A stretch of 64,000 nucleotides of DNA from a virus. Shown here one piece after another: positions 1-64,000 of the stretch. Positions within the stretch are counted from its first letter, which is position 1. Each line of letters begins with the position of its first letter. The position numbers and the translations under genes were made by a program. Below the pieces are notes generated by a model. That model saw only the letters and a list, made by a program, of their open reading frames with translations. It did not search any database and had not been told where the DNA came from. Where the stretch lies: the IMG/VR virus record IMGVR_UViG_3300047388_000107, positions 1 to 64,000 of that record, one strand, 5' to 3'.

Positions 1-121
1 GCATCCGGCCAAGCGGGATTACGTCAACCACCATCCGTATTGCCTGCACCTCTGGCGGCCGCTCGAAGGCGTCATCCCGTTGCCGCCGTCGGAGTTTGTC
101 GGGCCGAAGGAAACGGCATGA
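1..121 (+). CDS. DUF7694-like protein, 3' end only
   Basis: Bases 1-121 encode the last 39 or so residues of the same protein that is complete at 52018-52389, ending in GPKETA and a TGA at 119-121. The segment contains the HHPYCLHLWRP block typical of this small phage family of unknown function. Its 5' part is missing only because the window starts inside it. If the 127-bp repeat closes a circle, this is the tail of the 52018 gene. The stop overlaps the next start (ATGA), indicating translational coupling. Confidence 0.75.
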   Translation, partial: HPAKRDYVNHHPYCLHLWRPLEGVIPLPPSEFVGPKETA

Positions 122-127
122 GCCTGC
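1..127. repeat. 127-bp direct repeat, copy 1
   Basis: Bases 1-127 are identical to 52269-52395 (constant offset 52268); the copies diverge at base 128 (c) versus 52396 (a). The length equals the largest k-mer commonly used by SPAdes-type assemblers, and the window begins exactly at the repeat. This suggests an assembly branch or circular-overlap point rather than a biological terminal repeat (inference). Confidence 0.95.
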
Positions 128-351
128 CGCCACACAGGAAAATGAAACATCCGCTCGTTAGGCGCACATCGCCGAAAGGCCAGCCATTTCTTGGGACGTG
201 CGCCACCTGCGGCAAGACCGACATTCCGTTTGAGGCCGTATCGGTGGAAGAATGCAAAAACCCCACCATGACATATGAGCAGGCCATTCTTACCGCGCTC
301 TCTGCGACAGAATTTGAAAATTCTGGCCGAGATCAGGACGCCAACGAATGA
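118..351 (+). CDS. Small CxxC protein, 77 aa
   Basis: Function not recognised. The start is the ATG overlapping the preceding stop (ATGA) and the stop overlaps the next gene in the same way, so it sits in a tightly coupled rightward operon. Residues GTCATCGK give one CxxC pair, possibly half of a zinc knuckle. The first codons MSL lie inside the 127-bp repeat, so the same start feeds a completely different protein at 52386. The 3' end carries an 18-bp near-palindrome (308-325) that recurs at 46208 and 50863. Confidence 0.6.
   Translation: MSLPPHRKMKHPLVRRTSPKGQPFLGTCATCGKTDIPFEAVSVEECKNPTMTYEQAILTALSATEFENSGRDQDANE
308..325. repeat. CAGAATTT-AAATTCTG palindrome, copy 1
   Basis: CAGAATTTGAAAATTCTG is an imperfect palindrome whose reverse complement, with flanks, is identical over about 25 bases to the copy at 50863-50880; a fully symmetric version lies at 46208-46225. 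It overlaps the last codons of a small gene. It may be a protein-binding site (inference). Confidence 0.6.
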
Positions 352-593
352 ATGATCCGCAACAACGCATGCTGACGGACTTCGGCAACCTGTTCATCGA
401 ACGGCTGCACCGGCTGATGGACGACTGTGCCGATACCTGCCATCGCGGCGGCATCGACTATCCCAACACGGTCGCGGTGTTGATGACCATGCTGCTGCAC
501 GAAGCCGCCAGCGGCGCTCACGTCAACAAGCTGACAAGCACGCAATTCAGAACAGTATGCGAGGAAGCCTACCGGTTGCAGTCGGAACGCTGA
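348..593 (+). CDS. Small helical protein, three-paralogue family, member 3
   Basis: This 81-residue protein resembles those at 50902-51180 and 51482-51769. All three show an amphipathic N-terminal helix ending in repeated leucines (LFIERLHRLMDDC), a central Cys, a hydrophobic VMLV or ITQIIV-type helix, then an acidic turn followed by F, a Cys or Ser and an AY pair near the end. Function unknown. The start overlaps the upstream stop. Three copies in one early operon suggest duplication and divergence, perhaps as host-interaction factors (inference). Confidence 0.7.
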   Translation: MNDPQQRMLTDFGNLFIERLHRLMDDCADTCHRGGIDYPNTVAVLMTMLLHEAASGAHVNKLTSTQFRTVCEEAYRLQSER

Positions 594-612
594 ACATGGT
601 ACCGTAACGCTC

Positions 613-813
613 ATGAAACTCCATCCTGACACCCCGGTGATGGTCGAATGGTGGGTACACACGCGCATTCCGAGCGTCCATTATGCCGTGGTCTGTCCGT
701 ATGCGCAGGCGCTGGCGTGGCACAACCGGGGCCTTCCGATCAGCTGCTTCACCATCGATGCCGATCTGTTCGAGGAGCTGTTTCATGAGCGCAACTCCAA
801 GACCGCAGGATGA
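613..813 (+). CDS. Hypothetical protein, 66 aa
   Basis: Function not recognised. It is a compact protein rich in aromatic residues (VEWWVHTRIPSVHYAVVC). No strong ribosome binding site precedes the ATG. The 3' end overlaps the next gene by 29 bases in another frame. Confidence 0.5.
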   Translation: MKLHPDTPVMVEWWVHTRIPSVHYAVVCPYAQALAWHNRGLPISCFTIDADLFEELFHERNSKTAG

Positions 814-955
814 CGAAGCCATCGCCGCGATGTGCCGGTGGCTGCAAGCGCACAAGATGGTCGCGCTGGGCACCCGCAGCGGCAAGCTGATCCTGCTGCC
901 AGCGGAACAGGTTTACGGCCCCGAATGGACACTCAAGCAGCAAAATGATATCTAG
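785..955 (+). CDS. Hypothetical protein, 56 aa
   Basis: Function not recognised. The ATG at 785 is preceded by GAGGAG at good spacing, which decides the start over a longer upstream open frame. The sequence starts MSATPRPQDDEAIAAMCRWL and contains a short basic helix. It is the last small gene before the giant structural gene. Confidence 0.5.
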   Translation: MSATPRPQDDEAIAAMCRWLQAHKMVALGTRSGKLILLPAEQVYGPEWTLKQQNDI

Positions 956-956
956 C

Positions 957-975
957 TACCCGGTTTTACCGGGTA
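957..975 (+). promoter_or_regulatory. Perfect 8-bp hairpin before giant virion gene
   Basis: TACCCGGT, a TTT loop, then ACCGGGTA. No U-run follows, so it is probably not a classical terminator. It lies just upstream of the AAGGA ribosome binding site (978-982) of the 989 gene and may protect or attenuate the mRNA at the early-structural boundary (inference). Confidence 0.5.
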
Positions 976-988
976 CCAAGGAAATATC

Positions 989-3900
989 ATGGACCTCGAT
1001 CCGGTCGGTGCCGATCTCAGCGGCGAGAACCAGCTTACGCTGGATCCCTCCAGCGGTCTCGATCCTTCCCGTCAGGTCAAATATATCGGCACGGCGGCCA
1101 CCGCCGTCACCCCCAACGTTTCAGCTCCGCTCTATACCGACGTTTCGACCGGAGCAACCATTATGCCGCGCGCGCCGCAGGCGCTGGCAGGCGTGCCGGT
1201 GGTCGGTGAGACCACCCAAACCGGTCCGGTGCAGCTGCAGCCGCCCAATCCGCTGAATTTGTCGCTGCAGGCGCGCTCTCTGGTGATGAGCGCGGATCCC
1301 AATGCGGCCAGCACGCAGCCGACCATCCAAATGACGCAACGACCAACGCAAGTCGCGCAGCAGGGACCGATCACGCTGGGCGGACCACAAGGCCCGGTGC
1401 CGGTCAATCCTCAAGTTCAACTTCGTCCGCAGCCACAACCGGTACCGCAGCGGCCAGCGGCAGCGACCCAATCTGCCGATCCCAACTTGCTGAAAGCTAA
1501 AGAAGATTTGCAGAAAGGCATCGACTGGGCGGAAAAGGAAGGCAACAATTCCTTCAACGAGCTTTGGTTCGGCGCCGATGCAACTCGCAAGTTGCGGGAC
1601 GAAGCAGCCGACAAGCGTCTCAAGATTAAGCAGATCGATGACGCCATCCAGCAGCAGCAGGACATTCAGGCCAAAGGAAGGAATGCGGGTTACAGTTTAA
1701 GTCCTAGCGCGACCGACAACACCGTCACCAACGCTCTGGTGAAGGACATGCTGAGCGGCAGGGCGGACGTGGCCGAAAGAGCTTCGCAAATTCTGACCGC
1801 CTTCGGTCATGGCGACATGGCCAAGGGTCTCGAAAGTCAGATGGTGGCTGGCATCGAAGGCAGGTTCAAGACCAATCAGGACATCCTGACCCAACTGAAT
1901 AACGTCAAGACCAACAGCGAGTATGTTGCGCTTAAAGACAAACTGCAAAAACAGGCGGATGCCAACGATCTGACGCTTCCCAGTGTCAATGACAACTGGC
2001 GGCCCAAGATCGAGCAGATGGTGGAAGCCGGTCGTCAAGCCATGGTAAAAGTCCAGCGCTATCGTACCGTAGTGGCGCAGCAAAACGACTACACGCCGCA
2101 CACTGACGAGAAAAAAGCAGCACAGCTGGTCAGCAATCAGAAAATGGCGAACGGCACTGAAGTGATGCCGGGTCTTACGGGAGTGCAAAATCTTGGCAAC
2201 GGCGTCGAGGGCACCGCCGATGTTTACGGTTCGAACAATTTGCGATTGTACGGCGCGCCCAAGAACAAGGAAGGTTCGTACAACGTCTATGGACCGGAGC
2301 AGCGCAAGGTAACCGATGCGATACTGAAAGAAGCGATGCCGCCAGACCAGCGCGGCAAGCTTGCCGGACTTTACCGCATGTACGAAGGTGCCACCCATGA
2401 CAGCAAGGGCAAGCCGCTGCCACCTCACGAAATCAACACCAATTCAAACATGCTGCAGCTTATTTCCGAAGTTCTGACGGCGGAATTTCGCGAAAGTCCG
2501 AATGCCGGTGCCAATGCATCGATGATGGCTCTTGAATTTAAAAATCGCGGCTGGGCGCAGAACAAAGTTGACGATCTGGTAAAATTTTACGCCGGTATCA
2601 AGGGTACACTTACTGGCCAAGAGTATAAATACCTGTCCAAGCTGACTGAAACGCAGAAGCGCGACGTTCTGGATTTCGTAAAGCGGTACGCTGACAGGGA
2701 AGTAGGCACCAAATTCAAGGGGTTTGCGCATCAGGTCGGCACTTATGGCGGTCATCTGGAAGATACCGGACTGGAAGACGAACTGGTAAACAATCCTGCG
2801 CTCAAACGCGCCCGCGATCTGGGCCGCGACGAAGAAGTACTCTACAAATCGCAGCAACCGGCCGTGGTCCGCGAGCATGACCGGGTGTATCCGACCGGAC
2901 GCGGCAGCAACGTGATGCAAGTGCCGGGGATCAGCGTCAATCCGGTCCCGGCTACCGCGCTTCCGGCGCTGTATCCGGAATTGCAAACGCTCGAGCCAAC
3001 AGAGCCAGCAAAGCCAGCACAGCCTGCAGCAACTGTTGCCGTCCCTCCTGCTGCTACGCCAATCCCACCCGCAGCAACGGGGGCTACCAGAACTGTTCCT
3101 GTCCCCTATAACCCGCGTGCGGGGCAGTATGGCGGCACCAGAGAAGCGCCTGCTGCGCCACAGCCCGCAGCACCCAGCTCTGATGATTTCTGGAAAAGCC
3201 GCAAGGGTAGCAGTCTGGAAGACACTTCCATCGGCACCAAGGTGGGAAGCGCCTTGCAAGGTGCGCTGGGTATCTCTTCGGCGCAGGCAGCGGAAGCGCC
3301 GCCACCACCTTCTCCGCATTACGAGCAAGCCAACAAGGATTTGAAACTAACTCCGCAAGAACAAAATCTCTACGAATATCATCTGCACAATCTTAACGGT
3401 CCGGGTGGTGTCGATAATCCAAACGGTTCTCGCTCGACGTTGTATCAGAGCAGCATTACGCATGGCGACAAGACTTATAACATTCCAACTGTCTATGATG
3501 GCCAGATACTCTCGGTAGATCAGGCTGCATCACGCGCAGCTAAAATAGGCTGGGACAAATTTCCGTCTTACAAAACTCCAGAAGAAGCGGAAGCGCGTTA
3601 TCAAAAAATGCACGCCTATATGGAGAGGGATACTGGAGATTATTTTGCCAGACGAGCACAACAGCCACAGCAATCGCAGCAGCCGCAACAGCCAACTAAG
3701 CAAACTCCCGGTGGTCCCGGTACGGGTGCCAAGCCTCCTCCTGCGGTCGCCGCTCCGCAAGGTACGAAGGCAGGTGGTACGTTCGAGAATGGCGTGCCCA
3801 GTAACGGCTTTCCAGTCCGGATCAGCAGCAATCCGGTGGCGCGAACCGTCTATGGCGTAGCCGGTCAGACCGCACAGAATGTTACCAAGGGCCAGCCAAA

Positions 3901-6100
3901 TTCAGCGGCGATTACCAACAATTCAGCCATTGTCGCCACCAGTTCGGCAGCTTCCGAGAGCGGTTTCAGACAGAATGAAATCCACGATGGCGGTCGCGGT
4001 TACGGTCTGTTCGGACATAACGGAGACCGGCTGGCAGCGATGCATGCGTGGAATGGCAGTAAACCGGGAGAACCTATTCCGCCAAATGTCCAAGTTGCGT
4101 TCTACACCCGAGAAATGTCGCGACTGGCGGATGCCGATCCGTTCGTTGCGCGAACGCTTGCCAATCCGAATGCCAGCGCAGAAGACTTGACGCGGGTTCA
4201 GGTTCGGCTGGAACAGCCGCAAGGTTACAAGGGACCGAGCACCGAAGAGCGGGCATCCGGCTGGGCGAACCGGCTGGCTTCTACCAGAGAACTGATGGGC
4301 GGTGCTGGTGTACAAGGTACCACGCAAACGGCTGGAGCTACCGTTCCTGCTGCTGCTGCGCAACTTGCTACGATACCCTACCCCAATCCGAAGTCGCCGC
4401 AGGAAGCCTTGGCAAACTACAAGGCCGGTGTGCGCCTGTCACCGGAGGAAGCTGCGCAGTCAGCACAGCTACGTCAGCAGAGGCTGGATCAGGCGACGGC
4501 ATCAGCGGCACATAAAGCCCCTGAGTTACTGGGCGCAGCTGGTGGCTTGATTGGGTCAGCGGGTGGTCCTGTTGGTACTGTTGGCGGCGGCGCGATTGGC
4601 GGCGCGCTTGGCGGACAGATTGAAAACTATTTCACGGGTGCACCAGAAAAACAAAATATTCCCGGTTACACCGAAGCAGGCGTCTGGGGTGGACTGAAAG
4701 GCGCAGTCACTAACATGGGAGGTCCCGGTGTTGGCGGCAGCGTGCTTCGCATTGCAGGCAGCACAGCGGTCCCGGCTGCCAAGGCATGGTACGAAACTGG
4801 CGATGTCGGAGAGACCTACGACGCGGCTTTGAGAGGTATGGCGGAAGGTACATTTGGCGAAGCCTTTGGCCGTGGTCTCGGTCTGGCGCATCAAGGATGG
4901 AATTATCTTCACACGGCCGGAAAAGCCGAGTTGATTGCTGCTGGCAAGGTGTTGTCGGAGCAGGAAGCGAGGATTATGGGACCGAGCGGCAAGATGGTTG
5001 ACAATCCGGTCTATCAGCAGGCTGCGGAAACCGCCAAGAAGCTGCATCAGGATCCAGATGTGCTGGCTTACAATTACAAGGAAACGCTAGCAGCCCAAGC
5101 CGCAGGAAAAATACCGAAGACGACGGGCGAAGTGCTGACGCAGCGTCCGGGCGCGGTTGCAGAAGCCAAGATTAGCCGCGAGCAGTACAATCCGGGTAAG
5201 GAGCAGATTGCCGAAGCTGGCACTGCGGCAACGGTAGGCAAGAATGTTCCACCGGGCACGCAGTTTGCGCCAAAGATCGCTCACGATCCGGTCGCGGCTG
5301 TTGGCAAGAACCCAAGTGAGATACCGGACATCCCGAGATATCAGCAAGCCGCAAAAATTGCGCGAGACGAGATGGACCAGAAAGCTGGCAGCTGGAAAGA
5401 AATCTGGCAGAACCAGATCAATGCGCGTTCCAACTTGCTGGACAAGGCGCGTAGAGCAGAAGAGGCGCATCCGTATGCTGACCAGAAACAGGACATGAAA
5501 GCTTACCGCGCCATGGCCGATGAAGTTCGCAAACAACAAGAGCACATCGCTAAGACGTTGTTGCCACCGGATCGAGCGCAACAAGTAATGAAGGGTCTTA
5601 ATGAAGCGGATGAAGCGTGGCGTCAGGCAAAAGTGGCTGGCGGCACGGATATCGTCAAAACAATTGCTGGCGGTGGCGACAAGGGACGCGAAGCGCTGGC
5701 TGCATTCAACAAGTTAACCGGCAACGATCCTGCTGCAAAGGGAATGCTGGATGCACTGGTTAAGCTTCATAACAAGACAGCGTTCAGCACAACTGGCGGA
5801 CGTATCACAACGACGGGAGTAGTCACGGGCGCAGCTGCGTTGGCTCATTTCATACCGGGAGTGGGCACGATGGCTGGTCTGGGTATCACTGCTCTTAAAG
5901 GACTTCATATGCTACAGCAGCACATGCTGGAGAGAGCATCAGGCAAAACCGCCAATTTCGATGAACTGATCAGACGCCAGTTGTCGAATAAAGCTAAAGC
6001 GAGATATCAGCGCGCAGGAGTTTCGGCGGTTGGGCCTGTAGTTGGCGAGGGTGTGAAACAGTATATGCAGAGCGGGCAGAATGAGGAAGCTTCGCCATAA
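989..6100 (+). CDS. Giant internal virion protein with lysozyme-like domain
   Basis: This 1703-residue protein is probably a DNA-ejection protein with peptidoglycan-cutting activity. The N-terminal 165 residues are Pro/Gln-rich low complexity. Residues about 787-885 hold a conserved phage-type segment (NIPTVYDGQ, then FPSYKTPEEAEARY). Residues about 975-1110 look like a phage tail-lysozyme domain, with the likely catalytic Glu in SAASESGFRQNE followed by GRGYGLFGHNGDR. A Gly/Ala-rich hydrophobic stretch lies near 1177-1213 and a membrane-like segment near 1608-1636. Start chosen for AAGGA 7 bases before the ATG. Its size and architecture recall giant injected proteins of podoviruses. The exact enzymatic class is inference. 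Confidence 0.8.
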   Translation: MDLDPVGADLSGENQLTLDPSSGLDPSRQVKYIGTAATAVTPNVSAPLYTDVSTGATIMPRAPQALAGVPVVGETTQTGPVQLQPPNPLNLSLQARSLVMSADPNAASTQPTIQMTQRPTQVAQQGPITLGGPQGPVPVNPQVQLRPQPQPVPQRPAAATQSADPNLLKAKEDLQKGIDWAEKEGNNSFNELWFGADATRKLRDEAADKRLKIKQIDDAIQQQQDIQAKGRNAGYSLSPSATDNTVTNALVKDMLSGRADVAERASQILTAFGHGDMAKGLESQMVAGIEGRFKTNQDILTQLNNVKTNSEYVALKDKLQKQADANDLTLPSVNDNWRPKIEQMVEAGRQAMVKVQRYRTVVAQQNDYTPHTDEKKAAQLVSNQKMANGTEVMPGLTGVQNLGNGVEGTADVYGSNNLRLYGAPKNKEGSYNVYGPEQRKVTDAILKEAMPPDQRGKLAGLYRMYEGATHDSKGKPLPPHEINTNSNMLQLISEVLTAEFRESPNAGANASMMALEFKNRGWAQNKVDDLVKFYAGIKGTLTGQEYKYLSKLTETQKRDVLDFVKRYADREVGTKFKGFAHQVGTYGGHLEDTGLEDELVNNPALKRARDLGRDEEVLYKSQQPAVVREHDRVYPTGRGSNVMQVPGISVNPVPATALPALYPELQTLEPTEPAKPAQPAATVAVPPAATPIPPAATGATRTVPVPYNPRAGQYGGTREAPAAPQPAAPSSDDFWKSRKGSSLEDTSIGTKVGSALQGALGISSAQAAEAPPPPSPHYEQANKDLKLTPQEQNLYEYHLHNLNGPGGVDNPNGSRSTLYQSSITHGDKTYNIPTVYDGQILSVDQAASRAAKIGWDKFPSYKTPEEAEARYQKMHAYMERDTGDYFARRAQQPQQSQQPQQPTKQTPGGPGTGAKPPPAVAAPQGTKAGGTFENGVPSNGFPVRISSNPVARTVYGVAGQTAQNVTKGQPNSAAITNNSAIVATSSAASESGFRQNEIHDGGRGYGLFGHNGDRLAAMHAWNGSKPGEPIPPNVQVAFYTREMSRLADADPFVARTLANPNASAEDLTRVQVRLEQPQGYKGPSTEERASGWANRLASTRELMGGAGVQGTTQTAGATVPAAAAQLATIPYPNPKSPQEALANYKAGVRLSPEEAAQSAQLRQQRLDQATASAAHKAPELLGAAGGLIGSAGGPVGTVGGGAIGGALGGQIENYFTGAPEKQNIPGYTEAGVWGGLKGAVTNMGGPGVGGSVLRIAGSTAVPAAKAWYETGDVGETYDAALRGMAEGTFGEAFGRGLGLAHQGWNYLHTAGKAELIAAGKVLSEQEARIMGPSGKMVDNPVYQQAAETAKKLHQDPDVLAYNYKETLAAQAAGKIPKTTGEVLTQRPGAVAEAKISREQYNPGKEQIAEAGTAATVGKNVPPGTQFAPKIAHDPVAAVGKNPSEIPDIPRYQQAAKIARDEMDQKAGSWKEIWQNQINARSNLLDKARRAEEAHPYADQKQDMKAYRAMADEVRKQQEHIAKTLLPPDRAQQVMKGLNEADEAWRQAKVAGGTDIVKTIAGGGDKGREALAAFNKLTGNDPAAKGMLDALVKLHNKTAFSTTGGRITTTGVVTGAAALAHFIPGVGTMAGLGITALKGLHMLQQHMLERASGKTANFDELIRRQLSNKAKARYQRAGVSAVGPVVGEGVKQYMQSGQNEEASP

Positions 6101-6165
6101 CATACACGGCGCATACGCAAATGACGGCCATGGACAGCATCTCTACAAAAAGAACGCGATAGGGC

Positions 6166-6483
6166 ATGATCTATAATCCTTTTCAGCAACCGGAAAAGTT
6201 TCCAAGTGACAAATTTCTAGACGCGATTGCTGCTGGTCACACCGACAAGGCAGCAGCGGGACTGGCAGGTTGGACCATTCTGGAAGCTGAAACATTTACC
6301 AAGGCTAACGAGCGCGAGTACGAAGTAGCCGACAATAAACGGCAACATACCTACGAAGAATACCTGATGGCGACCGGACGCGGTGTCGACGTGGCGCGCG
6401 TCGCGCTGCGACAGGAAACCCGGTCGTGGGTGCAGAAGGCGGAACCGCTGCCAGTCAAGATCATTGAAGATTACATCGACTGA
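6166..6483 (+). CDS. Hypothetical protein, 105 aa
   Basis: Function not recognised. It is soluble, acidic and helical, starting MIYNPFQQPEKFPSDKF. It lies between the giant virion protein and a small helical protein in the same direction, so it is probably virion-related or an assembly factor (inference). A weak AGGG lies before the start. Confidence 0.55.
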   Translation: MIYNPFQQPEKFPSDKFLDAIAAGHTDKAAAGLAGWTILEAETFTKANEREYEVADNKRQHTYEEYLMATGRGVDVARVALRQETRSWVQKAEPLPVKIIEDYID

Positions 6484-6493
6484 GGAGGATACC

Positions 6494-6928
6494 ATGACAG
6501 ATACCGCTACTACTACTCCTGCTACTCCCACTACGCCTCCTGTTGACAAGGCTGTGCTCAAGGAAAAAATGCAGGTAAAAGTCAACGAAATGTTCAGTGA
6601 CGAAAAAACCGATCCGGTTATTGTCGAGCGCGTGAACCAGATCGTCAATGACGCTATCGCCGGGATGCCCGAAAAGTTGATACAGCTTTCTACGGAAAAA
6701 CCTGAAGAAGCGATGATGAAAAAGTTGAAAAAAGATGTCGAGCGGATGACTGCCAGCATCCAGCCACCGGAATTGGCGGATAAGATCAAGGGCATTCCTT
6801 CGGCCATCGAAGCTGCGATTGCCGAAGGTGATAAGCCTGTAATTCCTGCAGCTCCCGGTCCTGCTAATACTGTTCCGACAGCACCACCAGCTCCGGAGCA
6901 TCAGTTGCAGCCGTATTCTGCAGCCTAG
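6494..6928 (+). CDS. Helical protein with Thr/Pro-rich ends, 144 aa
   Basis: Function not recognised. The ATG at 6494 follows a strong GGAGG. A Thr/Pro-rich start (TTTPATPTTPP) and a Pro-rich end flank a charged helical core with KEKMQVKVNEMF and MKKLKKDVERM, probably a coiled coil. It is the last gene of the rightward block and its stop overlaps the convergent metalloprotease gene. It may be a scaffold or minor structural protein (inference). Confidence 0.55.
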   Translation: MTDTATTTPATPTTPPVDKAVLKEKMQVKVNEMFSDEKTDPVIVERVNQIVNDAIAGMPEKLIQLSTEKPEEAMMKKLKKDVERMTASIQPPELADKIKGIPSAIEAAIAEGDKPVIPAAPGPANTVPTAPPAPEHQLQPYSAA

Positions 6929-7530
6929 GCTTCTTCCATTTCCAAATTGCAATCACGGCAATTCAATTTTGCCGTGATTTTCGCCCATGCGTTCTGGCCG
7001 CATTCCGGGCAGACGAACTTGAATTTCGAAGTCTTGCCTTTTTCTTTCTTGCTGGCTGTGATGATGTCGCCAAACAATTTCATATCGTAGTTTTCCTGAA
7101 ATTTTTCGTAAGCGACATCGAAGCGACCGCCTCTGACGATCTTGTGGCTGACATAGCGCCCGGTTTCGTTGCCTTCGCCGTCATCGGGCTGCAATCCGAT
7201 TTGCTTCATCATCGCTGCCCATTGCTTGTTGTGGTAGGCATTTTTCGGCGGTTTGCCGTGTTCCTGCTGCAACTGGTGCACCATTTCATGGACCAGCGTG
7301 CCGAAGGTGTCCTTGGGTTTGCGCTCGCGGATATGCGACGGGTTCAGCGCGATTTCGTGTACGGTGGTCTTGCTGCCATTGGCGGCGAACCGGTCTGCAC
7401 AGAAATAGCCGTAAGCGCTGCGATGACGATGCAGCAGGATCAGGCTGTCGGACAGTTTGCTATCAAACAACTCTTTGTTAAAAAATGTAAAAGCGTCGTG
7501 CAATACGACATAGGTCTCCATCGGTTTCAT
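6925..7530 (-). CDS. SprT-like zinc metalloprotease
   Basis: A 201-residue protein with the zincin motif HEMVH at about residues 81-85 and a further His downstream (HNKQWAAMM). The C-terminal zinc ribbon has two Cys pairs (CPECG and CRDCN). This is the SprT/Spartan arrangement; cellular members cleave DNA-protein crosslinks, but phage roles are unsettled. GGAG precedes the ATG. It is an isolated leftward gene between two rightward structural blocks, with its own sigma70-like promoter at 7558-7585. Confidence 0.85.
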   Translation of the reverse strand: MKPMETYVVLHDAFTFFNKELFDSKLSDSLILLHRHRSAYGYFCADRFAANGSKTTVHEIALNPSHIRERKPKDTFGTLVHEMVHQLQQEHGKPPKNAYHNKQWAAMMKQIGLQPDDGEGNETGRYVSHKIVRGGRFDVAYEKFQENYDMKLFGDIITASKKEKGKTSKFKFVCPECGQNAWAKITAKLNCRDCNLEMEEA

Positions 7531-7557
7531 TCGAATGCTCCTGATTTCGGTATCGTT

Positions 7558-7585
7558 ATCGTATACAATTTCACGGTACCGTCAA
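7558..7585 (-). promoter_or_regulatory. Sigma70-like promoter for SprT-like gene
   Basis: On the minus strand TTGACG (7585-7580), a 16-base spacer, then TACGAT (7563-7558), 28 bases before the start codon. A GTATAC palindrome (7561-7566) overlaps the -10. Not tested. Confidence 0.5.
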
Positions 7586-7586
7586 G

Positions 7587-7620
7587 AGCTTAAAATAGTA
7601 CTTTTGTATACACAATGACG
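7587..7620 (+). promoter_or_regulatory. GTATAC box and conserved upstream element before 7664 gene
   Basis: The segment reads TTAAAATAGTACTT then TTGTATACAC (GTATAC at 7606-7611). On the opposite strand at 25682-25705 nearly the same pair, TAAAATAGTACTT then TTGTATACAC, stands before the portal gene with four extra bases between the halves. A phage late promoter or operator is plausible (inference). Confidence 0.45.
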
Positions 7621-7663
7621 TGATAACGTCCCTTGCATCGTCCATCCAAGCGAGGGAACTGAA

Positions 7664-8398
7664 ATGGTCAACATCGTCAACGCAACGGCCCTTGGCGGTG
7701 GTTTCCGCCATTATTCTGGTCTGGTGCCCATGGTTCTGGGAGCGGGCGATCCGCACCATGCGTCGGTCCGGATTTATCACGTTCCAGCTGCCAATCCTGC
7801 TGCGATCTTCCGTGGCGATATTGTCGTGATGGCTAGTTCGGCAATCGGCATTCAAGGCGGCGCAGATATGCCGTACAATATCAGCGCTCCCAGCGCTTCT
7901 GTGCTGATCGGCGGCGGTGGCGGCACCGGACTTGGCAACCAGTCCATGACGCCAAACGTCACACGATGGGTGCCGGGAGATGTTGCCGCCACCAGCATCA
8001 TTGCGGGTGTCGTTGTCGGCTTTGGTCCCATCACGCTCTATCAGGCAAAAAATGGTTTTCAGTACGTCCCGGCTTCAACCGAAGCGTGGGTGGCTGTCGA
8101 GACTGATCCGAGTGTTGAAATGTACGCGACCGTGCCGACGGTGCCGGGCACTGCGTTCAACCTCAATCTCAACAGCGGTGCGGACGTCAAGGCTAATGCC
8201 GGTCAACAGTCGGCGCGCTTTGGCATTTCTGGCCTTTCGCTCGATCCGGCCTTCGCCAATACGGCCACGTTGCCATTGCGTATTCTCTCAAGCGGTGATG
8301 AGATCGGCAATGATCCGACAGCGCCCGGTTTCATTGCTAAGGTTACTTTCAATCCTGCACGGCATTTCCGTGGTACGGGTGGGTTTGTTGCCACCTGA
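7664..8398 (+). CDS. Putative capsid decoration or minor virion protein
   Basis: A 244-residue, Gly/Ala/Val-rich beta-type protein (MVNIVNATALGGGFRHYSGL) without recognised motif. The composition and its place as the first gene of the rightward fibre block suggest a virion surface protein. GAGGG lies before the ATG. It has its own upstream GTATAC element, in the same style as the capsid gene at 25776. No enzymatic residues were noticed. Confidence 0.55.
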   Translation: MVNIVNATALGGGFRHYSGLVPMVLGAGDPHHASVRIYHVPAANPAAIFRGDIVVMASSAIGIQGGADMPYNISAPSASVLIGGGGGTGLGNQSMTPNVTRWVPGDVAATSIIAGVVVGFGPITLYQAKNGFQYVPASTEAWVAVETDPSVEMYATVPTVPGTAFNLNLNSGADVKANAGQQSARFGISGLSLDPAFANTATLPLRILSSGDEIGNDPTAPGFIAKVTFNPARHFRGTGGFVAT

Positions 8399-8408
8399 GA
8401 GGTGACTT

Positions 8409-8798
8409 ATGGCTGGCATCGATCTTCTGAACCAATTTCCAAAATCGAAGATGGCCGGGGCTGCTAAACTGGGGCAATCGTATTTTCGTTCGAGTGAAAC
8501 AGTCAGCGTCACAGGACCGGCTTTGAAGTCCGGCAGTGCGACGATGGCCAGTGTGAACGGCACCACGTCAACGGCGACCCTGCTGGCGTTGTGCGGTCTC
8601 ACCACGTCGTTTTCATACATCATGTTCACCATTGTCACGTCGGCAGCCGGAGTCGCCATCGCGCAAAGCGGCAACCCGGCTGTAGTCTATCCGCAGGGTT
8701 CGACTGTGACGTTCAGCAATGTCTCGACAACGACAAATCAGCTCTCGGTCATGACGGCTTCTGCCGACGTGGTGACGGTGAATTACGAGGGAACCTAA
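8409..8798 (+). CDS. Small virion protein with shared N-terminal anchor
   Basis: A 129-residue protein whose first 33 or so residues (MAGIDLLNQFPKSKMAGAAK, then LGQSYFRSSETVSV) closely match the start of the next gene (MAGIGDSMLFPRSKMAAAAQ). The rest is Ser/Thr/Val-rich and beta-type. The shared start suggests a virion-attachment module used by two adjacent proteins. Its stop is followed at once by the GTG start of the next gene. Confidence 0.6.
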   Translation: MAGIDLLNQFPKSKMAGAAKLGQSYFRSSETVSVTGPALKSGSATMASVNGTTSTATLLALCGLTTSFSYIMFTIVTSAAGVAIAQSGNPAVVYPQGSTVTFSNVSTTTNQLSVMTASADVVTVNYEGT

Positions 8799-10229
8799 GT
8801 GGCTGGCATTGGCGACAGCATGCTGTTTCCAAGATCGAAGATGGCTGCGGCTGCCCAGCTGGGACAGTCGCGGTTTCGTTCGAACGAAGTAATCAGCGTG
8901 CAACAAAGTGGTGGAGCACCGCCACCAATTACGCCAACGACTTTAAATCCTGCCGACAAAGATACGCATATCACGCTGTCAAACGGTAATCTGACAGCTG
9001 TCGGAACGGCGGGATGGACTGGTCTTGTTCGCAGCGTTTCTCCGCAATCGGCGGGCAAGTTTTACTGGGAAACCACGTTCAATGCCACGCAATCCCAGAG
9101 TGGCGTTGGATTAGCGATTGGCTCGCTTGCAGTAGCGACGCAGACATTCAGCAATGCGGGGACTGGCAAAAGTGGGCTTATACAATTAGGCAATGTTTTT
9201 GTTGATGGTAGCGCTACTCTCACTGTTGGTGGCGTACCCGCATCAAATGTTTCATTTGGGACCGTCCCTAGTGGCGCTGTGATCTGTGTTGCGGTAGATT
9301 TGACTGCGCAATTGATTTGGTGGCGGCTTGGAGCGGGCGGTAACTGGAATAACAGTGCGGGCCGCGATCCGGTGGCAGGTACTGGCGGTGTCAGCATTCC
9401 GAATGTGGGAACGGCATATCCGACCGATTGTTTCGGTGGCGCGGATACGCTGATTTCTAATTTCGGCGCTAGCGCCTTTGTTGGCGCAGTGCCTTCTGGA
9501 TTTACAGCAGGATGGCCTGCTGGTGCTGCACCGATATTTCCTTCGGGCGTTACTGGCGTAATTGGCTGGTGGGACGCCAGTATAGCGGCGAGCCTGACAT
9601 TATCCGGTTCGGATATCCTCGCCATTGCTGATCAAAGTGGCGGCGGCAACAATTTGAGTTGGATCGGTTTAGCTAAACCACAGTACAACGCGACAGGTTT
9701 CAATTCCAAACCGGCGTTTGTATTTGGTGGTACGGCTGTTGCCAACGCATTCACAAATGCAGCATTCCCGATGGGCACCGGCAATGCGCTTACGATCTGG
9801 TACGCCGGAAATTTCAACAGCGCCTCTGGCGGTGCCAATTGCGGCATCATTTCCTATACCGGTCAGGGTCAGGTTAGCGATGCCAACAACGCGGCTTCGT
9901 TTGTACTCTATGCTAATTCTGCTGCGGCGATAGCAATCGTAAGAAACAGCGTTACCTTGTTCGTAAATTGCACCGGTAACGCAAATCATCGAGTGATTTT
10001 AACAATTGATCCAACTGGCGTGATGACGCCCTATGTCGATGGTGTTTCTCAGGCTCCGAGTACATCGGCGGGCAGTTGGAGCACGCCCGGCACCGTTAAC
10101 ATCGGCCGCAGCAAAGGGCTTAGTTACTGGGCAGGACCGATGGGCGAGGCCGGTATCGCCACTGGCTATAGCAACGCCGCCACGGTGGCGCAGCTCGATG
10201 CGTACCTCAAGAGCAAGTGGGGATTGTGA
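8799..10229 (+). CDS. Receptor-binding protein, SPRY-like and LamG-like
   Basis: 476 residues, GTG start directly after the previous stop. Order: N-terminal anchor shared with the 8409 gene (1-33); a SPRY-like beta-sandwich (KFYWETTF, then LISNFGASAF, about 45-240); a concanavalin/LamG-like module (IGWWDASIAASL to the end, with the YVDG and NIGR strands usual in such folds). These are carbohydrate- or protein-binding folds common in phage fibres, so the protein probably contacts the host surface. The binding target cannot be inferred. Confidence 0.75.
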   Translation: MAGIGDSMLFPRSKMAAAAQLGQSRFRSNEVISVQQSGGAPPPITPTTLNPADKDTHITLSNGNLTAVGTAGWTGLVRSVSPQSAGKFYWETTFNATQSQSGVGLAIGSLAVATQTFSNAGTGKSGLIQLGNVFVDGSATLTVGGVPASNVSFGTVPSGAVICVAVDLTAQLIWWRLGAGGNWNNSAGRDPVAGTGGVSIPNVGTAYPTDCFGGADTLISNFGASAFVGAVPSGFTAGWPAGAAPIFPSGVTGVIGWWDASIAASLTLSGSDILAIADQSGGGNNLSWIGLAKPQYNATGFNSKPAFVFGGTAVANAFTNAAFPMGTGNALTIWYAGNFNSASGGANCGIISYTGQGQVSDANNAASFVLYANSAAAIAIVRNSVTLFVNCTGNANHRVILTIDPTGVMTPYVDGVSQAPSTSAGSWSTPGTVNIGRSKGLSYWAGPMGEAGIATGYSNAATVAQLDAYLKSKWGL

Positions 10230-10600
10230 GCATGATGCCCGGCAGCACCAATCTCAACATCTATCGCGGCGACACTGGACGCTGGCAATTCAAACTGTGG
10301 ATCGACACGGCGCGGATCCAACCGGCTGATCTGACCGGCGTGACCGTCAGCGCCACGATACGGGACAAGGCGCTTGGTGGTAGTGCTGAAACAGCGCTGG
10401 CCTGTACGATCACATCGCCAAACATCGTCAACATGTCGCTGACGCCGGATCAAAGCCGTAATCTGCCAGCGGTAGGGGTCTGGGATTTGCAGCTGGCTTA
10501 TCCCAGCGGCGATATTTTCACCGTACTGAAAGGCAGTGCTATCGTCACGCAGGATGTTACCCGTCCGAATGTCGCAGTCCCATTGGCGCGTGTGCGATGA
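10226..10600 (+). CDS. BppU-like baseplate/fibre N-terminal domain protein
   Basis: About 124 residues with [24 protein letters not shown] and [12 protein letters not shown], resembling the small Ig-like N-terminal domain of phage baseplate/fibre proteins of the BppU type. GTG at 10226 overlaps the preceding stop (GTGA); ATG at 10232 is an alternative. The stop overlaps the start of the large collagen-repeat fibre, so it is probably an adaptor for that fibre (inference). Confidence 0.6.
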
Positions 10601-13179
10601 ACCAGATTACCACCATCGATGTTCATTTTGATCCTTCGACGGTGGAGGTTGTTGAAATTTCCGGTCTGTCGCTGGTCGAATTTGTCGAGACGGCCGGGGT
10701 GGTCGGACCAAAGGGTGATCCCGGTCCGAAAGGCGCCGACAGCACTGTGCCGGGACCACCGGGTGCGACAGGCGCAACAGGCGCGCGCGGTCCGGTAGGT
10801 CCGACTGGACCGGCTTCGACGGTACCGGGACCACCGGGTACGACGGGTGGAATGGGTCCGCAAGGCATGCCCGGTCCTCCCGGCATAGCTGGCACAGCCG
10901 GTCCTCCCGGTGCGACCGGACCAAAAGGTCAAGTCGTCAATACTGGTATCCTGCTGCCTTACTATCTGTTCTTGGGCGGCAGCCCTTATTCGGATGCCAA
11001 CGTCCAGCGGCTGCTCGACGTGATGAAGTCTAATCACGACGTGCCGGTGCTGGTGATCATCAATACGCCGACGAGCGGGCCGGGGACCGTCGCTGATCCG
11101 AATTACGCGGCGCTGATTGAATTGGTGCAGGGCGCGGGCGGCAAAGCGCTTGGCTATGTCGATACCGCTAACGGCACCCGGCCCGAAGCGGATGTCAAGA
11201 ACGACATCAATCTTTGGCTCAGTCTTTATCCGGCACGTCCGATTGACGGAATTTTTCTGGATGAGATGCCGTACGACGCCAGTTACGTTGCTTTGTATAA
11301 GCGCTATACCGATTACTGTCATGGTCTGGGCTTAAATCCGGTCGTCGCGAACCCCGGTGCAAACCAGCAACCGGCTTGGTTCTCGACCTATACGGCCGAC
11401 GTCATCGTCGTGAATGAAAATTCGACATGGCCGACTGAAGCCGATATGGAAGGTAACTTTGAAGGCGGTCACGCCGATTATCCGCCGACACGTCGCGCAG
11501 GCTTGGTTTATAACCAGCCGACGCTCGATACCGGGTTGCTGGATACGCTACGCAAAAATGTTCAGTGGGTTTATGTCACCAACGACAACCTTCCTAACCC
11601 TTGGGACACGTTGCCAACTTATCTGGAGCAGTTGTTTGGTGCAGTCAGTCTAGCTTCAACCGTACCGGGGCCTGCCGGGCCAGCAGGGCCTGCCGGGCCG
11701 ACTGGACCAGCTTCAACCGTGCCGGGACCACCGGGTGCGACTGGTCCACAAGGGCCACAGGGCGCGACAGGTGCAACTGGCAGTCAAGGACCGCAAGGCG
11801 CCACGGGCGCAACCGGCAGTCAGGGACCAGCCGGTCAGGGCGTACCGTCGGGCGGTACAGCTGGTCAGGTGCTCTCTAAAGTCGACGCCACGAACTATAA
11901 TACGCAGTGGTCGACACCGAGTAGCGGTGGCGTCGCGGCATCCAGCGTTACATTCGCACCGGCTGGCAATATCGCGGCTACTGATGTGCAAGCGGCGTTG
12001 GTCGAATTGGACAACGAGAAGCTAGCACTGACCGGAGGTGCGGTGACGGGTGCTACGTCGTTTACGGGCGGCGTTACCATGGGGAGCGTTCTGGCGGCTT
12101 CGCCAACCGACCTGTCGAAGCATCTGGCTGTTTTCAGTACGACTTACGGCCTCAATTCCACGACATCACAGCTCAATGTCGTTGCGGGCGGGGCGCGGCT
12201 GAATTTCTTCACGGCGCAGGGTCTGCAAGGTCCGATTGGTGCAGCTACGCCGAATACCGGAGCATTCACCACGCTGTCGGCTTCCGGCGCGGTTAGCGGT
12301 ACCGGTTTTACTAATCTGCTGGCGCCTTATGCCTTGCTTGCTTCACCGACATTTACCGGTGACCCGAAAGCGCCGACACCAGCGGCGGGCGACAATGATA
12401 ATTCGATTGCAACAACGGCTTTTGTTACAGCCGCATTGGTTGCGTCCACGCGCGGTTATCTCGCGGGCCTCGGGATGTCGACGCCGGGTGCGTCGGCGAA
12501 TTTTACCGTGCAATCCGGCATGGCGATGGATAGCACCAATGCTGTGATGATGACGATGCTTTTATCAATCACCAAGAACATGGGTGCGTGGGTGGTGGGG
12601 GCCGGGGGTGCGCTCGACACCGGTACCATCGCGGCTAGTTACTACGACGTCTATCTGATCCGCCGCCCTGATACTGGCGTGGTCGATGTGCTGCTGACGA
12701 TCATGGGCAACGCGCCGACGCTGCCAGCCAACTATACGCATTATCGACGCATCGGTTCGCTTAATAACGGCCTCAACGTCAACCAGTGGAATAAATTCGT
12801 CCAGACCGGCGATGAGTTTCTGTGGGATGCGCCGATACAAGAATTTAGCGGTGCAGCTGTCGGGACAAGCGGTCTTGTTGGCGTCGCGATAGCACCACCG
12901 AACTGCGAGGCGATCCTGCAAGCAGGCATGCAATCCAACACGGCGGCCACGCTGGCGCTGATCCATTCGCTGGTGGCTAATGCCGCCGCTATCGTCAACA
13001 ATCCGGTTGGAAACACTCAATTTATCTGTGCTGTGGCCAACAGCCCTGCCTACGCCACCGTCAGGGTTCGGCTTAATGCCTCGCGGCAATACCGCATCGT
13101 CTCGAATGCGACGGCGGCGACCTGCCAGTTCTATGTCACGACACTGGGTTATATTGACCGACGCGGGAGGGATGCCTGA
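10597..13179 (+). CDS. Tail fibre with collagen repeats and spherulin-4-like domain
   Basis: 860 residues. After a short N-terminal domain come Gly-X-Y collagen-like repeats (about 35-110). A TIM-barrel-like domain of about 240 residues ([39 protein letters not shown]) matches the spherulation-specific family 4/GH114-like pattern. A second collagen-like segment (about 352-415) follows, then fibre repeats ([21 protein letters not shown]). A C-terminal domain ending in YIDRRGRDA is shared with the phage B fibre at 57633-59201. The barrel domain may degrade surface polysaccharide (inference). Confidence 0.8.
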
Positions 13180-13328
13180 TGCCACCTAAATCACAAGCAC
13201 AACGCGGTGCGATGTACGCAGCAGCCGCAGGAAAATCAACGCTCGGTATCCCCAAGAAAGTTGGCAAGGAATTTGTCAAAGCCGATAAGCCGGGAAAATT
13301 GCCAAAGCGAAAGAAGAGCAAACGATGA
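13179..13328 (+). CDS. Small Lys-rich protein, 49 aa
   Basis: Starts [20 protein letters not shown], followed by [10 protein letters not shown] and a very basic tail ending KRKKSKR. Very similar small proteins occur in many phage genomes, but no function is established to my knowledge; DNA binding is plausible. The ATG overlaps the fibre stop (TGATG) and the stop overlaps the next start (ATGA). Confidence 0.65.
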
Positions 13329-13504
13329 AACCAGCACAAACCGAAAAACAGGCGCAAGTGGTTGCAACTTATTTTCTAGCCAAACAATCCGGCTTGTTCC
13401 AGCCGGGGCAGCCGCTTATACTGGCTGAGACCTTGGTACCGCGAAAATCGAAGGAAAAACCGCATGACAACCTTCAAAAATCAAGTCAACGCCTTCGGAA
13501 ATAG
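13325..13504 (+). CDS. Hypothetical protein, 59 aa
   Basis: Function not recognised. It begins [20 protein letters not shown], overlaps the previous stop by ATGA, and its 3' end overlaps the next gene by 41 bases in a different frame. The coupled start supports translation. Confidence 0.4.
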
Positions 13505-13715
13505 TGCCGGTGACGACTTAGAAAAACACGTCACCAGCTGGCGCGGCGCGGGCACTTCATTCCCAAAGGGCAAGCTGAAGCGCTATCCCGGTGCTGTAGG
13601 CGATATTTCTGGCGGTAACCGCCGTCTGGCAAAAGCCCAGCATGGCGATGGTGGCGGCTCTGCTACCAGTTTCTGTGGCAAGAATGCTTTTACCAAAGGC
13701 GGGAAGGGCAAATGA
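13464..13715 (+). CDS. Hypothetical basic protein, 83 aa
   Basis: Function not recognised. A Gly/Lys-rich soluble protein (HVTSWRGAGTSFPKGKLKRY). AAGGA stands 7-8 bases before the ATG. Stop TGA is followed immediately by the next ATG. It lies in the fibre cluster, so it may be a minor virion component (inference). Confidence 0.5.
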   Translation: MTTFKNQVNAFGNSAGDDLEKHVTSWRGAGTSFPKGKLKRYPGAVGDISGGNRRLAKAQHGDGGGSATSFCGKNAFTKGGKGK

Positions 13716-14132
13716 ATGTTCTACCGGCCCGGCGGCACCAGCGGCAGAATTAACGCTCAGTATGACGAGTGTTATAGCGATCAGGTCGGCGGCGCGACCG
13801 GTTTCCTGCCGATCAACAAAGGCGACTGGATCGCCGTCAACGCTTGCCGCGCGTCGATCACCTATCAGAACCCCGGATCGTCTATCGTAACGAAAGAGAC
13901 AGCTGCACCTGAGATGGAGTTGCTGCTGGAAATGAAGACCATCGGCGGTCAGAAGGATGTCGAAAGCTGGCCGATTGATCAGTGGCAAAATCTTGTTGTT
14001 GCGACGGGGATACGCGCGCACCGCGCGGGGTTCGTGCGATTGCGTATTCTCAGCATCAACAATGTCGACGGGACCGGTCTCGCCATGGCGCTGCAAGTCA
14101 CAAGAACGGGTGACATGGGAGAAACATCGTGA
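13716..14132 (+). CDS. Putative virion protein, 138 aa
   Basis: Function not recognised. A beta-rich protein beginning MFYRPGGTSGRINAQYDECY. Its ATG directly abuts the previous stop and its stop overlaps the next GTG start, so it is co-translated with the fibre cluster. A structural role is inferred from location only. Confidence 0.5.
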   Translation: MFYRPGGTSGRINAQYDECYSDQVGGATGFLPINKGDWIAVNACRASITYQNPGSSIVTKETAAPEMELLLEMKTIGGQKDVESWPIDQWQNLVVATGIRAHRAGFVRLRILSINNVDGTGLAMALQVTRTGDMGETS

Positions 14133-14743
14133 GCGGATTTAGCACGCCCCGTTCCAACATTGACAACATATCCAAGTCATACGGCTCTATTCTGCGCGGC
14201 TACGGACCACCGGTCCCGAAAGCTGGCGTGGTCGGTGATCTCTACATGGACGTGCAAACCTTCCAGTTGTTCGAGAAGCGCAGCACGGGGTATCTCGATG
14301 ATTGGGGTCACTATCTTTTTATTTTGCCGTCGAATTACGTAAGTTCTTTGAAATGGTTCGGACCCAGCAGACCCAGCGACAGCATTGGCGTGACTGGCGA
14401 TTATTATCTGCAGTGGGGTGGTTACAACAACTATGGAATGCAGCTGACTGTCTGGGGTCCGAAGGGATGGGCTGGATGGCCGGAAAACGGCACGGGTACC
14501 TCTGTCGTCATTGTGGATGGCGCGGTCCACCAGTTTGGATTGCTGGATGAAGGTCCGAATAAGACGGACATGGCGCTTACTCAGTTGCTCGCTATCGGAC
14601 TGTTCGAGGAGTACGTTATTCCTGCGTTGGTCACAGCGGATATTAACGATAGCGTGGTGCGGCTGGGAGTGCAGACTACTGGCAAGCTGGTGACAACTCC
14701 GCTCAACAATCTCTATACGGCAGAAGACGGGCACGCAATCTGA
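14129..14743 (+). CDS. Putative fibre or virion protein, 204 aa
   Basis: GTG start overlapping the previous stop (GTGA). The N-terminus contains GVVGDLYMDVQTFQLFEKRS and the later GVTGDYYLQWG, a pattern (G-D-x-Y-x-D) common at the ends of phage fibres and baseplate proteins. The rest is aromatic- and Gly-rich. It is probably a surface-exposed virion component (inference). Its stop overlaps the next ATG. Confidence 0.55.
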   Translation: MSGFSTPRSNIDNISKSYGSILRGYGPPVPKAGVVGDLYMDVQTFQLFEKRSTGYLDDWGHYLFILPSNYVSSLKWFGPSRPSDSIGVTGDYYLQWGGYNNYGMQLTVWGPKGWAGWPENGTGTSVVIVDGAVHQFGLLDEGPNKTDMALTQLLAIGLFEEYVIPALVTADINDSVVRLGVQTTGKLVTTPLNNLYTAEDGHAI

Positions 14744-15498
14744 TGTCATACAATCCAGCAAATGACTTCGTAGGCTTGTGGCGCGCTCAAACCGGTGGCG
14801 CCGTCAAAGGTGAGATGCCCGGTCTCGATTTCGTGGTGGCCGCGCTTGGCCGCGCTGGCATCATCAATGTCGCGTTTTCTCCGACCGCGCCGACCTCGAA
14901 CCAAGCGGCGACCGCATGGTTCAAGACGACTTCGCCAAGCTATCAGGGCGAAGGCTCGATCTATTTCTGGGACGCCAACTCAAGCTCGTATCTTCTGGGA
15001 ACGCCAGCTACGTTTGCCAGATATTTGACGACAGTTGCGCAAACTGTCTGGCCAATGACCGGTGTGCCGAATACCGGTCCAAATAACGCTATCGGCGTCA
15101 ACGGCGATTGGGCTTTCAGGACTGACCAGAATGGCGGCATCTACGGTCCGAAAGCAGGCGGTTTCTGGCCTAACAATCCGATACCGGGTTCGTCTTACGG
15201 CCAGTTCAGCAGCTTTCTGGATGTGATGGGTCCGCAGATGGGGGCTCTTACCTATCGCGATGCGTCGGCGTGGCTACCGCTACAACCGGGCACCAGAGGT
15301 CAGGTTCTGCAAACCCAAGGCCCTGCCGCGATCCCTGTCTGGGCGTCTCTTTCAGGTGGCGCGATTGGTTCGCTTGCGCTTGGTAACGGCACGACGGCCA
15401 ATAACCCATCGGGTGCGGCTTATACCGGTACGTGGGCTTCAGTGTCGAAATTTACTGTTGGCGGGACCGACGTCTATCTGATGATCCGCACGGCTTAA
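14743..15498 (+). CDS. Fibre protein with shared N-terminal module (copy 1)
   Basis: 251 residues. The first 45 or so (FVGLWRAQTGG, KGEMPGLDFVVAALGRAGI) are nearly identical to the next gene, marking a duplicated virion-anchor module. The region GVNGDWAFRTDQNGGIYGPK is the short G-D-W-x-F-x-T motif common in phage fibres. The C-terminal part is Ser/Gly-rich. It is probably one of several alternative receptor-binding proteins (inference). Confidence 0.65.
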   Translation: MSYNPANDFVGLWRAQTGGAVKGEMPGLDFVVAALGRAGIINVAFSPTAPTSNQAATAWFKTTSPSYQGEGSIYFWDANSSSYLLGTPATFARYLTTVAQTVWPMTGVPNTGPNNAIGVNGDWAFRTDQNGGIYGPKAGGFWPNNPIPGSSYGQFSSFLDVMGPQMGALTYRDASAWLPLQPGTRGQVLQTQGPAAIPVWASLSGGAIGSLALGNGTTANNPSGAAYTGTWASVSKFTVGGTDVYLMIRTA

Positions 15499-15510
15499 GA
15501 GGTTACAGCC

Positions 15511-16428
15511 ATGGCCTATTTGCCGGATACTGACTTTGTTGGCCTATGGCGCGCTGTTACGGGTGGCGTCCAAAAAGGTGAGATGCCGGGACTGGACTTC
15601 GTAGTGGCTGCGCTCGGTCGTGCTGGCATTATGAGGATTGTAACTTCTTCATCGCCACCGGTCGTCAACCAAAGCACGACGGCGTGGTTTCAGCCTGCCA
15701 ATCCGACGTATTCGGCGGAAGGCAAACTGTTTTTGTGGGACCCGAATTTAAACGTGTACGCGCCAGCTACGCCGGAACTGTTTTTCAGCAGCGGCAGTAA
15801 CACTGGCGGTAGTGGTGGCGATGGTGGTGGCGGTGGTGGCGGTGGTGGCGGTGGAGGAGATACGGATATGGTTATCATTTCGGGTACGGCGCCTTCCAAT
15901 CCTGCCACCGGTCAGGAATGGTGGGATGGCACAACAATGAAGCTCTGGACCGGTACTGCTTGGGTGCCGACGAGCGGCGGCGGTGCGGTCACGACAACAA
16001 CGCCGGTTTTGTCTCTGTCAGTTCCAGCTACGCTCAATGTTGCGGCAGGCGCGTGGGCAGAGGTACCGTTCGCATCTACGCCTTCGATAGACACTTATGC
16101 TGGTTTTGATCCAGTTACTTATAAATACACTCCTAAAAAAGCTGGACATTACATATTTAGTTCGCGCCTCTATCTTACAGCGTCTGGTGGGCTGCTTGGT
16201 TTGTTACTGCCTCGTAACGACAGCGGTGCGGGTATTGGTTCATCTATGGGAGTTGATTACGTCAGTGTAGCGATATCGTATTCAGCAAGCGCAATAACAG
16301 GATGGGAAGCCGCGACCGACATAGCCTATATGAATGGCGTCACCGATTATGTGCGACTGTGGTGCTGGTGCAGCGGACCGATTGTCGGGACCAGCATTCC
16401 GATATTGCGTGGATGGTTGCTGCCGTAG
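15511..16428 (+). CDS. Fibre protein with polyglycine hinge and C1q-like domain
   Basis: 305 residues. The N-terminal module is shared with the 14743 gene (FVGLWRAVTGG). It is followed by a Gly/Ser hinge with a run of about twelve glycines, a short G-x-E-W-W-D segment (NPATGQEWWDGTTM), and a C-terminal jelly-roll-like domain (YKYTPKKAGHYIFSSRLYL) resembling C1q/TNF-like heads. The layout of anchor, hinge and head fits a short receptor-binding fibre (inference). Confidence 0.65.
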   Translation: MAYLPDTDFVGLWRAVTGGVQKGEMPGLDFVVAALGRAGIMRIVTSSSPPVVNQSTTAWFQPANPTYSAEGKLFLWDPNLNVYAPATPELFFSSGSNTGGSGGDGGGGGGGGGGGGDTDMVIISGTAPSNPATGQEWWDGTTMKLWTGTAWVPTSGGGAVTTTTPVLSLSVPATLNVAAGAWAEVPFASTPSIDTYAGFDPVTYKYTPKKAGHYIFSSRLYLTASGGLLGLLLPRNDSGAGIGSSMGVDYVSVAISYSASAITGWEAATDIAYMNGVTDYVRLWCWCSGPIVGTSIPILRGWLLP

Positions 16429-16437
16429 GAGCACCGG

Positions 16438-18429
16438 ATGGGTGGCGATGGTAGCGATGGCAGCGATGGTAGCGTAGGTGGCGGCATAGGTTCTGACGCT
16501 GCCGCGTCTGATAGCGCAGCCGCTGCGGCTGCTGGCGGCATTGGTGGCGGCATCGGTAGTGATGGCGGTGGCGGCGAAGGCAGTGCTCCGTCCGGTCCCG
16601 GCCCCGGAGACGATGCCAGCGATCCCGGCGATATCGGCAGCGAGACTGGTCCCAGCATCGGTACTGCTGCATTGGCAGCAGCGGCAGACGCCCAAGCTGC
16701 AATGGCTGCACTGGCGGGGCAGTATGGTTACGCCGCTCCCAGCATGACCGCTGCAGAAGCGCAAGCCGCTCAAACCGGCTTGGGACTATTTGGCATCGCT
16801 CCCAGCGTCAATCTTGGTCTTCAAGGTATCGATCTTGCCGGTCCTGTTACGGCAATGGAGGACCCGGAAACTGATCTTTCACAAGAAAATTTGGCAGCTC
16901 TGAATGCGAAGGCTGTTGCCCTAGGTTTGATGAACCCTGATGGCACACCCGGTCCAAACGCCGCTACTCTTTCAGAAGCGGCTAACCCGGCTCTTGCTTC
17001 GCAACAAGCTACGTTAGGAACGCCGACCGGAATTGCAATTGGTCAGCAAGCGGTAGCTGCGCAGAACCAAGCGCAAGTAAACATGGCCGACATGACGGAC
17101 GCGTTACCCGGAGTAATGGGAACTGCGATTGGCCAGCAGGCACTTGGCACACAGGCGGACGCGCAAGCTGCGATGGCTGCGTTGGCATCGCAATACGGTA
17201 TTGCACCTACTGCGCCTACCGCTCCCACATCAACTTCTGTTTTTGGTGCCGTTCCGAGTGCAGCAACTTTGCCTTCAATGACTTCGCAATCGATAGCGGC
17301 AATAACAGCTAATCCGGGTGCCGCTATTAACGGTGTAGGTGCGTTTGGCACTGCTTCACCGGGTAACCCCGGTACTGCAGCATTAGGAACTGCTGCGGGT
17401 TTGGGTGAAAGTGTATCGGGTATTCCCGGAAATCCCGGTTATGGTTTTGCACAAGCAGTAAGCCCCGGTCCAAGTCCAAATGAGCCACCGGGTTCGCCAA
17501 ACAATCCCAATGCAGTTACGTCCGTTTCTATTCCAAGCATCGCTGCGCCCGTTGCGCCCATGGCCACGGTACCGGCAGTACCTACTGCTGTTTCCGGTGT
17601 TGCTGGCTTTGGTAATAATTTTGGATATGCTCCATCAGGTAACATGGCAGGTATCCCCGGATTTGGTCCAGCTACTGCTACTGTTGGATATACTGACGAC
17701 CCTGCTTCTCAAGACCCAACAGCAAATTTTCCAACACCCAATCTTCCGGCAACTCCTACGCCGACAGTAACCAGCGCTCCCTTGCCAGCCATTGCACAGG
17801 AAGACCCGGTCGATCCGACTGAAATTCCGACACCTTTTACTTTTGCGCAGCTACCAACGCAAGTAACGACTGCTCCGTTGCCGCCGCAAGTGCCGATATC
17901 ACAGCCGACACCTATAACGGCGTATCCTACGCCACCGGTAACTATTGCTCCGTTACCACCGCAAGTGCCAGTATCGACGCCCAATTTGTCGTTGCCGCCG
18001 CCTACGCCGCCTGTACCGATGGAAAGCAAGACACCACAAGCTTTGATCGATGAAGCCAAGCAACAATTAGAAGCTCAACAAAATGTACCGCCTGTCGTAG
18101 TAGCGCCGCCGCCTGCCGTAGTAGCGCCACCGCCTGCTGCGATACCAGCCCCTGCGCCAGCACCCGCACCAGCGGCCACCGCAGCCTCGCCTGCAGCTGT
18201 TCCGGGGCAGAACCTCACCGGATTTACACCGGGTTCTAATCTAGCTGGCTTTGGCTCTTTTGGTGGGGGAGAAGGCAGGCTGTACAGCGACTACGGTGGG
18301 AATATCGCACAGATGGCTCAACCAACACAGATAGCCCAGCAGCCAGTCCTGAACCTCAAGGGGGTCAACCCGCTCACGCTCGATAAGTCGCTGTTGCCGT
18401 TGTGGTGGCAGCAGAACATAGCCGCATGA
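16438..18429 (+). CDS. Low-complexity Gly/Ala/Pro-rich virion protein
   Basis: 663 residues, mostly low complexity: a Gly/Ser/Asp/Ala N-terminus (GGDGSDGSDGSVGGG), long Ala/Gln/Pro stretches, and Pro repeats such as APLPPQVP in the last third. The last 30 residues (NLKGVNPLTLDKSLLPLWW) look ordered. The stop overlaps the terminase start. Repetitive composition is typical of extended phage tail or fibre proteins. No domain was recognised. Confidence 0.6.
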   Translation: MGGDGSDGSDGSVGGGIGSDAAASDSAAAAAAGGIGGGIGSDGGGGEGSAPSGPGPGDDASDPGDIGSETGPSIGTAALAAAADAQAAMAALAGQYGYAAPSMTAAEAQAAQTGLGLFGIAPSVNLGLQGIDLAGPVTAMEDPETDLSQENLAALNAKAVALGLMNPDGTPGPNAATLSEAANPALASQQATLGTPTGIAIGQQAVAAQNQAQVNMADMTDALPGVMGTAIGQQALGTQADAQAAMAALASQYGIAPTAPTAPTSTSVFGAVPSAATLPSMTSQSIAAITANPGAAINGVGAFGTASPGNPGTAALGTAAGLGESVSGIPGNPGYGFAQAVSPGPSPNEPPGSPNNPNAVTSVSIPSIAAPVAPMATVPAVPTAVSGVAGFGNNFGYAPSGNMAGIPGFGPATATVGYTDDPASQDPTANFPTPNLPATPTPTVTSAPLPAIAQEDPVDPTEIPTPFTFAQLPTQVTTAPLPPQVPISQPTPITAYPTPPVTIAPLPPQVPVSTPNLSLPPPTPPVPMESKTPQALIDEAKQQLEAQQNVPPVVVAPPPAVVAPPPAAIPAPAPAPAPAATAASPAAVPGQNLTGFTPGSNLAGFGSFGGGEGRLYSDYGGNIAQMAQPTQIAQQPVLNLKGVNPLTLDKSLLPLWWQQNIAA

Positions 18430-19973
18430 ACTACCCTTGGGACATTCCTGACAAGCGGACCGAGATCAACCGTAAGCTCTGTGATTTTGAATGGTACCGC
18501 GAAAGGTATCTCTACATCCGTCCCCGAGAAGGTGGAGCGCGGAAGCTGTTCCACATCAACGCTGCCCAAACCGTCTTGAACAACCGGCTGAAGGCGGAAC
18601 TGAAAGAACACGGGAACCTGCGCTCGCTGGTTCCCAAAGCGCGGCGGATGGGCGTCAGCACCTATATCAGCGGACGGTTCTTCCACAAGACCATCACCCA
18701 GAGGGGCCGCAGAGCCCACGTGGTGGCCCACAGGAACGACAGTGCCTCCAACATCCACAAGGAAGTCAAAGAGTTCTATGCGGGCCTCCCAGAGCCTTTG
18801 CGGCCCTCTCTGGGAGCATCCAATGCTCGCGAACTGCTGTTCGACAAGCTGCAATCCACTTACAAGGTGTCATCTGCAGAAGGTGGCGATATCGGACGGT
18901 CCGACGACACACATCTGCTGCACATGTCGGAAGCCGCCTTCTTTGACAATTCGGAAGACTTGTCATCCGGTCTGATGAAAACCGTGCTGGATATCCCCGG
19001 CACCGAGATCATCATGGAGAGCACCGGCAACGGCGCTTCCGGCATGTTTTTTGACATGTGCGAACAGGCGCATCGCGACAAAAATAAGGGTCTCTGGCGG
19101 CTGCACTTCCTCGCGTGGCACATCATGCCGGAATACGTTCACGAACCGCCAACAGGTTGGGAATGCCCGCGCGAATTTGTTGACTACGGAAAGTTACACG
19201 GTCTGACCCTTGCCCAAATTTACTGGTATTACCGCGAGAATTATACGCTTGCTACGATGAACGGCGGCACGCCGGACAGCATTCACCGGTTAACCAAGCA
19301 GGAATTTCCGGCGAGCTATGCTGAATGCTTCATGACCGACAGCACGCTGGATTTCTTTCCAGCGTCGTTGGTGCAGCAGGCGATGTTGTCGAAGGTTGAG
19401 CCGACCGTCGGCGCGCTCAAGATTATATCGGTTGATCCGGCAGGAGATGGTAGCGATGACCCATGGGTCTGCGACAGACAAGGTTGTGTCATTGGCAAGC
19501 GCATCTGGGGGGCCATCAAATCCAAGGACCAGAACGTACAGGCCGATTGGCTGGTTAGTTCTTTTCGCCGTTTTGGCATGGATGCCATTCTTATTGATAG
19601 CGGTGGGCTTGGAAAGGGTCTGGTTGATGCTTGCAGGCTACGAATGCGTAATCAGGCCGACCGGGTTGTAGCCATCAATTTTGGCAGCGGTGCCAACAAC
19701 GCCGTGCAGTTCGGCAACAAGCGAGCTGAACTGCATTTCAAATTTCAAATGTGGTTGCAGGGTCAAGTCAGAATGCCGAATGACAAGCTGCTGCAAGAAC
19801 AGTGCGCAGCTTACAAGTGGGGGACCGGTGGTTGCCGCCGCGACGAACTGGCGCGGCTGTTCATGACACCGAAGGAAAAAATCCGGATGGAAATCGGCCG
19901 GTCCCCCGACATGCTTGATGCGATAGCAAACAGCTTCGGCATTAACGATTATGCGTTGCAGCCTACTTCTTAG
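18426..19973 (+). CDS. terL: Terminase large subunit
   Basis: 515 residues; the ATG at 18426 overlaps the previous stop (ATGA), preferred over an upstream in-frame ATG. This is the DNA-packaging motor. The ATPase Walker A-like KARRMGVST is at about residue 71, followed by a Walker B-like hydrophobic strand and Glu (LLHMSEAAFF, about 162) and the coupling motif ESTGNG. The RNase H-like nuclease Asp residues lie in ISVDPAGDGSD (about 336), LIDSGG (about 389) and DMLDAIA (about 496). Length is normal. No small terminase was recognised nearby. The 3' end overlaps a convergent gene by 11 bases. Confidence 0.92.
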   Translation: MNYPWDIPDKRTEINRKLCDFEWYRERYLYIRPREGGARKLFHINAAQTVLNNRLKAELKEHGNLRSLVPKARRMGVSTYISGRFFHKTITQRGRRAHVVAHRNDSASNIHKEVKEFYAGLPEPLRPSLGASNARELLFDKLQSTYKVSSAEGGDIGRSDDTHLLHMSEAAFFDNSEDLSSGLMKTVLDIPGTEIIMESTGNGASGMFFDMCEQAHRDKNKGLWRLHFLAWHIMPEYVHEPPTGWECPREFVDYGKLHGLTLAQIYWYYRENYTLATMNGGTPDSIHRLTKQEFPASYAECFMTDSTLDFFPASLVQQAMLSKVEPTVGALKIISVDPAGDGSDDPWVCDRQGCVIGKRIWGAIKSKDQNVQADWLVSSFRRFGMDAILIDSGGLGKGLVDACRLRMRNQADRVVAINFGSGANNAVQFGNKRAELHFKFQMWLQGQVRMPNDKLLQEQCAAYKWGTGGCRRDELARLFMTPKEKIRMEIGRSPDMLDAIANSFGINDYALQPTS

Positions 19974-20541
19974 ATGGCGTCGGTACTGGTGCAGACGGCA
20001 CAATCACGCCGATAGTCTGCCAGCCGTTGTCCGGCGTCCAGACCGCTTTCCACGCGACTTTGCCGGGCGCTTCTGGAGGAGCGGTGCTGTCCGGTGGGAC
20101 GGCAATCGGCGGGCGCGCGCCGGGACCACCACCCCAGATGTAGATCGGTCCCCAACCGCCTTCCGTGTCCGGTGGCAGTACGATGGGGTGCGAGGGCTGC
20201 GGCAGATCACCGGGTAGCGTGTGGTCCGGCTTCGGCGGCGTACCAGTTGGCGGCGTACTTCCTGCAGGAGGCATCGCAATCGGATGCTCCGGATGTGGCT
20301 GTTCACCGGGCAGTCCTTGATCGGGATGGACGGGTGCACCGGGTGGCAGCGGAAAGAAGATCGGATGTTCCGGATGCGGCAATTCACCGGGTAGCGTGTG
20401 ATCGGGCCTTGGCGGTTGTCCACCGGGCTGTCCACCGCTGGGTGGCGTCGGTCCCGGCGACGGACGCGGCGGCGCTGATGCTGAACTCAGCGGCATAATC
20501 AGCGCAGTGTAGACGACTGGTCCTTGGGTCTTATCGGCCAT
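19963..20541 (-). CDS. Proline-rich repeat protein
   Basis: 192 residues with about four imperfect repeats of the type PDHTLPGELPHPEHPI, followed by a more ordered C-terminus (KVAWKAVWTPDNGWQTIG). Similar Pro/His repeat proteins occur in many phages of proteobacteria without known function. The extended, rigid repeat suggests a spacer or surface protein. It is the last gene of the leftward head/lysis block. Confidence 0.6.
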   Translation of the reverse strand: MADKTQGPVVYTALIMPLSSASAPPRPSPGPTPPSGGQPGGQPPRPDHTLPGELPHPEHPIFFPLPPGAPVHPDQGLPGEQPHPEHPIAMPPAGSTPPTGTPPKPDHTLPGDLPQPSHPIVLPPDTEGGWGPIYIWGGGPGARPPIAVPPDSTAPPEAPGKVAWKAVWTPDNGWQTIGVIVPSAPVPTPSKK

Positions 20542-20554
20542 GCTCTTCTCCCTG

Positions 20555-20734
20555 TTAATACGGTCGGATCGTAAGTTTACTCTTACCTTTTTTTGGTGGT
20601 TCGTCCACGTCCAGCATGTCAGCTTTCACTTCATGCATCCGGCTTTTTAGGCTGTGTCTAGCAGCAAGTTTGCGATGGTCATCAGCGGTCATGCTTTTTG
20701 GTTTTGCGGTAGGTTTGACTGGTTTTTTGCTCAT
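20555..20734 (-). CDS. Small basic protein, 59 aa
   Basis: Starts MSKKPVKPTAKPKSMTADDH and ends KSKLTIRPY. GGAGG is well placed before the ATG and the start overlaps the upstream stop (ATGA). The KPKSMTADDHRKLAARHS segment resembles small phage proteins of unknown function found near head genes. Confidence 0.6.
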   Translation of the reverse strand: MSKKPVKPTAKPKSMTADDHRKLAARHSLKSRMHEVKADMLDVDEPPKKGKSKLTIRPY

Positions 20735-21309
20735 ACTTTTATCCTCCAGCCTGCACCTGAAAATTGACCTTTGGTAATCCCGGCGTTGTTAGTAACTTCG
20801 GTGTCTGCATACTTGGAATTGAATTGCCTGTTACGCGGGTCCAGACCAGCGTACATGTCATGCAGTCTCTGACGTTTCAGCTTGTCGTAGGCCCACGTAA
20901 TGCGAACATCGCGTTCCATCAGAATGGGCCGTCTGATTTTTCCTTCCTTGCTGACACCGGCAACCTTGCCTTCGAACAAGGCCAGCAAACGCGGATTGGT
21001 CGTTGGTTTCCAGTGATACCGCATGGCTTCTGCCAATTCTTGCACATCATCGTTGATGATGTGAAACGACAAATTTGAATATTTTTCTCGATCCGGAATG
21101 TAGAGCGGCAGAGGCCGGTCCAGCGTCAGGTTGGCAACGATATCCTTGATCTCCTGTTCGTCCGGAGTGTCTTGCAACGCAGCCATGGCGTCGCCAGCTT
21201 CTGGTGCTTCCGGAATATCTGCAGGCGGGTTCGGAACAAGGTTCTCGGGAAGGCCGGTGTTCATGCTTCCGGACGGAACGAACGGATTGAATGGCGGTGT
21301 TTCGGGCAT
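20731..21309 (-). CDS. Hypothetical protein, 192 aa
   Basis: Function not recognised. A Pro-rich, acidic N-terminal third (NPPADIPEAPEAGDAMAALQ) precedes an ordered, charged C-terminal region (LLALFEGKVAGVSKEGKIRR). It lies between lysis genes and the proline-rich protein in the leftward block. No membrane segment or catalytic motif is seen. Confidence 0.5.
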   Translation of the reverse strand: MPETPPFNPFVPSGSMNTGLPENLVPNPPADIPEAPEAGDAMAALQDTPDEQEIKDIVANLTLDRPLPLYIPDREKYSNLSFHIINDDVQELAEAMRYHWKPTTNPRLLALFEGKVAGVSKEGKIRRPILMERDVRITWAYDKLKRQRLHDMYAGLDPRNRQFNSKYADTEVTNNAGITKGQFSGAGWRIKV

Positions 21310-21376
21310 CTAGCAACCTCGACAGATACTCGGTTTGTACGGCTCAGCTGGTGGCAACTCTTCTACTTGAGACTGC

Positions 21377-21589
21377 TTATCGAAAGGGATGTGGAACGCT
21401 TCCGCTCATGAAAGCAGTGATCGCGTAGATGATGATCAGAAGTAGGAAAATAAACCATATCCCCTGCACTAACCTCGCCGGGATCGGCGTGATGAAGGTA
21501 TTTACCCCGTAGATGATAAGCCAGATAACCCCGGCGAGGACAATTGCTCCGATCAAAAGCCAAAGTAATGCGACTGCGATTGCGGCCAT
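21377..21589 (-). CDS. Putative holin, two transmembrane segments
   Basis: 70 residues with two strong membrane helices (VALLWLLIGAIVLAGVIWLI and WFIFLLLIIIYAITAF) and a short basic tail. It starts at the stop of the GH25 endolysin (TAATG overlap). Size, topology and coupling to the endolysin gene fit a holin that forms the inner-membrane lesion (inference). Confidence 0.75.
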   Translation of the reverse strand: MAAIAVALLWLLIGAIVLAGVIWLIIYGVNTFITPIPARLVQGIWFIFLLLIIIYAITAFMSGSVPHPFR

Positions 21590-22296
21590 TATGTCACTAC
21601 CTTGCCGTTGATGCTGATGGTTACGTCACCGATGACCGTAATGTCGATTTGCGCGGGTACTGGTTTTGGCTTGGGCGGTTTGACCGATCCAGCCGGACTG
21701 ATCCACGCCAGCAGCTCGTCGTCGGTTCCGTCGAAACGATTGAGATCGACCAGACTGCCGTCGATGCCGTTGACTGTGCCGCTTTCCGAATACTGCCACA
21801 GCGCCCAATGGGAGTAGGTTTCAGTTGACCATGTTGGCGTGCCAGAGGTGTACTGTGCCAGCCACAGGTCGGTGTTTTTGGCCAGCAATTCGTCGTGGCT
21901 CGAAAGCTGTTCTTTCAGCAAATGCCCGCTATAGACCGTGATCTGCAAACCACGCGGATCGTCCAGCAGCGTTTGTACCGCTTCGTGCAAATCATCGAGG
22001 CTACAGCCATCTTCTTCGTAATCGATTACTACCCGCTCGCCCGGCACCGGGTCGATGGTTTTCAAATAAAAATCCATCTGGTTGCTTGCATTGCCGGGCT
22101 TGATCCAGTGATAGGTACAGCATTTGATCCCGGCCTTGATTGCGTTGCTGATATTTTTGGCGCGGTTCGGATCGACATAGCTCGAACCTTCGGTCGCCTT
22201 GTGGATCATGGCGATGACGCCAGCAGCACGAACTTCAGTGAAGTTGGGAAAATTTTGCCAATGACTGATATCGATGCATTTTACGACTTCACTCAT
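21589..22296 (-). CDS. GH25 muramidase endolysin
   Basis: 235 residues. The GH25 lysozyme fold is marked by CIDISHWQ at the start (Asp 9) and VIDYEEDG (Asp 92, Glu 94), which supply the acidic active-site residues, plus LWLAQYTSGTP and WALWQYSESGTVNGI near the end. It cuts the peptidoglycan glycan backbone. No signal peptide, so holin-dependent release is expected. It is closely related to the phage B endolysin at 54913-55650, including the short C-terminal IDITVIGDVTISING tail. Confidence 0.9.
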   Translation of the reverse strand: MSEVVKCIDISHWQNFPNFTEVRAAGVIAMIHKATEGSSYVDPNRAKNISNAIKAGIKCCTYHWIKPGNASNQMDFYLKTIDPVPGERVVIDYEEDGCSLDDLHEAVQTLLDDPRGLQITVYSGHLLKEQLSSHDELLAKNTDLWLAQYTSGTPTWSTETYSHWALWQYSESGTVNGIDGSLVDLNRFDGTDDELLAWISPAGSVKPPKPKPVPAQIDITVIGDVTISINGKVVT

Positions 22297-22526
22297 TTGC
22301 CTGCATCCTCCAGTAGTTTCTGCACATCATCGCAGTGTTCAGGCACGGTGATAATTTTACCATCGGTCAGGCTGATGATGCAGCGCACGTCATCGGTGTA
22401 GAACTTGTTCGGTTGGTCGTCTTTAGCCGCTCTCAAGCTAGTGACTTGCTTTGGATTAATGACAACCTCATGCCCGTCAAGAGTGTGCAGCACGATCAGG
22501 CGCAGCACGATTTCCACAACGGTCAT
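22293..22526 (-). CDS. Hypothetical protein, 77 aa
   Basis: Function not recognised. Contains LHTLDGHEVVINPKQVTSLR and a C-terminal ITVPEHCDDVQKLLEDAG, a pattern common in small proteins that sense or bind ligands in bacterial and phage genomes. Both ends overlap neighbours by ATGA, so it is translationally coupled to the endolysin. Confidence 0.55.
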   Translation of the reverse strand: MTVVEIVLRLIVLHTLDGHEVVINPKQVTSLRAAKDDQPNKFYTDDVRCIISLTDGKIITVPEHCDDVQKLLEDAGK

Positions 22527-23155
22527 TTCTTGCCCTTCGTCCTTTGATCTGCTGCATAGGCCGTGCTTAACGCAGTCTCGATATACTTCTGACGTTGTTC
22601 CTTGGTAGCATTGCGCGTGAACTTGTCGGCTGAAGCCCTGATGATATCAGCAGTTTCTTTCGGTGCATCCGACAGCTTCAACCATGGTCCGCTGGATGAC
22701 CGGCGTGGGATCGCGCGTGCTGCATTGTCGGATGGCGCATCAGTCTTTTTGCGCGCAGCTTTCTTGGGTTCAGCTTCCGGATCGTCGTTTGCTTCTTCTT
22801 CTTCTTCTTCATCTTTGGGATTGAACTCGTCTTCAACGGCTTTGATAAGTTCATCCGCAAATTCTTCTGCGCTCTTGAAAGCTGTCGGTTCCATGTTCTT
22901 GCCAAACTCCACTGCTTTGGCTGACCGGCGCGGGTCTACGCCAAACCACGGTGCTTTGGTTTTCAGAACATCGCGGATATCGGTATTGGTGAATGCCGGT
23001 GTGGTTTTCTTGGCTTCTGTGATCGCCAATTCCGAAAGTTGCCGCGTAGCATTTCTGGCGGCATTGATATCGCCAACCTGCACGGCGCTGTCGAGCGCAT
23101 GAACCAAGCTGTTTCGTTGCTGTTGGCGTATCAGGATTTCAACATCGTCAGCCAT
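22523..23155 (-). CDS. Putative scaffolding protein
   Basis: 210 residues, highly charged and helical, with a long acidic run (NPKDEEEEEEANDDPEAE), a basic linker and a helical C-terminus. Composition, length and a position just after the portal in the same operon fit a head scaffolding protein. No sequence motif proves it. Immediately downstream of the 23158 gene. Confidence 0.5.
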   Translation of the reverse strand: MADDVEILIRQQQRNSLVHALDSAVQVGDINAARNATRQLSELAITEAKKTTPAFTNTDIRDVLKTKAPWFGVDPRRSAKAVEFGKNMEPTAFKSAEEFADELIKAVEDEFNPKDEEEEEEANDDPEAEPKKAARKKTDAPSDNAARAIPRRSSSGPWLKLSDAPKETADIIRASADKFTRNATKEQRQKYIETALSTAYAADQRTKGKK

Positions 23156-23157
23156 GG

Positions 23158-23643
23158 CTAGCTCCCGTATACTACTCGCTCGCGAACACCGACATCGGGC
23201 TCAAGATCAGGCTGCCTCATGTTATGAAGATCGCCGTCAACAATTCCTTCGTCGGTCCATTCCAACGTAGCTGGATCAGGCATGTCTGCTGCTGGATAGA
23301 CTTTGATTACGTCGTTGAAAGTGGAGATATAGCGCCAGCCTCCAATCGTATTCAGGATACCTTTGCCAGCTTGAAAGAAAGTACCAGCGCCCCAGCGGAT
23401 CAGCACCCAATCGCCAATCTCGGCAGTCTGATCTGTAAATCCTTCCCGGCCCTTATAGGCAAATGCCAGCGGTCCTTTTTGCCGGATGATCCCGGCTTGT
23501 ACGCTGGATGAATTAATCTCGCGCGCGATATCGGGTATCCAAATGCTTCGTACTTTGCTTGGCGGATACGGAATTTGAATGGTGATGTAGTCGCGACACG
23601 GCGTACCTTTGTCATGCGGGATATCAAAGCCATATATACTCAA
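23158..23643 (-). CDS. Hypothetical head-region protein, possible GroES-like fold
   Basis: 161 residues. The central part (SVQAGIIRQKGPLAFAYKG, then AEIGDWVLIRWGAG) has the spacing of a GroES/Cpn10-like beta-barrel (anti-clash loop, then VGD-like turn), and phages of this kind sometimes carry such genes beside the portal. The similarity is weak and the mobile loop is not clear, so a plain structural protein is equally possible. Overlaps the portal stop. Confidence 0.4.
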   Translation of the reverse strand: MSIYGFDIPHDKGTPCRDYITIQIPYPPSKVRSIWIPDIAREINSSSVQAGIIRQKGPLAFAYKGREGFTDQTAEIGDWVLIRWGAGTFFQAGKGILNTIGGWRYISTFNDVIKVYPAADMPDPATLEWTDEGIVDGDLHNMRQPDLEPDVGVRERVVYGS

Positions 23644-25661
23644 GGTTGTGCTCCTATTGGTGCTCCTTGCGAAGCTCCTCCATTAACTGGTCTGGGGGCA
23701 GGTCCAACAATTGGCATACCCACTGGTAGGCTACCGCCTTGCCCTGCTGGATTTGGTCTACCGGGCGGCCCGATAGGAACTCCCCCATTAGCCGGTCCCG
23801 GCGTTGGTCCAAAACCTGCTTGAGGCGGTGCGTTAGGGGGTGTCCCAGCCATTCCGTCGCTTGGTGCTCCAAGACTACTGGCGTCATTGTTCAACTGCTC
23901 CATCGTCATCTCAAGCTGTCTGATTTTCATCTGCATCAAGTCAACATTACCGGGAGCTTGTGCTGCTTGTGACAGTGCCAGTATTGCTTGCGAGAATTGC
24001 AATGCTGCGCTTGCATTTGCCTTGATACGGTTGGTCCGTTCTTTTTCCAAATCCAGCATCATCTGGCTCTTTTCTAGTGGCGATGCTTCCGGTTTTGGCG
24101 GGGGTGGTGCAATCAGCTTGTCTGGATTTGGAAAGCGCATGGTCTGCGCAAAGCGAAGCGCGACTTCATGCGGATTGAATACCATTGGGAATTGCAACAT
24201 GTCATGATAGGCTTGCGCCGTGATACCGCGATGCAGTTCCGTCGCCATGTTCGGATCGGCAGTAATCTCGACAGGCGACTTGCCATCAATGCCGGGTGGC
24301 AAATGATCCGTAGCGTCAGCCATGCGGGCAAACGCACGTACCTCTTCCGTCATGCTGCCAATAATACGGCGATGAACCGCGCTGTGCTGTTGCGCGCCGT
24401 TGTCGATGATACCCTTGGCCAGCGTAGCAGTCATCGAAGCTGGCGCATTCTCCAGCAAGTTCAGGGTGCCAGCCAGACGGTCACCCATCGTCATCATCTT
24501 GTCGAGCGACTGAAACATTCCCGGCGTAACTTGCTTGCTGGGAAAAAACGAAATGACGTCGTTGATGGGACGACCGTCCGTATTGATCGACGTCAGACGA
24601 TTGCCTTTCATTTCGATCTTGTCGGGCAGACCGATGCCACCGGTTGCGGCAATGCCGCCGTTCTCGGATGCCAGCTTCGCAGTATCATCAATCGACGCCA
24701 GCAACCGGTCTGCAGTGTGTTCTGTCTTGCTGAGCAGCCAACCGAAACCGCGCGGAAAGAACGTGCCTTTGGCGTCCGGGATCATCTTGTAAGCGTAGTA
24801 GCGGCGAACCGGACGAAAAACTAAAAAGTCTTTGGTACTGACAATTGTTTTCTTGGTCCAGCGTGGAAGGCATTTAACGACGCAAGGTACGTCTCTAAGA
24901 TTTACAGTGACCGTGTATGGCTCTTCGTATTTATCATCGTCCATGTCCAGCCACATATCGATTTCGTAGAAATCATGTAGCTCTTGCGGATCGACATCAT
25001 CGAAGTTGGGTTCGTAGTCGATCCAGTGGCCCATTTCGATAGAGCGTTTAATCTCGTAGGGATACTTCTGGATTTTATGAGTAATGCGCGGCACGCGATC
25101 CAGCGACTTGGCGGTGTCGCTGATGATGACTTCGTTGACGTTGAGAAACGAACTGCGAAACTCACCCTCCTGCTCGTCAAACCAGCGCTTGCGCCAGCCC
25201 AGACCGGTCACACACATATGCAGGATCAAAGGGTCTGTATCGATCACCCAATCAGGATCGACAGTGCGTAGCTGTGAGCAAATCCAGTTGGCTAGAGCTT
25301 CGCCACCGGGTTCTGATGCCTTGACTAAATCCGGTTCTGAAAGCAGTGCGCCGACGATACGGGCGGTCGCTTGAATGCACGATGAGAGTGTCAGCGCCGT
25401 GGAAGGTATCGCGCTGTCTTCGCCACTACCAACCTGTTCGTTGTTCTGAGGCATTGATTGGTTGGCATCCTTGTCGATCTCGTCAAGGTAGCCGTTGGCT
25501 TTGCCAAGCCATTCCGCCATCGAGTTTTCGTCAAGTTTTACCAGTTCGATAACGTGGTCAGCGAGCGCGTGACATTCACTATCGTCAAGCCGTTCTGCAA
25601 GGTTGCCGATGTCTTCGGGTGCCTCCAGATCAAGCTTCAATTTAGGACTGTCGAACTGCAT
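23640..25661 (-). CDS. Portal protein
   Basis: 673 residues, the usual size for podovirus-type portals. The N-terminal half has the wing/stem style SIPSTALTLSSCIQATARIV and LILHMCVTGLGWRKRWFDEQ; later segments include FFPRGFGWLLSKTEHTADRL and LENAPASMTATLAKGIIDNG, both typical of P22/P23-45-like portals. The C-terminus is Pro/Gly-rich. AGAAGGA precedes the ATG. It faces away from the capsid gene across a divergent promoter, which is unusual because portal and capsid are normally co-directional. Confidence 0.85.
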   Translation of the reverse strand: MQFDSPKLKLDLEAPEDIGNLAERLDDSECHALADHVIELVKLDENSMAEWLGKANGYLDEIDKDANQSMPQNNEQVGSGEDSAIPSTALTLSSCIQATARIVGALLSEPDLVKASEPGGEALANWICSQLRTVDPDWVIDTDPLILHMCVTGLGWRKRWFDEQEGEFRSSFLNVNEVIISDTAKSLDRVPRITHKIQKYPYEIKRSIEMGHWIDYEPNFDDVDPQELHDFYEIDMWLDMDDDKYEEPYTVTVNLRDVPCVVKCLPRWTKKTIVSTKDFLVFRPVRRYYAYKMIPDAKGTFFPRGFGWLLSKTEHTADRLLASIDDTAKLASENGGIAATGGIGLPDKIEMKGNRLTSINTDGRPINDVISFFPSKQVTPGMFQSLDKMMTMGDRLAGTLNLLENAPASMTATLAKGIIDNGAQQHSAVHRRIIGSMTEEVRAFARMADATDHLPPGIDGKSPVEITADPNMATELHRGITAQAYHDMLQFPMVFNPHEVALRFAQTMRFPNPDKLIAPPPPKPEASPLEKSQMMLDLEKERTNRIKANASAALQFSQAILALSQAAQAPGNVDLMQMKIRQLEMTMEQLNNDASSLGAPSDGMAGTPPNAPPQAGFGPTPGPANGGVPIGPPGRPNPAGQGGSLPVGMPIVGPAPRPVNGGASQGAPIGAQP

Positions 25662-25677
25662 GGCGATCCTTCTGACC

Positions 25678-25760
25678 TAGTGTATACAATGTCAAGTACT
25701 ATTTTACAGAACTGCTGAAAATATGGTAGTGGTACCTTACAAGCCCGTTTGGGCTGACCC
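25678..25760. promoter_or_regulatory. Divergent portal/capsid control region
   Basis: Contains TAGTGTATACAAT (GTATAC at 25682-25687) followed by GTCAAGTACTATTTTA, the counterpart of the element at 7587-7612. A short hairpin AGCCC-GTTT-GGGCT lies in the capsid leader (about 25742-25755). The same TAGTGTATACAAT stands before the ejection gene at 31779. Promoter activity is inferred. Confidence 0.5.
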
Positions 25761-25775
25761 CCGGAGAACGCCCAA

Positions 25776-26702
25776 ATGCAAGTGATCGACAGGAGTTTGC
25801 AGCCCTCACAGTATTGGCCCGGCCTTCATGCCTTGTTCGGCATGGACTATGAGAGACTGGGTGCAATCTATACCAGCTTCTTCGATCAGAAAACTTCTGA
25901 AAAAGCATTCGAAGAATTCATGACGGAGCGCGCCGGTCTCGGCTTGGCAGTTCAGCAGCCAGAACTTGAACCGGTGCAATTCGATTTTCCCAACGAAGGC
26001 TATCGCACGCAGGTTACGCACGCCAGCTACGGACTTGGTGTTGCGATATCGCGCGAAGCCAAAGACGATAATCTCTATGAGGATGTTGCTTCGCGCATGA
26101 TGAAAGAGTTGGCGTACTCTGCGCGGCAGACCGAAGAGTACATCGCGCATGCCCCGCTACAAGTTGCTATTGATAACGTTAACGGCATTCGTGCTGACAA
26201 CGTACCTCTGGCTTCTGCTAGCCACCCCACCGCATCTGGTTTGCAGTCAAATCTCTTGGTTTCTGCCAACGTGTCGGAACTAGCATTTGAAAACGCAGTG
26301 ATCCAGATCGGCTACACCCGCAATGGTCGCGGCTTTCTCATTAACGTACTTCCGAAGTGCGTCATTCTTTCTCCGGAGAGCGGACCGGAAACCCGTCGCA
26401 TCTTGGGAAGCCCGCTGCAATGGAACGCGCAGACCAACAATATCAACGTGCTGCGCGCGACCGGCGCGCTGCCGGAAGTGATCGAGACGCCGTATCTGGT
26501 TTCGAAGGATGACTACTTCATCCAGACCAGCATTCAAAATCTGGATAACGGCGAGGGTTTTACGTTCTGGGAACGCTCCGGTCTCGAAACTCGCGAAGAC
26601 AGCAACTGGTCCAATCAGGCTTCGTTGATTGCGATCTGGTTCCGCTGCTCCGCGTCGATCATCGACTGGCGCTCCACCTACATGTCGCCGGGTGCTACTT
26701 GA
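25776..26702 (+). CDS. Major capsid protein
   Basis: 308 residues with the segment order of HK97-fold phage capsids of the Mu gpT-like class: an N-terminal arm (MDYERLGAIYTSFFDQKTSE), an E-loop region, then GYTRNGRGFLINVLPKCVIL and PYLVSKDDYFIQTSIQNLDN. A single well expressed gene with GGAGA before the ATG. It is the first gene rightward from the divergent region and is followed directly by a hairpin and an inserted HNH gene. The assignment rests on context and fold pattern rather than a unique motif. Confidence 0.75.
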   Translation: MQVIDRSLQPSQYWPGLHALFGMDYERLGAIYTSFFDQKTSEKAFEEFMTERAGLGLAVQQPELEPVQFDFPNEGYRTQVTHASYGLGVAISREAKDDNLYEDVASRMMKELAYSARQTEEYIAHAPLQVAIDNVNGIRADNVPLASASHPTASGLQSNLLVSANVSELAFENAVIQIGYTRNGRGFLINVLPKCVILSPESGPETRRILGSPLQWNAQTNNINVLRATGALPEVIETPYLVSKDDYFIQTSIQNLDNGEGFTFWERSGLETREDSNWSNQASLIAIWFRCSASIIDWRSTYMSPGAT

Positions 26703-26714
26703 CAGATGTGGTTC

Positions 26715-26733
26715 CGGTGTTTTAAAAACACCG
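26715..26733 (+). terminator. Hairpin after capsid gene
   Basis: CGGTGTTTT, one A, then AAAACACCG: a 9-bp symmetric stem 12 bases after the capsid stop. It could end or dampen transcription after the capsid gene. It abuts the ATG of the HNH gene (26735), which lacks a clear ribosome binding site, so it may also keep that gene silent from read-through mRNA (inference). Confidence 0.55.
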
Positions 26734-26734
26734 A

Positions 26735-27397
26735 ATGAGTAGAAAACCTAAAGTTGAAATGTGCGTTGGAAATACTTTCAACGCACTGACTGCTATCCGG
26801 TTCTCGCGCATCCGTGAAAGTCGAATACTGTGGCTATTTAGCTGTGAATGTGGCCGTACTAAAGAACTAGAAGCGAGCCGAGTAGCAAACGGAATTACTA
26901 AATCATGCGGCTGTAGAACAGGTAAGCTGCCAAAACCTCCAACAGATGTTACTGGTCAAAAATGGGGTCAGCTAACTGCGTTATCATTCTCACACAGAAG
27001 TTCTAGTAAGAACGCTTTGCAATACTGGACTTTTAAGTGTGATTGTGGAGGTAAAACAACTGAACCCCTCTATAAAGTACGTAATGGCTACGTTGGTAGC
27101 TGTGGATGCGTAGGGAAACGCGGTCTTCGTGAACGTGCGCGAGACTTAAAACGAGCTTATGATCTGTCAAACAATCAGTTAGATGATTTTTTAATTCGTC
27201 TTGAAGGTAGCTGTGAAATATGTGGTAGCAAGTGTGCGCAAAGTAAACGTTTATCTGTAGATCACTGTCACCGTACCAAAACTATTCGCGGAGCTATTTG
27301 TCAAAACTGTAATCGCTTATTGGGTTTAGCAAAAGATAGCTCTTTCTTGTTACGGTCTGCTGCTACCTACTTAGAACGGTACGAACATGCATCATGA
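26735..27397 (+). CDS. HNH endonuclease (endonuclease VII-like) with zinc-ribbon repeats
   Basis: 220 residues. Two N-terminal repeats with paired Cys (LWLFSCECGRTKEL to TKSCGC; FKCDCGGKT to GSCGC) resemble DNA-binding ribbons of free-standing homing-type nucleases. The C-terminus has the recombination endonuclease VII signature: CEICG, LSVDHCHRT, GAICQNCNRLLG. The DNA is visibly more AT-rich than its neighbours. It interrupts the capsid-to-neck gene order, overlaps the next gene by 11 bases and has no strong ribosome binding site. A selfish insertion is likely (inference). Confidence 0.8.
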   Translation: MSRKPKVEMCVGNTFNALTAIRFSRIRESRILWLFSCECGRTKELEASRVANGITKSCGCRTGKLPKPPTDVTGQKWGQLTALSFSHRSSSKNALQYWTFKCDCGGKTTEPLYKVRNGYVGSCGCVGKRGLRERARDLKRAYDLSNNQLDDFLIRLEGSCEICGSKCAQSKRLSVDHCHRTKTIRGAICQNCNRLLGLAKDSSFLLRSAATYLERYEHAS

Positions 27398-27938
27398 TAA
27401 ACCACGCTTCCCAAGATTTGAGACGTGGGGATCGTGTTCTCGTTGTGGTTGTCGTGTCCGTTATAGCACTTTGGCCAGAGAACGGCTGACCGGATTGTTG
27501 GTCTGTACTATAACAAGTGGAAGGCCAGTCAGGCCATGTCTCGATCCGTGGCCGCCAGTCTATGATTTTCAAGTCACGCCGGACCGCTCGATAGAACCCC
27601 CGCCAGAGCCATTGCCAGCCCGCTGGGGACTGGATGAAATTTTTTCGGTAGCTTTCGGGATCAAAGCGGCTATCCACGATGCAGCACGGCTGCAAGCGCT
27701 GATGATCCCGCCGAATAATAATCGCAGTAGCGCCAGCTTCGTAGATTACCAGAGGGCGCTTAATCAAAATCAGGATCGTGCTACACTGCAATTCATCCGG
27801 CCATCCGACTATGATGGTACGTTCGTTCCTTCCAACTCAGTACGCACGGTCGAGCCGCCAGATGCAAATGATCAGCTTGAAGAGATAAAGTTTGATGCCG
27901 GATGGACGCCCCCGTGGACGGTCGTTAAAGGTGTCTGA
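27387..27938 (+). CDS. Hypothetical neck-region protein with zinc-ribbon-like start
   Basis: 183 residues. The N-terminus carries GSCSRCGCRVRYSTLARERL and LLVC, followed by RPCLDPWPP: Cys spacing like a treble-clef/zinc ribbon that is common in small phage proteins beside the head genes. The C-terminal half is acidic without motif. It sits between capsid and neck genes, so an assembly role is likely (inference). Two ATGs at 27387 and 27393 are possible starts. Confidence 0.5.
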   Translation: MHHDKPRFPRFETWGSCSRCGCRVRYSTLARERLTGLLVCTITSGRPVRPCLDPWPPVYDFQVTPDRSIEPPPEPLPARWGLDEIFSVAFGIKAAIHDAARLQALMIPPNNNRSSASFVDYQRALNQNQDRATLQFIRPSDYDGTFVPSNSVRTVEPPDANDQLEEIKFDAGWTPPWTVVKGV

Positions 27939-27956
27939 TGACATGGACCAACAGCG

Positions 27957-28139
27957 ATGCACTACACCGTCATGCCTGCCATGCCTACGACGATTTCCGC
28001 GCACTTCGGAGGAAGCTGGGTGGTGATGGTGCGCTCTGGCACAGCCTCTCGCACCATCTGCGTCACGCCGTTTTTCGCTCAAGCCATGAGGTGGACGACC
28101 GCCGGGTACGGATCAAAACTGTGCGCCGTTCCCATGTAG
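27957..28139 (+). CDS. Hypothetical protein, about 60 aa
   Basis: Function not recognised. Frame chosen on composition (SAHFGGSWVVMVRSGTASRT, then AGYGSKLCAVPM). A competing frame at 27938-28156 has a coupled TGATG start but a His/Arg-heavy, shadow-like product. Only one of the two is likely to be translated. Confidence 0.35.
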   Translation: MHYTVMPAMPTTISAHFGGSWVVMVRSGTASRTICVTPFFAQAMRWTTAGYGSKLCAVPM

Positions 28140-28152
28140 GGGATCAGCACAA

Positions 28153-28836
28153 ATGACCACCGCAGCCGCCGTCATCGAAAATGCATTGCACTTGTACGGC
28201 ATACTCGATCAAACCGAGCATGCAGACCCTGTGGACATCGCCAACAACGTCATCGTGCTGAATGACATGCTTCGCAGCGAACATGTTGACGGTGCTGCGC
28301 AGTATCTGATGGCACGAACCGTTGCAACGGTCCCTAACGGCAACACAGGTTCGATATATACGTTCGTGGTTGGTACTGCAAAACCTGAATATACTGTTCA
28401 AGTTGACGCGGTAGCGCTGCGAGCCATCTGGTGCAACGATATCAGCCCTACCGTCAATCGCGAAACACGGCAAGCACCAATGGCTGACGTGGTACGCACG
28501 ACACACCCCGGCATTATTACTAAGTGGCATCAAGAACGTCAGATCGACGGGTCCGTTCTCGTTACAGCATGGCAGCCACCACGTACCAGCACCCGTTGTC
28601 TGATCGAATATGGCGGACGCATCAATGCGCTTACCGCAGAAGACGGCAGCGATACCGTCAACCTGCCGCCAGAAGGCATTCATGATATAACATTGATGCT
28701 GGGCAGGCGTATCTTCGGCACTTACGGACGTGGCGCGCAAGCGATCAGCGCGATACTTGCCGACAGTGAAACAGTAGATAAACGCTGGAAAGATTGGGCT
28801 CGTGGTCAACAATGGTTGCGTTTTGTCCGGAGTTGA
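28153..28836 (+). CDS. P22 gp4-like head-completion/tail adaptor
   Basis: 227 residues with the hallmark start of the P22 gp4 family (AAAVIENALHLYGILDQTE, then VIVLNDMLRSEHVDG) and the late GIHDITLMLGRRIFGTYG. In P22 this protein binds the portal after packaging and begins tail assembly. The neighbouring gp10-like and needle-like genes are in the same order as in P22-like neck modules. Weak GGGAT before the ATG. Confidence 0.75.
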   Translation: MTTAAAVIENALHLYGILDQTEHADPVDIANNVIVLNDMLRSEHVDGAAQYLMARTVATVPNGNTGSIYTFVVGTAKPEYTVQVDAVALRAIWCNDISPTVNRETRQAPMADVVRTTHPGIITKWHQERQIDGSVLVTAWQPPRTSTRCLIEYGGRINALTAEDGSDTVNLPPEGIHDITLMLGRRIFGTYGRGAQAISAILADSETVDKRWKDWARGQQWLRFVRS

Positions 28837-28837
28837 G

Positions 28838-30325
28838 ATGCCAGCACTCGACATATTCGGTTCTTTCGCAGACCCGCTTAAGCAAGATCAGGGTGCAGCA
28901 AAGCTGTTGAACTGCCGGGTTATCGTTCGCAGGCAAGAAGAACAGAAGCTGGCAAAGACCCGTCTTGTTGGTTCTCCCGGCTTGACACAAATCAGCCATC
29001 CGACAACATCCCCATGCATTGTATTGTGCCATGCAGTCAACACGATCTGGTCCGGTCATGAAGATGGCAGCATTTACAGCGGCGTCGAAACCAACGCTCC
29101 GGTTCACCAAGGTTCTGTAGCGGTAGGCAACCCTCCAATTATTCGAATGGCAGAAGACCGCACTTGTCTGGCGATTGCTTCAAACAGCCCTCAGACCAAC
29201 AATCGTGGCGGTTCGGGATACACGGCTAGCATTGTGGCTCGTGCTGCCGTTCCGGCCCCACCCGGTGGCTTATCTACTCCTGCTTATCCTCCCGGCGTAA
29301 GCTTTGCCGATTTTCAAACATCTATTAATTTCGATCCTTCTTCGGTCTGCGTGCTGGATAACTACACGGTGTGGGCTGGCGCGTCCAACAGCTACGCCAA
29401 TCAATCTGACAAGATGTTTTCGTCTTATGCGCTAACACCGGGTGTCGTTGACGCCAATGCGTGGGCGACAGCTGAAGCCAGAGCAGATAGCGTACTGGAT
29501 GTAGTAACACTTGGTCGCATGTTCTGGCCGTTTGGTACCCGGTCTGTCGAGATGTGGTACGACCCCGGAGGGCAGGTTGATTTCAAGTTTACCAACTTCA
29601 CCAATTCGCTGGTTGAAGTTGGACTGGCAGCGCGTCGCACGCTGGCTAGCATGCATGGCAAAGCTCTGTGGGTCGGAACGGACCGCCGTGTATGGATGGG
29701 CGCAGGACAAAGCGCCCAGCCGGTATCGCCAAGTTGGGTCGATCTGCTGCTGCAGCAAATCGATCTTACCAATCTAACCAGCTATATGTACGCGCAAGGT
29801 GGTGACGAATTTTACATGTTGACCTTGGAAGGTGAGTGGTCAATCGAGATGGCTGTATCGACAATGACATGGGTTTATCGGCAAACTTCAGGTCGCGCGG
29901 ACCATGCCAGTCGATGCGCAGTGGAGCATGATGGTGGCATCTGCTACGTCGGTCTTGATACCGGTGAAATCTGTACACTGGACATGTCCACTGCCAGCGA
30001 ACCAGCGGGACAGTTACAGAGAACCATAACAACCATGTGGGTTGGTCTTCAGGAAGCGCGGAATGTCATCAACCAGATCGACGTTACCAGCTACATGGGA
30101 CCGGATGCTGGCACATTCACATTGGATTGGTCTGAAGATCGTCAGATAACTTGGAAAGGACGTCGCGAGATCACGTGGCCTGAGCCCGGCACCCGGCGTG
30201 CGATTGCCAGAGCAATGGGCACTTCACGCCGCAGGCAAGTGAGGCTGAACTACCAAGGTTCACAAGCACCGTTCGAGATGGATGAGTTTTTCGTAGTGGT
30301 GAGCGAAGAAGGTCAGATAGCCTGA
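28838..30325 (+). CDS. P22 gp10-like packaged-DNA stabilisation protein
   Basis: 495 residues; ATG at 28838 chosen over an earlier in-frame ATG because GGAG precedes it. The start (DPLKQDQGAAKLLNCRVIV, then TRLVGSPGLTQIS) and repeated blades such as HAVNTIWSGHEDGSIYSG and GKALWVGTDRRVWMG indicate a beta-propeller tail-hub protein of the gp10 type. It plugs the portal channel and holds fibres/spikes. Coupled to the next gene by TGATG. Confidence 0.75.
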   Translation: MPALDIFGSFADPLKQDQGAAKLLNCRVIVRRQEEQKLAKTRLVGSPGLTQISHPTTSPCIVLCHAVNTIWSGHEDGSIYSGVETNAPVHQGSVAVGNPPIIRMAEDRTCLAIASNSPQTNNRGGSGYTASIVARAAVPAPPGGLSTPAYPPGVSFADFQTSINFDPSSVCVLDNYTVWAGASNSYANQSDKMFSSYALTPGVVDANAWATAEARADSVLDVVTLGRMFWPFGTRSVEMWYDPGGQVDFKFTNFTNSLVEVGLAARRTLASMHGKALWVGTDRRVWMGAGQSAQPVSPSWVDLLLQQIDLTNLTSYMYAQGGDEFYMLTLEGEWSIEMAVSTMTWVYRQTSGRADHASRCAVEHDGGICYVGLDTGEICTLDMSTASEPAGQLQRTITTMWVGLQEARNVINQIDVTSYMGPDAGTFTLDWSEDRQITWKGRREITWPEPGTRRAIARAMGTSRRRQVRLNYQGSQAPFEMDEFFVVVSEEGQIA

Positions 30326-30720
30326 TGATAGTCTTTCCGCCGCCACCGCCTATTGCCGAGAACGATCCAATATTCAACCGGTGGCTTCATGACATGTTTC
30401 AGTACATTTCGGTTAATATTGGCGGCATCGCCAAGAATGCACAGGACATCGCCATCAATGCAGCGAACATCGCTGCCAATACTTCCAACATCGCAGCGAA
30501 CGCAGCTAACATCGCAACGAACACCACCAACATCGCCACCAATACGTCAGCTATCGCAACTCATAGTGGCCAAATTGCTGCGTTGTCTGCGCGCTCGCAA
30601 GTCTTTTACGGGACCGCTGCTCCTGCTGCGGGACTTGGTGTCAACGGTGACTGGTACTCCGACACAGCAGCCAAACACATCTACGTCAAGTCAGGCGGGG
30701 CGTGGACGCTAATTGTTTAA
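30325..30720 (+). CDS. Trimeric coiled-coil tail-needle-like protein
   Basis: 131 residues: a Pro-rich tip (MIVFPPPPPIAENDPIF), a run of seven-residue repeats of the type NIAANTS / NIATNTT over about 45 residues, and a small C-terminal domain with GVNGDWYSDTAAKHIYVK. The repeats predict a trimeric coiled coil. Its position directly after the gp10-like gene matches the P22 needle gp26, although the sequence differs. A role in closing the tail or piercing is inferred. Confidence 0.65.
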   Translation: MIVFPPPPPIAENDPIFNRWLHDMFQYISVNIGGIAKNAQDIAINAANIAANTSNIAANAANIATNTTNIATNTSAIATHSGQIAALSARSQVFYGTAAPAAGLGVNGDWYSDTAAKHIYVKSGGAWTLIV

Positions 30721-31084
30721 GCGACCACGGCCAGACATAAGTGTTAACGATGTTCTGAAATTCGATCAACGACCGGGCCACTTCATAAAAATTGCCGCAA
30801 GCTTCCCATTGCTTTTGAAAACGCTTCTGTGCATCCGACTGTCTGCCGCCTTCGTCTTTCATTTCAATGGCAATATTGCGACCGGGAGTGAACATCAGAA
30901 AGTCCGCCACGCCGGGCACGACGCCCATGCGCTTCAGCTTCATTGCGACAACAACATCGCGAGGCTCGCCGCTGGGAACGTGGAAGATCAGCAAGTCCGG
31001 ATAAGTTTTCTTTACCCATTGCCACGCTCTCATATGCACTTCCTTTTCTGAAATTTTTCGTGGTTTCTCTACTGCCACGGCCAT
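30686..31084 (-). CDS. VRR-NUC nuclease
   Basis: 132 residues from the ATG at 31084. VRR-NUC/PD-(D/E)XK motif: GVVPGVADFLMF, IAIEMKDEGGRQSDAQKRFQ, CGNFYEVA. Stand-alone phage VRR-NUC proteins are thought to resolve branched DNA (Holliday junctions). The 5' end overlaps the upstream HNH gene, and a longer frame begins within it. The 3' end overlaps the convergent needle gene by 35 bases. Confidence 0.85.
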   Translation of the reverse strand: MAVAVEKPRKISEKEVHMRAWQWVKKTYPDLLIFHVPSGEPRDVVVAMKLKRMGVVPGVADFLMFTPGRNIAIEMKDEGGRQSDAQKRFQKQWEACGNFYEVARSLIEFQNIVNTYVWPWSLKQLASTPRLT

Positions 31085-31503
31085 GCTTTTTTTGCTAGCC
31101 CTTGGCGTGCTAGCTGGTTTGTGTGTGTGGGCCACTCGTGTTTTGCGATGTTCCACCATGTTGATACTATCTCTACATTCCCTTTAATGTATCCAAGACC
31201 GGGTGTGATTTGGTCGATGGACGGTGACCACGGATTTTTACGCAAACCTTTTGGTGGCGGTCCAAAGTCAAACGGCACGTTAGTATATGGACAACTACCT
31301 GAAAGAAACGGAGTGATATCGCTTTCATCTATTTCAAATCGTAGTTGATATCTTTTTGCTCTACTTCTAGCGCTGTACAGCATGGATTTAGCGCGCCCTT
31401 GTAGAGTACCGTAGTATGCGCGTAATCTTTCTTTGCTGTAGTGAGGGTTCCTAGCTCTCCATGCTTTTTGAGCTTCAGAGTAGTACCTACTTTGATAGTT
31501 CAT
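31069..31503 (-). CDS. HNH endonuclease, homing-type
   Basis: 144 residues from the ATG at 31503. It has CPYTNVPFDF, PSIDQITPGLGYIKGNVEIV and STWWNIAKHEW, the second half of an HNH/treble-clef nuclease as found in free-standing phage homing endonucleases. The N-terminal half is Tyr/Arg-rich (RAYYGTLQGRAKSMLYSARS) and probably binds DNA. More AT-rich than its surroundings. Wedged between a ribbon-helix-helix-like gene and VRR-NUC, overlapping the latter, as expected for an invading selfish gene (inference). Confidence 0.7.
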   Translation of the reverse strand: MNYQSRYYSEAQKAWRARNPHYSKERLRAYYGTLQGRAKSMLYSARSRAKRYQLRFEIDESDITPFLSGSCPYTNVPFDFGPPPKGLRKNPWSPSIDQITPGLGYIKGNVEIVSTWWNIAKHEWPTHTNQLARQGLAKKAWPWQ

Positions 31504-31513
31504 TAGCTTCTTC

Positions 31514-31720
31514 TCAGAAATTTGGAGGGAACAACCCTTGAGATATGGCTTCTTTCTCGCGAGCTTTGATCCACGCTTCAACGGCGTTTTTAACGCCCTC
31601 AGCACGGTCCTCAACGGCGTCGTGATTTCTTATCAACCAGTCAAATCTCGCGGCCATGATCGGACTGATCCTGCCAGAGACGACAACGGTTTGGTTGCCT
31701 CTGATCCTATGTTTGGTCAT
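31514..31720 (-). CDS. Ribbon-helix-helix-like regulator, 68 aa
   Basis: Starts MTKHRIRGNQTVVVSGRISP, with a strand (TVVVSGRI) followed by two helices, the layout of MetJ/Arc-type DNA-binding dimers. It may act on the GTATAC-containing promoter just upstream (31748-31776). Fold assignment is by pattern only. Confidence 0.5.
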   Translation of the reverse strand: MTKHRIRGNQTVVVSGRISPIMAARFDWLIRNHDAVEDRAEGVKNAVEAWIKAREKEAISQGLFPPNF

Positions 31721-31747
31721 GGGGGATGTCTTCTGCTATGATCTTCC

Positions 31748-31776
31748 AAGATAGTGTATACAATACGGGAAGTCAA
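31748..31776 (-). promoter_or_regulatory. Promoter with GTATAC box in spacer
   Basis: Minus strand TTGACT (31776-31771), 17-base spacer, TATCTT (31753-31748), 28 bases before the 31720 start. The spacer contains GTATAC (31756-31761) within TAGTGTATACAAT, which on the plus strand points to the ejection gene at 31779. Confidence 0.5.
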
Positions 31777-31778
31777 TC

Positions 31779-32471
31779 ATGGCAGACAGTATTGGCGCTG
31801 GCATCAGTACCGCAATTGGTTCTGGCCTAGGCTCGTTGTTCGGCGGGCTTTCCAGTCTTGCTTCAACACAAGCTGGCATCAGCGCTGTCGGTCAGCTGAC
31901 GGATACCGGTGCGGCTCAGATCGCGCCGTACAATTTCACCGGAGCAAATTATCTTGCACCGATAGGTTCGGAATTGTTGGGTAGCGCACCGGGCTCCAGT
32001 CAGATTGGACAGGGACGTATCGATCAAGCTGGCAATCCGCTCGACTTCGAAGACTTCGCCAAGAATTACAATACCAGTGAAGGCGCGCAGTACTTGATGA
32101 ACACCGCCGCACAGGCGCAGGACAGCACGGCTGCGGCCAAAGGCGGTCTTCTGTCAGGTGCTAATCTGCGCGCTCAAACCGGTATCACGGAAGGCATCGC
32201 CAATCAGGATTTGAATGCGCAATACGAAGCCATGCTGAAAGGTCAACAGCAAGACTTTCAGCAACGCGAGACGAGCTATCAGAACCTCTACGGACAAGAA
32301 GCAATGGGTCTGCAGGCTGGCATCGCTGAAGCAGGCACCTACGCTCAAGGTGCTCGCGCGATTGGTAGTCTGTACTCTTCTCAAGCTCAAGCTGCCGGTC
32401 AAGCTGGCACTGGATTTGGCCAAGCGCTAGGCAGTCTGTTTGGTGCTATCGGCAGTAAAATATTTGGCTAG
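31779..32471 (+). CDS. DNA ejection (internal virion) protein
   Basis: 230 residues. The Gly/Ala-rich N-terminus (MADSIGAGISTAIGSGLGSL) is amphipathic/membrane-active in character. The core DFEDFAKNYNTSEGAQYLMN, SAAAKGGLLSG-like motif (TAAAKGGLLSGANLRAQTG) and a long Gln-rich helix are typical of P22 gp7-like injected proteins. It is a single rightward gene isolated between two leftward blocks, with its own GTATAC promoter element. GGGAAG serves as ribosome binding site. Confidence 0.75.
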   Translation: MADSIGAGISTAIGSGLGSLFGGLSSLASTQAGISAVGQLTDTGAAQIAPYNFTGANYLAPIGSELLGSAPGSSQIGQGRIDQAGNPLDFEDFAKNYNTSEGAQYLMNTAAQAQDSTAAAKGGLLSGANLRAQTGITEGIANQDLNAQYEAMLKGQQQDFQQRETSYQNLYGQEAMGLQAGIAEAGTYAQGARAIGSLYSSQAQAAGQAGTGFGQALGSLFGAIGSKIFG

Positions 32472-32695
32472 ATGCGCCGTTTTTTCAATTCTTTTTCCAC
32501 TGCCAATCGCATGAAGTCACCTTGGTATTCACCTTGGTAGAGAGCTTGATTGACACGCTTCAAAAAACCTTTGGGCATACGCACAATCGTTTTGTCTGGA
32601 TACATGAGCGGACGCCCGTTGGGGCGTTTTACAACTTTTTTTCTTCTCTTGATCGACTTGGCAGGCTTGGTGTCAGTGTTAATCCAGTTTTCCAT
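32468..32695 (-). CDS. Small basic RHH-like protein, 75 aa
   Basis: Lys/Arg-rich protein with RPNGRPLMYPDKTIVRMPKG followed by FLKRVNQALYQGEYQGDFMR and AVEKELKKRR. The layout, with a Arg-Pro-x-Gly-Arg-Pro hook, a strand and two helices, matches the 61-residue phage B protein at 54250-54435. Probably DNA-binding. Overlaps the convergent ejection gene by 4 bases. Confidence 0.5.
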   Translation of the reverse strand: MENWINTDTKPAKSIKRRKKVVKRPNGRPLMYPDKTIVRMPKGFLKRVNQALYQGEYQGDFMRLAVEKELKKRRI

Positions 32696-32706
32696 TTCTT
32701 ACTTCC

Positions 32707-34602
32707 TCATTTTCGCATTCTCTGACCTGAATATCCTTCTGCATCTAACGGCAGTCCTTCTGTCCAAGACCGTGGCCGCCGCATGATCGCGCGCATCTGT
32801 TCTTCGCGTTGCTGGGCAATCTCCACCGGAGCTAAAGCAATAATACTATCGTAAACGTCTAGCAAGAGGGTTACGTCCGGCATTTCCCGCTCGATATCGT
32901 CTTCGCAAGCGGTAATGATATCCCGCGTCATGGCTTGGCAAGAAATTTCCAGCAAGCTGCCACCAAAGACTCTCTGCGGCAGCATCGCGCCGAATTTCGC
33001 GCGCCAGAACCCCATGTTGCCTTCCGGACTGACAAAGCAGGAGTAATGTGGGATGGCGCGACCGCTTGGCAGCTGCATCCAGATGGTAGTGCCGTCTTTA
33101 ATCAGCGCAATCTTGCCAGCATGGAAAACCCGCCCTGCCGGTTCGTAGTAGCAGCTGTCAAATGCTGTCTTCAGATCGCGCCAAAGACGAACCATCAACG
33201 GGTTGGCATTGCGATAACCGTTGATGTCGTCTTGTGCTTTTTGTTCACTCATAGCCATACCTTTTAAACGCATCTGCGCCTTGTAGGTTTTCCAGCCCAA
33301 CTGGTAGTTACTACCAAGCGTTATGGTTTTTCCGTTCTGCCGTTCTCTGTCATGGGTGTCTTTGGTAGCTGCTGGAGGAAGTCCCCACATTCTGATAGCA
33401 TTGTGCATGTAAAGGTCACCACCATCGGCCAGTAGTTGTAGACGGTCACCGTCTTTTGCCTGCCACAAGGCCAGTCGCAATTCTGCATTGGACAAATCAT
33501 TATCAATAAGGACATAACCGGGCGGTGCAACGATGCACCCTCTTAGCGCATCTGTAAGCGCGAGGTTATCGTAACTATACCCGGCTTTCAGACCGGCTAT
33601 CACTTCTTCAACATCGTACTTGTTGGATGGTCGCGCGATGTTGAAGACGTTCACGCCCTCAGAAGTACCGCGCCCGGAGCGTGCGCCGTAGTAGCGCGTT
33701 GCGTCTTTGAAAAACCCGTTGACATGCCGGTCCAGCAGCGCTTGCGCTTTCATCGGAGCGTTGCCGCCATTGATCTGCAAAATTTCAAGCACGGTTCGGA
33801 CATCCGGATGAAGTTCTGGATTTTCCAGAGCTTCTGCAACTTGGTGCTTCTGAGTACCTAACAGATTAGCTGCACGGTTACCGCTGTTCGACCAATCCAG
33901 AATGCGGGCACGCTGGGAGATGGCTGTTACGATGCCACCAGTCACTTCGCGCAACTGGATGGACGCTTCTGCTTCAATCGCGGCACGGCGCATGGCAATG
34001 GCGGTCGCCAGTTCGATATCAATCGGCAATCCAACATCGTTCTTGCGCCATGACCGTTCGAATATGACACGCTCGCTGGCGTCCAGTTCTGGCAGCAGAT
34101 TGTGAACTTGCATCAGGCAGCGGACATCCTGAACGTTGTACTCAAGAAGTTCACGGAACGTTTCAATACTCTCATGGAACTTGCCATTGCGCGGTCGGCA
34201 CGTCTTCATCACCAGCGCTCGGCCCCGCTTGTCCTTGCCGGGGATGTTCAGCGTCACGCACAGCTGGTCCAGCCCGCCCGGCAGCGACAGCGACTGCGCG
34301 CGCGCCATGGTGCAGGAGACTTTTGAAACCGGGAGGTTCAGAAAAGGGTTCTGGCCTTTGAGTACGTTGACATCGAAGCCAGCGTGGTGGGCGACGATCC
34401 TGTCGCATGCAAAAAGATCAGCATAAAGTTGTGAAATTGAGTGGGCTCCAACTTCTGGATGAATGGGACAGGCTGTTTTCATGGTACCGTTAAAATACCA
34501 GACGGCGGTGGTGATCTGGGTCGTAGGATCGACAGCATATCTTCTCGCGCCGACGATACGAAGATCCGCGCGAGACCGGGTTTCCAGATCGACAAACAGC
34601 AT
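32707..34602 (-). CDS. Family A DNA polymerase
   Basis: 631 residues from ATG at 34602 (GAGG upstream). This is the replicative polymerase. The N-terminal 3'-5' exonuclease has LFVDLETRSRADL (Asp 5, Glu 7). The polymerase domain has motif A-like NDLSNAELRLALW (about 367), motif B-like RQNGKTITLGSNYQLGW, and motif C-like LLDVYDSIIAL (about 580), where the usual His-Asp-Glu is replaced by Tyr-Asp-Ser but the metal-binding Asp is kept. No 5'-nuclease domain. It heads the leftward replication cluster and is separated from the DUF2815-like gene by a terminator. Confidence 0.9.
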   Translation of the reverse strand: MLFVDLETRSRADLRIVGARRYAVDPTTQITTAVWYFNGTMKTACPIHPEVGAHSISQLYADLFACDRIVAHHAGFDVNVLKGQNPFLNLPVSKVSCTMARAQSLSLPGGLDQLCVTLNIPGKDKRGRALVMKTCRPRNGKFHESIETFRELLEYNVQDVRCLMQVHNLLPELDASERVIFERSWRKNDVGLPIDIELATAIAMRRAAIEAEASIQLREVTGGIVTAISQRARILDWSNSGNRAANLLGTQKHQVAEALENPELHPDVRTVLEILQINGGNAPMKAQALLDRHVNGFFKDATRYYGARSGRGTSEGVNVFNIARPSNKYDVEEVIAGLKAGYSYDNLALTDALRGCIVAPPGYVLIDNDLSNAELRLALWQAKDGDRLQLLADGGDLYMHNAIRMWGLPPAATKDTHDRERQNGKTITLGSNYQLGWKTYKAQMRLKGMAMSEQKAQDDINGYRNANPLMVRLWRDLKTAFDSCYYEPAGRVFHAGKIALIKDGTTIWMQLPSGRAIPHYSCFVSPEGNMGFWRAKFGAMLPQRVFGGSLLEISCQAMTRDIITACEDDIEREMPDVTLLLDVYDSIIALAPVEIAQQREEQMRAIMRRPRSWTEGLPLDAEGYSGQRMRK

Positions 34603-34620
34603 TTTCAACCTCGAACTCTT

Positions 34621-34656
34621 CAAAACAAACCCCGGAGTGGGATGAGCACTCCGGGG
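34621..34656 (-). terminator. Rho-independent terminator after DUF2815-like gene
   Basis: A 10-bp GC-rich stem, CCCCGGAGTG and CACTCCGGGG with a 7-base loop, followed on the minus strand by TTTGTTTTG. It lies between the DUF2815-like gene and the DNA polymerase start, so polymerase expression depends on read-through or a local promoter. Confidence 0.85.
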
Positions 34657-34696
34657 TCCGGCTCCTCTCACAGAGCCTTCCCTGCAACGCCAGTTC

Positions 34697-35476
34697 TCAA
34701 GAGCGCTGCGGGAAGCCGGTGGGCGGGGTAAACGCGCCCGGAGTACCAAAGCCCTGCTGAGCTGGCGGGCTCACAGGCGACGGCGCCAGCCCCTGCTGGC
34801 CCCAGTTAAGAGGAGGTGCCGTAGCCAGAATTGGCAGAGGCTCAGTGCCGAAACCATGCTGCGGTACGCCGCTGCCTCCAAAGCCGGTCACGTTCATTCC
34901 AGCGGCTCGCGCCTGCTCCATCAGTTCATTGGCGCTGGTAGCGTTGCCCATAATGATCTCTTCGCCGCTACCCATGAAGATGACCTTGTTGATGTACGTT
35001 TTGATGCCGCGCGGATCGTTTGCTTTGACAGCAATGGAAGTGGTGATGGACACGTAATCACCACTTTTGACTTCACCGCGAGCATGCGACGGCAACGATA
35101 CCGGAACGCCACCACGATTGATAAACACTTCGATAGGAGAAGTGGACGAACCGTTCAAAATCCAGCTGCCTTTGCGCCATTCAGCTGCTGCTCTGCCAAG
35201 TTCGTCAACGTCACCGTCCTTGATTGGCCAGATAACTTGCTGAAACGGAATATGCGTAAGTGCTGCGTTATAAAGTTCGGTGCAAGACTGCGCGAATTTT
35301 TCGAGAGCCGGTTCTTCGTGCCAAGCTGCACGGGTTTTCTTGATAAGGACGGTGACGAGATAATTCGGTTTGTCTATTTTCTTGCCTTGGTATTCAGTGG
35401 ATGGGTCCCAAAGATTACGCAAACCAGCAATGCGCGCATCGTAGATCGCAGACTGTTTGTAAATTCGTTGTGCCAT
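34697..35476 (-). CDS. DUF2815-like single-stranded DNA-binding protein
   Basis: 259 residues from ATG at 35476 (GGAGAA). Pattern IYDARIAGLRNLWDPS, KKIDKPNYLVTVLIKK, FINRGGVPVSLPSHARGEVK and GDYVSITTSIAVKAND matches the DUF2815 SSB-like fold, which usually neighbours DUF2800 and a DNA polymerase in phages, as here. The C-terminus is Gly/Pro-rich and lacks the acidic tip usual for SSBs, unlike the phage B homologue at 53352. Preceded by a leader with four GGTTCGA-type octamers. Confidence 0.75.
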   Translation of the reverse strand: MAQRIYKQSAIYDARIAGLRNLWDPSTEYQGKKIDKPNYLVTVLIKKTRAAWHEEPALEKFAQSCTELYNAALTHIPFQQVIWPIKDGDVDELGRAAAEWRKGSWILNGSSTSPIEVFINRGGVPVSLPSHARGEVKSGDYVSITTSIAVKANDPRGIKTYINKVIFMGSGEEIIMGNATSANELMEQARAAGMNVTGFGGSGVPQHGFGTEPLPILATAPPLNWGQQGLAPSPVSPPAQQGFGTPGAFTPPTGFPQRS

Positions 35477-35494
35477 GAAAGTTCTCCATTTGAG

Positions 35495-35525
35495 AGTTCG
35501 AGGGTTCGAGGGTTCGAAGGTTCGT
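35495..35525. repeat. Four 8-bp tandem repeats in ssb-like leader
   Basis: TTCG recurs at 35497, 35505, 35513 and 35521, an exact 8-base period of the unit GGGTTCGA. The array lies in the untranslated leader between the promoter at 35535-35563 and the start codon at 35476. It may be a binding site on RNA or DNA for autoregulation (inference). Confidence 0.6.
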
Positions 35526-35534
35526 AACGATAGC

Positions 35535-35563
35535 ATCATCGGATAGTGTAGTTCGATTGTCAA
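35535..35563 (-). promoter_or_regulatory. Sigma70-like promoter for ssb-like gene
   Basis: Minus strand TTGACA (35563-35558), 17-base spacer, GATGAT (35540-35535). The gap to the start codon is 59 bases and includes the octamer array. Confidence 0.45.
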
Positions 35564-35620
35564 GCCTATTAGCTTTCAGTAAAATTTTTTCCTAGAAATT
35601 TTTCAGATAGCTTTCCTACA

Positions 35621-36646
35621 TCAGTATCTCGCTTTGAGTTCGCTTTCAGGTTTATGAGATGCCAATTCAGCATATTGCGCGGCTTCGTTCGATAGTTTCT
35701 TGGCAGCAGCTGGCGTGACCGGCTTGACCCCTTTGGCACCGGCCAGCTTCCACAGCGTTTCAGCGGCTTGACGATCATCGTTCCACGCGGCCCATTTTAC
35801 CGATGGCTTGAGTTCAGCACCGTCAACAACTGCGCCGTTCTTGAGGCGACTGGTCAGTTCGGTTTCCAGCAAATCCTTCATGTCGGAAACGCCTCTGATA
35901 ATTCGCAGCATTCGTACCAGTTCAGCTGGCAGCAGGATCGACGGATCGCGCGAAATCGCACCCATCAGAAAGTTGGCATCCTGCGACATCGCCGGGCATT
36001 TCGAAAACGCTGAGCACCAGCGGCAATGCGGGCCGGGAATAGGTGGTCCGCTGTAGGCAATAGCGTTCTCGACCAGACGGAGGTGGTTCTCGACTTCGGC
36101 GCGCGTATGAAGGTACTGCTTGAAACCATCCTGCTGTTCAGGATTGATCTTGTTCATCCACGAGTTGGGCTGGAAGATCACCAGCCTGAACCATTGCGCA
36201 TTCGGATGGTCTTCCAGAAATGTCGCGGCGTAGGTCAGCATCTGCTTGTTGTCTTTGGCTTCGACGTCCCAGCCGCCGTTTTTGTAATCCAGCACCGTAA
36301 TGATTTCCGGTCCGGTATGACCAACATCCAGATGGCCCCAGCAGCCTTTCATCAGCCAGACGCGCTGCTCGATCAGCACATGGCCAGCTCCCAGCTGGGC
36401 GACGAAATCGCGGATGTACTTTACGATCTCGCTGTCAGGCATGTTCTTGGGCGGCGGCAGCCACGGTGGCGGCGGCGTCGGTATTTCGCCTGTACGCAAC
36501 GCCTTCTCGACTACGGCATGAACGCGCGAACCCTCGATAGCTGCAGGGTTTGGCCGTTGCGGCAAGCCTTGCGACAGTCTGGCAGAAGGCGGACATGCCA
36601 TCCAGCGTGCGGCGGAAGACGGTGCGTAGACGGCGTGTTCAGTCAT
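35621..36646 (-). CDS. DUF2800 PD-(D/E)XK exonuclease, putative Fe-S type
   Basis: 341 residues; ATG at 36646 overlaps the upstream stop. RecB/Cas4-like nuclease: N-terminal APSSAARWMACPPSARL, GHLDVG and VLDYKNGGWDVEAKDNKQM give the Asp/Asp-x-Lys/Gln core. GPHCRWCSAFSKC supplies three C-terminal Cys. With the early Cys (WMAC) this makes four Cys in the arrangement seen in Fe-S-containing Cas4/AddB nucleases. Related to the shorter phage B protein at 52386-53129, which keeps all four Cys. Likely role in recombination or end processing with the neighbouring SSB-like protein. Confidence 0.8.
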   Translation of the reverse strand: MTEHAVYAPSSAARWMACPPSARLSQGLPQRPNPAAIEGSRVHAVVEKALRTGEIPTPPPPWLPPPKNMPDSEIVKYIRDFVAQLGAGHVLIEQRVWLMKGCWGHLDVGHTGPEIITVLDYKNGGWDVEAKDNKQMLTYAATFLEDHPNAQWFRLVIFQPNSWMNKINPEQQDGFKQYLHTRAEVENHLRLVENAIAYSGPPIPGPHCRWCSAFSKCPAMSQDANFLMGAISRDPSILLPAELVRMLRIIRGVSDMKDLLETELTSRLKNGAVVDGAELKPSVKWAAWNDDRQAAETLWKLAGAKGVKPVTPAAAKKLSNEAAQYAELASHKPESELKARY

Positions 36647-37041
36647 TTGACTACTTTCAACGGTGTAATTTGTGCTGCGATAAATTCCGGATGTTTGGTT
36701 TTCATGTGCCGTTCCATCTGGCTCACGGTACGATTGCAACAAGGGCAAGTGCCAGCTGCCGCGCGTTTTTTCAAACGCTTGGTTTCTTTTTGTGCTCGCA
36801 GCGCTTCACGTCGTGCTTCTGCTGTTTCTTGTTCAGCCCGTGCCAGTTGCTGACGTGCAATGTCGCGTTCGCGGCGCATTTTTTCTTCATCACTTTCGTC
36901 AGGAACATGTTGCCGGTGTCCGTTAGGGCAATAGAACGAAGCATGCGTCTTTTGTTTTCCTTTGTACCACCAATCTGGCACTGCAAAAGCGATGCCGCAG
37001 TCATCATAACAGCAAGTGATGACAATATCAGACACGATCAT
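36643..37041 (-). CDS. Zinc-finger/coiled-coil protein
   Basis: 132 residues: N-terminal Cys/His pairs (VITCCYDDCG, FYCPNGHRQHV), a central charged coiled coil (EKMRRERDIARQQLARAEQE), then a C2H2-like finger (GTCPCCNRTVSQMERHMKTK). Proteins of this layout are common beside replication genes of phages of proteobacteria, function unknown. Overlaps both neighbours by a few bases. Confidence 0.7.
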   Translation of the reverse strand: MIVSDIVITCCYDDCGIAFAVPDWWYKGKQKTHASFYCPNGHRQHVPDESDEEKMRRERDIARQQLARAEQETAEARREALRAQKETKRLKKRAAAGTCPCCNRTVSQMERHMKTKHPEFIAAQITPLKVVK

Positions 37042-37553
37042 TGCTTTGCTTTAGCTCGTTTGGGTTTAGGCGGTGGAGCTGTGTAGTCATCTAGCTGCTG
37101 TTGCATTTTAAGTAGCAGCTTTTCAATTTCTTCAGGGGTTGTCCATGGATCGATAGGCAAGCTTGCAAAAAGCTTGACCTTAGCGAACCCATGTTGAGCA
37201 CGATTACGGCATGTCTTGCGGTCAGGAGCGCGAACCAGAATTGGAAATCTAAATCTCATCCCGTTGGATAGCTTGACTTCTCCACCCTGTACCCATGCCG
37301 GTTCCTGCTTGGTTTTCAGTGTAAAAAGGTTCAGTCCATCTTTGATATGCTGGCATTCAATAACGAGACCGTAGCCTCCTGTTTCTACTTTTTCACGCAG
37401 CTTTCGGATACACCGGTCCCACTGCAATGCAATGCGAGCCAGTTGCCAGTTGTATTTCGGGCCTTCTTCAAGAGCCTTCTTAATTTTTTTAACGTTGCTC
37501 TTTATGCGTTCGTCTTCACCGGGTGGCAGGGGACTTCTGCTCCATTCGCTCAT
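37038..37553 (-). CDS. Hypothetical protein, 171 aa
   Basis: Function not recognised. Start ATG at 37553 with GGAGG. Contains NVKKIKKALEEGPKYNWQLA, suggestive of a small winged-helix segment, and a very basic end (KPKRAKAKQ). In the replication cluster; possibly DNA-binding (inference). Confidence 0.55.
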   Translation of the reverse strand: MSEWSRSPLPPGEDERIKSNVKKIKKALEEGPKYNWQLARIALQWDRCIRKLREKVETGGYGLVIECQHIKDGLNLFTLKTKQEPAWVQGGEVKLSNGMRFRFPILVRAPDRKTCRNRAQHGFAKVKLFASLPIDPWTTPEEIEKLLLKMQQQLDDYTAPPPKPKRAKAKQ

Positions 37554-37572
37554 GACAGTCCTCCAATTGGTA

Positions 37573-37600
37573 GCCGGGATCGGTTGCCGCCGATCCCGGC
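37573..37600 (-). promoter_or_regulatory. Perfect 11-bp hairpin in replication operon
   Basis: GCCGGGATCGG and CCGATCCCGGC with a 6-base loop, immediately upstream of the GGAGG of the 37553 gene and without a U-run. An RNA processing or attenuation element is more likely than a terminator (inference). Confidence 0.6.
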
Positions 37601-37644
37601 CCGCAAACAGCTGTGAAAGCATAAACAGCTATTTACGTTTTGCG

Positions 37645-38097
37645 TCATCCCAACGAGATACCCAGCTGCGGAGCGATCTGCTCCAGTTGCGCCTTGCTCA
37701 TGCGCGGAATGAAAACTTGCTTCAACTGCTCTACCGTAGCGTCTTTAGCATCCGGTCCAATCTGCTGGCGAAACCACGTTACGATGGCTTCTGCCGGTTG
37801 CCCGCTCGAAATAGCACCGTCAATACGGGCCAAGATGGCGGCAACCAGCGGATGGGCGGGAGGAGGAGTAGGTCCGTTGGCACCGGGAAAACCGGAAGCC
37901 TGCTGAGCCTGCGGAGGGGCGAAGCTCTGTGCCGGGAGCGGAGTAGCGGCAGCGATGCCAGCATTCATCTGCGCTACCTTTTCAGTAACCTCCTCCACCG
38001 TCGGTGCATCTTCTTCCTTCCTGCCGCGCGTTCGCTTGCCGCTAGTACGAAAAATTTCCATCTCTTCCCACGTGTCAAATTCAACTGTGATTTTCAT
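37645..38097 (-). CDS. Hypothetical protein with Pro-rich linker, 150 aa
   Basis: Function not recognised. A short N-terminal domain (MKITVEFDTWEEMEIFRTSG), a Pro/Gln-rich linker, and a helical C-terminus (AEAIVTWFRQQIGPDAKDAT). Coupled to the upstream gene by an overlapping start. In the replication cluster. Confidence 0.55.
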   Translation of the reverse strand: MKITVEFDTWEEMEIFRTSGKRTRGRKEEDAPTVEEVTEKVAQMNAGIAAATPLPAQSFAPPQAQQASGFPGANGPTPPPAHPLVAAILARIDGAISSGQPAEAIVTWFRQQIGPDAKDATVEQLKQVFIPRMSKAQLEQIAPQLGISLG

Positions 38098-38294
38098 TAT
38101 GACTGCTCCCGGCCCCTGATTAAACGTCGTACCAGCGAACGGGCCTTAAACTCGCTCCGACGATCTGATGTTGTGACACTGCAAACGATGGTAGGAAGAC
38201 CGTTTGCCTTGATCTTGAAATGCTTATTGCGTTCGATCCGGTACTCGATACCGGCGCGGTCCAGTTCTTCAGTGGTGACACTGAGGGTCGTCAT
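38097..38294 (-). CDS. HicA-like small protein, 65 aa
   Basis: LDRAGIEYRIERNKHFKIKA followed by SVTTSDRRSEFKARSLVRRL resembles the HicA-like dsRNA-binding fold (a His/Lys patch, then a Ser-Arg turn and an Arg-rich helix) often found as a lone phage gene without HicB. Toxin activity is not implied. The start overlaps a micro-ORF (ATGA). Confidence 0.5.
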   Translation of the reverse strand: MTTLSVTTEELDRAGIEYRIERNKHFKIKANGLPTIVCSVTTSDRRSEFKARSLVRRLIRGREQS

Positions 38295-38374
38295 GTCTGA
38301 TGAACCTTTCTGGCTTTGTCGTACCAGCCTTTTACCATCATGCGCCCGTTCGCTGACTTGCGCATTTTACGCAT
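38291..38374 (-). CDS. 27-aa micro-ORF duplicating the helicase C-terminus
   Basis: Encodes MRKMRKSANGRMMVKGWYDK then ARKVHQT. The SF2 helicase just upstream ends LRKSANGRITVKGWYDADGR then IHQIDN, so this is a partial tandem duplication of its last codons. The stop overlaps the next start, so it may be translated, or serve only to couple expression. Confidence 0.5.
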   Translation of the reverse strand: MRKMRKSANGRMMVKGWYDKARKVHQT

Positions 38375-38437
38375 CTGTTTCGACTGCGATATCGTAAAGT
38401 ATTACGACAACGCCAACACGGATCACCGTTAAATGTT

Positions 38438-40051
38438 TCAGTTGTCGATCTGATGAATACGTCCGTCTGCATCGTACCATCCTTTTACAGTGATGCGACC
38501 ATTTGCGGATTTACGTAGATAAACGCTAACTATTTTTGTTGGTAATATCTGAAACGGCCAAATCACGGTGGCATATTTGGTGGGTATTTGCCACGTGGTT
38601 CCGTAGCGAAATGGCGGTTCGCAAATTTCCTGCCACGGGTTGGCTGCGATGATTTCCGAGACGTTGACTAGCGCGTTGGTAGCTCCTCGCTCGGTCAGGT
38701 CTTTGCCGGGTTTTTGGACTGAGGTATTATCGTATCCACAATGCGGACAGACAGGGTGAAGCCACGTGGCGTAAATTCCATTGCAGGCGTTACAACTTTT
38801 AACGGAAGTTTGGCGCAAGCCACAGTGAGGGCAGACAGCACCGTGATAATGCTGGTCAAATCTTTCCGTGCAACCTTTGCATTTCGTAGCGCTCTGATGA
38901 ATTCGTCCACATTTTGGGCATGTCCGGCCATGTTCCCACGTCTCCCATTCGGTGTCGCAGCTTTCACAAACCAGCACGGCACCGGGTGCAGCTGCAATCT
39001 GATCCAGCGAACCATGACGCGAGACGTTACCGCCGAAATCTAGCACCGCGCAGTTTTGTGCGTGCGGCGTGATCCGCGCACCTCTGCCCAACGACTGGGC
39101 AAAGAACACTGGCGACTTGGTGGCGCGGCAGTACGCCAGCATGTCGACGTCCGGAACGTTGAAACCGGTATCGAACATCGCAACGCTGATCATAATGGGT
39201 AGCTCAAGCGCTCTGAACTTAGTGACCATTTTCTCGCGCTTGCCCTTGACCGACATGCTGTGAACGGCGGCGGCCTCGACGCCTAACTTGTTTAGTTTCT
39301 CTTCCAAGATGTCGGCATGCACGATGTTGCAAGCAAACACCAGCACGCATTTGCGCCGCTGCCGTTCCATGGTCTTGACGATGGCTTTGGTATGAACTGG
39401 TGACAGAGCTATCGCTCTGCTCGCTTGTTCTTCCAGATCGTAATCTTCACCGACAACCTTGAGACCATCGACATCGATCTCAGCGGCGTGATCCGAATAG
39501 GCCGGGATCAGCGGCTTGACATAGCCATCCTGTAGCGCGTCCAAGAAACTGTACTTGAAAATGATGGGACCGAAGGTCTTCTCCAGACTTCCGGTCCCAT
39601 CAGCGCGAAACGCCGTACCCGTTAATCCGCGCACTTTGGCATTAGGAATTGCTTCGAATACCTGTCGGTAGCTTGAAGTCTTGTTCACCGGAGTGCGGTG
39701 GACTTCATCAACCAAAATGAGTGTTACGTCCTGAAAATACTTGGTCCTGCGAACTACCGTCTGCACGGTCCCGACAGTGACCTTTCGATAAACATTTTTT
39801 GCAATAGAAGCAGAGCAGATGCCGGGCTGGAGGCCGACTTGCTGGCAAGCCAGAACATTCTGCAGCACCAGTTCTTTGTTGTGAGCGAGGATCAGCGTGC
39901 GGCCAGTCGTGTTGGCAGCAGCCAGCGCGCCCAAGATTAACGACTTGCCACCGGCTACCGCAACCTCCGCAACAGCCATTTTTTCAGGATACGCAAACAG
40001 CGCGTCGATGCATTCGGTCTGATGGGTGCGGAGGATGATTGGCTTGTTCAT
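38438..40051 (-). CDS. SF2 (UvsW-like) DNA helicase with zinc ribbons
   Basis: 537 residues. Walker A is a variant AVAGGKS (34-37), Walker B is VDEVH (115-118), motif III is GLTGTAFR, and motifs V/VI are MFDTGFNVPDVDM and QSLGRGAR. Residues about 344-430 carry several paired-Cys ribbons (CESCDTEWE, CPKCGR, CKGC, CPHCGLR, CNAC, CPHCG), which is unusual for small phage helicases. Probably remodels forks or branched DNA. The promoter -10 ends 6 bases before the ATG and there is no ribosome binding site, so the mRNA may be leaderless. Confidence 0.85.
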   Translation of the reverse strand: MNKPIILRTHQTECIDALFAYPEKMAVAEVAVAGGKSLILGALAAANTTGRTLILAHNKELVLQNVLACQQVGLQPGICSASIAKNVYRKVTVGTVQTVVRRTKYFQDVTLILVDEVHRTPVNKTSSYRQVFEAIPNAKVRGLTGTAFRADGTGSLEKTFGPIIFKYSFLDALQDGYVKPLIPAYSDHAAEIDVDGLKVVGEDYDLEEQASRAIALSPVHTKAIVKTMERQRRKCVLVFACNIVHADILEEKLNKLGVEAAAVHSMSVKGKREKMVTKFRALELPIMISVAMFDTGFNVPDVDMLAYCRATKSPVFFAQSLGRGARITPHAQNCAVLDFGGNVSRHGSLDQIAAAPGAVLVCESCDTEWETWEHGRTCPKCGRIHQSATKCKGCTERFDQHYHGAVCPHCGLRQTSVKSCNACNGIYATWLHPVCPHCGYDNTSVQKPGKDLTERGATNALVNVSEIIAANPWQEICEPPFRYGTTWQIPTKYATVIWPFQILPTKIVSVYLRKSANGRITVKGWYDADGRIHQIDN

Positions 40052-40057
40052 GATTTA

Positions 40058-40086
40058 CGTATACGCTATCGCTTACGGATTGTCAA
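40058..40086 (-). promoter_or_regulatory. Strong promoter for the SF2 helicase
   Basis: Minus strand TTGACA (40086-40081), 17-base spacer, TATACG (40063-40058), then TAAATC and the ATG at 40051. Consensus -35 with optimal spacing; the GTATAC box overlaps the -10. It lies inside the 3' end of the upstream gene. Confidence 0.65.
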
Positions 40087-40330
40087 CACCGTTGAGATAT
40101 TTTTTATGCGCGTCCAGTATTTCTTGGCCGAATGTCTTGATGCGACCAGTCATAGCATTCAGCATGGTAGCGTGATCTCTGATCTGGTTCTCGATGCCTT
40201 CACTCAATGCTTTGGTGCTCGCCAACAGGTTCTGCGCCTCAAGCACGTTGTCTTCAGCCGATTTCAGCAATACCTTGATGAGCTGCTGAGCTATTTCTTC
40301 AAATTCATACGGAGGTTTTTCCACGTTCAT
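40073..40330 (-). CDS. Helical coiled-coil protein, 85 aa
   Basis: From ATG at 40330 (GAGCGAGAG upstream). Almost wholly helical: PYEFEEIAQQLIKVLLKSAE, then QNLLASTKALSEGIENQIRD and a tail. It matches in layout the phage B protein at 53891-54250, which sits after the DUF2815 gene (DFEHLGETLSDSLVQAAEDL and a similar tail). Function unknown; probably an oligomer. Confidence 0.6.
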   Translation of the reverse strand: MNVEKPPYEFEEIAQQLIKVLLKSAEDNVLEAQNLLASTKALSEGIENQIRDHATMLNAMTGRIKTFGQEILDAHKKYLNGVDNP

Positions 40331-40484
40331 TCTCTCGCTCCTGCCATTCCATGCATGCTTGGACTGCTTTCTCTCTGGTTCGGATGTTGGTTTGCACGAC
40401 TTCGCATCGAGTAAACGTTGCATCTACCCTGATGATCTCCCAGATGCTGTTGTCTTCCACGGCAAAATACAAATCGTTTGACAC
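40305..40484 (-). CDS. Hypothetical protein, 59 aa
   Basis: GTG start at 40484 with GGGAG upstream. Sequence begins VSNDLYFAVEDNSIWEIIRV and ends in a helix (REKAVQACMEWQEREN). The VQTNIRTREKAVQACMEW pattern is compact and protein-like. It overlaps the 85-residue gene by 26 bases. Function unknown. Confidence 0.5.
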   Translation of the reverse strand: MSNDLYFAVEDNSIWEIIRVDATFTRCEVVQTNIRTREKAVQACMEWQERENERGKTSV

Positions 40485-40506
40485 TGTGATGCTCCCTGAT
40501 TAGAAC
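40478..40506 (+). promoter_or_regulatory. Promoter for GcrA-like gene
   Basis: TTGACA (40478-40483), 17-base spacer, TAGAAC (40501-40506), 32 bases before the ATG. It overlaps the GTG start of the divergent 40305 gene, and is followed by CGCATACGTTATCG, a variant of the GTATAC box. Confidence 0.5.
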
Positions 40507-40538
40507 TTATCGCATACGTTATCGGAAAGGATTAGTCA

Positions 40539-40901
40539 ATGAGAATGGTTTGGACTAAGGAGATGGATATTGCATTGAAAGTTTTGATCGAAGAAGGAGT
40601 ATCCTACAAACAGATCGCAAAACAACTGAGTGCCGCATACGGTCTCGAGTTCACCAAGAATTCCTGTGTTGGAAGAGCCAACAGGCTGAGAAGGCCATCC
40701 CCACCACCGCCACAAAAAGTGACGATCTACGATCTGCGCGATGACCGCTGCAAATGGATATTGGGAGCTGTCAATGACAAGCCTCCGTATCTGTACTGCG
40801 GCAAACCCACCGGAGAACTTGGCATCTCATGGTGCCCGGTCCACGCCAGAAAAGTGTTCAACAAGACTAACGACATCGCCAAGATTTACCTCCGTGCGTG
40901 A
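40539..40901 (+). CDS. GcrA-family transcriptional regulator
   Basis: 120 residues. The N-terminal helix-turn-helix (VWTKEMDIALKVLIEEGVSY, then KQIAKQLS and NSCVGRANRL) and a C-terminal Cys-rich RNA-polymerase-binding region (CKWILG, YLYCGKPT, SWCPVHARKVF) match GcrA. In alphaproteobacteria GcrA binds sigma70 and activates promoters methylated at GANTC. A phage copy could redirect host or phage transcription (inference). It is a lone rightward gene in a leftward block with its own promoter. Confidence 0.8.
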   Translation: MRMVWTKEMDIALKVLIEEGVSYKQIAKQLSAAYGLEFTKNSCVGRANRLRRPSPPPPQKVTIYDLRDDRCKWILGAVNDKPPYLYCGKPTGELGISWCPVHARKVFNKTNDIAKIYLRA

Positions 40902-41415
40902 TCACTTTGTGCATGTCGTGCTGTTGACAGACATCTCTCACATCTAAACTAGCCAGCATCTGGCGCGTTGCACGAAACGTGCGGTTCATGAATTTTCGCC
41001 GGGCATCCCAGTTCGTATCTGCTGTTGCGTCTATAAAATTTTTCTCTTCTGGCGTAGCCACGGGGATGATGCGCTCAGTCTTGACCACTACTACCGGAGG
41101 GTTAAGACCAAAATTGAGAGAATGAGCTATCTCGGCTGGTGTTTGTTTTCCGTAAGCATCCCTGAGCGCCTTGGCTTTCTGTTCTTCAGTTGGAAACTTT
41201 GGTACTGTTGGGGCTCCAATCAGCATGGTGCCTGTTTTGTATGCGTCTTCTTTCTGCTTTTCAGGAGGCTGAATTTTAACGAGTTCTTCGTCGGTTACGA
41301 GCGGTCTTTGCAGCCCCAGCACCGTCATATTATCGGGCTTCATCCGCGTCCCCTCCAGTCTTTGTTGAGCCGATACAGCCGTTGTCATCAGCAGCAAAGC
41401 GACAAGTGTTTTCAT
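40867..41415 (-). CDS. Exported protein of unknown function, 182 aa
   Basis: Clear Sec signal peptide (MKTLVALLLMTTAVSAQQ, cleavage likely after SAQ or VSA). The mature part is charged with NFIDATADTNWDARRKFMNR and ends in KSWRCR; a C-terminal Cys pair could form a disulphide. Periplasmic location is expected. A phage gene with a signal peptide suggests superinfection exclusion, lysis support or host envelope alteration (inference). Convergent with the GcrA-like gene. Confidence 0.55.
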   Translation of the reverse strand: MKTLVALLLMTTAVSAQQRLEGTRMKPDNMTVLGLQRPLVTDEELVKIQPPEKQKEDAYKTGTMLIGAPTVPKFPTEEQKAKALRDAYGKQTPAEIAHSLNFGLNPPVVVVKTERIIPVATPEEKNFIDATADTNWDARRKFMNRTFRATRQMLASLDVRDVCQQHDMHKVITHGGKSWRCR

Positions 41416-43692
41416 CTAAGCCTCCCATGGCATCTTGAATGTGAATGGAGTGGATTGCATTGGCTGCCAAGTTTCACCCCAGTCACAGCCAATCAGCCAC
41501 GTCGTATCCGAATTGGTGACGACAAGACCGCGCAGCCTCAGACTGTTGAGGCAATCCTTGCCATCAACGAAGCCCGCTTCAATCTCCTTGATCGCTACTG
41601 GCGTCAGGATCATGTAGGTAACTTCCGGTGGTACGCCGTTCGGCGCATACTGCGCCTTGATCTCGTCGGTTGCTGGCGTCTTGGGACAGCGCTTCAACAG
41701 ATTAATCACGCCCGCAATGCGCTCCCGGTAAGGCAACCCGGTCGCCATGTAGAAACCACGCGATGGGCGGTTAACTTGATTGCTCTTCATCATTCGCATC
41801 AGGTAAGTCGCAACGTTCTTCTCGCTAATGCCGGTACGCACGGAGATGTCGCCTGCGGTCAGGCAGCATGCCGCAGTATGCAACGCCATTACCACTTCAC
41901 GGGTCTTGGTACCTTCGCCCGGCAGGAACAGTTCTGCCGCAGTCTGCGCCGGTTTCCACATTGGATTAGTGCCTTCCTTGATCATCTCGAAATCAAATTC
42001 CAGAATGTCGCGCATCCGGCTTTCGATCTTCACTACGTCGCCTTCCTTACCGATAATGATGGCGCCGTCCGCCGCGCCGCTGACGCCAAACGAGCCGTTG
42101 ATGCTGTCGATAGCGTCATCAACTTTACCTTTTTTAGTATGATGCACGACTAAGATCAAGACATTAAATTCCCATGCCAACCGCTGTACCGAAGCGACGA
42201 CTTTGTAATCCATCTGGTAGGCGTTGTCGGTCCGTTCTATCTTGCCACGAACCTGTTGCAGTACGTCGATCACCACCAGCCTGACACTGGGAAAGGTCTG
42301 TAAATTCGCCCTGATGTCATCCAGCAGCGTGCCGGTATCGTCGGCATTGACATAAAAAGGACCGTCCCTGCCATAACGCATCTTCATGTTTCTTCCTGCG
42401 CTGAAGCCTTTCGGCCGCAACAGCTTGATGCGTTCCTGAATGCGGCGCTCGCTGTCTTCCAGCATGTACATCAGCACTTCGCCATGCTGGCACTGTTCGC
42501 CCCAGAACAAGTTGCCTTCTGCGATGCTGAGTGCCAGTTCCAGAATGATCCAGCCTTTGCCGATTTTTGGCTTGCCTGCAAAAACGATGCAGCCAGCATC
42601 AGGAAGAAAGCGGTTCACCAGAAATTTCTGCGGCAGGAACGTCTTGTACATCAAGTCTTCAACGGTTCCGGCAGGATAACCCCGGCCGCTCGGCATCGGC
42701 AGCGGCTGCTTGGCCTTCAGCACCGCGACATTCTGGGCGAGCCCCATCGAGGCGCCGACACCACGGGCGAAGTCACGCTGGTCACCTTGACCCAGCGAAC
42801 CCGGCAGCATGCCGAAGGTTTCATCAGCCAGTTGGCCGATTTCAGCCAGTATCGGGTTGTCAATGCTCTCGTATTCTGTGATATTTTTGCAAACCTGATA
42901 CATGGCGTCGGTCAGCATCGGCGCAGTGCCGCTGGCTTTGATCAGCGCGCCATATTTCAGACCGAGACTGAACAGCTTGGTACCGCGTCCTGATCCTGCA
43001 GGCATGTTATCCACATAAAAAAGCATGCTTTTTATGTCGGCTTTGAACTCATTGAGGTTTTCCAGTGTCAGCATGGCGAGATCAGCTGCGCTCAAAGGTA
43101 CAGCTTCAATAAGCATGCTTTTCCGCAAGGCGAAACCAGCCGCAGTGACCGACGCTTCCAGTCCGGTTCGCAGTACATCAGCAAACACGAACGGCGGCAT
43201 CTGATCGAAGATGCTGGCGCCTTGATGCCAGTATTCCGTTGGATCATTCGGCAGCGGCGTTTTGTTGTGATAATTGCCCCACCAGACAACTTGCTTGCCT
43301 TCGCCCAGCAGCTGAACCGGACCGAATTTTTCCTGCTTGATGACGCCGGGCTGGGTGATGATGAGCGTGGCAGGACGGCGGCCCCAACGCCAATGGGTCG
43401 GATGAAAGAAAGTGTTGAGCGTGTTGGCAAAAGTCAGAGCTTTGGTGTTGTCGTCAATGTCGCAATCGACGCAGCGTACCTCGATAGGCCCCAACACCGG
43501 ATGGATGGTGAAACCAAGCTGGACCCCTACGCCGGTACATTCAGGCGCCAGAATATTGTTCAGCCGTATTTCAAGCGGAAATGTGTTCCATCCGGTGCCG
43601 CCCAGCGGTATCTTGCCGGTGACCGGGACCGGCAACAGTCCATGGATGGAATGCAGCTCGCGGGCTAATTTAACCAGCTCTTGCTTGTTCAC
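41416..43692 (-). CDS. Bifunctional primase/polymerase-helicase
   Basis: 758 residues from GTG at 43692. The N-terminal archaeo-eukaryotic primase-like domain has CVDCDIDD (about 77), RWGRRPATLI and VQLLGEGKQVVW. A RepA/DnaB-like ATPase follows: FAGKPKIGKGWI (Walker A, about 375), MYMLEDSERR, LVVIDVLQQV (Walker B, about 474), LILVVHHTKKG. A C-terminal winged-helix-like region follows (ISVRTGISEKNVATYLMRMM). It probably initiates replication. The gene itself contains two AAGCATGCTT palindromes (43022-43029, 43112-43119), and four more lie just upstream of its operon. Confidence 0.85.
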   Translation of the reverse strand: MNKQELVKLARELHSIHGLLPVPVTGKIPLGGTGWNTFPLEIRLNNILAPECTGVGVQLGFTIHPVLGPIEVRCVDCDIDDNTKALTFANTLNTFFHPTHWRWGRRPATLIITQPGVIKQEKFGPVQLLGEGKQVVWWGNYHNKTPLPNDPTEYWHQGASIFDQMPPFVFADVLRTGLEASVTAAGFALRKSMLIEAVPLSAADLAMLTLENLNEFKADIKSMLFYVDNMPAGSGRGTKLFSLGLKYGALIKASGTAPMLTDAMYQVCKNITEYESIDNPILAEIGQLADETFGMLPGSLGQGDQRDFARGVGASMGLAQNVAVLKAKQPLPMPSGRGYPAGTVEDLMYKTFLPQKFLVNRFLPDAGCIVFAGKPKIGKGWIILELALSIAEGNLFWGEQCQHGEVLMYMLEDSERRIQERIKLLRPKGFSAGRNMKMRYGRDGPFYVNADDTGTLLDDIRANLQTFPSVRLVVIDVLQQVRGKIERTDNAYQMDYKVVASVQRLAWEFNVLILVVHHTKKGKVDDAIDSINGSFGVSGAADGAIIIGKEGDVVKIESRMRDILEFDFEMIKEGTNPMWKPAQTAAELFLPGEGTKTREVVMALHTAACCLTAGDISVRTGISEKNVATYLMRMMKSNQVNRPSRGFYMATGLPYRERIAGVINLLKRCPKTPATDEIKAQYAPNGVPPEVTYMILTPVAIKEIEAGFVDGKDCLNSLRLRGLVVTNSDTTWLIGCDWGETWQPMQSTPFTFKMPWEA

Positions 43693-43723
43693 GGCAACAC
43701 CCCACCACGGAGAGACGAACACC

Positions 43724-43897
43724 CTACTCTTGTTCTATCGGTTCGTCACAGGCGTATCGCTCCATGATGTCGTGGCGAAACATCGCCATCTTGCGGGTGT
43801 GGCAGCGTGGGCATGTGTAGCACAGGAAGATGCCGTAGCCGTCAAACTGCGGCTCACGCTGTTCACCTGATCCGCATGGGCAGTATCTCAATTTCAT
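43724..43897 (-). CDS. Small zinc-ribbon protein, 57 aa
   Basis: Start ATG at 43897 with GGAGG. Cys pairs at CPCGSG and CYTCPRCH suggest a zinc ribbon, then MAMFRHDIMERYACDEPIEQ. Similar small proteins occur in plasmids and phages of Rhizobiales-type bacteria (from memory). First gene of the primase-helicase operon, immediately downstream of four palindromic repeats. Confidence 0.65.
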   Translation of the reverse strand: MKLRYCPCGSGEQREPQFDGYGIFLCYTCPRCHTRKMAMFRHDIMERYACDEPIEQE

Positions 43898-43910
43898 CCT
43901 GTCCTCCAAT

Positions 43911-44010
43911 AAAAAGCATGCTTTTTTCGCGCCACCAATAAGCATGCTTTTTTCGATAGCGCAATCATAAAAGCATGCTTTTTTATCCACAGGAAAAAGC
44001 ATGCTTTTTT
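43911..44010. repeat. Four AAGCATGCTT palindromes upstream of primase operon
   Basis: GCATGC cores at 43916, 43942, 43973 and 43999 (spacing 26, 31, 26), each flanked by A-runs and T-runs so that the full unit AAAAAGCATGCTTTTTT is self-complementary. Two further copies with AAGCATGCTT lie in the primase-helicase coding sequence. They are adjacent to the replication initiator, hence candidate iterons of an origin or operators (inference). Confidence 0.85.
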
Positions 44011-44196
44011 GTGTCCGGCCGGGCCGCCCCCGGCCGCGCGCCCGCTCGGTCCGCGCCGCGCGCCTGCCACAATTTCGCCGCATTCTAGCCACAATTCTGG
44101 TATCTTGTATACTGTATACCAGCATACGCTGCGGCGCGGGAGGAATGCTGCGCCGCAGCGGGAACCGGCTGGCTAGCTCGTCTGGCTGGCTGGCTG
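44011..44196. other. Non-coding GC-rich stretch with hairpin and GTATAC pair
   Basis: No convincing gene. It contains a GC-rich block (CGCGCGCCCGCTCGGTCC), two adjacent GTATAC boxes (44107, 44114), and an 11-bp hairpin, CGCTGCGGCGC and GCGCCGCAGCG (44127-44137 and 44150-44160). Together with the palindromes at 43911-44010 it is a candidate replication or control region. Confidence 0.5.
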
Positions 44197-44274
44197 TCAG
44201 GAGAACAGAAAATAAACCGTCAGCAGAGCAAACACAGCTGCCATGGTCAGTGCGTATTCCGCGTCATTCGTCAT
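44197..44274 (-). CDS. 25-aa membrane peptide
   Basis: MTNDAEYALTMAAVFALLTV then YFLFS: one hydrophobic helix. The ATG lies within the last codons of the upstream gene. Similar to the 32-residue peptide at 47241-47339. Could be a small membrane effector; support is only composition and coupling. Confidence 0.35.
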   Translation of the reverse strand: MTNDAEYALTMAAVFALLTVYFLFS

Positions 44275-44473
44275 AGCCGTAGCCGCCCTCTGCCCGATCC
44301 GCGCAAGCGTCGCACTGGTAACCAAGCCGCTTGTCGGCTGGCGTGAGCCGGTTAGGTTGTCTGCAGGCAGGGCATGGCAGGTTACGGGGATTGCCGCGCC
44401 GTGCTGCCCGCAGCGCGCTGCGTCCACCGGGATCGGCAAAGTCCGGCCCATTATCGTCGTCATAGCGTCTCAT
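44264..44473 (-). CDS. Zinc-ribbon protein, 69 aa
   Basis: Cys pairs in NLPCPACRQPNRLTPADKRL and YQCDACADRAEG give a single zinc ribbon after a basic N-terminus. Function unknown. First gene transcribed into the control region at 43.9-44.2 kb. Confidence 0.55.
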   Translation of the reverse strand: MRRYDDDNGPDFADPGGRSALRAARRGNPRNLPCPACRQPNRLTPADKRLGYQCDACADRAEGGYGYDE

Positions 44474-44550
44474 TGTAAGCCTCGCTGGTTGGTTTGTTTT
44501 GGCTGCCCGTTATTGGGTAGCTCTCGAATGGATGGCCGCTCACTGACCTT

Positions 44551-44585
44551 CCTATTGCCTCAAGCCCGGACCGTCGAAAGACGGT
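44551..44585 (-). repeat. Recurring intergenic hairpin element, copy a
   Basis: CCTATTGCCTCAAGCCCGGA followed by ACCGTC-GAAA-GACGGT. The shared CCTA..G.CTCAAGCCCGG string recurs at 46177 and 47634, always in gaps of the leftward small-gene island. Probably an RNA hairpin between genes, not a strong terminator. Confidence 0.6.
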
Positions 44586-44915
44586 TCAATCGTCGGCCGG
44601 TTCTTCCTCTTGGGGCCAGTCAAATGTTTCGGTCGCGTCGTTCCATTGCATCCCAACAGGGACTAGCCACAATGCGCCGTCTTGGTGCAAGTGATAGACT
44701 ACGCCGTCAATGTTCACGACCGCATTGTCGAGAACATATTGCCATTCGTCCCAATAGCATTCTTGATCGGGGCCGTTCTCCAGAACGGTCCAAACTTGCT
44801 CGCGAATGCCAATGACATGCGTGGCGCGGTCGGTCCAACAGTTGGCGAAGTCGCGCGGAATGTAGACGCCGCGATGATCATCAAGCCACAGCAGTACGTC
44901 AGGTTTGCCAGTCAT
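44586..44915 (-). CDS. Hypothetical accessory protein, 109 aa
   Basis: LWLDDHRGVYIPRDFANCWT, WDEWQYVLDNAVVNIDGVVY and LHQDGALWLVPVG are signatures of a small family widespread on alphaproteobacterial plasmids, ICEs and phages (from memory). Function unknown; possibly anti-defence. Overlaps upstream gene. Confidence 0.65.
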   Translation of the reverse strand: MTGKPDVLLWLDDHRGVYIPRDFANCWTDRATHVIGIREQVWTVLENGPDQECYWDEWQYVLDNAVVNIDGVVYHLHQDGALWLVPVGMQWNDATETFDWPQEEEPADD

Positions 44916-45199
44916 GAGTAGTAGCTCCCAATTTTGATCTGTTCACCATCCGGAGAAAGCCTGATCAGAACGCCAGAGAAATAGCTGTCGCTGGCATAGC
45001 CGTCCCAATTTTTCAGGTCGTCGCTATCGCAGGCCATGAACCCGTCCAGATGATACCAGTAACCGCGATAGCAAAAGAAACCATCCAGCACTTCTTCTGC
45101 GTTCTGGTAGCTGAATTGATCGGCTAGCACATCTGCCGGAACGTCGGAGCGGTAAACCAGATCACGCCACTTGTGATCGGTCCTGATGGTCAGGGTCAT
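44912..45199 (-). CDS. Hypothetical accessory protein, 95 aa
   Basis: WRDLVYRSDVPADVLADQFS, DGFFCYRGYWYHLDGFMAC and YFSGVLIRLSPDGEQIKIGS mark another small family common on alphaproteobacterial mobile elements (from memory), often next to the family of the 44586 gene. Function unknown; both ends overlap neighbours. Confidence 0.65.
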   Translation of the reverse strand: MTLTIRTDHKWRDLVYRSDVPADVLADQFSYQNAEEVLDGFFCYRGYWYHLDGFMACDSDDLKNWDGYASDSYFSGVLIRLSPDGEQIKIGSYYS

Positions 45200-45471
45200 G
45201 GCTGATGCTCCTTTTCCGCTTTCTCAATCGCGCTCTCGATCCATACGGCCAGATCAGACCGCGCGCGTTCGATATCTTTTTTGCCCTTGTACAAATGGCC
45301 CGTGTAATGGCTGGCTGCGCTTAGCGCGTGCGCCAAGCTTTTCCACGATCGGTGCGGCTTGATGCCTACGGCCATCAGCCTTAAGCCGCTCCGCAACGCG
45401 GCGGCTTGGAACGTGTGAACGTCCGAACCGATAAAGCTGACGGCGTTGCCGTTGTCGTCGTAGCCGATCAT
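45196..45471 (-). CDS. Hypothetical accessory protein, 91 aa
   Basis: From ATG at 45471. Starts MIGYDDNGNAVSFIGSDVHT and ends in a charged helix (ARSDLAVWIESAIEKAEKEH). Function not recognised. Coupled to both neighbours by overlapping start/stop codons. Confidence 0.55.
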   Translation of the reverse strand: MIGYDDNGNAVSFIGSDVHTFQAAALRSGLRLMAVGIKPHRSWKSLAHALSAASHYTGHLYKGKKDIERARSDLAVWIESAIEKAEKEHQP

Positions 45472-45680
45472 CGCTTGATTTCCTTCTGCGGTTTGAGAAT
45501 GTAGGCATGCTCCGCGATGTGCGGGTTGTTGTCGCGCAGGCCGCGCATGTAGCATTCGGCCAGTTCGCGCGTCGACGTGCGGTACAGCGACCGCATGTTG
45601 TGCGGCGGATCGATGACGACAGTCCATTGGGTTTCGTGAAACAGTCTGACCGGATGCCGGTCTTGGTGCCATGTGCTCAT
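45468..45680 (-). CDS. Hypothetical accessory protein, 70 aa
   Basis: MSTWHQDRHPVRLFHETQWT, then DPPHNMRSLYRTSTRELAEC. Compact, no recognised fold. Both ends overlap neighbours by 4 bases. Confidence 0.5.
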   Translation of the reverse strand: MSTWHQDRHPVRLFHETQWTVVIDPPHNMRSLYRTSTRELAECYMRGLRDNNPHIAEHAYILKPQKEIKR

Positions 45681-45871
45681 TGATATTTCCTCTCTCCGTG
45701 AAAAGCTTCACGGCATATCCGGTTAAATTGTCGCTCCGACATCGCGGCCAGTGCTTCGCTGTTGGGAAATTTGCCGATTGTGACAAAGCGCTGCATTCCA
45801 GAAGCTTTTTGCAGCACTGCGATTTGGTAACCGTACCAAACGACTTTCCATAGCTTGCTTTCGATATTCAT
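45677..45871 (-). CDS. Hypothetical accessory protein, 64 aa
   Basis: From ATG at 45871: MNIESKLWKVVWYGYQIAVL, then SEALAAMSERQFNRICREAF. The last segment (MSERQFNRICREAF) echoes the F-x-x-x-C-R-x-A ending of the three-paralogue family at 348, 50902 and 51482, suggesting a distant member. Coupled both sides. Confidence 0.5.
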   Translation of the reverse strand: MNIESKLWKVVWYGYQIAVLQKASGMQRFVTIGKFPNSEALAAMSERQFNRICREAFHGERKYQ

Positions 45872-46134
45872 TGCCCGATCCTCCGATAGCGCCGAATGGA
45901 GCTGTTGCCCTCGCAATGCATGTTGGCGAGCTGCGGGTACTCGCCGCACTTGGCGCGGTAGGCTTCCATGAACTTCGCCATGTCGCAATCTTCTTCCAGA
46001 TAAAGCCAGTTGGCTTTCTGGTAACTGTATCTGGAGAAGTCAGCGACGCGCAATCCGACGTCGCCCGCGTCTTGATCCCGCACCGCTAACCATCCGTGAC
46101 TGCAATCGGTGTGATAGGTGAAACGTGTTCGCAT
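45868..46134 (-). CDS. Hypothetical accessory protein, 88 aa
   Basis: MRTRFTYHTDCSHGWLAVRD, GDVGLRVADFSRYSYQKANW and YLEEDCDMAKFMEAYRAKCG. The H-x-D-x-S-H-G-W-L-x-V start and S-Y-x-x-x-x-x-x-Y-L-E-E-D-x-D pattern is a common phage/plasmid small family of unknown function (from memory). First gene of an overlapping group of six. Confidence 0.55.
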   Translation of the reverse strand: MRTRFTYHTDCSHGWLAVRDQDAGDVGLRVADFSRYSYQKANWLYLEEDCDMAKFMEAYRAKCGEYPQLANMHCEGNSSIRRYRRIGQ

Positions 46135-46176
46135 GTGATCTGCTCCTGTGAGAGGCCGTTCGTTCAGGGACCATTC

Positions 46177-46242
46177 CCTATTGGCTCAAGCCCGGTATGC
46201 GTCAGACCAGAATTTTAAAATTCTGTCGAAGCAGCCGGGCTT
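46177..46242 (-). repeat. Recurring intergenic hairpin element, copy b, enclosing a palindrome
   Basis: CCTATTGGCTCAAGCCCGG, with AAGCCCGG (46188-46195) pairing to CCGGGCTT (46235-46242). The loop holds the perfect 18-bp palindrome CAGAATTTTAAAATTCTG (46208-46225), whose near copies are at 308 and 50863. Confidence 0.7.
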
Positions 46243-46260
46243 AAACCAATGTTGGTTTGA

Positions 46261-46452
46261 TTACGTTACTCGGGTCTTTGCCGCTAACCGTTCAATGGCT
46301 TTGGCATCAACCGTCCACTCCTTTGCCAGATTGTTATCCTGCCAATTGGTCTGAACATGATCCGATTTTTCGTGACAAATCTCGGCAATGAAAAACAGCA
46401 CTTTGCTTAGTCCGAATTTGTCGATCATCATTTCCAGATCATCTTTGTTCAT
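46261..46452 (-). CDS. Hypothetical protein, 63 aa
   Basis: From ATG at 46452 with GGAG. MNKDDLEMMIDKFGLSKVLF, then ICHEKSDHVQTNWQDNNLAK. Similar small acidic proteins are found in phages and plasmids (D-K-F-G-L-x-x-V-L-x-x-I-A-E-I-C); function unknown. Confidence 0.55.
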   Translation of the reverse strand: MNKDDLEMMIDKFGLSKVLFFIAEICHEKSDHVQTNWQDNNLAKEWTVDAKAIERLAAKTRVT

Positions 46453-46465
46453 GTCCGTTGCTCCT

Positions 46466-46972
46466 TCAAAAAATCTTATCGATACATTCGGGACCAAAAC
46501 CTGAGGCGACCGATGACGGCACGGTCAGCTTGCGATTGCAGCGACCGCAACGGCCTTCATGCCAGATTTCCAGCTGATCCGGGATGGTGTCGCGGACAAT
46601 GGCTTTCCAAGCCCAAGCGAACGCGATTGCCGATGGCGCATCTGCGCCGATATCGCCAAGGCGAGGGTTCTTGCGGCCAAGCCAGAATACATCGCGAGAG
46701 ATACGGCCAAGATACTGGTAGTCTTGTTCGTTATTGGGACCGGACAATAGCGCCACGAAATGGCATTGGCCGTCCGGCGAGCTAGACACCCGATAGGTGA
46801 AACGAGCGCCGGTCTTTTTCGAGACCAGCGTCAAGGTTGACTTGCCAGCGAGCGCAAAGCGCTTAGCATCCAACGCGGTGACTAACCGGCCGGACATATC
46901 CGTGGTGTCCGCTGAAGATTTGATTTCGGCGCTATCCAGATCGTCATTCAAGGTGGCGAAAAAATCAGTCAT
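46466..46972 (-). CDS. DUF6011-like domain protein, 168 aa
   Basis: From ATG at 46972. The C-terminus GRCGRCNRKLTVPSSVASGF then GPECIDKIF is the DUF6011-type knuckle, with four Cys likely to bind zinc. The N-terminal region (ALAGKSTLTLVSKKTGARFT) is a small beta domain often fused to it in phage proteins. Possible nucleic-acid binding; function unknown. Confidence 0.65.
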   Translation of the reverse strand: MTDFFATLNDDLDSAEIKSSADTTDMSGRLVTALDAKRFALAGKSTLTLVSKKTGARFTYRVSSSPDGQCHFVALLSGPNNEQDYQYLGRISRDVFWLGRKNPRLGDIGADAPSAIAFAWAWKAIVRDTIPDQLEIWHEGRCGRCNRKLTVPSSVASGFGPECIDKIF

Positions 46973-46985
46973 GACGGTTGTTCCT

Positions 46986-47165
46986 TTAGCTGGATTTAAC
47001 GAGGCGAAACTCGGCAACGACCCATTCGATGCCATCCGGCCGCATCACTTTGTAAAAAATTTCGCCGCTCGGTGTTTTGCCAAGTACGCAAATGACGTCC
47101 ATTTCAGTATCAACGGCGGGATAACCGCAAGCCCGCATCCAGTTGGCGCTAACCGTGACTTTCAT
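46986..47165 (-). CDS. Hypothetical protein, 59 aa
   Basis: Begins MKVTVSANWMRACGYPAVDT and contains IEWVVAEFRLVKSS at the end: a compact beta-type protein, coding sense supported by composition. No clear ribosome binding site; position between two real genes of the same direction. Confidence 0.5.
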   Translation of the reverse strand: MKVTVSANWMRACGYPAVDTEMDVICVLGKTPSGEIFYKVMRPDGIEWVVAEFRLVKSS

Positions 47166-47240
47166 CGTGGTATCTCCAGTGTGAGAGGAAAGAAAAAAAA
47201 CAGTCCGATAGCATTAGCGCTATCGGGACCGTGGATCAAG

Positions 47241-47339
47241 TCAGAAAATGATAATCATTGCGCCGTAATAGACCGTGGCTAAGAACAGGAATAGCACGGC
47301 GAACGCCAGCCAGTTGGCTACGGGATCATCGTTCCACAT
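47241..47339 (-). CDS. 32-aa membrane peptide
   Basis: MWNDDPVANWLAFAVLFLFL then ATVYYGAMIIIF: one transmembrane helix. The ATG lies inside the upstream stop region. Similar in kind to the 25-residue peptide at 44197. A small inner-membrane effector is possible (inference). Confidence 0.4.
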   Translation of the reverse strand: MWNDDPVANWLAFAVLFLFLATVYYGAMIIIF

Positions 47340-47586
47340 TGAATTTATCCAATAGCGAAGAATGATTGCACGCTTCGATAAACCGGTCAGCGTCAAAGCG
47401 ACCGTTCGAACGTTTACAGGCTGCTACGAAGCTATTGAGGACCGATTGCCATTGTGCGTGCTTGTTAGCGTCCCAATTCGCCATTGGCCTGCTTTCGGCC
47501 AGCACGGCGGCGATAAAGCAGAAATGACGATGTTGCAGTTCAGGGATTTTGTCCCTGTTGATGGTGGATCGGTCGCGTCCGTTCAT
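47326..47586 (-). CDS. Hypothetical protein, 86 aa
   Basis: MNGRDRSTINRDKIPELQHR followed by FCFIAAVLAESRPMANWDAN and a helical C-terminus (RFDADRFIEACNHSSL). The H-F-x-F-I-A pattern recurs in small phage/plasmid proteins of unknown function. Confidence 0.55.
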   Translation of the reverse strand: MNGRDRSTINRDKIPELQHRHFCFIAAVLAESRPMANWDANKHAQWQSVLNSFVAACKRSNGRFDADRFIEACNHSSLLDKFNVER

Positions 47587-47633
47587 GATGTTTGCTCCGT
47601 GAGAGGATATCGGAGAGACCGGGATGGCCCTCC

Positions 47634-47672
47634 TACGGCCTCAAGCCCGGACCATCTTTCGATGGCCGGGCT
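47634..47672 (-). repeat. Recurring intergenic hairpin element, copy c
   Basis: CTACGGCCTCAAGCCCGGAC; AGCCCGG-A-CCATC pairs with GATGG-CCGGGCT across a TTTC loop (47644-47672). The best-formed of the three copies, a 12-bp stem with one bulge. Confidence 0.65.
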
Positions 47673-47692
47673 ATCGGCAGGTAAAGACTGGT

Positions 47693-47857
47693 TTATGGCA
47701 GTTGTCTTTCGGCCTGATAGAGCGCGAAGGCTAACAGCTTCTGGTCCGTGGTGGTCAGCATGCAAACGGCCATGGCATGCCTGCGGGCATAGGATCGCAG
47801 CTTGCGGGCATTGGTGAGGGTGGGAGCGAGCATCCATCGGTTGAGAAGTTTAAGCAT
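47693..47857 (-). CDS. Hypothetical basic protein, 54 aa
   Basis: From ATG at 47857 with GGAG. MLKLLNRWMLAPTLTNARKL, then RRHAMAVCMLTTTDQKLLAF. Helical, basic. Similar mini-proteins occur on plasmids of Rhizobiales (from memory). Function unknown. Confidence 0.5.
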   Translation of the reverse strand: MLKLLNRWMLAPTLTNARKLRSYARRHAMAVCMLTTTDQKLLAFALYQAERQLP

Positions 47858-48102
47858 GTGAGCGTCTCCATGGGTTGAAGCGTCATTGAAGCACAAACGA
47901 TAGCGTTACCGCTAATAAAAACACGTTTTCACGTCTTCACATTTGGTTACAGGCTGTAGGCTCTAGGATTGGATTAGAAGGCCATAGAGTGGGGTCTCCC
48001 CACAGAGCTACAGAGTGACCGGATTGGGAAAATAACGCATCAGTGACGTTTTCGTGTTTTGTTCTTGAGTGTATACGCTATGGAACTAGCGGGCAGGTTG
48101 TA
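47858..48102. other. Non-coding leader with GTATAC box
   Basis: No gene seen. Holds ACGATAGCGTTACCGCTAAT (inverted GATAGCG/CGCTA motif near 47898) and TTGAGTGTATACGCTATGG (GTATAC at 48071-48076), both variants of the box seen at 40059 and 49319. Likely promoter/operator DNA for the leftward small-gene island. Confidence 0.45.
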
Positions 48103-48339
48103 TTACTTTTTTATCCGGATGAAATCATACCTGTGGCTATTGTTGATGCACCATCCGGTTCTTTTTTGTTTTTGAAAATTGACAATGATGTTGCCATATT
48201 CATTGGGCTGCCATTCGCAGTCGCGCTGTTTGGCGATTAGAGCGGCGAACTCATCATGGTTGTGTTTTTCGTATGGAACTAAGCGGCGCGAATACAGAAC
48301 AGTGCGGCCGGGTAGTCTTCTGACATAGACGTAAGTCAC
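48103..48339 (-). CDS. Hypothetical protein, 78 aa, GTG start
   Basis: Starts (GTG) TYVYVRRLPGRTVLYSRRLV, then KHNHDEFAALIAKQRDCEWQ. GGAG lies 6 bases before the GTG. An antisense frame at 48043-48240 is judged a shadow. Function unknown. Confidence 0.55.
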   Translation of the reverse strand: MTYVYVRRLPGRTVLYSRRLVPYEKHNHDEFAALIAKQRDCEWQPNEYGNIIVNFQKQKRTGWCINNSHRYDFIRIKK

Positions 48340-48841
48340 GTGACGCTCCTATGGTTGTAGACGTTAGTAATGGGACCGGGTTTGAGGTTCACCCTACAAA
48401 GACAATTACTACAAGCGTCATCGCTATCGAGTTCCAAAATATGATTGTTTAATAATTTCAATGATTTAACTTGCCTACTGAAATTTTGTAGTTTTGGCCT
48501 GTTGGGATGTAGGTGTGTGGGAGGTTAAGTCATTGAAATCATTGTGTTATTTTTTATTTTTCTTACATTTGGGGGGGTCAAAACGCTTAAGAGGGGTAAA
48601 AAAGAATATTGAAAAAATGTTTGTTCCCGGTATGTCTAGGGACCGTTGAAATGATTATGTTATTTTGACCTACATGTGTTTGTTCTTGGTTTGTTCGTGT
48701 CTGTCACCTACAACCACGATCCGCCCACATGTAATAATACAAGCCAAAAATCAAGTTAAGTCCATGACCGGTCTACACTAATCGCTATAACCCTACCAAC
48801 CCCACAAAAATACATTAAAAGGGGGGTTTTGTTGTGGGGTG
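48340..48841. other. AT-rich non-coding region with inverted repeats
   Basis: About 500 bases without a convincing gene. A 15-bp inverted repeat (TTTCAATGATTTAAC at 48456-48470, GTTAAGTCATTGAAA at 48524-48538) has one mismatch. A similar TTGAAATGATTATGTTATTT recurs at 48648. A 9-bp hairpin, ACCCCACAA and TTGTGGGGT (48799-48807, 48832-48840), lies at the end of the 48842 gene and could end its transcript. T-rich runs and low GC stand out. Candidate origin or non-coding RNA locus (inference). Confidence 0.5.
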
Positions 48842-49297
48842 CTAAAAAGCGCTTAAAGTGGCTCTAGTCCGGTCCACTATTTTGAGTGTGGGGGAGGCTT
48901 CGGAAAGCGCAAAATAGGCAATTGGCGCTCTATCCATCGCGGTCGCAAATAGGAGGCGTGTGGGGCCGTAAAACAGGCTTTCGACTACGCCAAGTGCGCG
49001 ACCTGCTTCGATGCGGGCGGAAACTAGATCGATAGCGTCGGTCGCGGTTTCGATTGACCATTGCGCGCCCTCGTAGGCAAGGACGGCGGCGAACAAGAGG
49101 TTTAGCGCATCTAGGATCAAATCGGCTTGGATGTCGGATAAACCGAGCATTTCGCGCTTGATCGGCATCAAGGCGATACCGGCCGGTTTGAGGGCGCGAG
49201 CGCCCGCGTTAAGGATTTGTTCGAGTTCCGCGCGTGCTTCGTGAAAGACGATCTCAGAAAAACCGGTGAACAGAGCGGGAACGGTTTTATCGGTCAT
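48842..49297 (-). CDS. Hypothetical protein, 151 aa
   Basis: From ATG at 49297 (AAAGGG upstream at better spacing than the ATG at 49303). Begins MTDKTVPALFTGFSEIVFHE; helical and Ala/Leu-rich (LILDALNLLFAAVLAYEGAQ) with a central possible amphipathic or membrane-associated helix. Function not recognised. First leftward gene from the divergent region. Confidence 0.5.
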   Translation of the reverse strand: MTDKTVPALFTGFSEIVFHEARAELEQILNAGARALKPAGIALMPIKREMLGLSDIQADLILDALNLLFAAVLAYEGAQWSIETATDAIDLVSARIEAGRALGVVESLFYGPTRLLFATAMDRAPIAYFALSEASPTLKIVDRTRATLSAF

Positions 49298-49315
49298 TTG
49301 CATGGCCCTTTTACT

Positions 49316-49348
49316 AGTGTATACGTTAGCGTGTGGGATGATCCCACA
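49316..49348. promoter_or_regulatory. Divergent early promoter with GTATAC box and operator palindrome
   Basis: TAGTGTATACGTTAGCG (GTATAC 49319-49324) followed by the perfect inverted repeat TGTGGGAT-G-ATCCCACA (49332-49348) just before the GGAGG of the rightward 49363 gene. It lies between the leftward 48842 gene and the rightward early operon, so one element could serve both directions. Confidence 0.6.
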
Positions 49349-49362
49349 TAGGAGGATTGAAT

Positions 49363-49656
49363 ATGAACATGCGAATTGAAACAATCGACTATGCCGTGAT
49401 GGTAGATGAACTGGCAGAACTCAAGGCGAGCATCGCGCCACTGCAAGAACGTGAAGCTACGTTGAAGGACCTGTTCAAAGAAGGCGGACGCGACCGCTAC
49501 GATGGAACCGGGCACACCGCTGTTGTCGTGCTGTCCGAGCGGGACAGTCTCGACACCAAGCGGCTGCGAGCGGACCTAGGCGAGGAACTGTACCTGTCCT
49601 ATTGTTCCAAGACGTCGGTCACGGCCGTTCGCCTGACCGCTCGTAAAACCCATTAG
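49363..49656 (+). CDS. Hypothetical helical protein, 97 aa
   Basis: ATG at 49363 with GGAGG 7 bases before. A coiled-coil N-terminus (VDELAELKASIAPLQEREAT) is followed by YDGTGHTAVVVLSERDSLDT and a basic end. The layout resembles small phage proteins that wrap or bind DNA or a partner protein (pattern only). First rightward early gene, presumably abundantly expressed soon after infection. Confidence 0.55.
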   Translation: MNMRIETIDYAVMVDELAELKASIAPLQEREATLKDLFKEGGRDRYDGTGHTAVVVLSERDSLDTKRLRADLGEELYLSYCSKTSVTAVRLTARKTH

Positions 49657-49667
49657 GACGGTCACTC

Positions 49668-49829
49668 ATGGGTCATGCAATGTTGTTCGCGGGGGTAATA
49701 GCCCTCGTCGCTCTCGCCTTTGGCAAGGACGCTGCGGTCATCCTAGCCCGTATCCTCGTGATCGGTATTCCCTTAGTGATCGCAGTCCTTCTGCTCTGCG
49801 CTAGCGCTGGCGTGTTCAAAGGTCTGTAA
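49668..49829 (+). CDS. Small two-helix membrane protein, 53 aa
   Basis: MGHAMLFAGVIALVALAFGK then VILARILVIGIPLVIAVLLL: two hydrophobic segments. AGGAC lies upstream of the ATG. Could be a holin-like or host-membrane effector. Early-operon position favours an effector (inference). Confidence 0.5.
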   Translation: MGHAMLFAGVIALVALAFGKDAAVILARILVIGIPLVIAVLLLCASAGVFKGL

Positions 49830-50008
49830 AGCTGACCTGACGTTTGTTGCGACGCGACGGCCCGGACGCAAGTTCGGGCCTATGCGCGTCTGCGCGCGGC
49901 TCACCCTCGAACCGTTGCCGCTCGAACCACTCGCTTTCCTTCCCGGTCTCCCTGCTGGTATGTGGGATGTGGCATAGCGTATACCAGTAACCACTGGTAT
50001 CTGGCATG
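49830..50008. other. Start of 550-bp non-coding control region
   Basis: No gene seen between 49830 and 50379. This part has a GTATAC box (49979) and repeated GGTATCTGG/CCAGTAACCACTGG strings leading into the 31-bp palindrome. Confidence 0.4.
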
Positions 50009-50039
50009 TGGTATCTGGTATACAGTATACCAGATACCA
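50009..50039. promoter_or_regulatory. 31-bp perfect palindrome of GTATAC boxes
   Basis: TGGTATCTGGTATAC, a single A, then GTATACCAGATACCA: 15-bp arms are exactly self-complementary. Each arm ends in the same GTATAC box that occurs in divergent promoters across phage A. A dimeric regulator binding site is the likeliest reading. Confidence 0.8.
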
Positions 50040-50128
50040 GAAGGTACCGAATGTGACAGAAAGGTGGTCGGATCGCTTTCGGGTACCGGTAACGGGCGAT
50101 GGCGGCGGCAGGCTGGCGCTAGATACCC

Positions 50129-50284
50129 CACCCCCTAGGAATTTTTAGTATACAAGTTTACTGATAACAGTAACACGCCGTGTGATACCCTACCCCCTAG
50201 GAAATTTTAGTATACAAGTTTACGCCCGTAGGGTAAGTTTACAAATCCTCCACCCCCTAGGAAATTTTAGTATACAAGTTGACA
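50129..50284 (+). repeat. Three iterons at about 60-bp spacing
   Basis: The unit CCCCCTAGGAA-TTTTAGTATACAAGTT occurs with GTATAC at 50148, 50210 and 50270 (62 and 60 bp apart, i.e. near whole helical turns). Each contains the self-complementary CCTAGG and GTATAC. The third ends AAGTTGACA, creating a -35 hexamer for the downstream promoter (50279-50306). Candidate origin iterons or promoter operators. Confidence 0.85.
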
Positions 50285-50306
50285 AATGCTTTAGCGGTGT
50301 TATGGA
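50279..50306 (+). promoter_or_regulatory. Promoter of rightward early genes
   Basis: TTGACA (50279-50284), 16-base spacer, TATGGA (50301-50306), about 73 bases before the 50380 start codon. Its -35 is the end of the third iteron, so a protein bound there would block or recruit RNA polymerase. Confidence 0.55.
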
Positions 50307-50379
50307 ACTATGCTAAAGTCCGGTCCCTCTGGTGGAACAGAAGTAACAAACCGCCGCCAAGTGCGAGCTGGCAGGAAAG

Positions 50380-50640
50380 ATGGCAAAAATGGCAGACAAC
50401 CGGCTCGATCTCATTCGTTCCATCGTGCTGGCGGCCGATCAGGCCCGCGACAATCCCGATCTGGCGTGGCGGACCCTCAGCCAGATCAAGCGGTTGCTGG
50501 TCGAGCCTGACTTGAACCAGCGGCGTGTTAGGGCGCTGCAGTTCATCAAGGCACTCGCGGCCGATGATCTGGGCGATCCTCCGACGGTCCGATTGGCAGC
50601 AATCTGGCAAGCGGCGCATGACGCGCTGCGTGAGGTTTGA
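50380..50640 (+). CDS. Hypothetical helical protein, 86 aa
   Basis: MAKMADNRLDLIRSIVLAAD, then TLSQIKRLLVEPDLNQRRVR. Preceded by AGGAAAG. Wholly helical and Ala/Leu-rich; function not recognised. Confidence 0.5.
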   Translation: MAKMADNRLDLIRSIVLAADQARDNPDLAWRTLSQIKRLLVEPDLNQRRVRALQFIKALAADDLGDPPTVRLAAIWQAAHDALREV

Positions 50641-50642
50641 AA

Positions 50643-50915
50643 ATGGCTAAACGCGAGCGCAAGCTGTCAGCCTCCACGGTGCGCGACATGGCCCGCAGGC
50701 GAGGACTGGCGATCCACAGGGCAGTAGCTGGCGGCTGGTACGTCGTGCTGATAGGCTACGTCTCCGGTCAGCCAGCCCCTACCCCGGTCCTCTATGCCAC
50801 CCACGACTGGAACAAGGCCAAGGCGTTCGTCAAAAAGCAGCCGACCATCATCAAGGTTCGGCCAGAATTTTCAAATTCTGTCGATAGGGAGAGTGACGAG
50901 GATGACAAGAGCTAA
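50643..50915 (+). CDS. Hypothetical basic protein, 90 aa
   Basis: ATG at 50643 (GAGG 7 bases before). MAKRERKLSASTVRDMARRR looks like a small helix-turn-helix or basic arm, followed by a beta segment (GWYVVLIGYVSGQ) and an acidic tail. The 3' end contains the palindrome at 50863-50880. The stop overlaps the next start by 14 bases. Confidence 0.5.
   Translation: MAKRERKLSASTVRDMARRRGLAIHRAVAGGWYVVLIGYVSGQPAPTPVLYATHDWNKAKAFVKKQPTIIKVRPEFSNSVDRESDEDDKS
50863..50880. repeat. CAGAATTT-AAATTCTG palindrome, copy 3
   Basis: CAGAATTTTCAAATTCTG, identical with flanks (about 25 bases) to the reverse complement of the copy at 308-325, again near the end of a small gene. Confidence 0.6.
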
Positions 50916-51180
50916 CACCAGACCGTACAGCCAGCTGCACAACGACATGCTCAAGCATCTGACCATCCAGCTGCGCAAGGCCAACTACGACGTCGCGCAG
51001 ACTTGCGAGCTGGCCGACATCGCTCCGGAAATGATCACCCAGATCATCGTCTCGGCACTGCTGGCCGAAGCCATTCATGGCATGGCGGTCCTTGAGATGT
51101 CCGAAACCCAGTTTATCGCGCTGTGCCGCCGCGCCTACCGGCAGCTCTATCCGGAAATATCGCAAAGTATGGGCCGATGA
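50902..51180 (+). CDS. Small helical protein, three-paralogue family, member 1
   Basis: 92 residues: SQLHNDMLKHLTIQLRKANY, CELADIAPEMITQIIVSALL, then MSETQFIALCRRAYRQL. Shares helix-Cys-helix-F-x-x-C-x-x-A-Y order with the 51482 and 348 proteins. GAGG precedes the ATG. Function unknown. Confidence 0.65.
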   Translation: MTRANTRPYSQLHNDMLKHLTIQLRKANYDVAQTCELADIAPEMITQIIVSALLAEAIHGMAVLEMSETQFIALCRRAYRQLYPEISQSMGR

Positions 51181-51217
51181 TTACGCTGCTGGCCATCACA
51201 ACTCACGAGGCCGTTCG

Positions 51218-51328
51218 ATGACGCTGACCCTGATAACCATCAGTGTACTGGTTGGGGCGGTCCTGCTGCTGCTGATCGAAGCCGCCATTCTTGCCTTGTT
51301 ATTCGCCAGCGAGTGGCGCGAAAGGTGA
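51218..51328 (+). CDS. 36-aa membrane peptide
   Basis: MTLTLITISVLVGAVLLLLI then EAAILALLFASEWRER: one transmembrane helix with a charged tail. GAGG upstream. In the early operon; possibly targets the host membrane (inference). Confidence 0.45.
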   Translation: MTLTLITISVLVGAVLLLLIEAAILALLFASEWRER

Positions 51329-51338
51329 GAGCAACAAC

Positions 51339-51485
51339 ATGAGCCGCAAAATGGTTCTGACGTTTGACGAGCACGATTATGACCAGCTGATCTTGCTGGC
51401 CAAATTGCACAAGTGCAGCGTTACCGAGCTGGTGCGCCGCATCGTCCGCGCCCATCTCGACAAGCGCGAGCTGGAGTTAAAATGA
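51339..51485 (+). CDS. Ribbon-helix-helix protein, 48 aa
   Basis: MSRKMVLTFDEHDYDQLILL then SVTELVRRIVRAHLDKREL: the strand-helix-helix of Arc/CopG regulators. A candidate for binding the GTATAC boxes or the palindrome at 50009. Coupled to the next gene by ATGA. Confidence 0.65.
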   Translation: MSRKMVLTFDEHDYDQLILLAKLHKCSVTELVRRIVRAHLDKRELELK

Positions 51486-51769
51486 CCTATAAAGATAACG
51501 CTATTTTTAAAGATGTGGCGCAGCATTTTGCCGAACGCTTGCAGCAGCTGGTCAGAGATACCAGAGATACTTGCGCGCAGTCGAGATTGACACCGGACGA
51601 TTGCGTCATGCTGGTAACCATACATCTGTGGTACCAGCTGGCGCGCGCCGCTCACGCGGGCGAGATCAGCGAGGCCGATTTCGTCAAGGCGGCCTCCTTG
51701 GCTTATTGCGATATCAAGGGCTGGCTGGAGCAGCAGCTCAGCAAAAATTCTGGTCCTAAGAAAAATTAA
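51482..51769 (+). CDS. Small helical protein, three-paralogue family, member 2
   Basis: 95 residues: FKDVAQHFAERLQQLVRDTR, LTPDDCVMLVTIHLWYQLAR and ISEADFVKAASLAYCDIKGW. Closest relative in the window is the 348 protein (F-x-E-R-L-x-x-L-x-x-D, V-x-L-x-T, A-x-x-G). Function unknown. Confidence 0.65.
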   Translation: MTYKDNAIFKDVAQHFAERLQQLVRDTRDTCAQSRLTPDDCVMLVTIHLWYQLARAAHAGEISEADFVKAASLAYCDIKGWLEQQLSKNSGPKKN

Positions 51770-52021
51770 ATGAGTAACGACGCCAGTTTAATCGAACACC
51801 TGCGCTATCACGCCTCCGACCTTGGCGCGCATGCCGTGCCGTGCCGGGAAGCTGCCGATCAGATCGAGCGGCTTGAGGCGGCGCTGCAGTTCTATCGCGA
51901 TGGATGGATGTTCCAGACACACAAAAGTATGCCGGGACTATCATGGTCTCCAAAAGAAGAATTGCTTGATGATTGCGGCAACATCGCCCGCGCCGCACTG
52001 GGCAAGGATACAGGAAAATGA
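51770..52021 (+). CDS. Hypothetical helical protein, 83 aa
   Basis: MSNDASLIEHLRYHASDLGA, CREAADQIERLEAALQFYRD: the H-C-R-x-A-A-D-x-I-E-R-L helix is a common phage mini-protein pattern, often annotated only as hypothetical. The stop overlaps the next start (ATGA). Confidence 0.55.
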   Translation: MSNDASLIEHLRYHASDLGAHAVPCREAADQIERLEAALQFYRDGWMFQTHKSMPGLSWSPKEELLDDCGNIARAALGKDTGK

Positions 52022-52389
52022 AAAAGACGCTTCCTCAGCTGCTGGAAACAGCCCGCCTCCGCGCTGGCGCTTACGCCTCAAGGACCGGAGATCAGCATGG
52101 CGCGTTCAAGCTCATTGCGCCATCGCGGCGGCTGGCGGTGCTCTCCAGCGGCCCCAATGAGGGTTGGGAGCATGTCAGCGTTTCAGCCCATGACCGCACC
52201 CCGACGTGGAAGGAAATGTGCTGGATCAAGGATCTGTTCTGGGACGACGATGAAGTGGTGATGCAGTTGCATCCGGCCAAGCGGGATTACGTCAACCACC
52301 ATCCGTATTGCCTGCACCTCTGGCGGCCGCTCGAAGGCGTCATCCCGTTGCCGCCGTCGGAGTTTGTCGGGCCGAAGGAAACGGCATGA
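52018..52389 (+). CDS. DUF7694-like protein, 123 aa
   Basis: ATG at 52018 overlaps the upstream stop. LAVLSSGPNEGWEHVSVSAH, RTPTWKEMCWIKDLFWDDDE and YVNHHPYCLHLWRPLEG are the conserved blocks of DUF7694, a small phage family of unknown role (recognised from memory). The last 121 bases lie within the 127-bp repeat, so this gene is intact both in the assembled join and in a circle closed at base 52268. Confidence 0.75.
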   Translation: MKKTLPQLLETARLRAGAYASRTGDQHGAFKLIAPSRRLAVLSSGPNEGWEHVSVSAHDRTPTWKEMCWIKDLFWDDDEVVMQLHPAKRDYVNHHPYCLHLWRPLEGVIPLPPSEFVGPKETA

Positions 52390-52395
52390 GCCTGC
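52269..52395. repeat. 127-bp direct repeat, copy 2
   Basis: Identical to bases 1-127. Downstream, the sequence becomes visibly more GC-rich and carries second versions of several phage A genes. The first three codons of the next gene (MSL) are the last part of the repeat. Confidence 0.95.
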
Positions 52396-53129
52396 ATGCC
52401 GCTTGTTCGCCGTCGTCCGCCACGATGTGGTTAAATTGTGCGGCCAGCGTCACCAAAACCAAGGACATGGTTCGTCCGTCGTCAAAATATGCCCGTGAAG
52501 GCACCGCCGCGCACAAGGTGGCCGAGCTGACCCTGAAGGGGGATATCTTCCTGCCCGACAAGGTCACCGTCGAAGGCTACGAGTATATCGTTTCGCCCGG
52601 CATGTGCCGGGCCCTCAACTCATACATCACGCATATCGAAAGCCTTCGAGCCTTACCCGATGCCGTGGTGGTGCTTGAAAAACGCCTCGTCGTCCCGCAG
52701 ACCGGCGGCATGGTCTGGGGTACGCTGGACTGCGGCGTGCAGGCGACCGGCGAGTTACACGTCGTCGACCTGAAATTCGGCAAGTGGGGTGTTGTCGATC
52801 CCGATGCTCCGCAGCTCAAGCTCTACGCGCTGGCGCTGGCTGATCACGTCAAAGCGACGCGGCCAGATACTCGCGTCACGCTGACCATCTGCCAGCCGCG
52901 TGCCGGGGATACGGCGCTGCGCTCGCACGTTTCGACGCTGGGTGCGTTGAAGACGTGGCGGGCAACCTACGTCAGGCCCGCCATCCTGCGGATCAAGGCG
53001 GGTGACTTAACCGAGCACGCGGGCCCGCACTGCCGCTGGTGCGTGCGGCAAACCGAATGCAAAGCCTTTGCCCAAAAACATCAGGCGCGCGCCACGGACG
53101 TGTTCGACGATGCAGGACCGTTCGCATGA
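52386..53129 (+). CDS. DUF2800 PD-(D/E)XK exonuclease, phage B version
   Basis: 247 residues; ATG overlaps the previous stop. HAACSPSSATMWLNCAASVT, WGTLDCGVQATGELHVVDLK and QLKLYALALADHV give the RecB/Cas4-like Asp and Asp-x-Lys residues, and GPHCRWCVRQTECKAF the C-terminal Cys triplet; with LNC this again makes four Cys suited to an Fe-S cluster. About 95 residues shorter than the phage A homologue (35621-36646), lacking its C-terminal extension. Confidence 0.8.
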   Translation: MSLHAACSPSSATMWLNCAASVTKTKDMVRPSSKYAREGTAAHKVAELTLKGDIFLPDKVTVEGYEYIVSPGMCRALNSYITHIESLRALPDAVVVLEKRLVVPQTGGMVWGTLDCGVQATGELHVVDLKFGKWGVVDPDAPQLKLYALALADHVKATRPDTRVTLTICQPRAGDTALRSHVSTLGALKTWRATYVRPAILRIKAGDLTEHAGPHCRWCVRQTECKAFAQKHQARATDVFDDAGPFA

Positions 53130-53263
53130 AGCGCCGCAACCCGCCGAGCGACATCCCGCGGGCCCGGTCGCTGCTGATCAGGGGCATGGAGCTGAAAGAC
53201 TGGGATTACGTCTACGCGGCGCTGCTGCTGATGACCCGGGCAAAACGGCGGGTTAAACGTTAA
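53126..53263 (+). CDS. Hypothetical basic protein, 45 aa
   Basis: MKRRNPPSDIPRARSLLIRG then DWDYVYAALLLMTRAKRRVK. The start overlaps the upstream stop (ATGA). Helical and basic; function unknown. Confidence 0.5.
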   Translation: MKRRNPPSDIPRARSLLIRGMELKDWDYVYAALLLMTRAKRRVKR

Positions 53264-53296
53264 CGAAAGCCGCGGTTGACAGGGCCGCGGCTTTCG
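53264..53296 (+). promoter_or_regulatory. 12-bp hairpin before DUF2815 gene
   Basis: CGAAAGCCGCGG and CCGCGGCTTTCG with a 9-base loop containing TTGACA. No U-run. The loop TTGACA with GACTAT 18 bases later may form a promoter for the 53352 gene; the stem would attenuate read-through. Confidence 0.6.
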
Positions 53297-53351
53297 ACGG
53301 ACTATGTCCCTGTTACTTCGTGTCAACCCATCTCAACAGAAAGATCTCATC

Positions 53352-53891
53352 ATGGCTGCCATCAATACCCCCTATGCCACCCTCTCCTTTCAGAACCTGT
53401 TCACCCCGCGTCCCCGCGCCGAAGGCGGTGACCCGGTGTATTCCTGCGCGCTGATCTTCGATCCGGCCGCGCAGAAGTCGCCGAAGTACAAGGCGCTGCA
53501 GGACGCCTGCATCGAAGCCGCCCGCAGTGAATGGGGCGACAACGTCAACATCAAACAGGTCAAAATGCCGTTCCGGGACGCGGGCGAAAAGTCTTATGAT
53601 GGTTACCGTCCCGGCGATGTCTTCATCTCGCCGTGGTCAAAGAACAAGCCCGGCATCGTCGACACCAACCGGGAGGATATCCTGTTGTCCGAGGAAGTCT
53701 GGTCCGGGCAACTGGTGCGCGCCAACGTGGTGCCGTTCGCGTGGTCGCATACCGGCAAGCGCGGCGTCTCCTTTGGCTTGAACCATGTCCAGGTGATCCA
53801 GAGCGACGGCCGCCAGCGGCTCGACGGGCGGCCGTCGGCAGGCTCAGCATTCGACGACGGCGAAGTCAAAGGCGGCGACGGGATCTTCTGA
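53352..53891 (+). CDS. DUF2815 single-stranded DNA-binding-like protein
   Basis: 179 residues from ATG at 53352. TPYATLSFQNLFTPRPRAEG, YSCALIFDPAAQKSPKYKAL, RANVVPFAWSHTGKRGVSFG and LNHVQVIQ match DUF2815. The C-terminus is acidic with a hydrophobic tip (FDDGEVKGGDGIF), as in SSBs that recruit partners. Follows the DUF2800 gene, the standard pairing. Homologue of the 34697-35476 gene, which lacks the acidic tip. Confidence 0.8.
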   Translation: MAAINTPYATLSFQNLFTPRPRAEGGDPVYSCALIFDPAAQKSPKYKALQDACIEAARSEWGDNVNIKQVKMPFRDAGEKSYDGYRPGDVFISPWSKNKPGIVDTNREDILLSEEVWSGQLVRANVVPFAWSHTGKRGVSFGLNHVQVIQSDGRQRLDGRPSAGSAFDDGEVKGGDGIF

Positions 53892-54250
53892 TGGCGGACG
53901 AGTTTACCAGGGAGCTGTCCGAGCTGGCCAGCACCGCCAAACGAACGAAGGCGGCGGTGCCGCCTTCGAGGTCAGCACCGATGCCGATCTACGACTTCGA
54001 GCATCTCGGCGAAACCTTGTCGGACAGTCTGGTGCAGGCGGCCGAAGATCTGTCGGCCGAAGCGCAACAGATCGCCAACCGGTTGACAGAGGATGCGCAT
54101 CAGCTGGCCAACAACGCCCGGACCCTGGCCGCCGACATCCGGCTACAGGTCTCCGAGCAAAGCAAGCTGCTCGCCGACATCAACAACCGGCTCAAGGCGT
54201 CCGGCGAACAGGTGCTGGAAGCGCAGCGCAAATTCAACGGAGGCGCCTAA
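53891..54250 (+). CDS. Helical coiled-coil protein, 119 aa
   Basis: TGATG overlap with the previous gene. A Ser/Pro-containing N-terminal arm, then a long helix (DSLVQAAEDLSAEAQQIANR, LTEDAHQLANNARTLAADIR). Counterpart of the 85-residue phage A protein at 40073-40330, including the DINNRLKASGEQVLEAQRKF ending. Function unknown. Confidence 0.6.
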   Translation: MADEFTRELSELASTAKRTKAAVPPSRSAPMPIYDFEHLGETLSDSLVQAAEDLSAEAQQIANRLTEDAHQLANNARTLAADIRLQVSEQSKLLADINNRLKASGEQVLEAQRKFNGGA

Positions 54251-54435
54251 TGGACGACAAGATCAGGCGGCGGCCGGGACGTCCGGTCAAATACGGTCCG
54301 ACGACGATGCACCGGCTGCAGCGCACCCTGCATCAGCAGATCCGGCAGCAGCTGTGGCCGTGGGAAACCCTGTCGGATTACATCCGGCTGGCGCTTAAGA
54401 AAGAGTTGCAGGTACGCGACCAGATCAGGTCCTGA
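54250..54435 (+). CDS. Small basic DNA-binding protein, 61 aa
   Basis: MDDKIRRRPGRPVKYGPTTM, then SDYIRLALKKELQVRD. An AT-hook-like RPGRP followed by a two-helix segment, similar in layout to the 32468-32695 protein. Last gene of the rightward block; a terminator follows 9 bases later. Confidence 0.6.
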   Translation: MDDKIRRRPGRPVKYGPTTMHRLQRTLHQQIRQQLWPWETLSDYIRLALKKELQVRDQIRS

Positions 54436-54443
54436 CAAAAAAC

Positions 54444-54470
54444 AGCCCCGCCAGAACGGCGGGGCTTTTT
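54444..54470. terminator. Strong bidirectional terminator
   Basis: AGCCCCGCC-AGAAC-GGCGGGGCT with A-run before and TTTTT after. It separates the rightward early block from the leftward lysis/fibre block, serving both. Confidence 0.9.
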
Positions 54471-54477
54471 AGTTGTC

Positions 54478-54600
54478 TTACCCGCCGCACCGGTACCACA
54501 GCACGGCGCCTCCGGCAATCAACAGCCACAGCGGCAGCGACAGCAGCATGCCGGTGAGGATGCCGCGGGCGACGTTCAGGCCGTTGTCGTTGTCGTTGTC
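54478..54600 (-). pseudogene. Broken or start-less membrane peptide
   Basis: An open frame encodes DNDNDNGLNVARGILTGMLL then SLPLWLLIAGGAVLWYRCGG with a good membrane helix but no start codon at its head; an ATG at 54602 lies one base out of frame and runs into a stop after eight codons. Either a 1-base deletion has broken it or translation begins at the internal ATG (54549). Confidence 0.35.
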
Positions 54601-54613
54601 ATGCTCTGGCGGG

Positions 54614-54790
54614 TCAGCGGACTGGGCTGCCGAACACCTGAAATCCGAGCAGGCCGATCAGCAGAAACAGGATGAACCAGCTGCCGAACGGCGCCCAGAT
54701 CTGCCCGGCGGGCCGCCACGGGTTCATGCCCCAGACCCCGAACACCAGCGTGAAGACCCAGATGATCCAGAACCAGATATTGGCACCCAT
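54614..54790 (-). CDS. Two-helix membrane protein, putative holin
   Basis: 58 residues: MGANIWFWIIWVFTLVFGVW, then PFGSWFILFLLIGLLGFQVF. Two transmembrane segments, located just downstream of the GH25 endolysin and a 35-residue membrane peptide, so a holin or pinholin role is likely (inference). Confidence 0.6.
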   Translation of the reverse strand: MGANIWFWIIWVFTLVFGVWGMNPWRPAGQIWAPFGSWFILFLLIGLLGFQVFGSPVR

Positions 54791-54804
54791 GGCTCAAACC
54801 TTCC

Positions 54805-54912
54805 TCACGGCGCGACCGCGTACCACGCCACGATCGCGATGACGCCGAGGCACGCGACGATGCCGAGGATCACGATCCACGGAATTTGATTGTCCCTGCC
54901 ATCCCACCGCAT
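54805..54912 (-). CDS. 35-aa membrane peptide
   Basis: MRWDGRDNQIPWIVILGIVA then CLGVIAIVAWYAVAP: one transmembrane helix. The ATG directly follows the endolysin stop (TGAATG). Part of the lysis cassette; may be a holin, antiholin or spanin-like component. Confidence 0.5.
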   Translation of the reverse strand: MRWDGRDNQIPWIVILGIVACLGVIAIVAWYAVAP

Positions 54913-55650
54913 TCAAACCTCGTCGCCGTAGATCACCTCGTTGTTGATCGCGATCGAAACCGCGACTTCGCCCGAGGTGACGATGTTGAGGTGCACGCTG
55001 GCCATTTCCGGTGCGGGCTTCGGCGGCTGCACCGACCCCGCCGGTTTGATCCACGCCAGCAGCTGATCGTCGCTGCCGTTAAAGCGGTTGAGGTCGACCA
55101 GGCTGCCGCTGACGCCGTTGATGGTGCCGCTCTCCGAATACTGCCACAACGTCCAGCCGGGATAGGTACCTTCCGGCCACGACGGGGTGCCACTGGTGTA
55201 TTGCGCCAGCCACAGGTCGGTATTCTCGGCCAGCAGCTTGTCATAGCTGCCGTCGAGCTGCTCCTTCAGCAGATGGCCAGAATAGATCGTCACCCGCAAA
55301 TCGCGCGGATCGTCCAGCAACGCTTGCACGGCTTGGTGCAGATCGTCGAGCGTGCAGCCATCTTCTTCGTAGTCGATCACCACTCGCTCGCCCACGACCG
55401 GCTGCAGCGTGTCCAAATAGAATTTCATCTGCGACGCCGGGCTGGAGCTTGGCGACAGCCAGTGATAGGTCGCCACTGCGATCCCGGCGTCGATCGCGTT
55501 CTTGCAGTTCTTGCCGCGGTTGGGGTCGACGTAGCTCGACCCTTCGGTGCATTTGTGGATCAGCGCGATGACGCCCGCGGCGCGCACCTTGCCGAAGTCG
55601 GGAAAATCCTGGTGGTGCGAGATGTCGATGCATTTGACGATTTCAGCCAT
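54913..55650 (-). CDS. GH25 muramidase endolysin, phage B version
   Basis: 245 residues. IVKCIDISHHQDFPDFGKVR, VVIDYEEDGCTLDDLHQAVQ, LWLAQYTSGTPSWPEGTYPG and LWQYSESGTINGVSGSLVDL align end-to-end with the phage A endolysin at 21589-22296, keeping the catalytic Asp and Glu. In both, an Ala/Pro linker and short beta tail follow. Cleaves the glycan strand of peptidoglycan. Confidence 0.9.
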   Translation of the reverse strand: MAEIVKCIDISHHQDFPDFGKVRAAGVIALIHKCTEGSSYVDPNRGKNCKNAIDAGIAVATYHWLSPSSSPASQMKFYLDTLQPVVGERVVIDYEEDGCTLDDLHQAVQALLDDPRDLRVTIYSGHLLKEQLDGSYDKLLAENTDLWLAQYTSGTPSWPEGTYPGWTLWQYSESGTINGVSGSLVDLNRFNGSDDQLLAWIKPAGSVQPPKPAPEMASVHLNIVTSGEVAVSIAINNEVIYGDEV

Positions 55651-55662
55651 GGGCCAACTCCT

Positions 55663-55971
55663 TCAACATCGCGGCGGGTGCCAATTTGCCAGATTACGCT
55701 GCGCCCGGACATAGGCGTTGACGCCGAGCGACGCGCCATTGACGGCACGGGCCGGTTGCTCCGCCGGGTCCTTGATCCAGATCTCGAACAGGTGGCTGAT
55801 GTGCTCCTCGAAGGCGTGATCGAGGCTGTCGGACATCATCTTGTGCATATGGTCTTCCTGCTGCTGATCGGCGACGCAGTATTTCACGATCGCTGGCGGT
55901 TCGGTGGCCGTCGTGAGCGTCACCAGAAGCGCCAGCAACACGATCGTCGATGCGGCACCTCTGGCGGACAT
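55663..55971 (-). CDS. Exported protein, 102 aa
   Basis: Signal peptide MSARGAASTIVLLALLVTLT with likely cleavage near TTA. Mature part is His/Asp/Glu-rich helical (HMHKMMSDSLDHAFEEHISH) with two Cys. Located next to the endolysin; could be a spanin-like or periplasmic lysis helper, but no lipobox was seen. Confidence 0.5.
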   Translation of the reverse strand: MSARGAASTIVLLALLVTLTTATEPPAIVKYCVADQQQEDHMHKMMSDSLDHAFEEHISHLFEIWIKDPAEQPARAVNGASLGVNAYVRAQRNLANWHPPRC

Positions 55972-56039
55972 TATTTTGGCGTGGTGAATGGATCGAAAGG
56001 GGGCACGGTGTCTCCGGTTGCGCTGAGTTGATAGCCCAT
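55971..56039 (-). CDS. 22-aa micro-ORF
   Basis: MGYQLSATGDTVPPFDPFTT then PK. Coupled to the next gene by TAATG. Only coupling and composition support it. Confidence 0.3.
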   Translation of the reverse strand: MGYQLSATGDTVPPFDPFTTPK

Positions 56040-56043
56040 CGTA

Positions 56044-57633
56044 TTACAACCTCGCATTCAGCGAAATGTAACTGCCCGCGGCATTATAGTAATAGGCAGC
56101 ACCCGCGGCGGTAGCATTAAGCCCGAAATACGCGCTACGGACACCGGGGAATGGGTTGATGGTGGACGCATTGGTGTAGGTCCAGGTGCCGACGAAAGTG
56201 AGGGTTGGCGCAGCACGCATTTCTACACCGTAATGAATAACCGGTCCGACAACCGACATTGCCGACGGCGCGTAACCCGCGTTGACCATGGCGTCGAACA
56301 GGACAGTGCCGCCTAGTTTCTGCCAGTACCGCTTGCACAACAGCAGCTCGTTCACGTAGTCCGGCACCACGAATGGCGTTGCGATTGTCCCGATTTCCAG
56401 TTTGACCGTGCCGAGTGTACCGGCATTAAACTCGACCGACATCACCGTGCCAGCTGTCTGCCCGTTAATCAGCAGCGGACTGGCGGCATAGGCCCCGGAA
56501 GGTGTCAGTGAATTTACACCCGCACGCGCTTGTGCCGTGCCGGTCCAGGTAAGAATGTAGGAACCACCGACGACCCTCACATCCTCAATCGGTTGGATCA
56601 GCGACTTACCGGCTGCGATGGTGATTTGCGTACTGCTGGCCAGTTGCGTAAAAGAGTAATCACCTCCGCTCGCTCCGGCTTTCCATTGGTCGTGACCGTA
56701 GGCCCCGGCAGCCAGCACAGCCGCAGAAACATAGCCGCCCTGATTGATGCGGAAATCTCCGTTGATGACGCTGTTAGCATTGGGCGTGCCGGTATTGCTG
56801 CGCGCCTGCGCCTGCTGGTTGGCGGTCAGGCCCTGCGGCAGATCAAACCGCACCGCGCCCGCGGTGGTGGCCGCCGAGCCGAGCGCGGTGATACCGTATT
56901 CGGTGATGATGACGAGGCCCGCGCCGCCAGCACCCCCGGCCAGCGCCGGGCCGTTGCTGAATTGCGCGGCGCCCGCTCCGCCGCTCCCCGTCAATCCGGC
57001 GTTTCCGGTGGCGGACAGCAGACCCTGTGCCGCGCCGCCGAACACACTCGGCCCGCCGTTGCCGCCCTGGGCGACACCGCCGGTCCCGACGCCGGGGTTG
57101 CCCGCCGAGCCACTCAACCGCACGTCACCGACGCCGTTTGCGCCAATGCCCCCGGCGCCGCCAGAGATGACGTAGGACACCAGCGCCGATCCGATCGGGT
57201 TGCCGCCAGCACCGCCAACCGCGCTGCACAGCGACCCCACCGATGTGATGCCTCCGGCGCCGCCTGTATTGTTTCCGGCGAGACCGCCCGCGCCGCCTGC
57301 GCCGACGGTCACGGTTTGCGACACGCCGATCATCGCGGCGGTGGCGTACAGACGTGAATAGGCTCCGGCGCCACCACCACCGCCCACGGTGATGTTGGGC
57401 GAAGCCCCGGACGCCAGACACCCCGCGCCCCCGCCCCCGCCGCCCACCAGTTCGATGATGCATGTCACCATGTTGGGCGAAGGTGTGTAGGTTCCGCTGG
57501 CGGTGAACGCTAAAATCCGGATCACGCCGCCGGTGTTTGGTGTCGCCAGCGTGTACAGCCATTTTTCGCCGTCGTAGGTGTAGCCCTGGAAGGTCTGGCC
57601 GACCGTCGGCGTGTTGGGGAAATCAAACGCCAT
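56044..57633 (-). CDS. Tail fibre with polyglycine-rich domain
   Basis: 529 residues. The N-terminus NTPTVGQTFQGYTYDGEKWL is a common fibre start. Residues about 55-245 are Gly-rich with repeated GGAGG/GGNGG blocks, as in phage adhesins that fold into polyglycine II sandwiches. The C-terminal part (ANSVINGDFRINQGGYVSAA, then LLCKRYWQKLGGTVLFDAM) is typical of host-surface-binding fibre heads. Overlaps the next upstream gene by ATGA. Confidence 0.7.
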   Translation of the reverse strand: MAFDFPNTPTVGQTFQGYTYDGEKWLYTLATPNTGGVIRILAFTASGTYTPSPNMVTCIIELVGGGGGGAGCLASGASPNITVGGGGGAGAYSRLYATAAMIGVSQTVTVGAGGAGGLAGNNTGGAGGITSVGSLCSAVGGAGGNPIGSALVSYVISGGAGGIGANGVGDVRLSGSAGNPGVGTGGVAQGGNGGPSVFGGAAQGLLSATGNAGLTGSGGAGAAQFSNGPALAGGAGGAGLVIITEYGITALGSAATTAGAVRFDLPQGLTANQQAQARSNTGTPNANSVINGDFRINQGGYVSAAVLAAGAYGHDQWKAGASGGDYSFTQLASSTQITIAAGKSLIQPIEDVRVVGGSYILTWTGTAQARAGVNSLTPSGAYAASPLLINGQTAGTVMSVEFNAGTLGTVKLEIGTIATPFVVPDYVNELLLCKRYWQKLGGTVLFDAMVNAGYAPSAMSVVGPVIHYGVEMRAAPTLTFVGTWTYTNASTINPFPGVRSAYFGLNATAAGAAYYYNAAGSYISLNARL

Positions 57634-59201
57634 CAGGCATCCCTCCCGCGCCGGTCGATGTAACCGAGTGTCGCAATACTAAATTGACACGTCGCCGCCG
57701 ACGCGTTCGAAACGATGCGATACTGCCGCGATGCGTTGAGGCGAACTCTGAGGTTGGTGGCGGTTGCTGGTACATTCGCGATCGGGGTACAGAATTGATA
57801 ATTGCCAATCACGGGGTTGTTGACGATGAGGGCGGCGTTGGCCACCAACGAATGGATTGTCGCCAGCGTGATTGCCGTGTTGGACACCATGACGGCATAC
57901 AGGATCGCCTCGCAGTTCGGTGGTGCTATCGCGGTCGCGAAAAATCCCGTCGTGCCAACCGCCTGAGCGTTGAGGTCCTGGATCGGCGCGTCCCACAAAA
58001 ACTCGTCGCCAGTCTGGGTGAATTTAAGCCACTGGTTGACGTTGAGGCCGTTATTAAGCGAACCGATACGGCGAAACTGCGTGTAGTTGGCCGGTAACGT
58101 CGGCGCGTTGCCCATGATCGTCAGCAGCACATCGACCACGCCGGTATCAGGGCGGCGGATCAGATAGACGTCGTGATAGTTAGCCGCAATCGTTCCGGTA
58201 TCGAGCGCGCCGTTGCCGCTGCCGACCACCCACGCGCCCATGGTCTTGGTGATCGCCGCGGGCAGTGTCATCATCGCAATATTGGTGCTGTCTGCGGCGA
58301 CGCCGGGCTGCACCGTAAAGCTCGCCGATGCACCCGGCGTCGACAGCGTCAGCCCGGCAAGGTGACTGCGTTGTACGGGATTAACATTGCCGCCGGGCAG
58401 CGCCACCCACTGGCTGGAGTTGCCGTCATTATAGTAGAGAAAGAACAGGCCGGTGTTACTCTGCCACCACAGCATGCCTGCGGTCGGCGACGCGGGCGGC
58501 GTATCTGAAATCACGACGCCGCCGCCTCCGGGCCCCAGCGGGTGAACGTGGTCCTCGCGCGCGAACTTGACCGATGTACCCACCGCACCGGCACCGCTTT
58601 CGACCAGCGGCAGCGCGGTGGCCGGGGCCCGCACATTGTTATCGACGTACTGTTTGGTGGCGGCGCCGAGCGCGGCGCCGGGATCGGCCGCCAGCAGCAG
58701 CGCGCCGGTCAGCGTGATCCCACCATCGGACCGCTTGACCGTCAGCGGGGCGTCGATGAAACCCCCGGCATCGGTGTAGCGGTACAGCGCGAAATCGGAC
58801 CCAGCGTTGCCGCCGCTCTCGGCGGTAACGTCCCCTAAAATCATCGCCCAGCGCGGATTGGCGCCGTTGTAGGCGGCGATCTGATCGGATTGCCCCGACG
58901 CGGTCTTCTGCAGCACCAGCGCCGGATTGGTCTTGCCGATCTGCAGATTGCCCGTCATCACATCGCCCGCCTTGGCGACCTTCTCGCTGTCCAGTTCCTG
59001 CAGCGCCGCCTGCACGTTGGTCGAGGCGATATTCCCTGCCGGAGTGACCGTGATGCCGGAGGCGGCGCCGCCGCCGCCGCTGGTCACGGCGCTCCACGCG
59101 GTGTTCTTGCGGCCGTAGGTCTGACCGTCGGCCGGGGCTTCGCTGATGCCGCCCGCCGGGCCCGCCGGACCCTTGATGTTGGTTTCCGACGTCCAGCTCA
59201 T
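57633..59201 (-). CDS. Tail fibre, C-terminus shared with phage A fibre
   Basis: 522 residues from ATG at 59201. Starts MSWTSETNIKGPAGPAGG (short collagen-like), then fibre repeats (GALLLAADPGAALGAATKQY), GDTPP-like linker (ISDTPPASPTAGMLWWQSNT) and a C-terminal domain of about 230 residues. From STPGASASFTVQPGVAADST through [20 protein letters not shown] to YIDRRGRDA this domain is close to the end of the 10597-13179 fibre. The shared tip suggests a common receptor or recent exchange (inference). Confidence 0.75.
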   Translation of the reverse strand: MSWTSETNIKGPAGPAGGISEAPADGQTYGRKNTAWSAVTSGGGGAASGITVTPAGNIASTNVQAALQELDSEKVAKAGDVMTGNLQIGKTNPALVLQKTASGQSDQIAAYNGANPRWAMILGDVTAESGGNAGSDFALYRYTDAGGFIDAPLTVKRSDGGITLTGALLLAADPGAALGAATKQYVDNNVRAPATALPLVESGAGAVGTSVKFAREDHVHPLGPGGGGVVISDTPPASPTAGMLWWQSNTGLFFLYYNDGNSSQWVALPGGNVNPVQRSHLAGLTLSTPGASASFTVQPGVAADSTNIAMMTLPAAITKTMGAWVVGSGNGALDTGTIAANYHDVYLIRRPDTGVVDVLLTIMGNAPTLPANYTQFRRIGSLNNGLNVNQWLKFTQTGDEFLWDAPIQDLNAQAVGTTGFFATAIAPPNCEAILYAVMVSNTAITLATIHSLVANAALIVNNPVIGNYQFCTPIANVPATATNLRVRLNASRQYRIVSNASAATCQFSIATLGYIDRRGRDA

Positions 59202-59803
59202 GCAGCCGTCCCCCTGAACGCGCCCCATGTCGCGGTTGCCGCGCTCCAGCGCCAGACATCGCCGCTGGTCTCGTCCAGCCACATGTCGCCTTCGATCCTT
59301 GTATCCGGCACGGTGCCGGGGGCGCCGGGGCCCGTGTACCAGCGCGAACCCCTTAACCCCGGGTCGCCCTGCACGCCGCGCGGCCCGATCGGCCCCGCCG
59401 GACCCACCGGCCCGGTCGAATAGCTCGCGGGCGCCAACGGCCCGTAGATCGCGTAGCCGTAGCCGGTGAGATCGATGCGGCCGCAGGCCAGCATGTCTTG
59501 CGGCTGCCCTTGATCGTTGCGGGTATAGACCTCGATGCTGAAGCGGTCGTTCATCACCGAGGCCGGGATCGTGGCGATGCCCGAGGCCCCGGTGACGTCG
59601 TTGACGACGATGTCGTAGCCGGAAACGACGTTGGAGGTGAACGGCCGCAGTACCAGTTGCGGATTAAGGTTCGCAATCACCGCGTAGGGCAGGCCGTTGA
59701 GGTCCTTGAAATAAAACTGTACGTCGCCCGGCATGCCCGCGGCCTGCGCGAAACCAATCTCGTCCGGCGACGCCGGGTTGACGTAGATCGTTGCGGTGTG
59801 CAT
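59198..59803 (-). CDS. Collagen-motif fibre/baseplate protein
   Basis: 201 residues. A beta-rich N-terminal domain (GMPGDVQFYFKDLNGLPYAV) is followed by a short Gly-X-Y run ([20 protein letters not shown]) and DTRIEGDMWLDETSGDVWRW, the G-D-x-W-x-D tip common in phage fibres. Probably connects to the 57633 fibre; start overlaps its stop. Confidence 0.65.
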   Translation of the reverse strand: MHTATIYVNPASPDEIGFAQAAGMPGDVQFYFKDLNGLPYAVIANLNPQLVLRPFTSNVVSGYDIVVNDVTGASGIATIPASVMNDRFSIEVYTRNDQGQPQDMLACGRIDLTGYGYAIYGPLAPASYSTGPVGPAGPIGPRGVQGDPGLRGSRWYTGPGAPGTVPDTRIEGDMWLDETSGDVWRWSAATATWGAFRGTAA

Positions 59804-59881
59804 CCCCGTAGTTATCCCAGGTTGTATCGTCCAAGAACGTCGCTTAACTCAGGTTCGACAAACAAAAAGGTGCTTACCCCC

Positions 59882-60262
59882 ATGAAAACCCTCATCGCTG
59901 TCGGCTTGCTGCTGGCCCTCGCTACTTCCGCGCATGGTGCTGAAGTTCGCAACACCGTCCCCGGCTGGGTGCTTAGACTGGACGCCAAACAATACGCGGC
60001 GCGCGAAGCCCGCGAAGCGGCCAAAGGCACCTGGTTTCTGCTGTTCGATACCTGGTTCTGCGACGTGCATGACTGCGGGGAAGGGAAGCCGCCGGAAGAG
60101 GATTTCGTGCACCGGGACAGCTACGCCACGCAGAAGCGGTGCCTGGCCGCCGGGCGCCGTTTGGTCGCCGACCGGACGACGGCGCCGTACGCGTTCGCTG
60201 CGGCCACCAGCAACGCCATCGGGAGAATATCCCCGCGGTGTGTGTGGCATCGCTTGGACTAG
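59882..60262 (+). CDS. Exported protein, 126 aa, isolated rightward gene
   Basis: Signal peptide MKTLIAVGLLLALATSAHGA; mature region carries several Cys (WFCDVHDCGEG, RCLAAGRR, PRCVWHR) likely to form disulphides in the periplasm. It points against all surrounding genes, as morons do. Similar in style, though not sequence, to the phage A exported protein at 40867-41415. Function unknown; possible exclusion or envelope protein. Confidence 0.55.
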   Translation: MKTLIAVGLLLALATSAHGAEVRNTVPGWVLRLDAKQYAAREAREAAKGTWFLLFDTWFCDVHDCGEGKPPEEDFVHRDSYATQKRCLAAGRRLVADRTTAPYAFAAATSNAIGRISPRCVWHRLD

Positions 60263-60267
60263 CCGCT

Positions 60268-62913
60268 TCATGGATAATTCCCCGTGAACATGCCATGCGC
60301 TTTCTGCCAGTCTCGCTCGGACATCGGATAAGCCCCCGACGCTTCGCCGCCGGCAATCGCGCGCATGAACGGGATCGCAAACGCCGGATCGCGGATCATC
60401 TCCGGCGTAATCACCATGCTGCTGGGGTAGCCGGGAATGGTGCTTCTGAGATTTCCGCTCCATTTGGAGATGGCATCTCCCACGGTTTTGCCGACATAGT
60501 TCTGGCTCAGGTTCTCGAAATTGGCGGCGGCGCCGGCAACCGGCGTGTCAAAGGTGGCTATCTTGTACTTGCCGCCGAGCAGGTCTTGTTGCCCGGTGGC
60601 GCCGTACATGGTGGCGATGTCACCGGGATACTGCGCGCCCGGGTTGTTATTACGAACGGTGGCAAATCCCGCGCCAGCCGGGTTTAACGGCGGCTCGTCG
60701 CTGTACTGGTCATAAGGCTGTCGCGCGATTTGCTGGAACGGGCCGTAGCTGTTGGCGGGGCTCTGGAAGTTCGCCATGGCGGCGGAAGGCGCGCTCATGG
60801 AGGCCGCCAGCCGGTCTCGCATCGCCGTGTCTCCCCCGAGACGTTCGACGACGGCAGGGGGCGGGGCGGCAGCGGGCGGGGCGGCGCGGCCATTTGGCGG
60901 ACCGGGAATAGGCGCATTAGTCCAATCGAAGTTGAACGCGGGCGGCCGTGATTGCAGGATCGCCTGCACGCCCCGGCTGCCTTCATCATTCGCCCGGTTG
61001 GTGGAGATTTCGCCGTGGCCATAAAATGGCGTATTCGGATAGCGGGTGTTGGCGAACTGCGTCAGCGCAGCCAGCTGGGCGGGCGTCACATTCTTTTCGT
61101 TCTTGGCCATGATTTCCATGCCGACGATGCTGCGGTTACTCACCCCCGTTTGTTTGGTTGAGACGCCCGAGCCCGGCATTTCGAGATCCTTGGCGTGGCC
61201 GGTGCCGGTGTAGCCGTACTCGTTGGCTGTGTCGTGAATGACGCCGTTGCGGTCCATGATGTATTGCGCCCCGACACCGGGACGCTCGGTCCGCCAGCTG
61301 TTGACGATGGCCTCGGGCGAACTGCCGCCGCCGGTATGGTGCACGACGAAAAGCTCCGGCTCCTGGCCGTTGGGCGCGAGCCGCGCGGCCGGGAAGACAT
61401 CCGCCGGTGGACGCGGCGCATTCGCGCCAGGATAGACCTGGGTGGCCGGGCTCTCGGCGGCATTGGCCTCGGCGGGACGCGCGCGTGGCAGCGGGATATC
61501 CCCTGTGGCCGCGTCGCTCGTCGCCGGACCGCCCGCCTCCCTGGCGCTTTCCGCCGTTCGCCCCAGGGGCAGCGGGATGGCGCCGGGCAGCGCCGCGTAG
61601 GGATCGGCGTTTGCCTCGGCCGGGCGCGCCACCGGCAGCGGCACCCGCTCGGTCGGGGCTTCGGCAGGCGGCACCGCAGGCGGCGGAATTTTCGGCGTTT
61701 CCGCCGTGGCGGGGCCGCCGCCCTTCGCCATGACTTCGGCGAGCCGGGCCCGGGCCTGCTCGCCCAGATCGGCCGCGGTCAGGCCGCCGCCACCCTGAAT
61801 TTCGCCCCCGGAACGCGGGCTATACGGCGACGTGACGCCGAAATACGGATTATAGGCTTCGGTGACGGGCGGCCCGTTGGTTTTGAACTGGTTGGGCTCC
61901 GACGGCGGCTGATAAGTCTGGCCAGTCAGGCCGCCCCAGTCGAGCCCGCCGATCCCCCCAGCCACGCCACCGCTCTGCGGCCCGCTGGTGCCGACGATCG
62001 GAGCTGCGCCAGTATCGAACGGACTGCCGCCGATCGCATTGCCCCCGGCGCTGAAGCCTTGGCTCGGGTCATAGCCGACCAGCCGCTGCGCGTCGGGCAA
62101 GGTCGGCGCGCGGCCCCATCCGGCGTTGCCGCCGTTGAAGTCAAACGGCGGCTGCGCTTGTGACTTCGGTTGCAGGTTGGCCAACGGATCGGCACTGCTG
62201 CCGCCGACGCCCTGGCCGAACAGCGAACCGAAATTGACCGGCGGCTGCTGCGGCTGGGCCGCACGTGCGCCGCCGCTGCCGCCACCAAACAGCCCGGACC
62301 AGTCGATGGCGTTGTTGGGGCCCTGGTAGGCGCCGCCGAGGCCGCCCGCGAGGCCGCCGAACATCCCGGCGCCGAAGTCGGCCGCATGGGGCTGCTGCTG
62401 CTGCGCGGCCTGGGCGAGGCCGCCCCAGTCGATGCCGCCCGCCCCCGGAAACTGAAAACCGCGCGAACCGGTGTCGAACACGTTGGGCGTGGTCTGGTAC
62501 GGCGACGCCCCCAGGCTGCCGAGGCCGCCGCCAAAGTCGTAGATGCTGCCGCCGAACCCGCTGGAGCCGCCGCCGCCCTGGAACGGCGAAGCGCCCGTCT
62601 CCCAGACGTTAGGTGTGGTCTGATAAGGCGACGCCCCGCCACCCCTGCCATACCCCGGGTCGGTGAAGACGCCGTACGGGCTCATGCCCGCGGCACTGTA
62701 TTGCGCGCCGAGACCCGAATAATAGTTGGTCTGCTGGCCGAAGCCGCCACCGGACGAATACAGATTGTTGACGACGTTCTGGTTGCCGTAGGTCTCCGGC
62801 GCCCACGGCGCCGACACCTGTCCGGCCGACATCGTCCCCGCCCCGGTGCCGCCGCCAAGGAACGGGTTGCCGGAGAAGTTGCCCATGTAGGGAGTGCCGA
62901 AAACGTCGCTCAT
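60268..62913 (-). CDS. Virion protein with amidase and NNNPG domains
   Basis: 881 residues. The N-terminal 370 are Gly/Ala/Pro low complexity (PYQTTPNVWETGASPFQGGG). The middle, about 390-510, is Pro/Ala-rich. An N-acetylmuramoyl-L-alanine amidase-2/PGRP-like domain follows (ELFVVHHTGGGSSPEAIVNS, QYIMDRNGVIHDTANEYGYT, GHGEISTNR). The C-terminus has FATVRNNNPGAQYPGDIATM and FENLSQNYVGKTVGDAISKW, a domain frequent in phage peptidoglycan-active virion proteins. Probably opens the cell wall during ejection. Functionally parallel to the 989-6100 protein of phage A but not evidently homologous. Confidence 0.75.
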   Translation of the reverse strand: MSDVFGTPYMGNFSGNPFLGGGTGAGTMSAGQVSAPWAPETYGNQNVVNNLYSSGGGFGQQTNYYSGLGAQYSAAGMSPYGVFTDPGYGRGGGASPYQTTPNVWETGASPFQGGGGSSGFGGSIYDFGGGLGSLGASPYQTTPNVFDTGSRGFQFPGAGGIDWGGLAQAAQQQQPHAADFGAGMFGGLAGGLGGAYQGPNNAIDWSGLFGGGSGGARAAQPQQPPVNFGSLFGQGVGGSSADPLANLQPKSQAQPPFDFNGGNAGWGRAPTLPDAQRLVGYDPSQGFSAGGNAIGGSPFDTGAAPIVGTSGPQSGGVAGGIGGLDWGGLTGQTYQPPSEPNQFKTNGPPVTEAYNPYFGVTSPYSPRSGGEIQGGGGLTAADLGEQARARLAEVMAKGGGPATAETPKIPPPAVPPAEAPTERVPLPVARPAEANADPYAALPGAIPLPLGRTAESAREAGGPATSDAATGDIPLPRARPAEANAAESPATQVYPGANAPRPPADVFPAARLAPNGQEPELFVVHHTGGGSSPEAIVNSWRTERPGVGAQYIMDRNGVIHDTANEYGYTGTGHAKDLEMPGSGVSTKQTGVSNRSIVGMEIMAKNEKNVTPAQLAALTQFANTRYPNTPFYGHGEISTNRANDEGSRGVQAILQSRPPAFNFDWTNAPIPGPPNGRAAPPAAAPPPAVVERLGGDTAMRDRLAASMSAPSAAMANFQSPANSYGPFQQIARQPYDQYSDEPPLNPAGAGFATVRNNNPGAQYPGDIATMYGATGQQDLLGGKYKIATFDTPVAGAAANFENLSQNYVGKTVGDAISKWSGNLRSTIPGYPSSMVITPEMIRDPAFAIPFMRAIAGGEASGAYPMSERDWQKAHGMFTGNYP

Positions 62914-63335
62914 TTATCTACTTCCAGCCTGGCTTCGATCGCCGCAACCCGGTCAAGCAACGACGCGATGCCCGCCGGAGGCTCCAGCGGCGGCAGATCG
63001 CTGAAGGCGTCGGTGGCCGGGTCGTAGAGCTTCTGCCCGAAATCAGCCTGCGGATCGCTGCCGGTATAGTCGGTGATTTCCCGCACCAGTTGATTAGCCG
63101 GAAACAGCATGGTCACGTCGGTGACGGCGACGCTGACGACGTACCCGGCATAACTGTCATTCCACAACGCCGTGAACTTGACCGTACCGGCGCCAAAATG
63201 CGTATCGGCCCTGACGTAGTCGTACCAATCGGCGCCATCGCTCTCCCGCTGCACGAACAGCGCGCCGCTCGGCGCGCCTAGCGGGAACGTGCCCGGCACG
63301 TAGACTTGCCAATTACCGTGATCGATAAAGCTCAT
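62910..63335 (-). CDS. Fibre-associated protein, 141 aa
   Basis: From ATG at 63335. MSFIDHGNWQVYVPGTFPLG, ALFVQRESDGADWYDYVRAD, then a Pro-rich linker and a C-terminal coiled-coil stub (SLLDRVAAIEARLEVDK). Overlaps neighbours by ATGA both sides. Likely a small adaptor or chaperone for fibres (inference). Confidence 0.55.
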   Translation of the reverse strand: MSFIDHGNWQVYVPGTFPLGAPSGALFVQRESDGADWYDYVRADTHFGAGTVKFTALWNDSYAGYVVSVAVTDVTMLFPANQLVREITDYTGSDPQADFGQKLYDPATDAFSDLPPLEPPAGIASLLDRVAAIEARLEVDK

Positions 63336-64000
63336 CAGGCGTACCCCACTGTGTACCAACCGTTCGTATACATCTGCAGGTATCGCCACCGGAACATGAC
63401 CGGAACGACCCAAGCGGGCCCGGGCTCGATGATGATGTCAAACCCGGTCATGACCGCGCCCGCATACGGTTCTTTCATCGAGCCCGGCCCTCCCATGCTG
63501 CCGGTGCCGACGTCCCCTGCGTAGACCAGCCGCACATTCGAGACGAGGTTCGCCCCTGGCGCCACCGCAAAGTCGCGCGTCGTCCAGAACTTGTAGCTGG
63601 TGCTGGCGCCGTGCGACGAGCCGCCCATGTAGAAATTGCCGTCAGAGCCCAGCCCGAAATTGGCGGCAAAATATCCGGGGGCGTAGAAACCGATCGCCGC
63701 GTTGGCGCCACCCATAATCTGAAGGGTGCCAGCCAGACTGGCGGAAGCGATGTTGCCGCCAACGGCGGTCACGAGCGCGCCGGTCAGCGTGCCGCCTGCC
63801 AGCGGCAGCTTGCTGGCCGCCGCGTTGGCAGCCGTGGTGTCAACGTATTGCTTGGTGGCGACGCCGAGCGCCGCCGCCGGGTTGGCCTTGACGGTCAACA
63901 GCCCGGTGGCGCGCGAACCGGCCAGCACGTCGCCGATCAGGCTGCCATCGTCATGGTAGTTGATCAATTCGAAATCCGACCCGGCGTCGCTGCCGCCCTC
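63335..64000 (-). CDS. Tail fibre, N-terminus beyond window
   Basis: Runs off the right edge of the window; frame open from 64000. GSDFELINYHDDGSLIGDVL and LTVKANPAAALGVATKQYVD parallel the 57633-59201 fibre (GSDFALYRYTDAGGFIDAPL, GAALGAATKQYVD). The C-terminus VVPVMFRWRYLQMYTNGWYT looks like a receptor-binding tip. A second related fibre in phage B; the complete length cannot be seen. Confidence 0.65.
   Translation of the reverse strand, partial: EGGSDAGSDFELINYHDDGSLIGDVLAGSRATGLLTVKANPAAALGVATKQYVDTTAANAAASKLPLAGGTLTGALVTAVGGNIASASLAGTLQIMGGANAAIGFYAPGYFAANFGLGSDGNFYMGGSSHGASTSYKFWTTRDFAVAPGANLVSNVRLVYAGDVGTGSMGGPGSMKEPYAGAVMTGFDIIIEPGPAWVVPVMFRWRYLQMYTNGWYTVGYA

Follow-up and report, generated by a model that had tools for sequence, protein, structure and literature searches.

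A threefold repeat as a probable operator-promoter unit of a GTATAC regulon in an uncultivated phage

The P22 repressors Arc and Mnt are small ribbon-helix-helix (RHH) proteins that act on a palindromic operator inside promoters, including their own, and serve one switch. In pSM19035, dimers of the RHH repressor omega/ParB form an array on contiguous heptads (PMC9499535). Cluster A mycobacteriophages, which are temperate, repeat one short asymmetric site, the stoperator, in intergenic regions for one regulator (PMC9283540, PMC6550527). In the GcrA/CcrM control of Alphaproteobacteria, GcrA brings RNA polymerase to promoters (PMC3667746). Iteron origins have their direct repeats in control DNA between genes. 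We compared with these systems a repeat found in an environmentally sampled phage sequence.

The window, that is the whole stretch of DNA analysed, comprises 64,000 nucleotides (positions 1 to 64,000) of the 79.8-kb IMG/VR record IMGVR_UViG_3300047388_000107. A repeat search of the window found a direct 40-nt repeat in exactly three copies, starting at 50122, 50184 and 50244. Their spacings of 62 and 60 bp agree with those given for a three-copy unit in an earlier, sequence-only reading. Copies 2 and 3 are 95% and 88% identical to copy 1. The repeats comprise:

50122..50161, plus strand: repeat copy 1 (GATACCCCACCCCCTAGGAATTTTTAGTATACAAGTTTAC)
50184..50223, plus strand: repeat copy 2
50244..50283, plus strand: repeat copy 3, in which a T-to-G change gives TTGACA at 50279-50284
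50148..50153, 50210-50215 and 50270-50275, unstranded: putative GTATAC operator cores of copies 1, 2 and 3

A 28-nt core is identical between copies at 27-28 of 28 positions, while the 20-22-nt linkers between the repeats align no better than shuffled linkers. Because the cores are near-identical and the linkers have diverged, each copy appears to be under selection rather than the product of a fresh duplication. Matches to the 28-nt pattern CCCCCTAGGAAWTTTTAGTATACAAGTT were confined to the three repeats in the window, with 0 matches in 100 shuffles; none was found elsewhere in the whole 79.8-kb record, and its 23-nt form gave none in other IMG/VR records. A chance or assembly repeat was ruled out by the empty shuffles, the distinct linkers and the conservation of the region. 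An Rfam search for a known RNA element was negative. The helical phasing that had been proposed for the copies is loose: at 10.5 bp per turn, 62 bp makes 5.90 turns and 60 bp makes 5.71, and copies 2 and 3 therefore lie about 0.3 turn out of phase.

The record holds two phages, and the repeats lie in the first:

1..52268, unstranded: complete circular phage carrying the repeats; its positions 1-127 recur exactly at 52269-52395, and from 52396 on the record is another phage

Positions 51976-79810 recur almost unchanged, with 7 mismatches, in another record of 41.5 kb, IMGVR_UViG_3300045120_000458 (G006), and a 49.8-kb relative of the first phage (G001) is collinear with window positions 937-50756 in circularly permuted form. 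Gene calling and PHROGs gave duplicated functions in the record, namely two exonucleases, two Gp2.5-like ssDNA-binding proteins and two kinds of head proteins. Judged from the 127-bp identity, the G006 match and the G001 collinearity, the contig is chimeric, with two phages joined at the exact 127-bp shared sequence and the repeats belonging to the first. A single 80-kb phage was ruled out by the duplicated functions, the exact join and the separate relatives of each part. As the contig joins two phages, gene content should be inferred from this record with caution. About 330 identical bp and a nearly identical 123-aa gene (52018-52389, PHROG 7839) in window 51976-52395 are apparently common to the two otherwise different phages, through recent exchange or as an effect of the assembly path.

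A GcrA-domain protein (PF07750, E 7e-15) is encoded on the plus strand at 40539-40901, within a replication operon that reads leftward. Together with promoters of the CTTGAC-N17-CTATAT type, which is used for S. meliloti (PMC2573895), this protein indicates that the hosts are probably Alphaproteobacteria. The CcrM methylation site GANTC occurs 2 times in the 52 kb, where base composition predicts about 201; there are 0-8 in close relatives and 77 in G016, and several of these phages carry a GcrA homologue. This near-absence covers window 1-52268, G001, G007, G008, G013, G014, G015 and G018. GANTC depletion is known already for some pelagiphages (PMC9516812).

Relatives were recruited with the terminase and the 49363 protein, and their genomes were read whole or nearly so. 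Exact-pattern scans of IMG/VR for classes A and B gave, among other matches, only G001, G007, G008, G009 and G013 as members of the family; a further profile scan for relatives gave nothing new. A common layout was found 3' of the 49363 orthologue in G007, G008/G009, G013 and G001: 1-5 GTATAC-N-GTATAC palindromes, then GGTACCG...GGTGGT...GGTACCGG, then a repeat-like unit. The corresponding features of the window, with a further class A site, are:

49319..49324, unstranded: GTATAC between divergent genes 48842 (minus) and 49363 (plus), conserved in relatives
49955..49993, unstranded: degenerate second class A copy, from the repeat search
50009..50039, unstranded: class A palindrome TGGTATCTGGTATACAGTATACCAGATACCA, syntenic in relatives, 1-5 copies
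50043..50092, plus strand: conserved non-coding element GGTACCG-N-GGTGGT-N-GGTACCGGTAA, between the class A palindromes and the repeats
44097..44122, unstranded: second class A site (CTGGTATCTTGTATACTGTATACCAG), upstream of the primase/helicase gene, which reads leftward

The class A palindrome of G001 has changed on both sides, with its symmetry preserved. Arrays occupy the place matching 44097-44122 in G007 and G013, and one site does in G001. Palindrome arrays stand at two places about 5-6.5 kb apart per genome, one upstream of the primase gene and the other upstream of the rightward operon (window 44097-44122 and 50009-50039; G007 23735-23865 and 29876-29990; G013 26733-26783 and 20183-20265), and such pairs could permit DNA looping. 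GGTACC is a second palindrome enriched in intergenic sequence; in G015 and G018 it lies inside promoter-like spacers (TTGACTTGGTTTCCGGTACCGTTATTGT).

At the syntenic place G007, G008 and G013 carry one repeat-like unit each, G001 two degenerate ones and this phage three. The TTTTAGTATACAAGTTTAC of the window unit is identical in G007. Since relatives carry single or two degenerate units here, the window repeat is, on this comparison, a lineage-specific triplication of a conserved unit. Comparison with related phages, which the sequence-only reading had recommended, has explained the repeats through the syntenic control regions of five relatives.

The repeats are followed by a promoter-like sequence and the rightward operon:

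50279..50306, plus strand: promoter-like TTGACA-16-TATGGA, with a weak -10 and no conservation in relatives
50380..50640, plus strand: first gene of the rightward operon, 3' of the repeats, without a family match

The operon continues past the point where the circle closes and reaches a protein of 1703 aa (weak tail-lysozyme match). An early promoter had been placed at 50279-50306, with its -35 supplied by copy 3. The AAGTTTAC of copies 1 and 2 indeed becomes AAGTTGAC in copy 3, and this single change creates a perfect TTGACA with a spacer of 16; however, the -10 matches consensus at 3 of 6 positions, the sequence was not among the promoters listed by a consensus scan of the window, and relatives do not conserve it. 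Copies 1 and 2 have a poor -35 and -10. The G008 unit (TTGACC-18-TACAAT) and the G013 unit (TTGTAG-16-TATACT) stand 25-45 nt ahead of the first gene with GTATAC in their spacers, and are plausibly themselves promoters of the rightward operon. The wider claim, that the repeats are coupled to transcription control, gains its support from this comparison and not from the single-base -35 argument, because GTATAC sits at promoters genome-wide and the G008 and G013 units are plausible promoters.

No hexamer of this phage is more strongly enriched between genes than GTATAC: 15 of its 16 sites fall in the 11% of sequence that is intergenic (p about 4e-14), in about 9-10 control regions. It is also the top intergenic-biased hexamer in G007 (25/29) and G001, and stands near the top in G013 and G014; no such enrichment was found in the unrelated G006. 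TTGAC was found near single GTATAC sites above background in this phage, G007, G013, G014 and G018, the adjacency being non-significant in G001. The sites recur at orthologous promoters of the relatives compared. Those of this phage include:

25682..25687, minus strand: putative conserved operator site TTGACATTGTATACACT, before the minus-strand gene 25661
40059..40064, minus strand: GTATAC overlapping the -10 of the helicase-gene promoter TTGACA-17-TATACG

TTGACATTGTATACACT is kept in G001, G007, G013 and G014, and with small changes in G018. In the promoter of gene 31514 the offset of GTATAC shifts between clades while the -35/-10 spacing stays at 17-18, which argues that GTATAC is an operator and not a core promoter element. 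A role as -10 or core element everywhere was ruled out by this clade-dependent position in the spacer, yet GTATAC does overlap the -10 at 40059. Coding GTATAC counts are near the synonymous-shuffle expectation in most relatives, with this phage (1 vs 5.2) and G014 (1 vs 6.7) falling below it; restriction-site avoidance is thus insufficient as a cause of the intergenic bias. Separately, the coding sequence of window 1-52268, G008, G013, G014 and G018 contains far fewer GAATTC sites, and more GATATC sites, than synonymous shuffles do.

The best candidate for a protein binding these sites is encoded by a small gene with a GTATAC in its promoter:

31514..31720, minus strand: protein of 68 aa, candidate GTATAC-binding repressor, RHH-like by sequence pattern alone
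31756..31761, unstranded: GTATAC in the TTGACT-17-TATCTT promoter of gene 31514

In nine genomes this promoter reads TTGAC[TC]-17/18-TA with GTATAC in the spacer, adjoining the -10 in one clade and the -35 in another; in G013 the GTATAC-bearing promoter stands 199 nt from the called start of the homologue. If binding is as predicted, the regulator's own promoter holds its operator, overlapping core elements. Conservation of the protein amounts to 76-84% in the genomes with the strongest GTATAC signal and to 57-64% in G014, G015 and G018. The G016 homologue shares 30% identity; in that genome GTATAC enrichment was not found and GTGTAC/GTACAC is enriched, being present in the homologue's promoter and after TTGACA at 38448. 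Because the operator co-varies with the protein and the protein's own promoter carries the site, 31514 is the best candidate and probably binds GTATAC and represses. Another co-diverging regulator would fit the GTATAC/GTGTAC pattern as well. A second small protein, 32468, also has an RHH-like pattern.

The structural model of 31514 (a monomer, pLDDT 73.7) has two helices only, at 20-32 and 36-60, after a strand-like segment. The protein had no match in Pfam and no significant match among PHROGs; PDB sequence and fold searches were uninformative, with no fold match. Two proteins had been suggested earlier as binders of the repeats. The 48-residue protein at 51339 gave no tblastn match in nine relatives and was set aside, while 31514 retains its candidacy through its conservation and the operator in its own promoter, its RHH-like character being a matter of sequence pattern.

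We consider it probable that the repeats are an operator-promoter unit that serves the rightward operon, has been triplicated and belongs to a GTATAC regulon, with a 31514-type phage repressor as the most likely binder. The unit would consist of a C-rich box, a -35-like hexamer, TTTTA, GTATAC and then a -10-like stretch. A phage protein, most likely 31514, would occupy GTATAC inside promoters and so block RNA polymerase, its own promoter included. Such a repressor, autoregulated and with multiple operators, would have its site at many promoters, and 15 of the 16 GTATAC are intergenic. With three units, repression of the rightward operon would be tighter or respond more steeply, and there might be cooperative contact with the GTATAC-N-GTATAC palindromes that lie 100-150 bp upstream. 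Transcription may begin within each unit or from TTGACA-16-TATGGA. The repeats would most likely control when this viral gene block switches on. The repeats, their conservation, the intergenic enrichment of GTATAC and its position inside promoters are features of the genomes themselves; from them we infer which protein binds, that it represses instead of activating, that it acts cooperatively, and the timing.

An alternative that we regard as unlikely is that the region is a replication origin, in which the repeats and palindromes would be initiator-bound iterons and the TTGACA promoter would prime or activate. Cumulative GC-skew minima do lie within about 3.6 kb in 7 of 7 genomes, with maxima roughly 17-32 kb away, but gene orientation diverges at the region and confounds the skew. 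The locus offers tandem direct repeats, palindrome arrays whose copy number varies and a non-coding element that is strongly conserved; however, the unit is single in three relatives and GTATAC stands at many other promoters. Among the nearby genes scanned there is no iteron-type initiator, the replication gene being a primase/helicase-like protein.

It is also doubtful that the units are activator sites, at which a phage protein bound to the C-rich box or GTATAC would recruit host RNA polymerase to three tandem poor promoters. The window and G007 units pair a non-consensus -35 with the conserved C-rich box, and every phage with class A arrays has a GcrA gene; the GcrA-like protein of 40539-40901 is a candidate. 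GcrA, however, targets CcrM-methylated GANTC, of which this phage has only two, and G014 and G015 keep GTATAC promoter sites with no GcrA detected (G015 may be incomplete); on these grounds GcrA is disfavoured as the binder. The overlap of GTATAC with the -10 at 40059 and its variable offset in the spacer are typical of a repressor.

Sites of GntR-type factors often contain TTGTATACAA. That GTATAC is the site of a host regulator of this kind, exploited by the phage, is quite improbable: the palindrome resembles GntR/FCD operators, but in G016 the operator and a phage protein have changed together, the operator to GTGTAC/GTACAC, and the promoter of that protein itself contains one of the sites. 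A host factor would predict neither.

Beyond the favoured operator-promoter unit, a broader picture can be offered tentatively. This may be an undescribed phage family of alphaproteobacterial hosts in which most promoters are governed by one tiny repressor with a co-evolved operator (GTATAC/GTGTAC), and here the triplicated unit and double-palindrome arrays might form a graded genome-wide timer. A terminase search of 84,980 bacterial genomes found no prophage relatives. What began as an isolated repeat has led to a regulatory network, predicted to span the genome, in a group of uncultivated phages sampled from the environment. The group also provides a natural regulator-operator series (GTATAC vs GTGTAC; 30-84% identity to the window protein) for testing specificity change in a minimal DNA-binding protein.

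Set against the described systems, the locus resembles an iteron origin in its direct repeats within an intergenic control region, but no initiator was found in the scanned genes, and ordinary promoters contain the same core element. With GcrA/CcrM control it has in common a promoter-associated site and a phage-borne GcrA homologue, whereas GANTC does not mark the promoters of this 52-kb phage. The 7-bp steps of GTATAC-N-GTATAC recall the heptads of pSM19035, though the scanned genes showed no ParA partner and the repeat units are single GTATAC sites 60-62 bp apart. Like stoperators, one short site recurs in intergenic regions, apparently for one regulator; unlike them, it is a palindrome inside promoters, in a phage whose terminase search gave no prophage relative. 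The likeness to Arc and Mnt lies in a small phage protein of RHH-like pattern with a putative palindromic operator inside promoters including its own, while 31514 is without a family match, is RHH-like by pattern, and would have many operators genome-wide. We therefore favour a phage repressor with multiple operators, which would be Arc/Mnt-like, or stoperator-like in its genome-wide spread.
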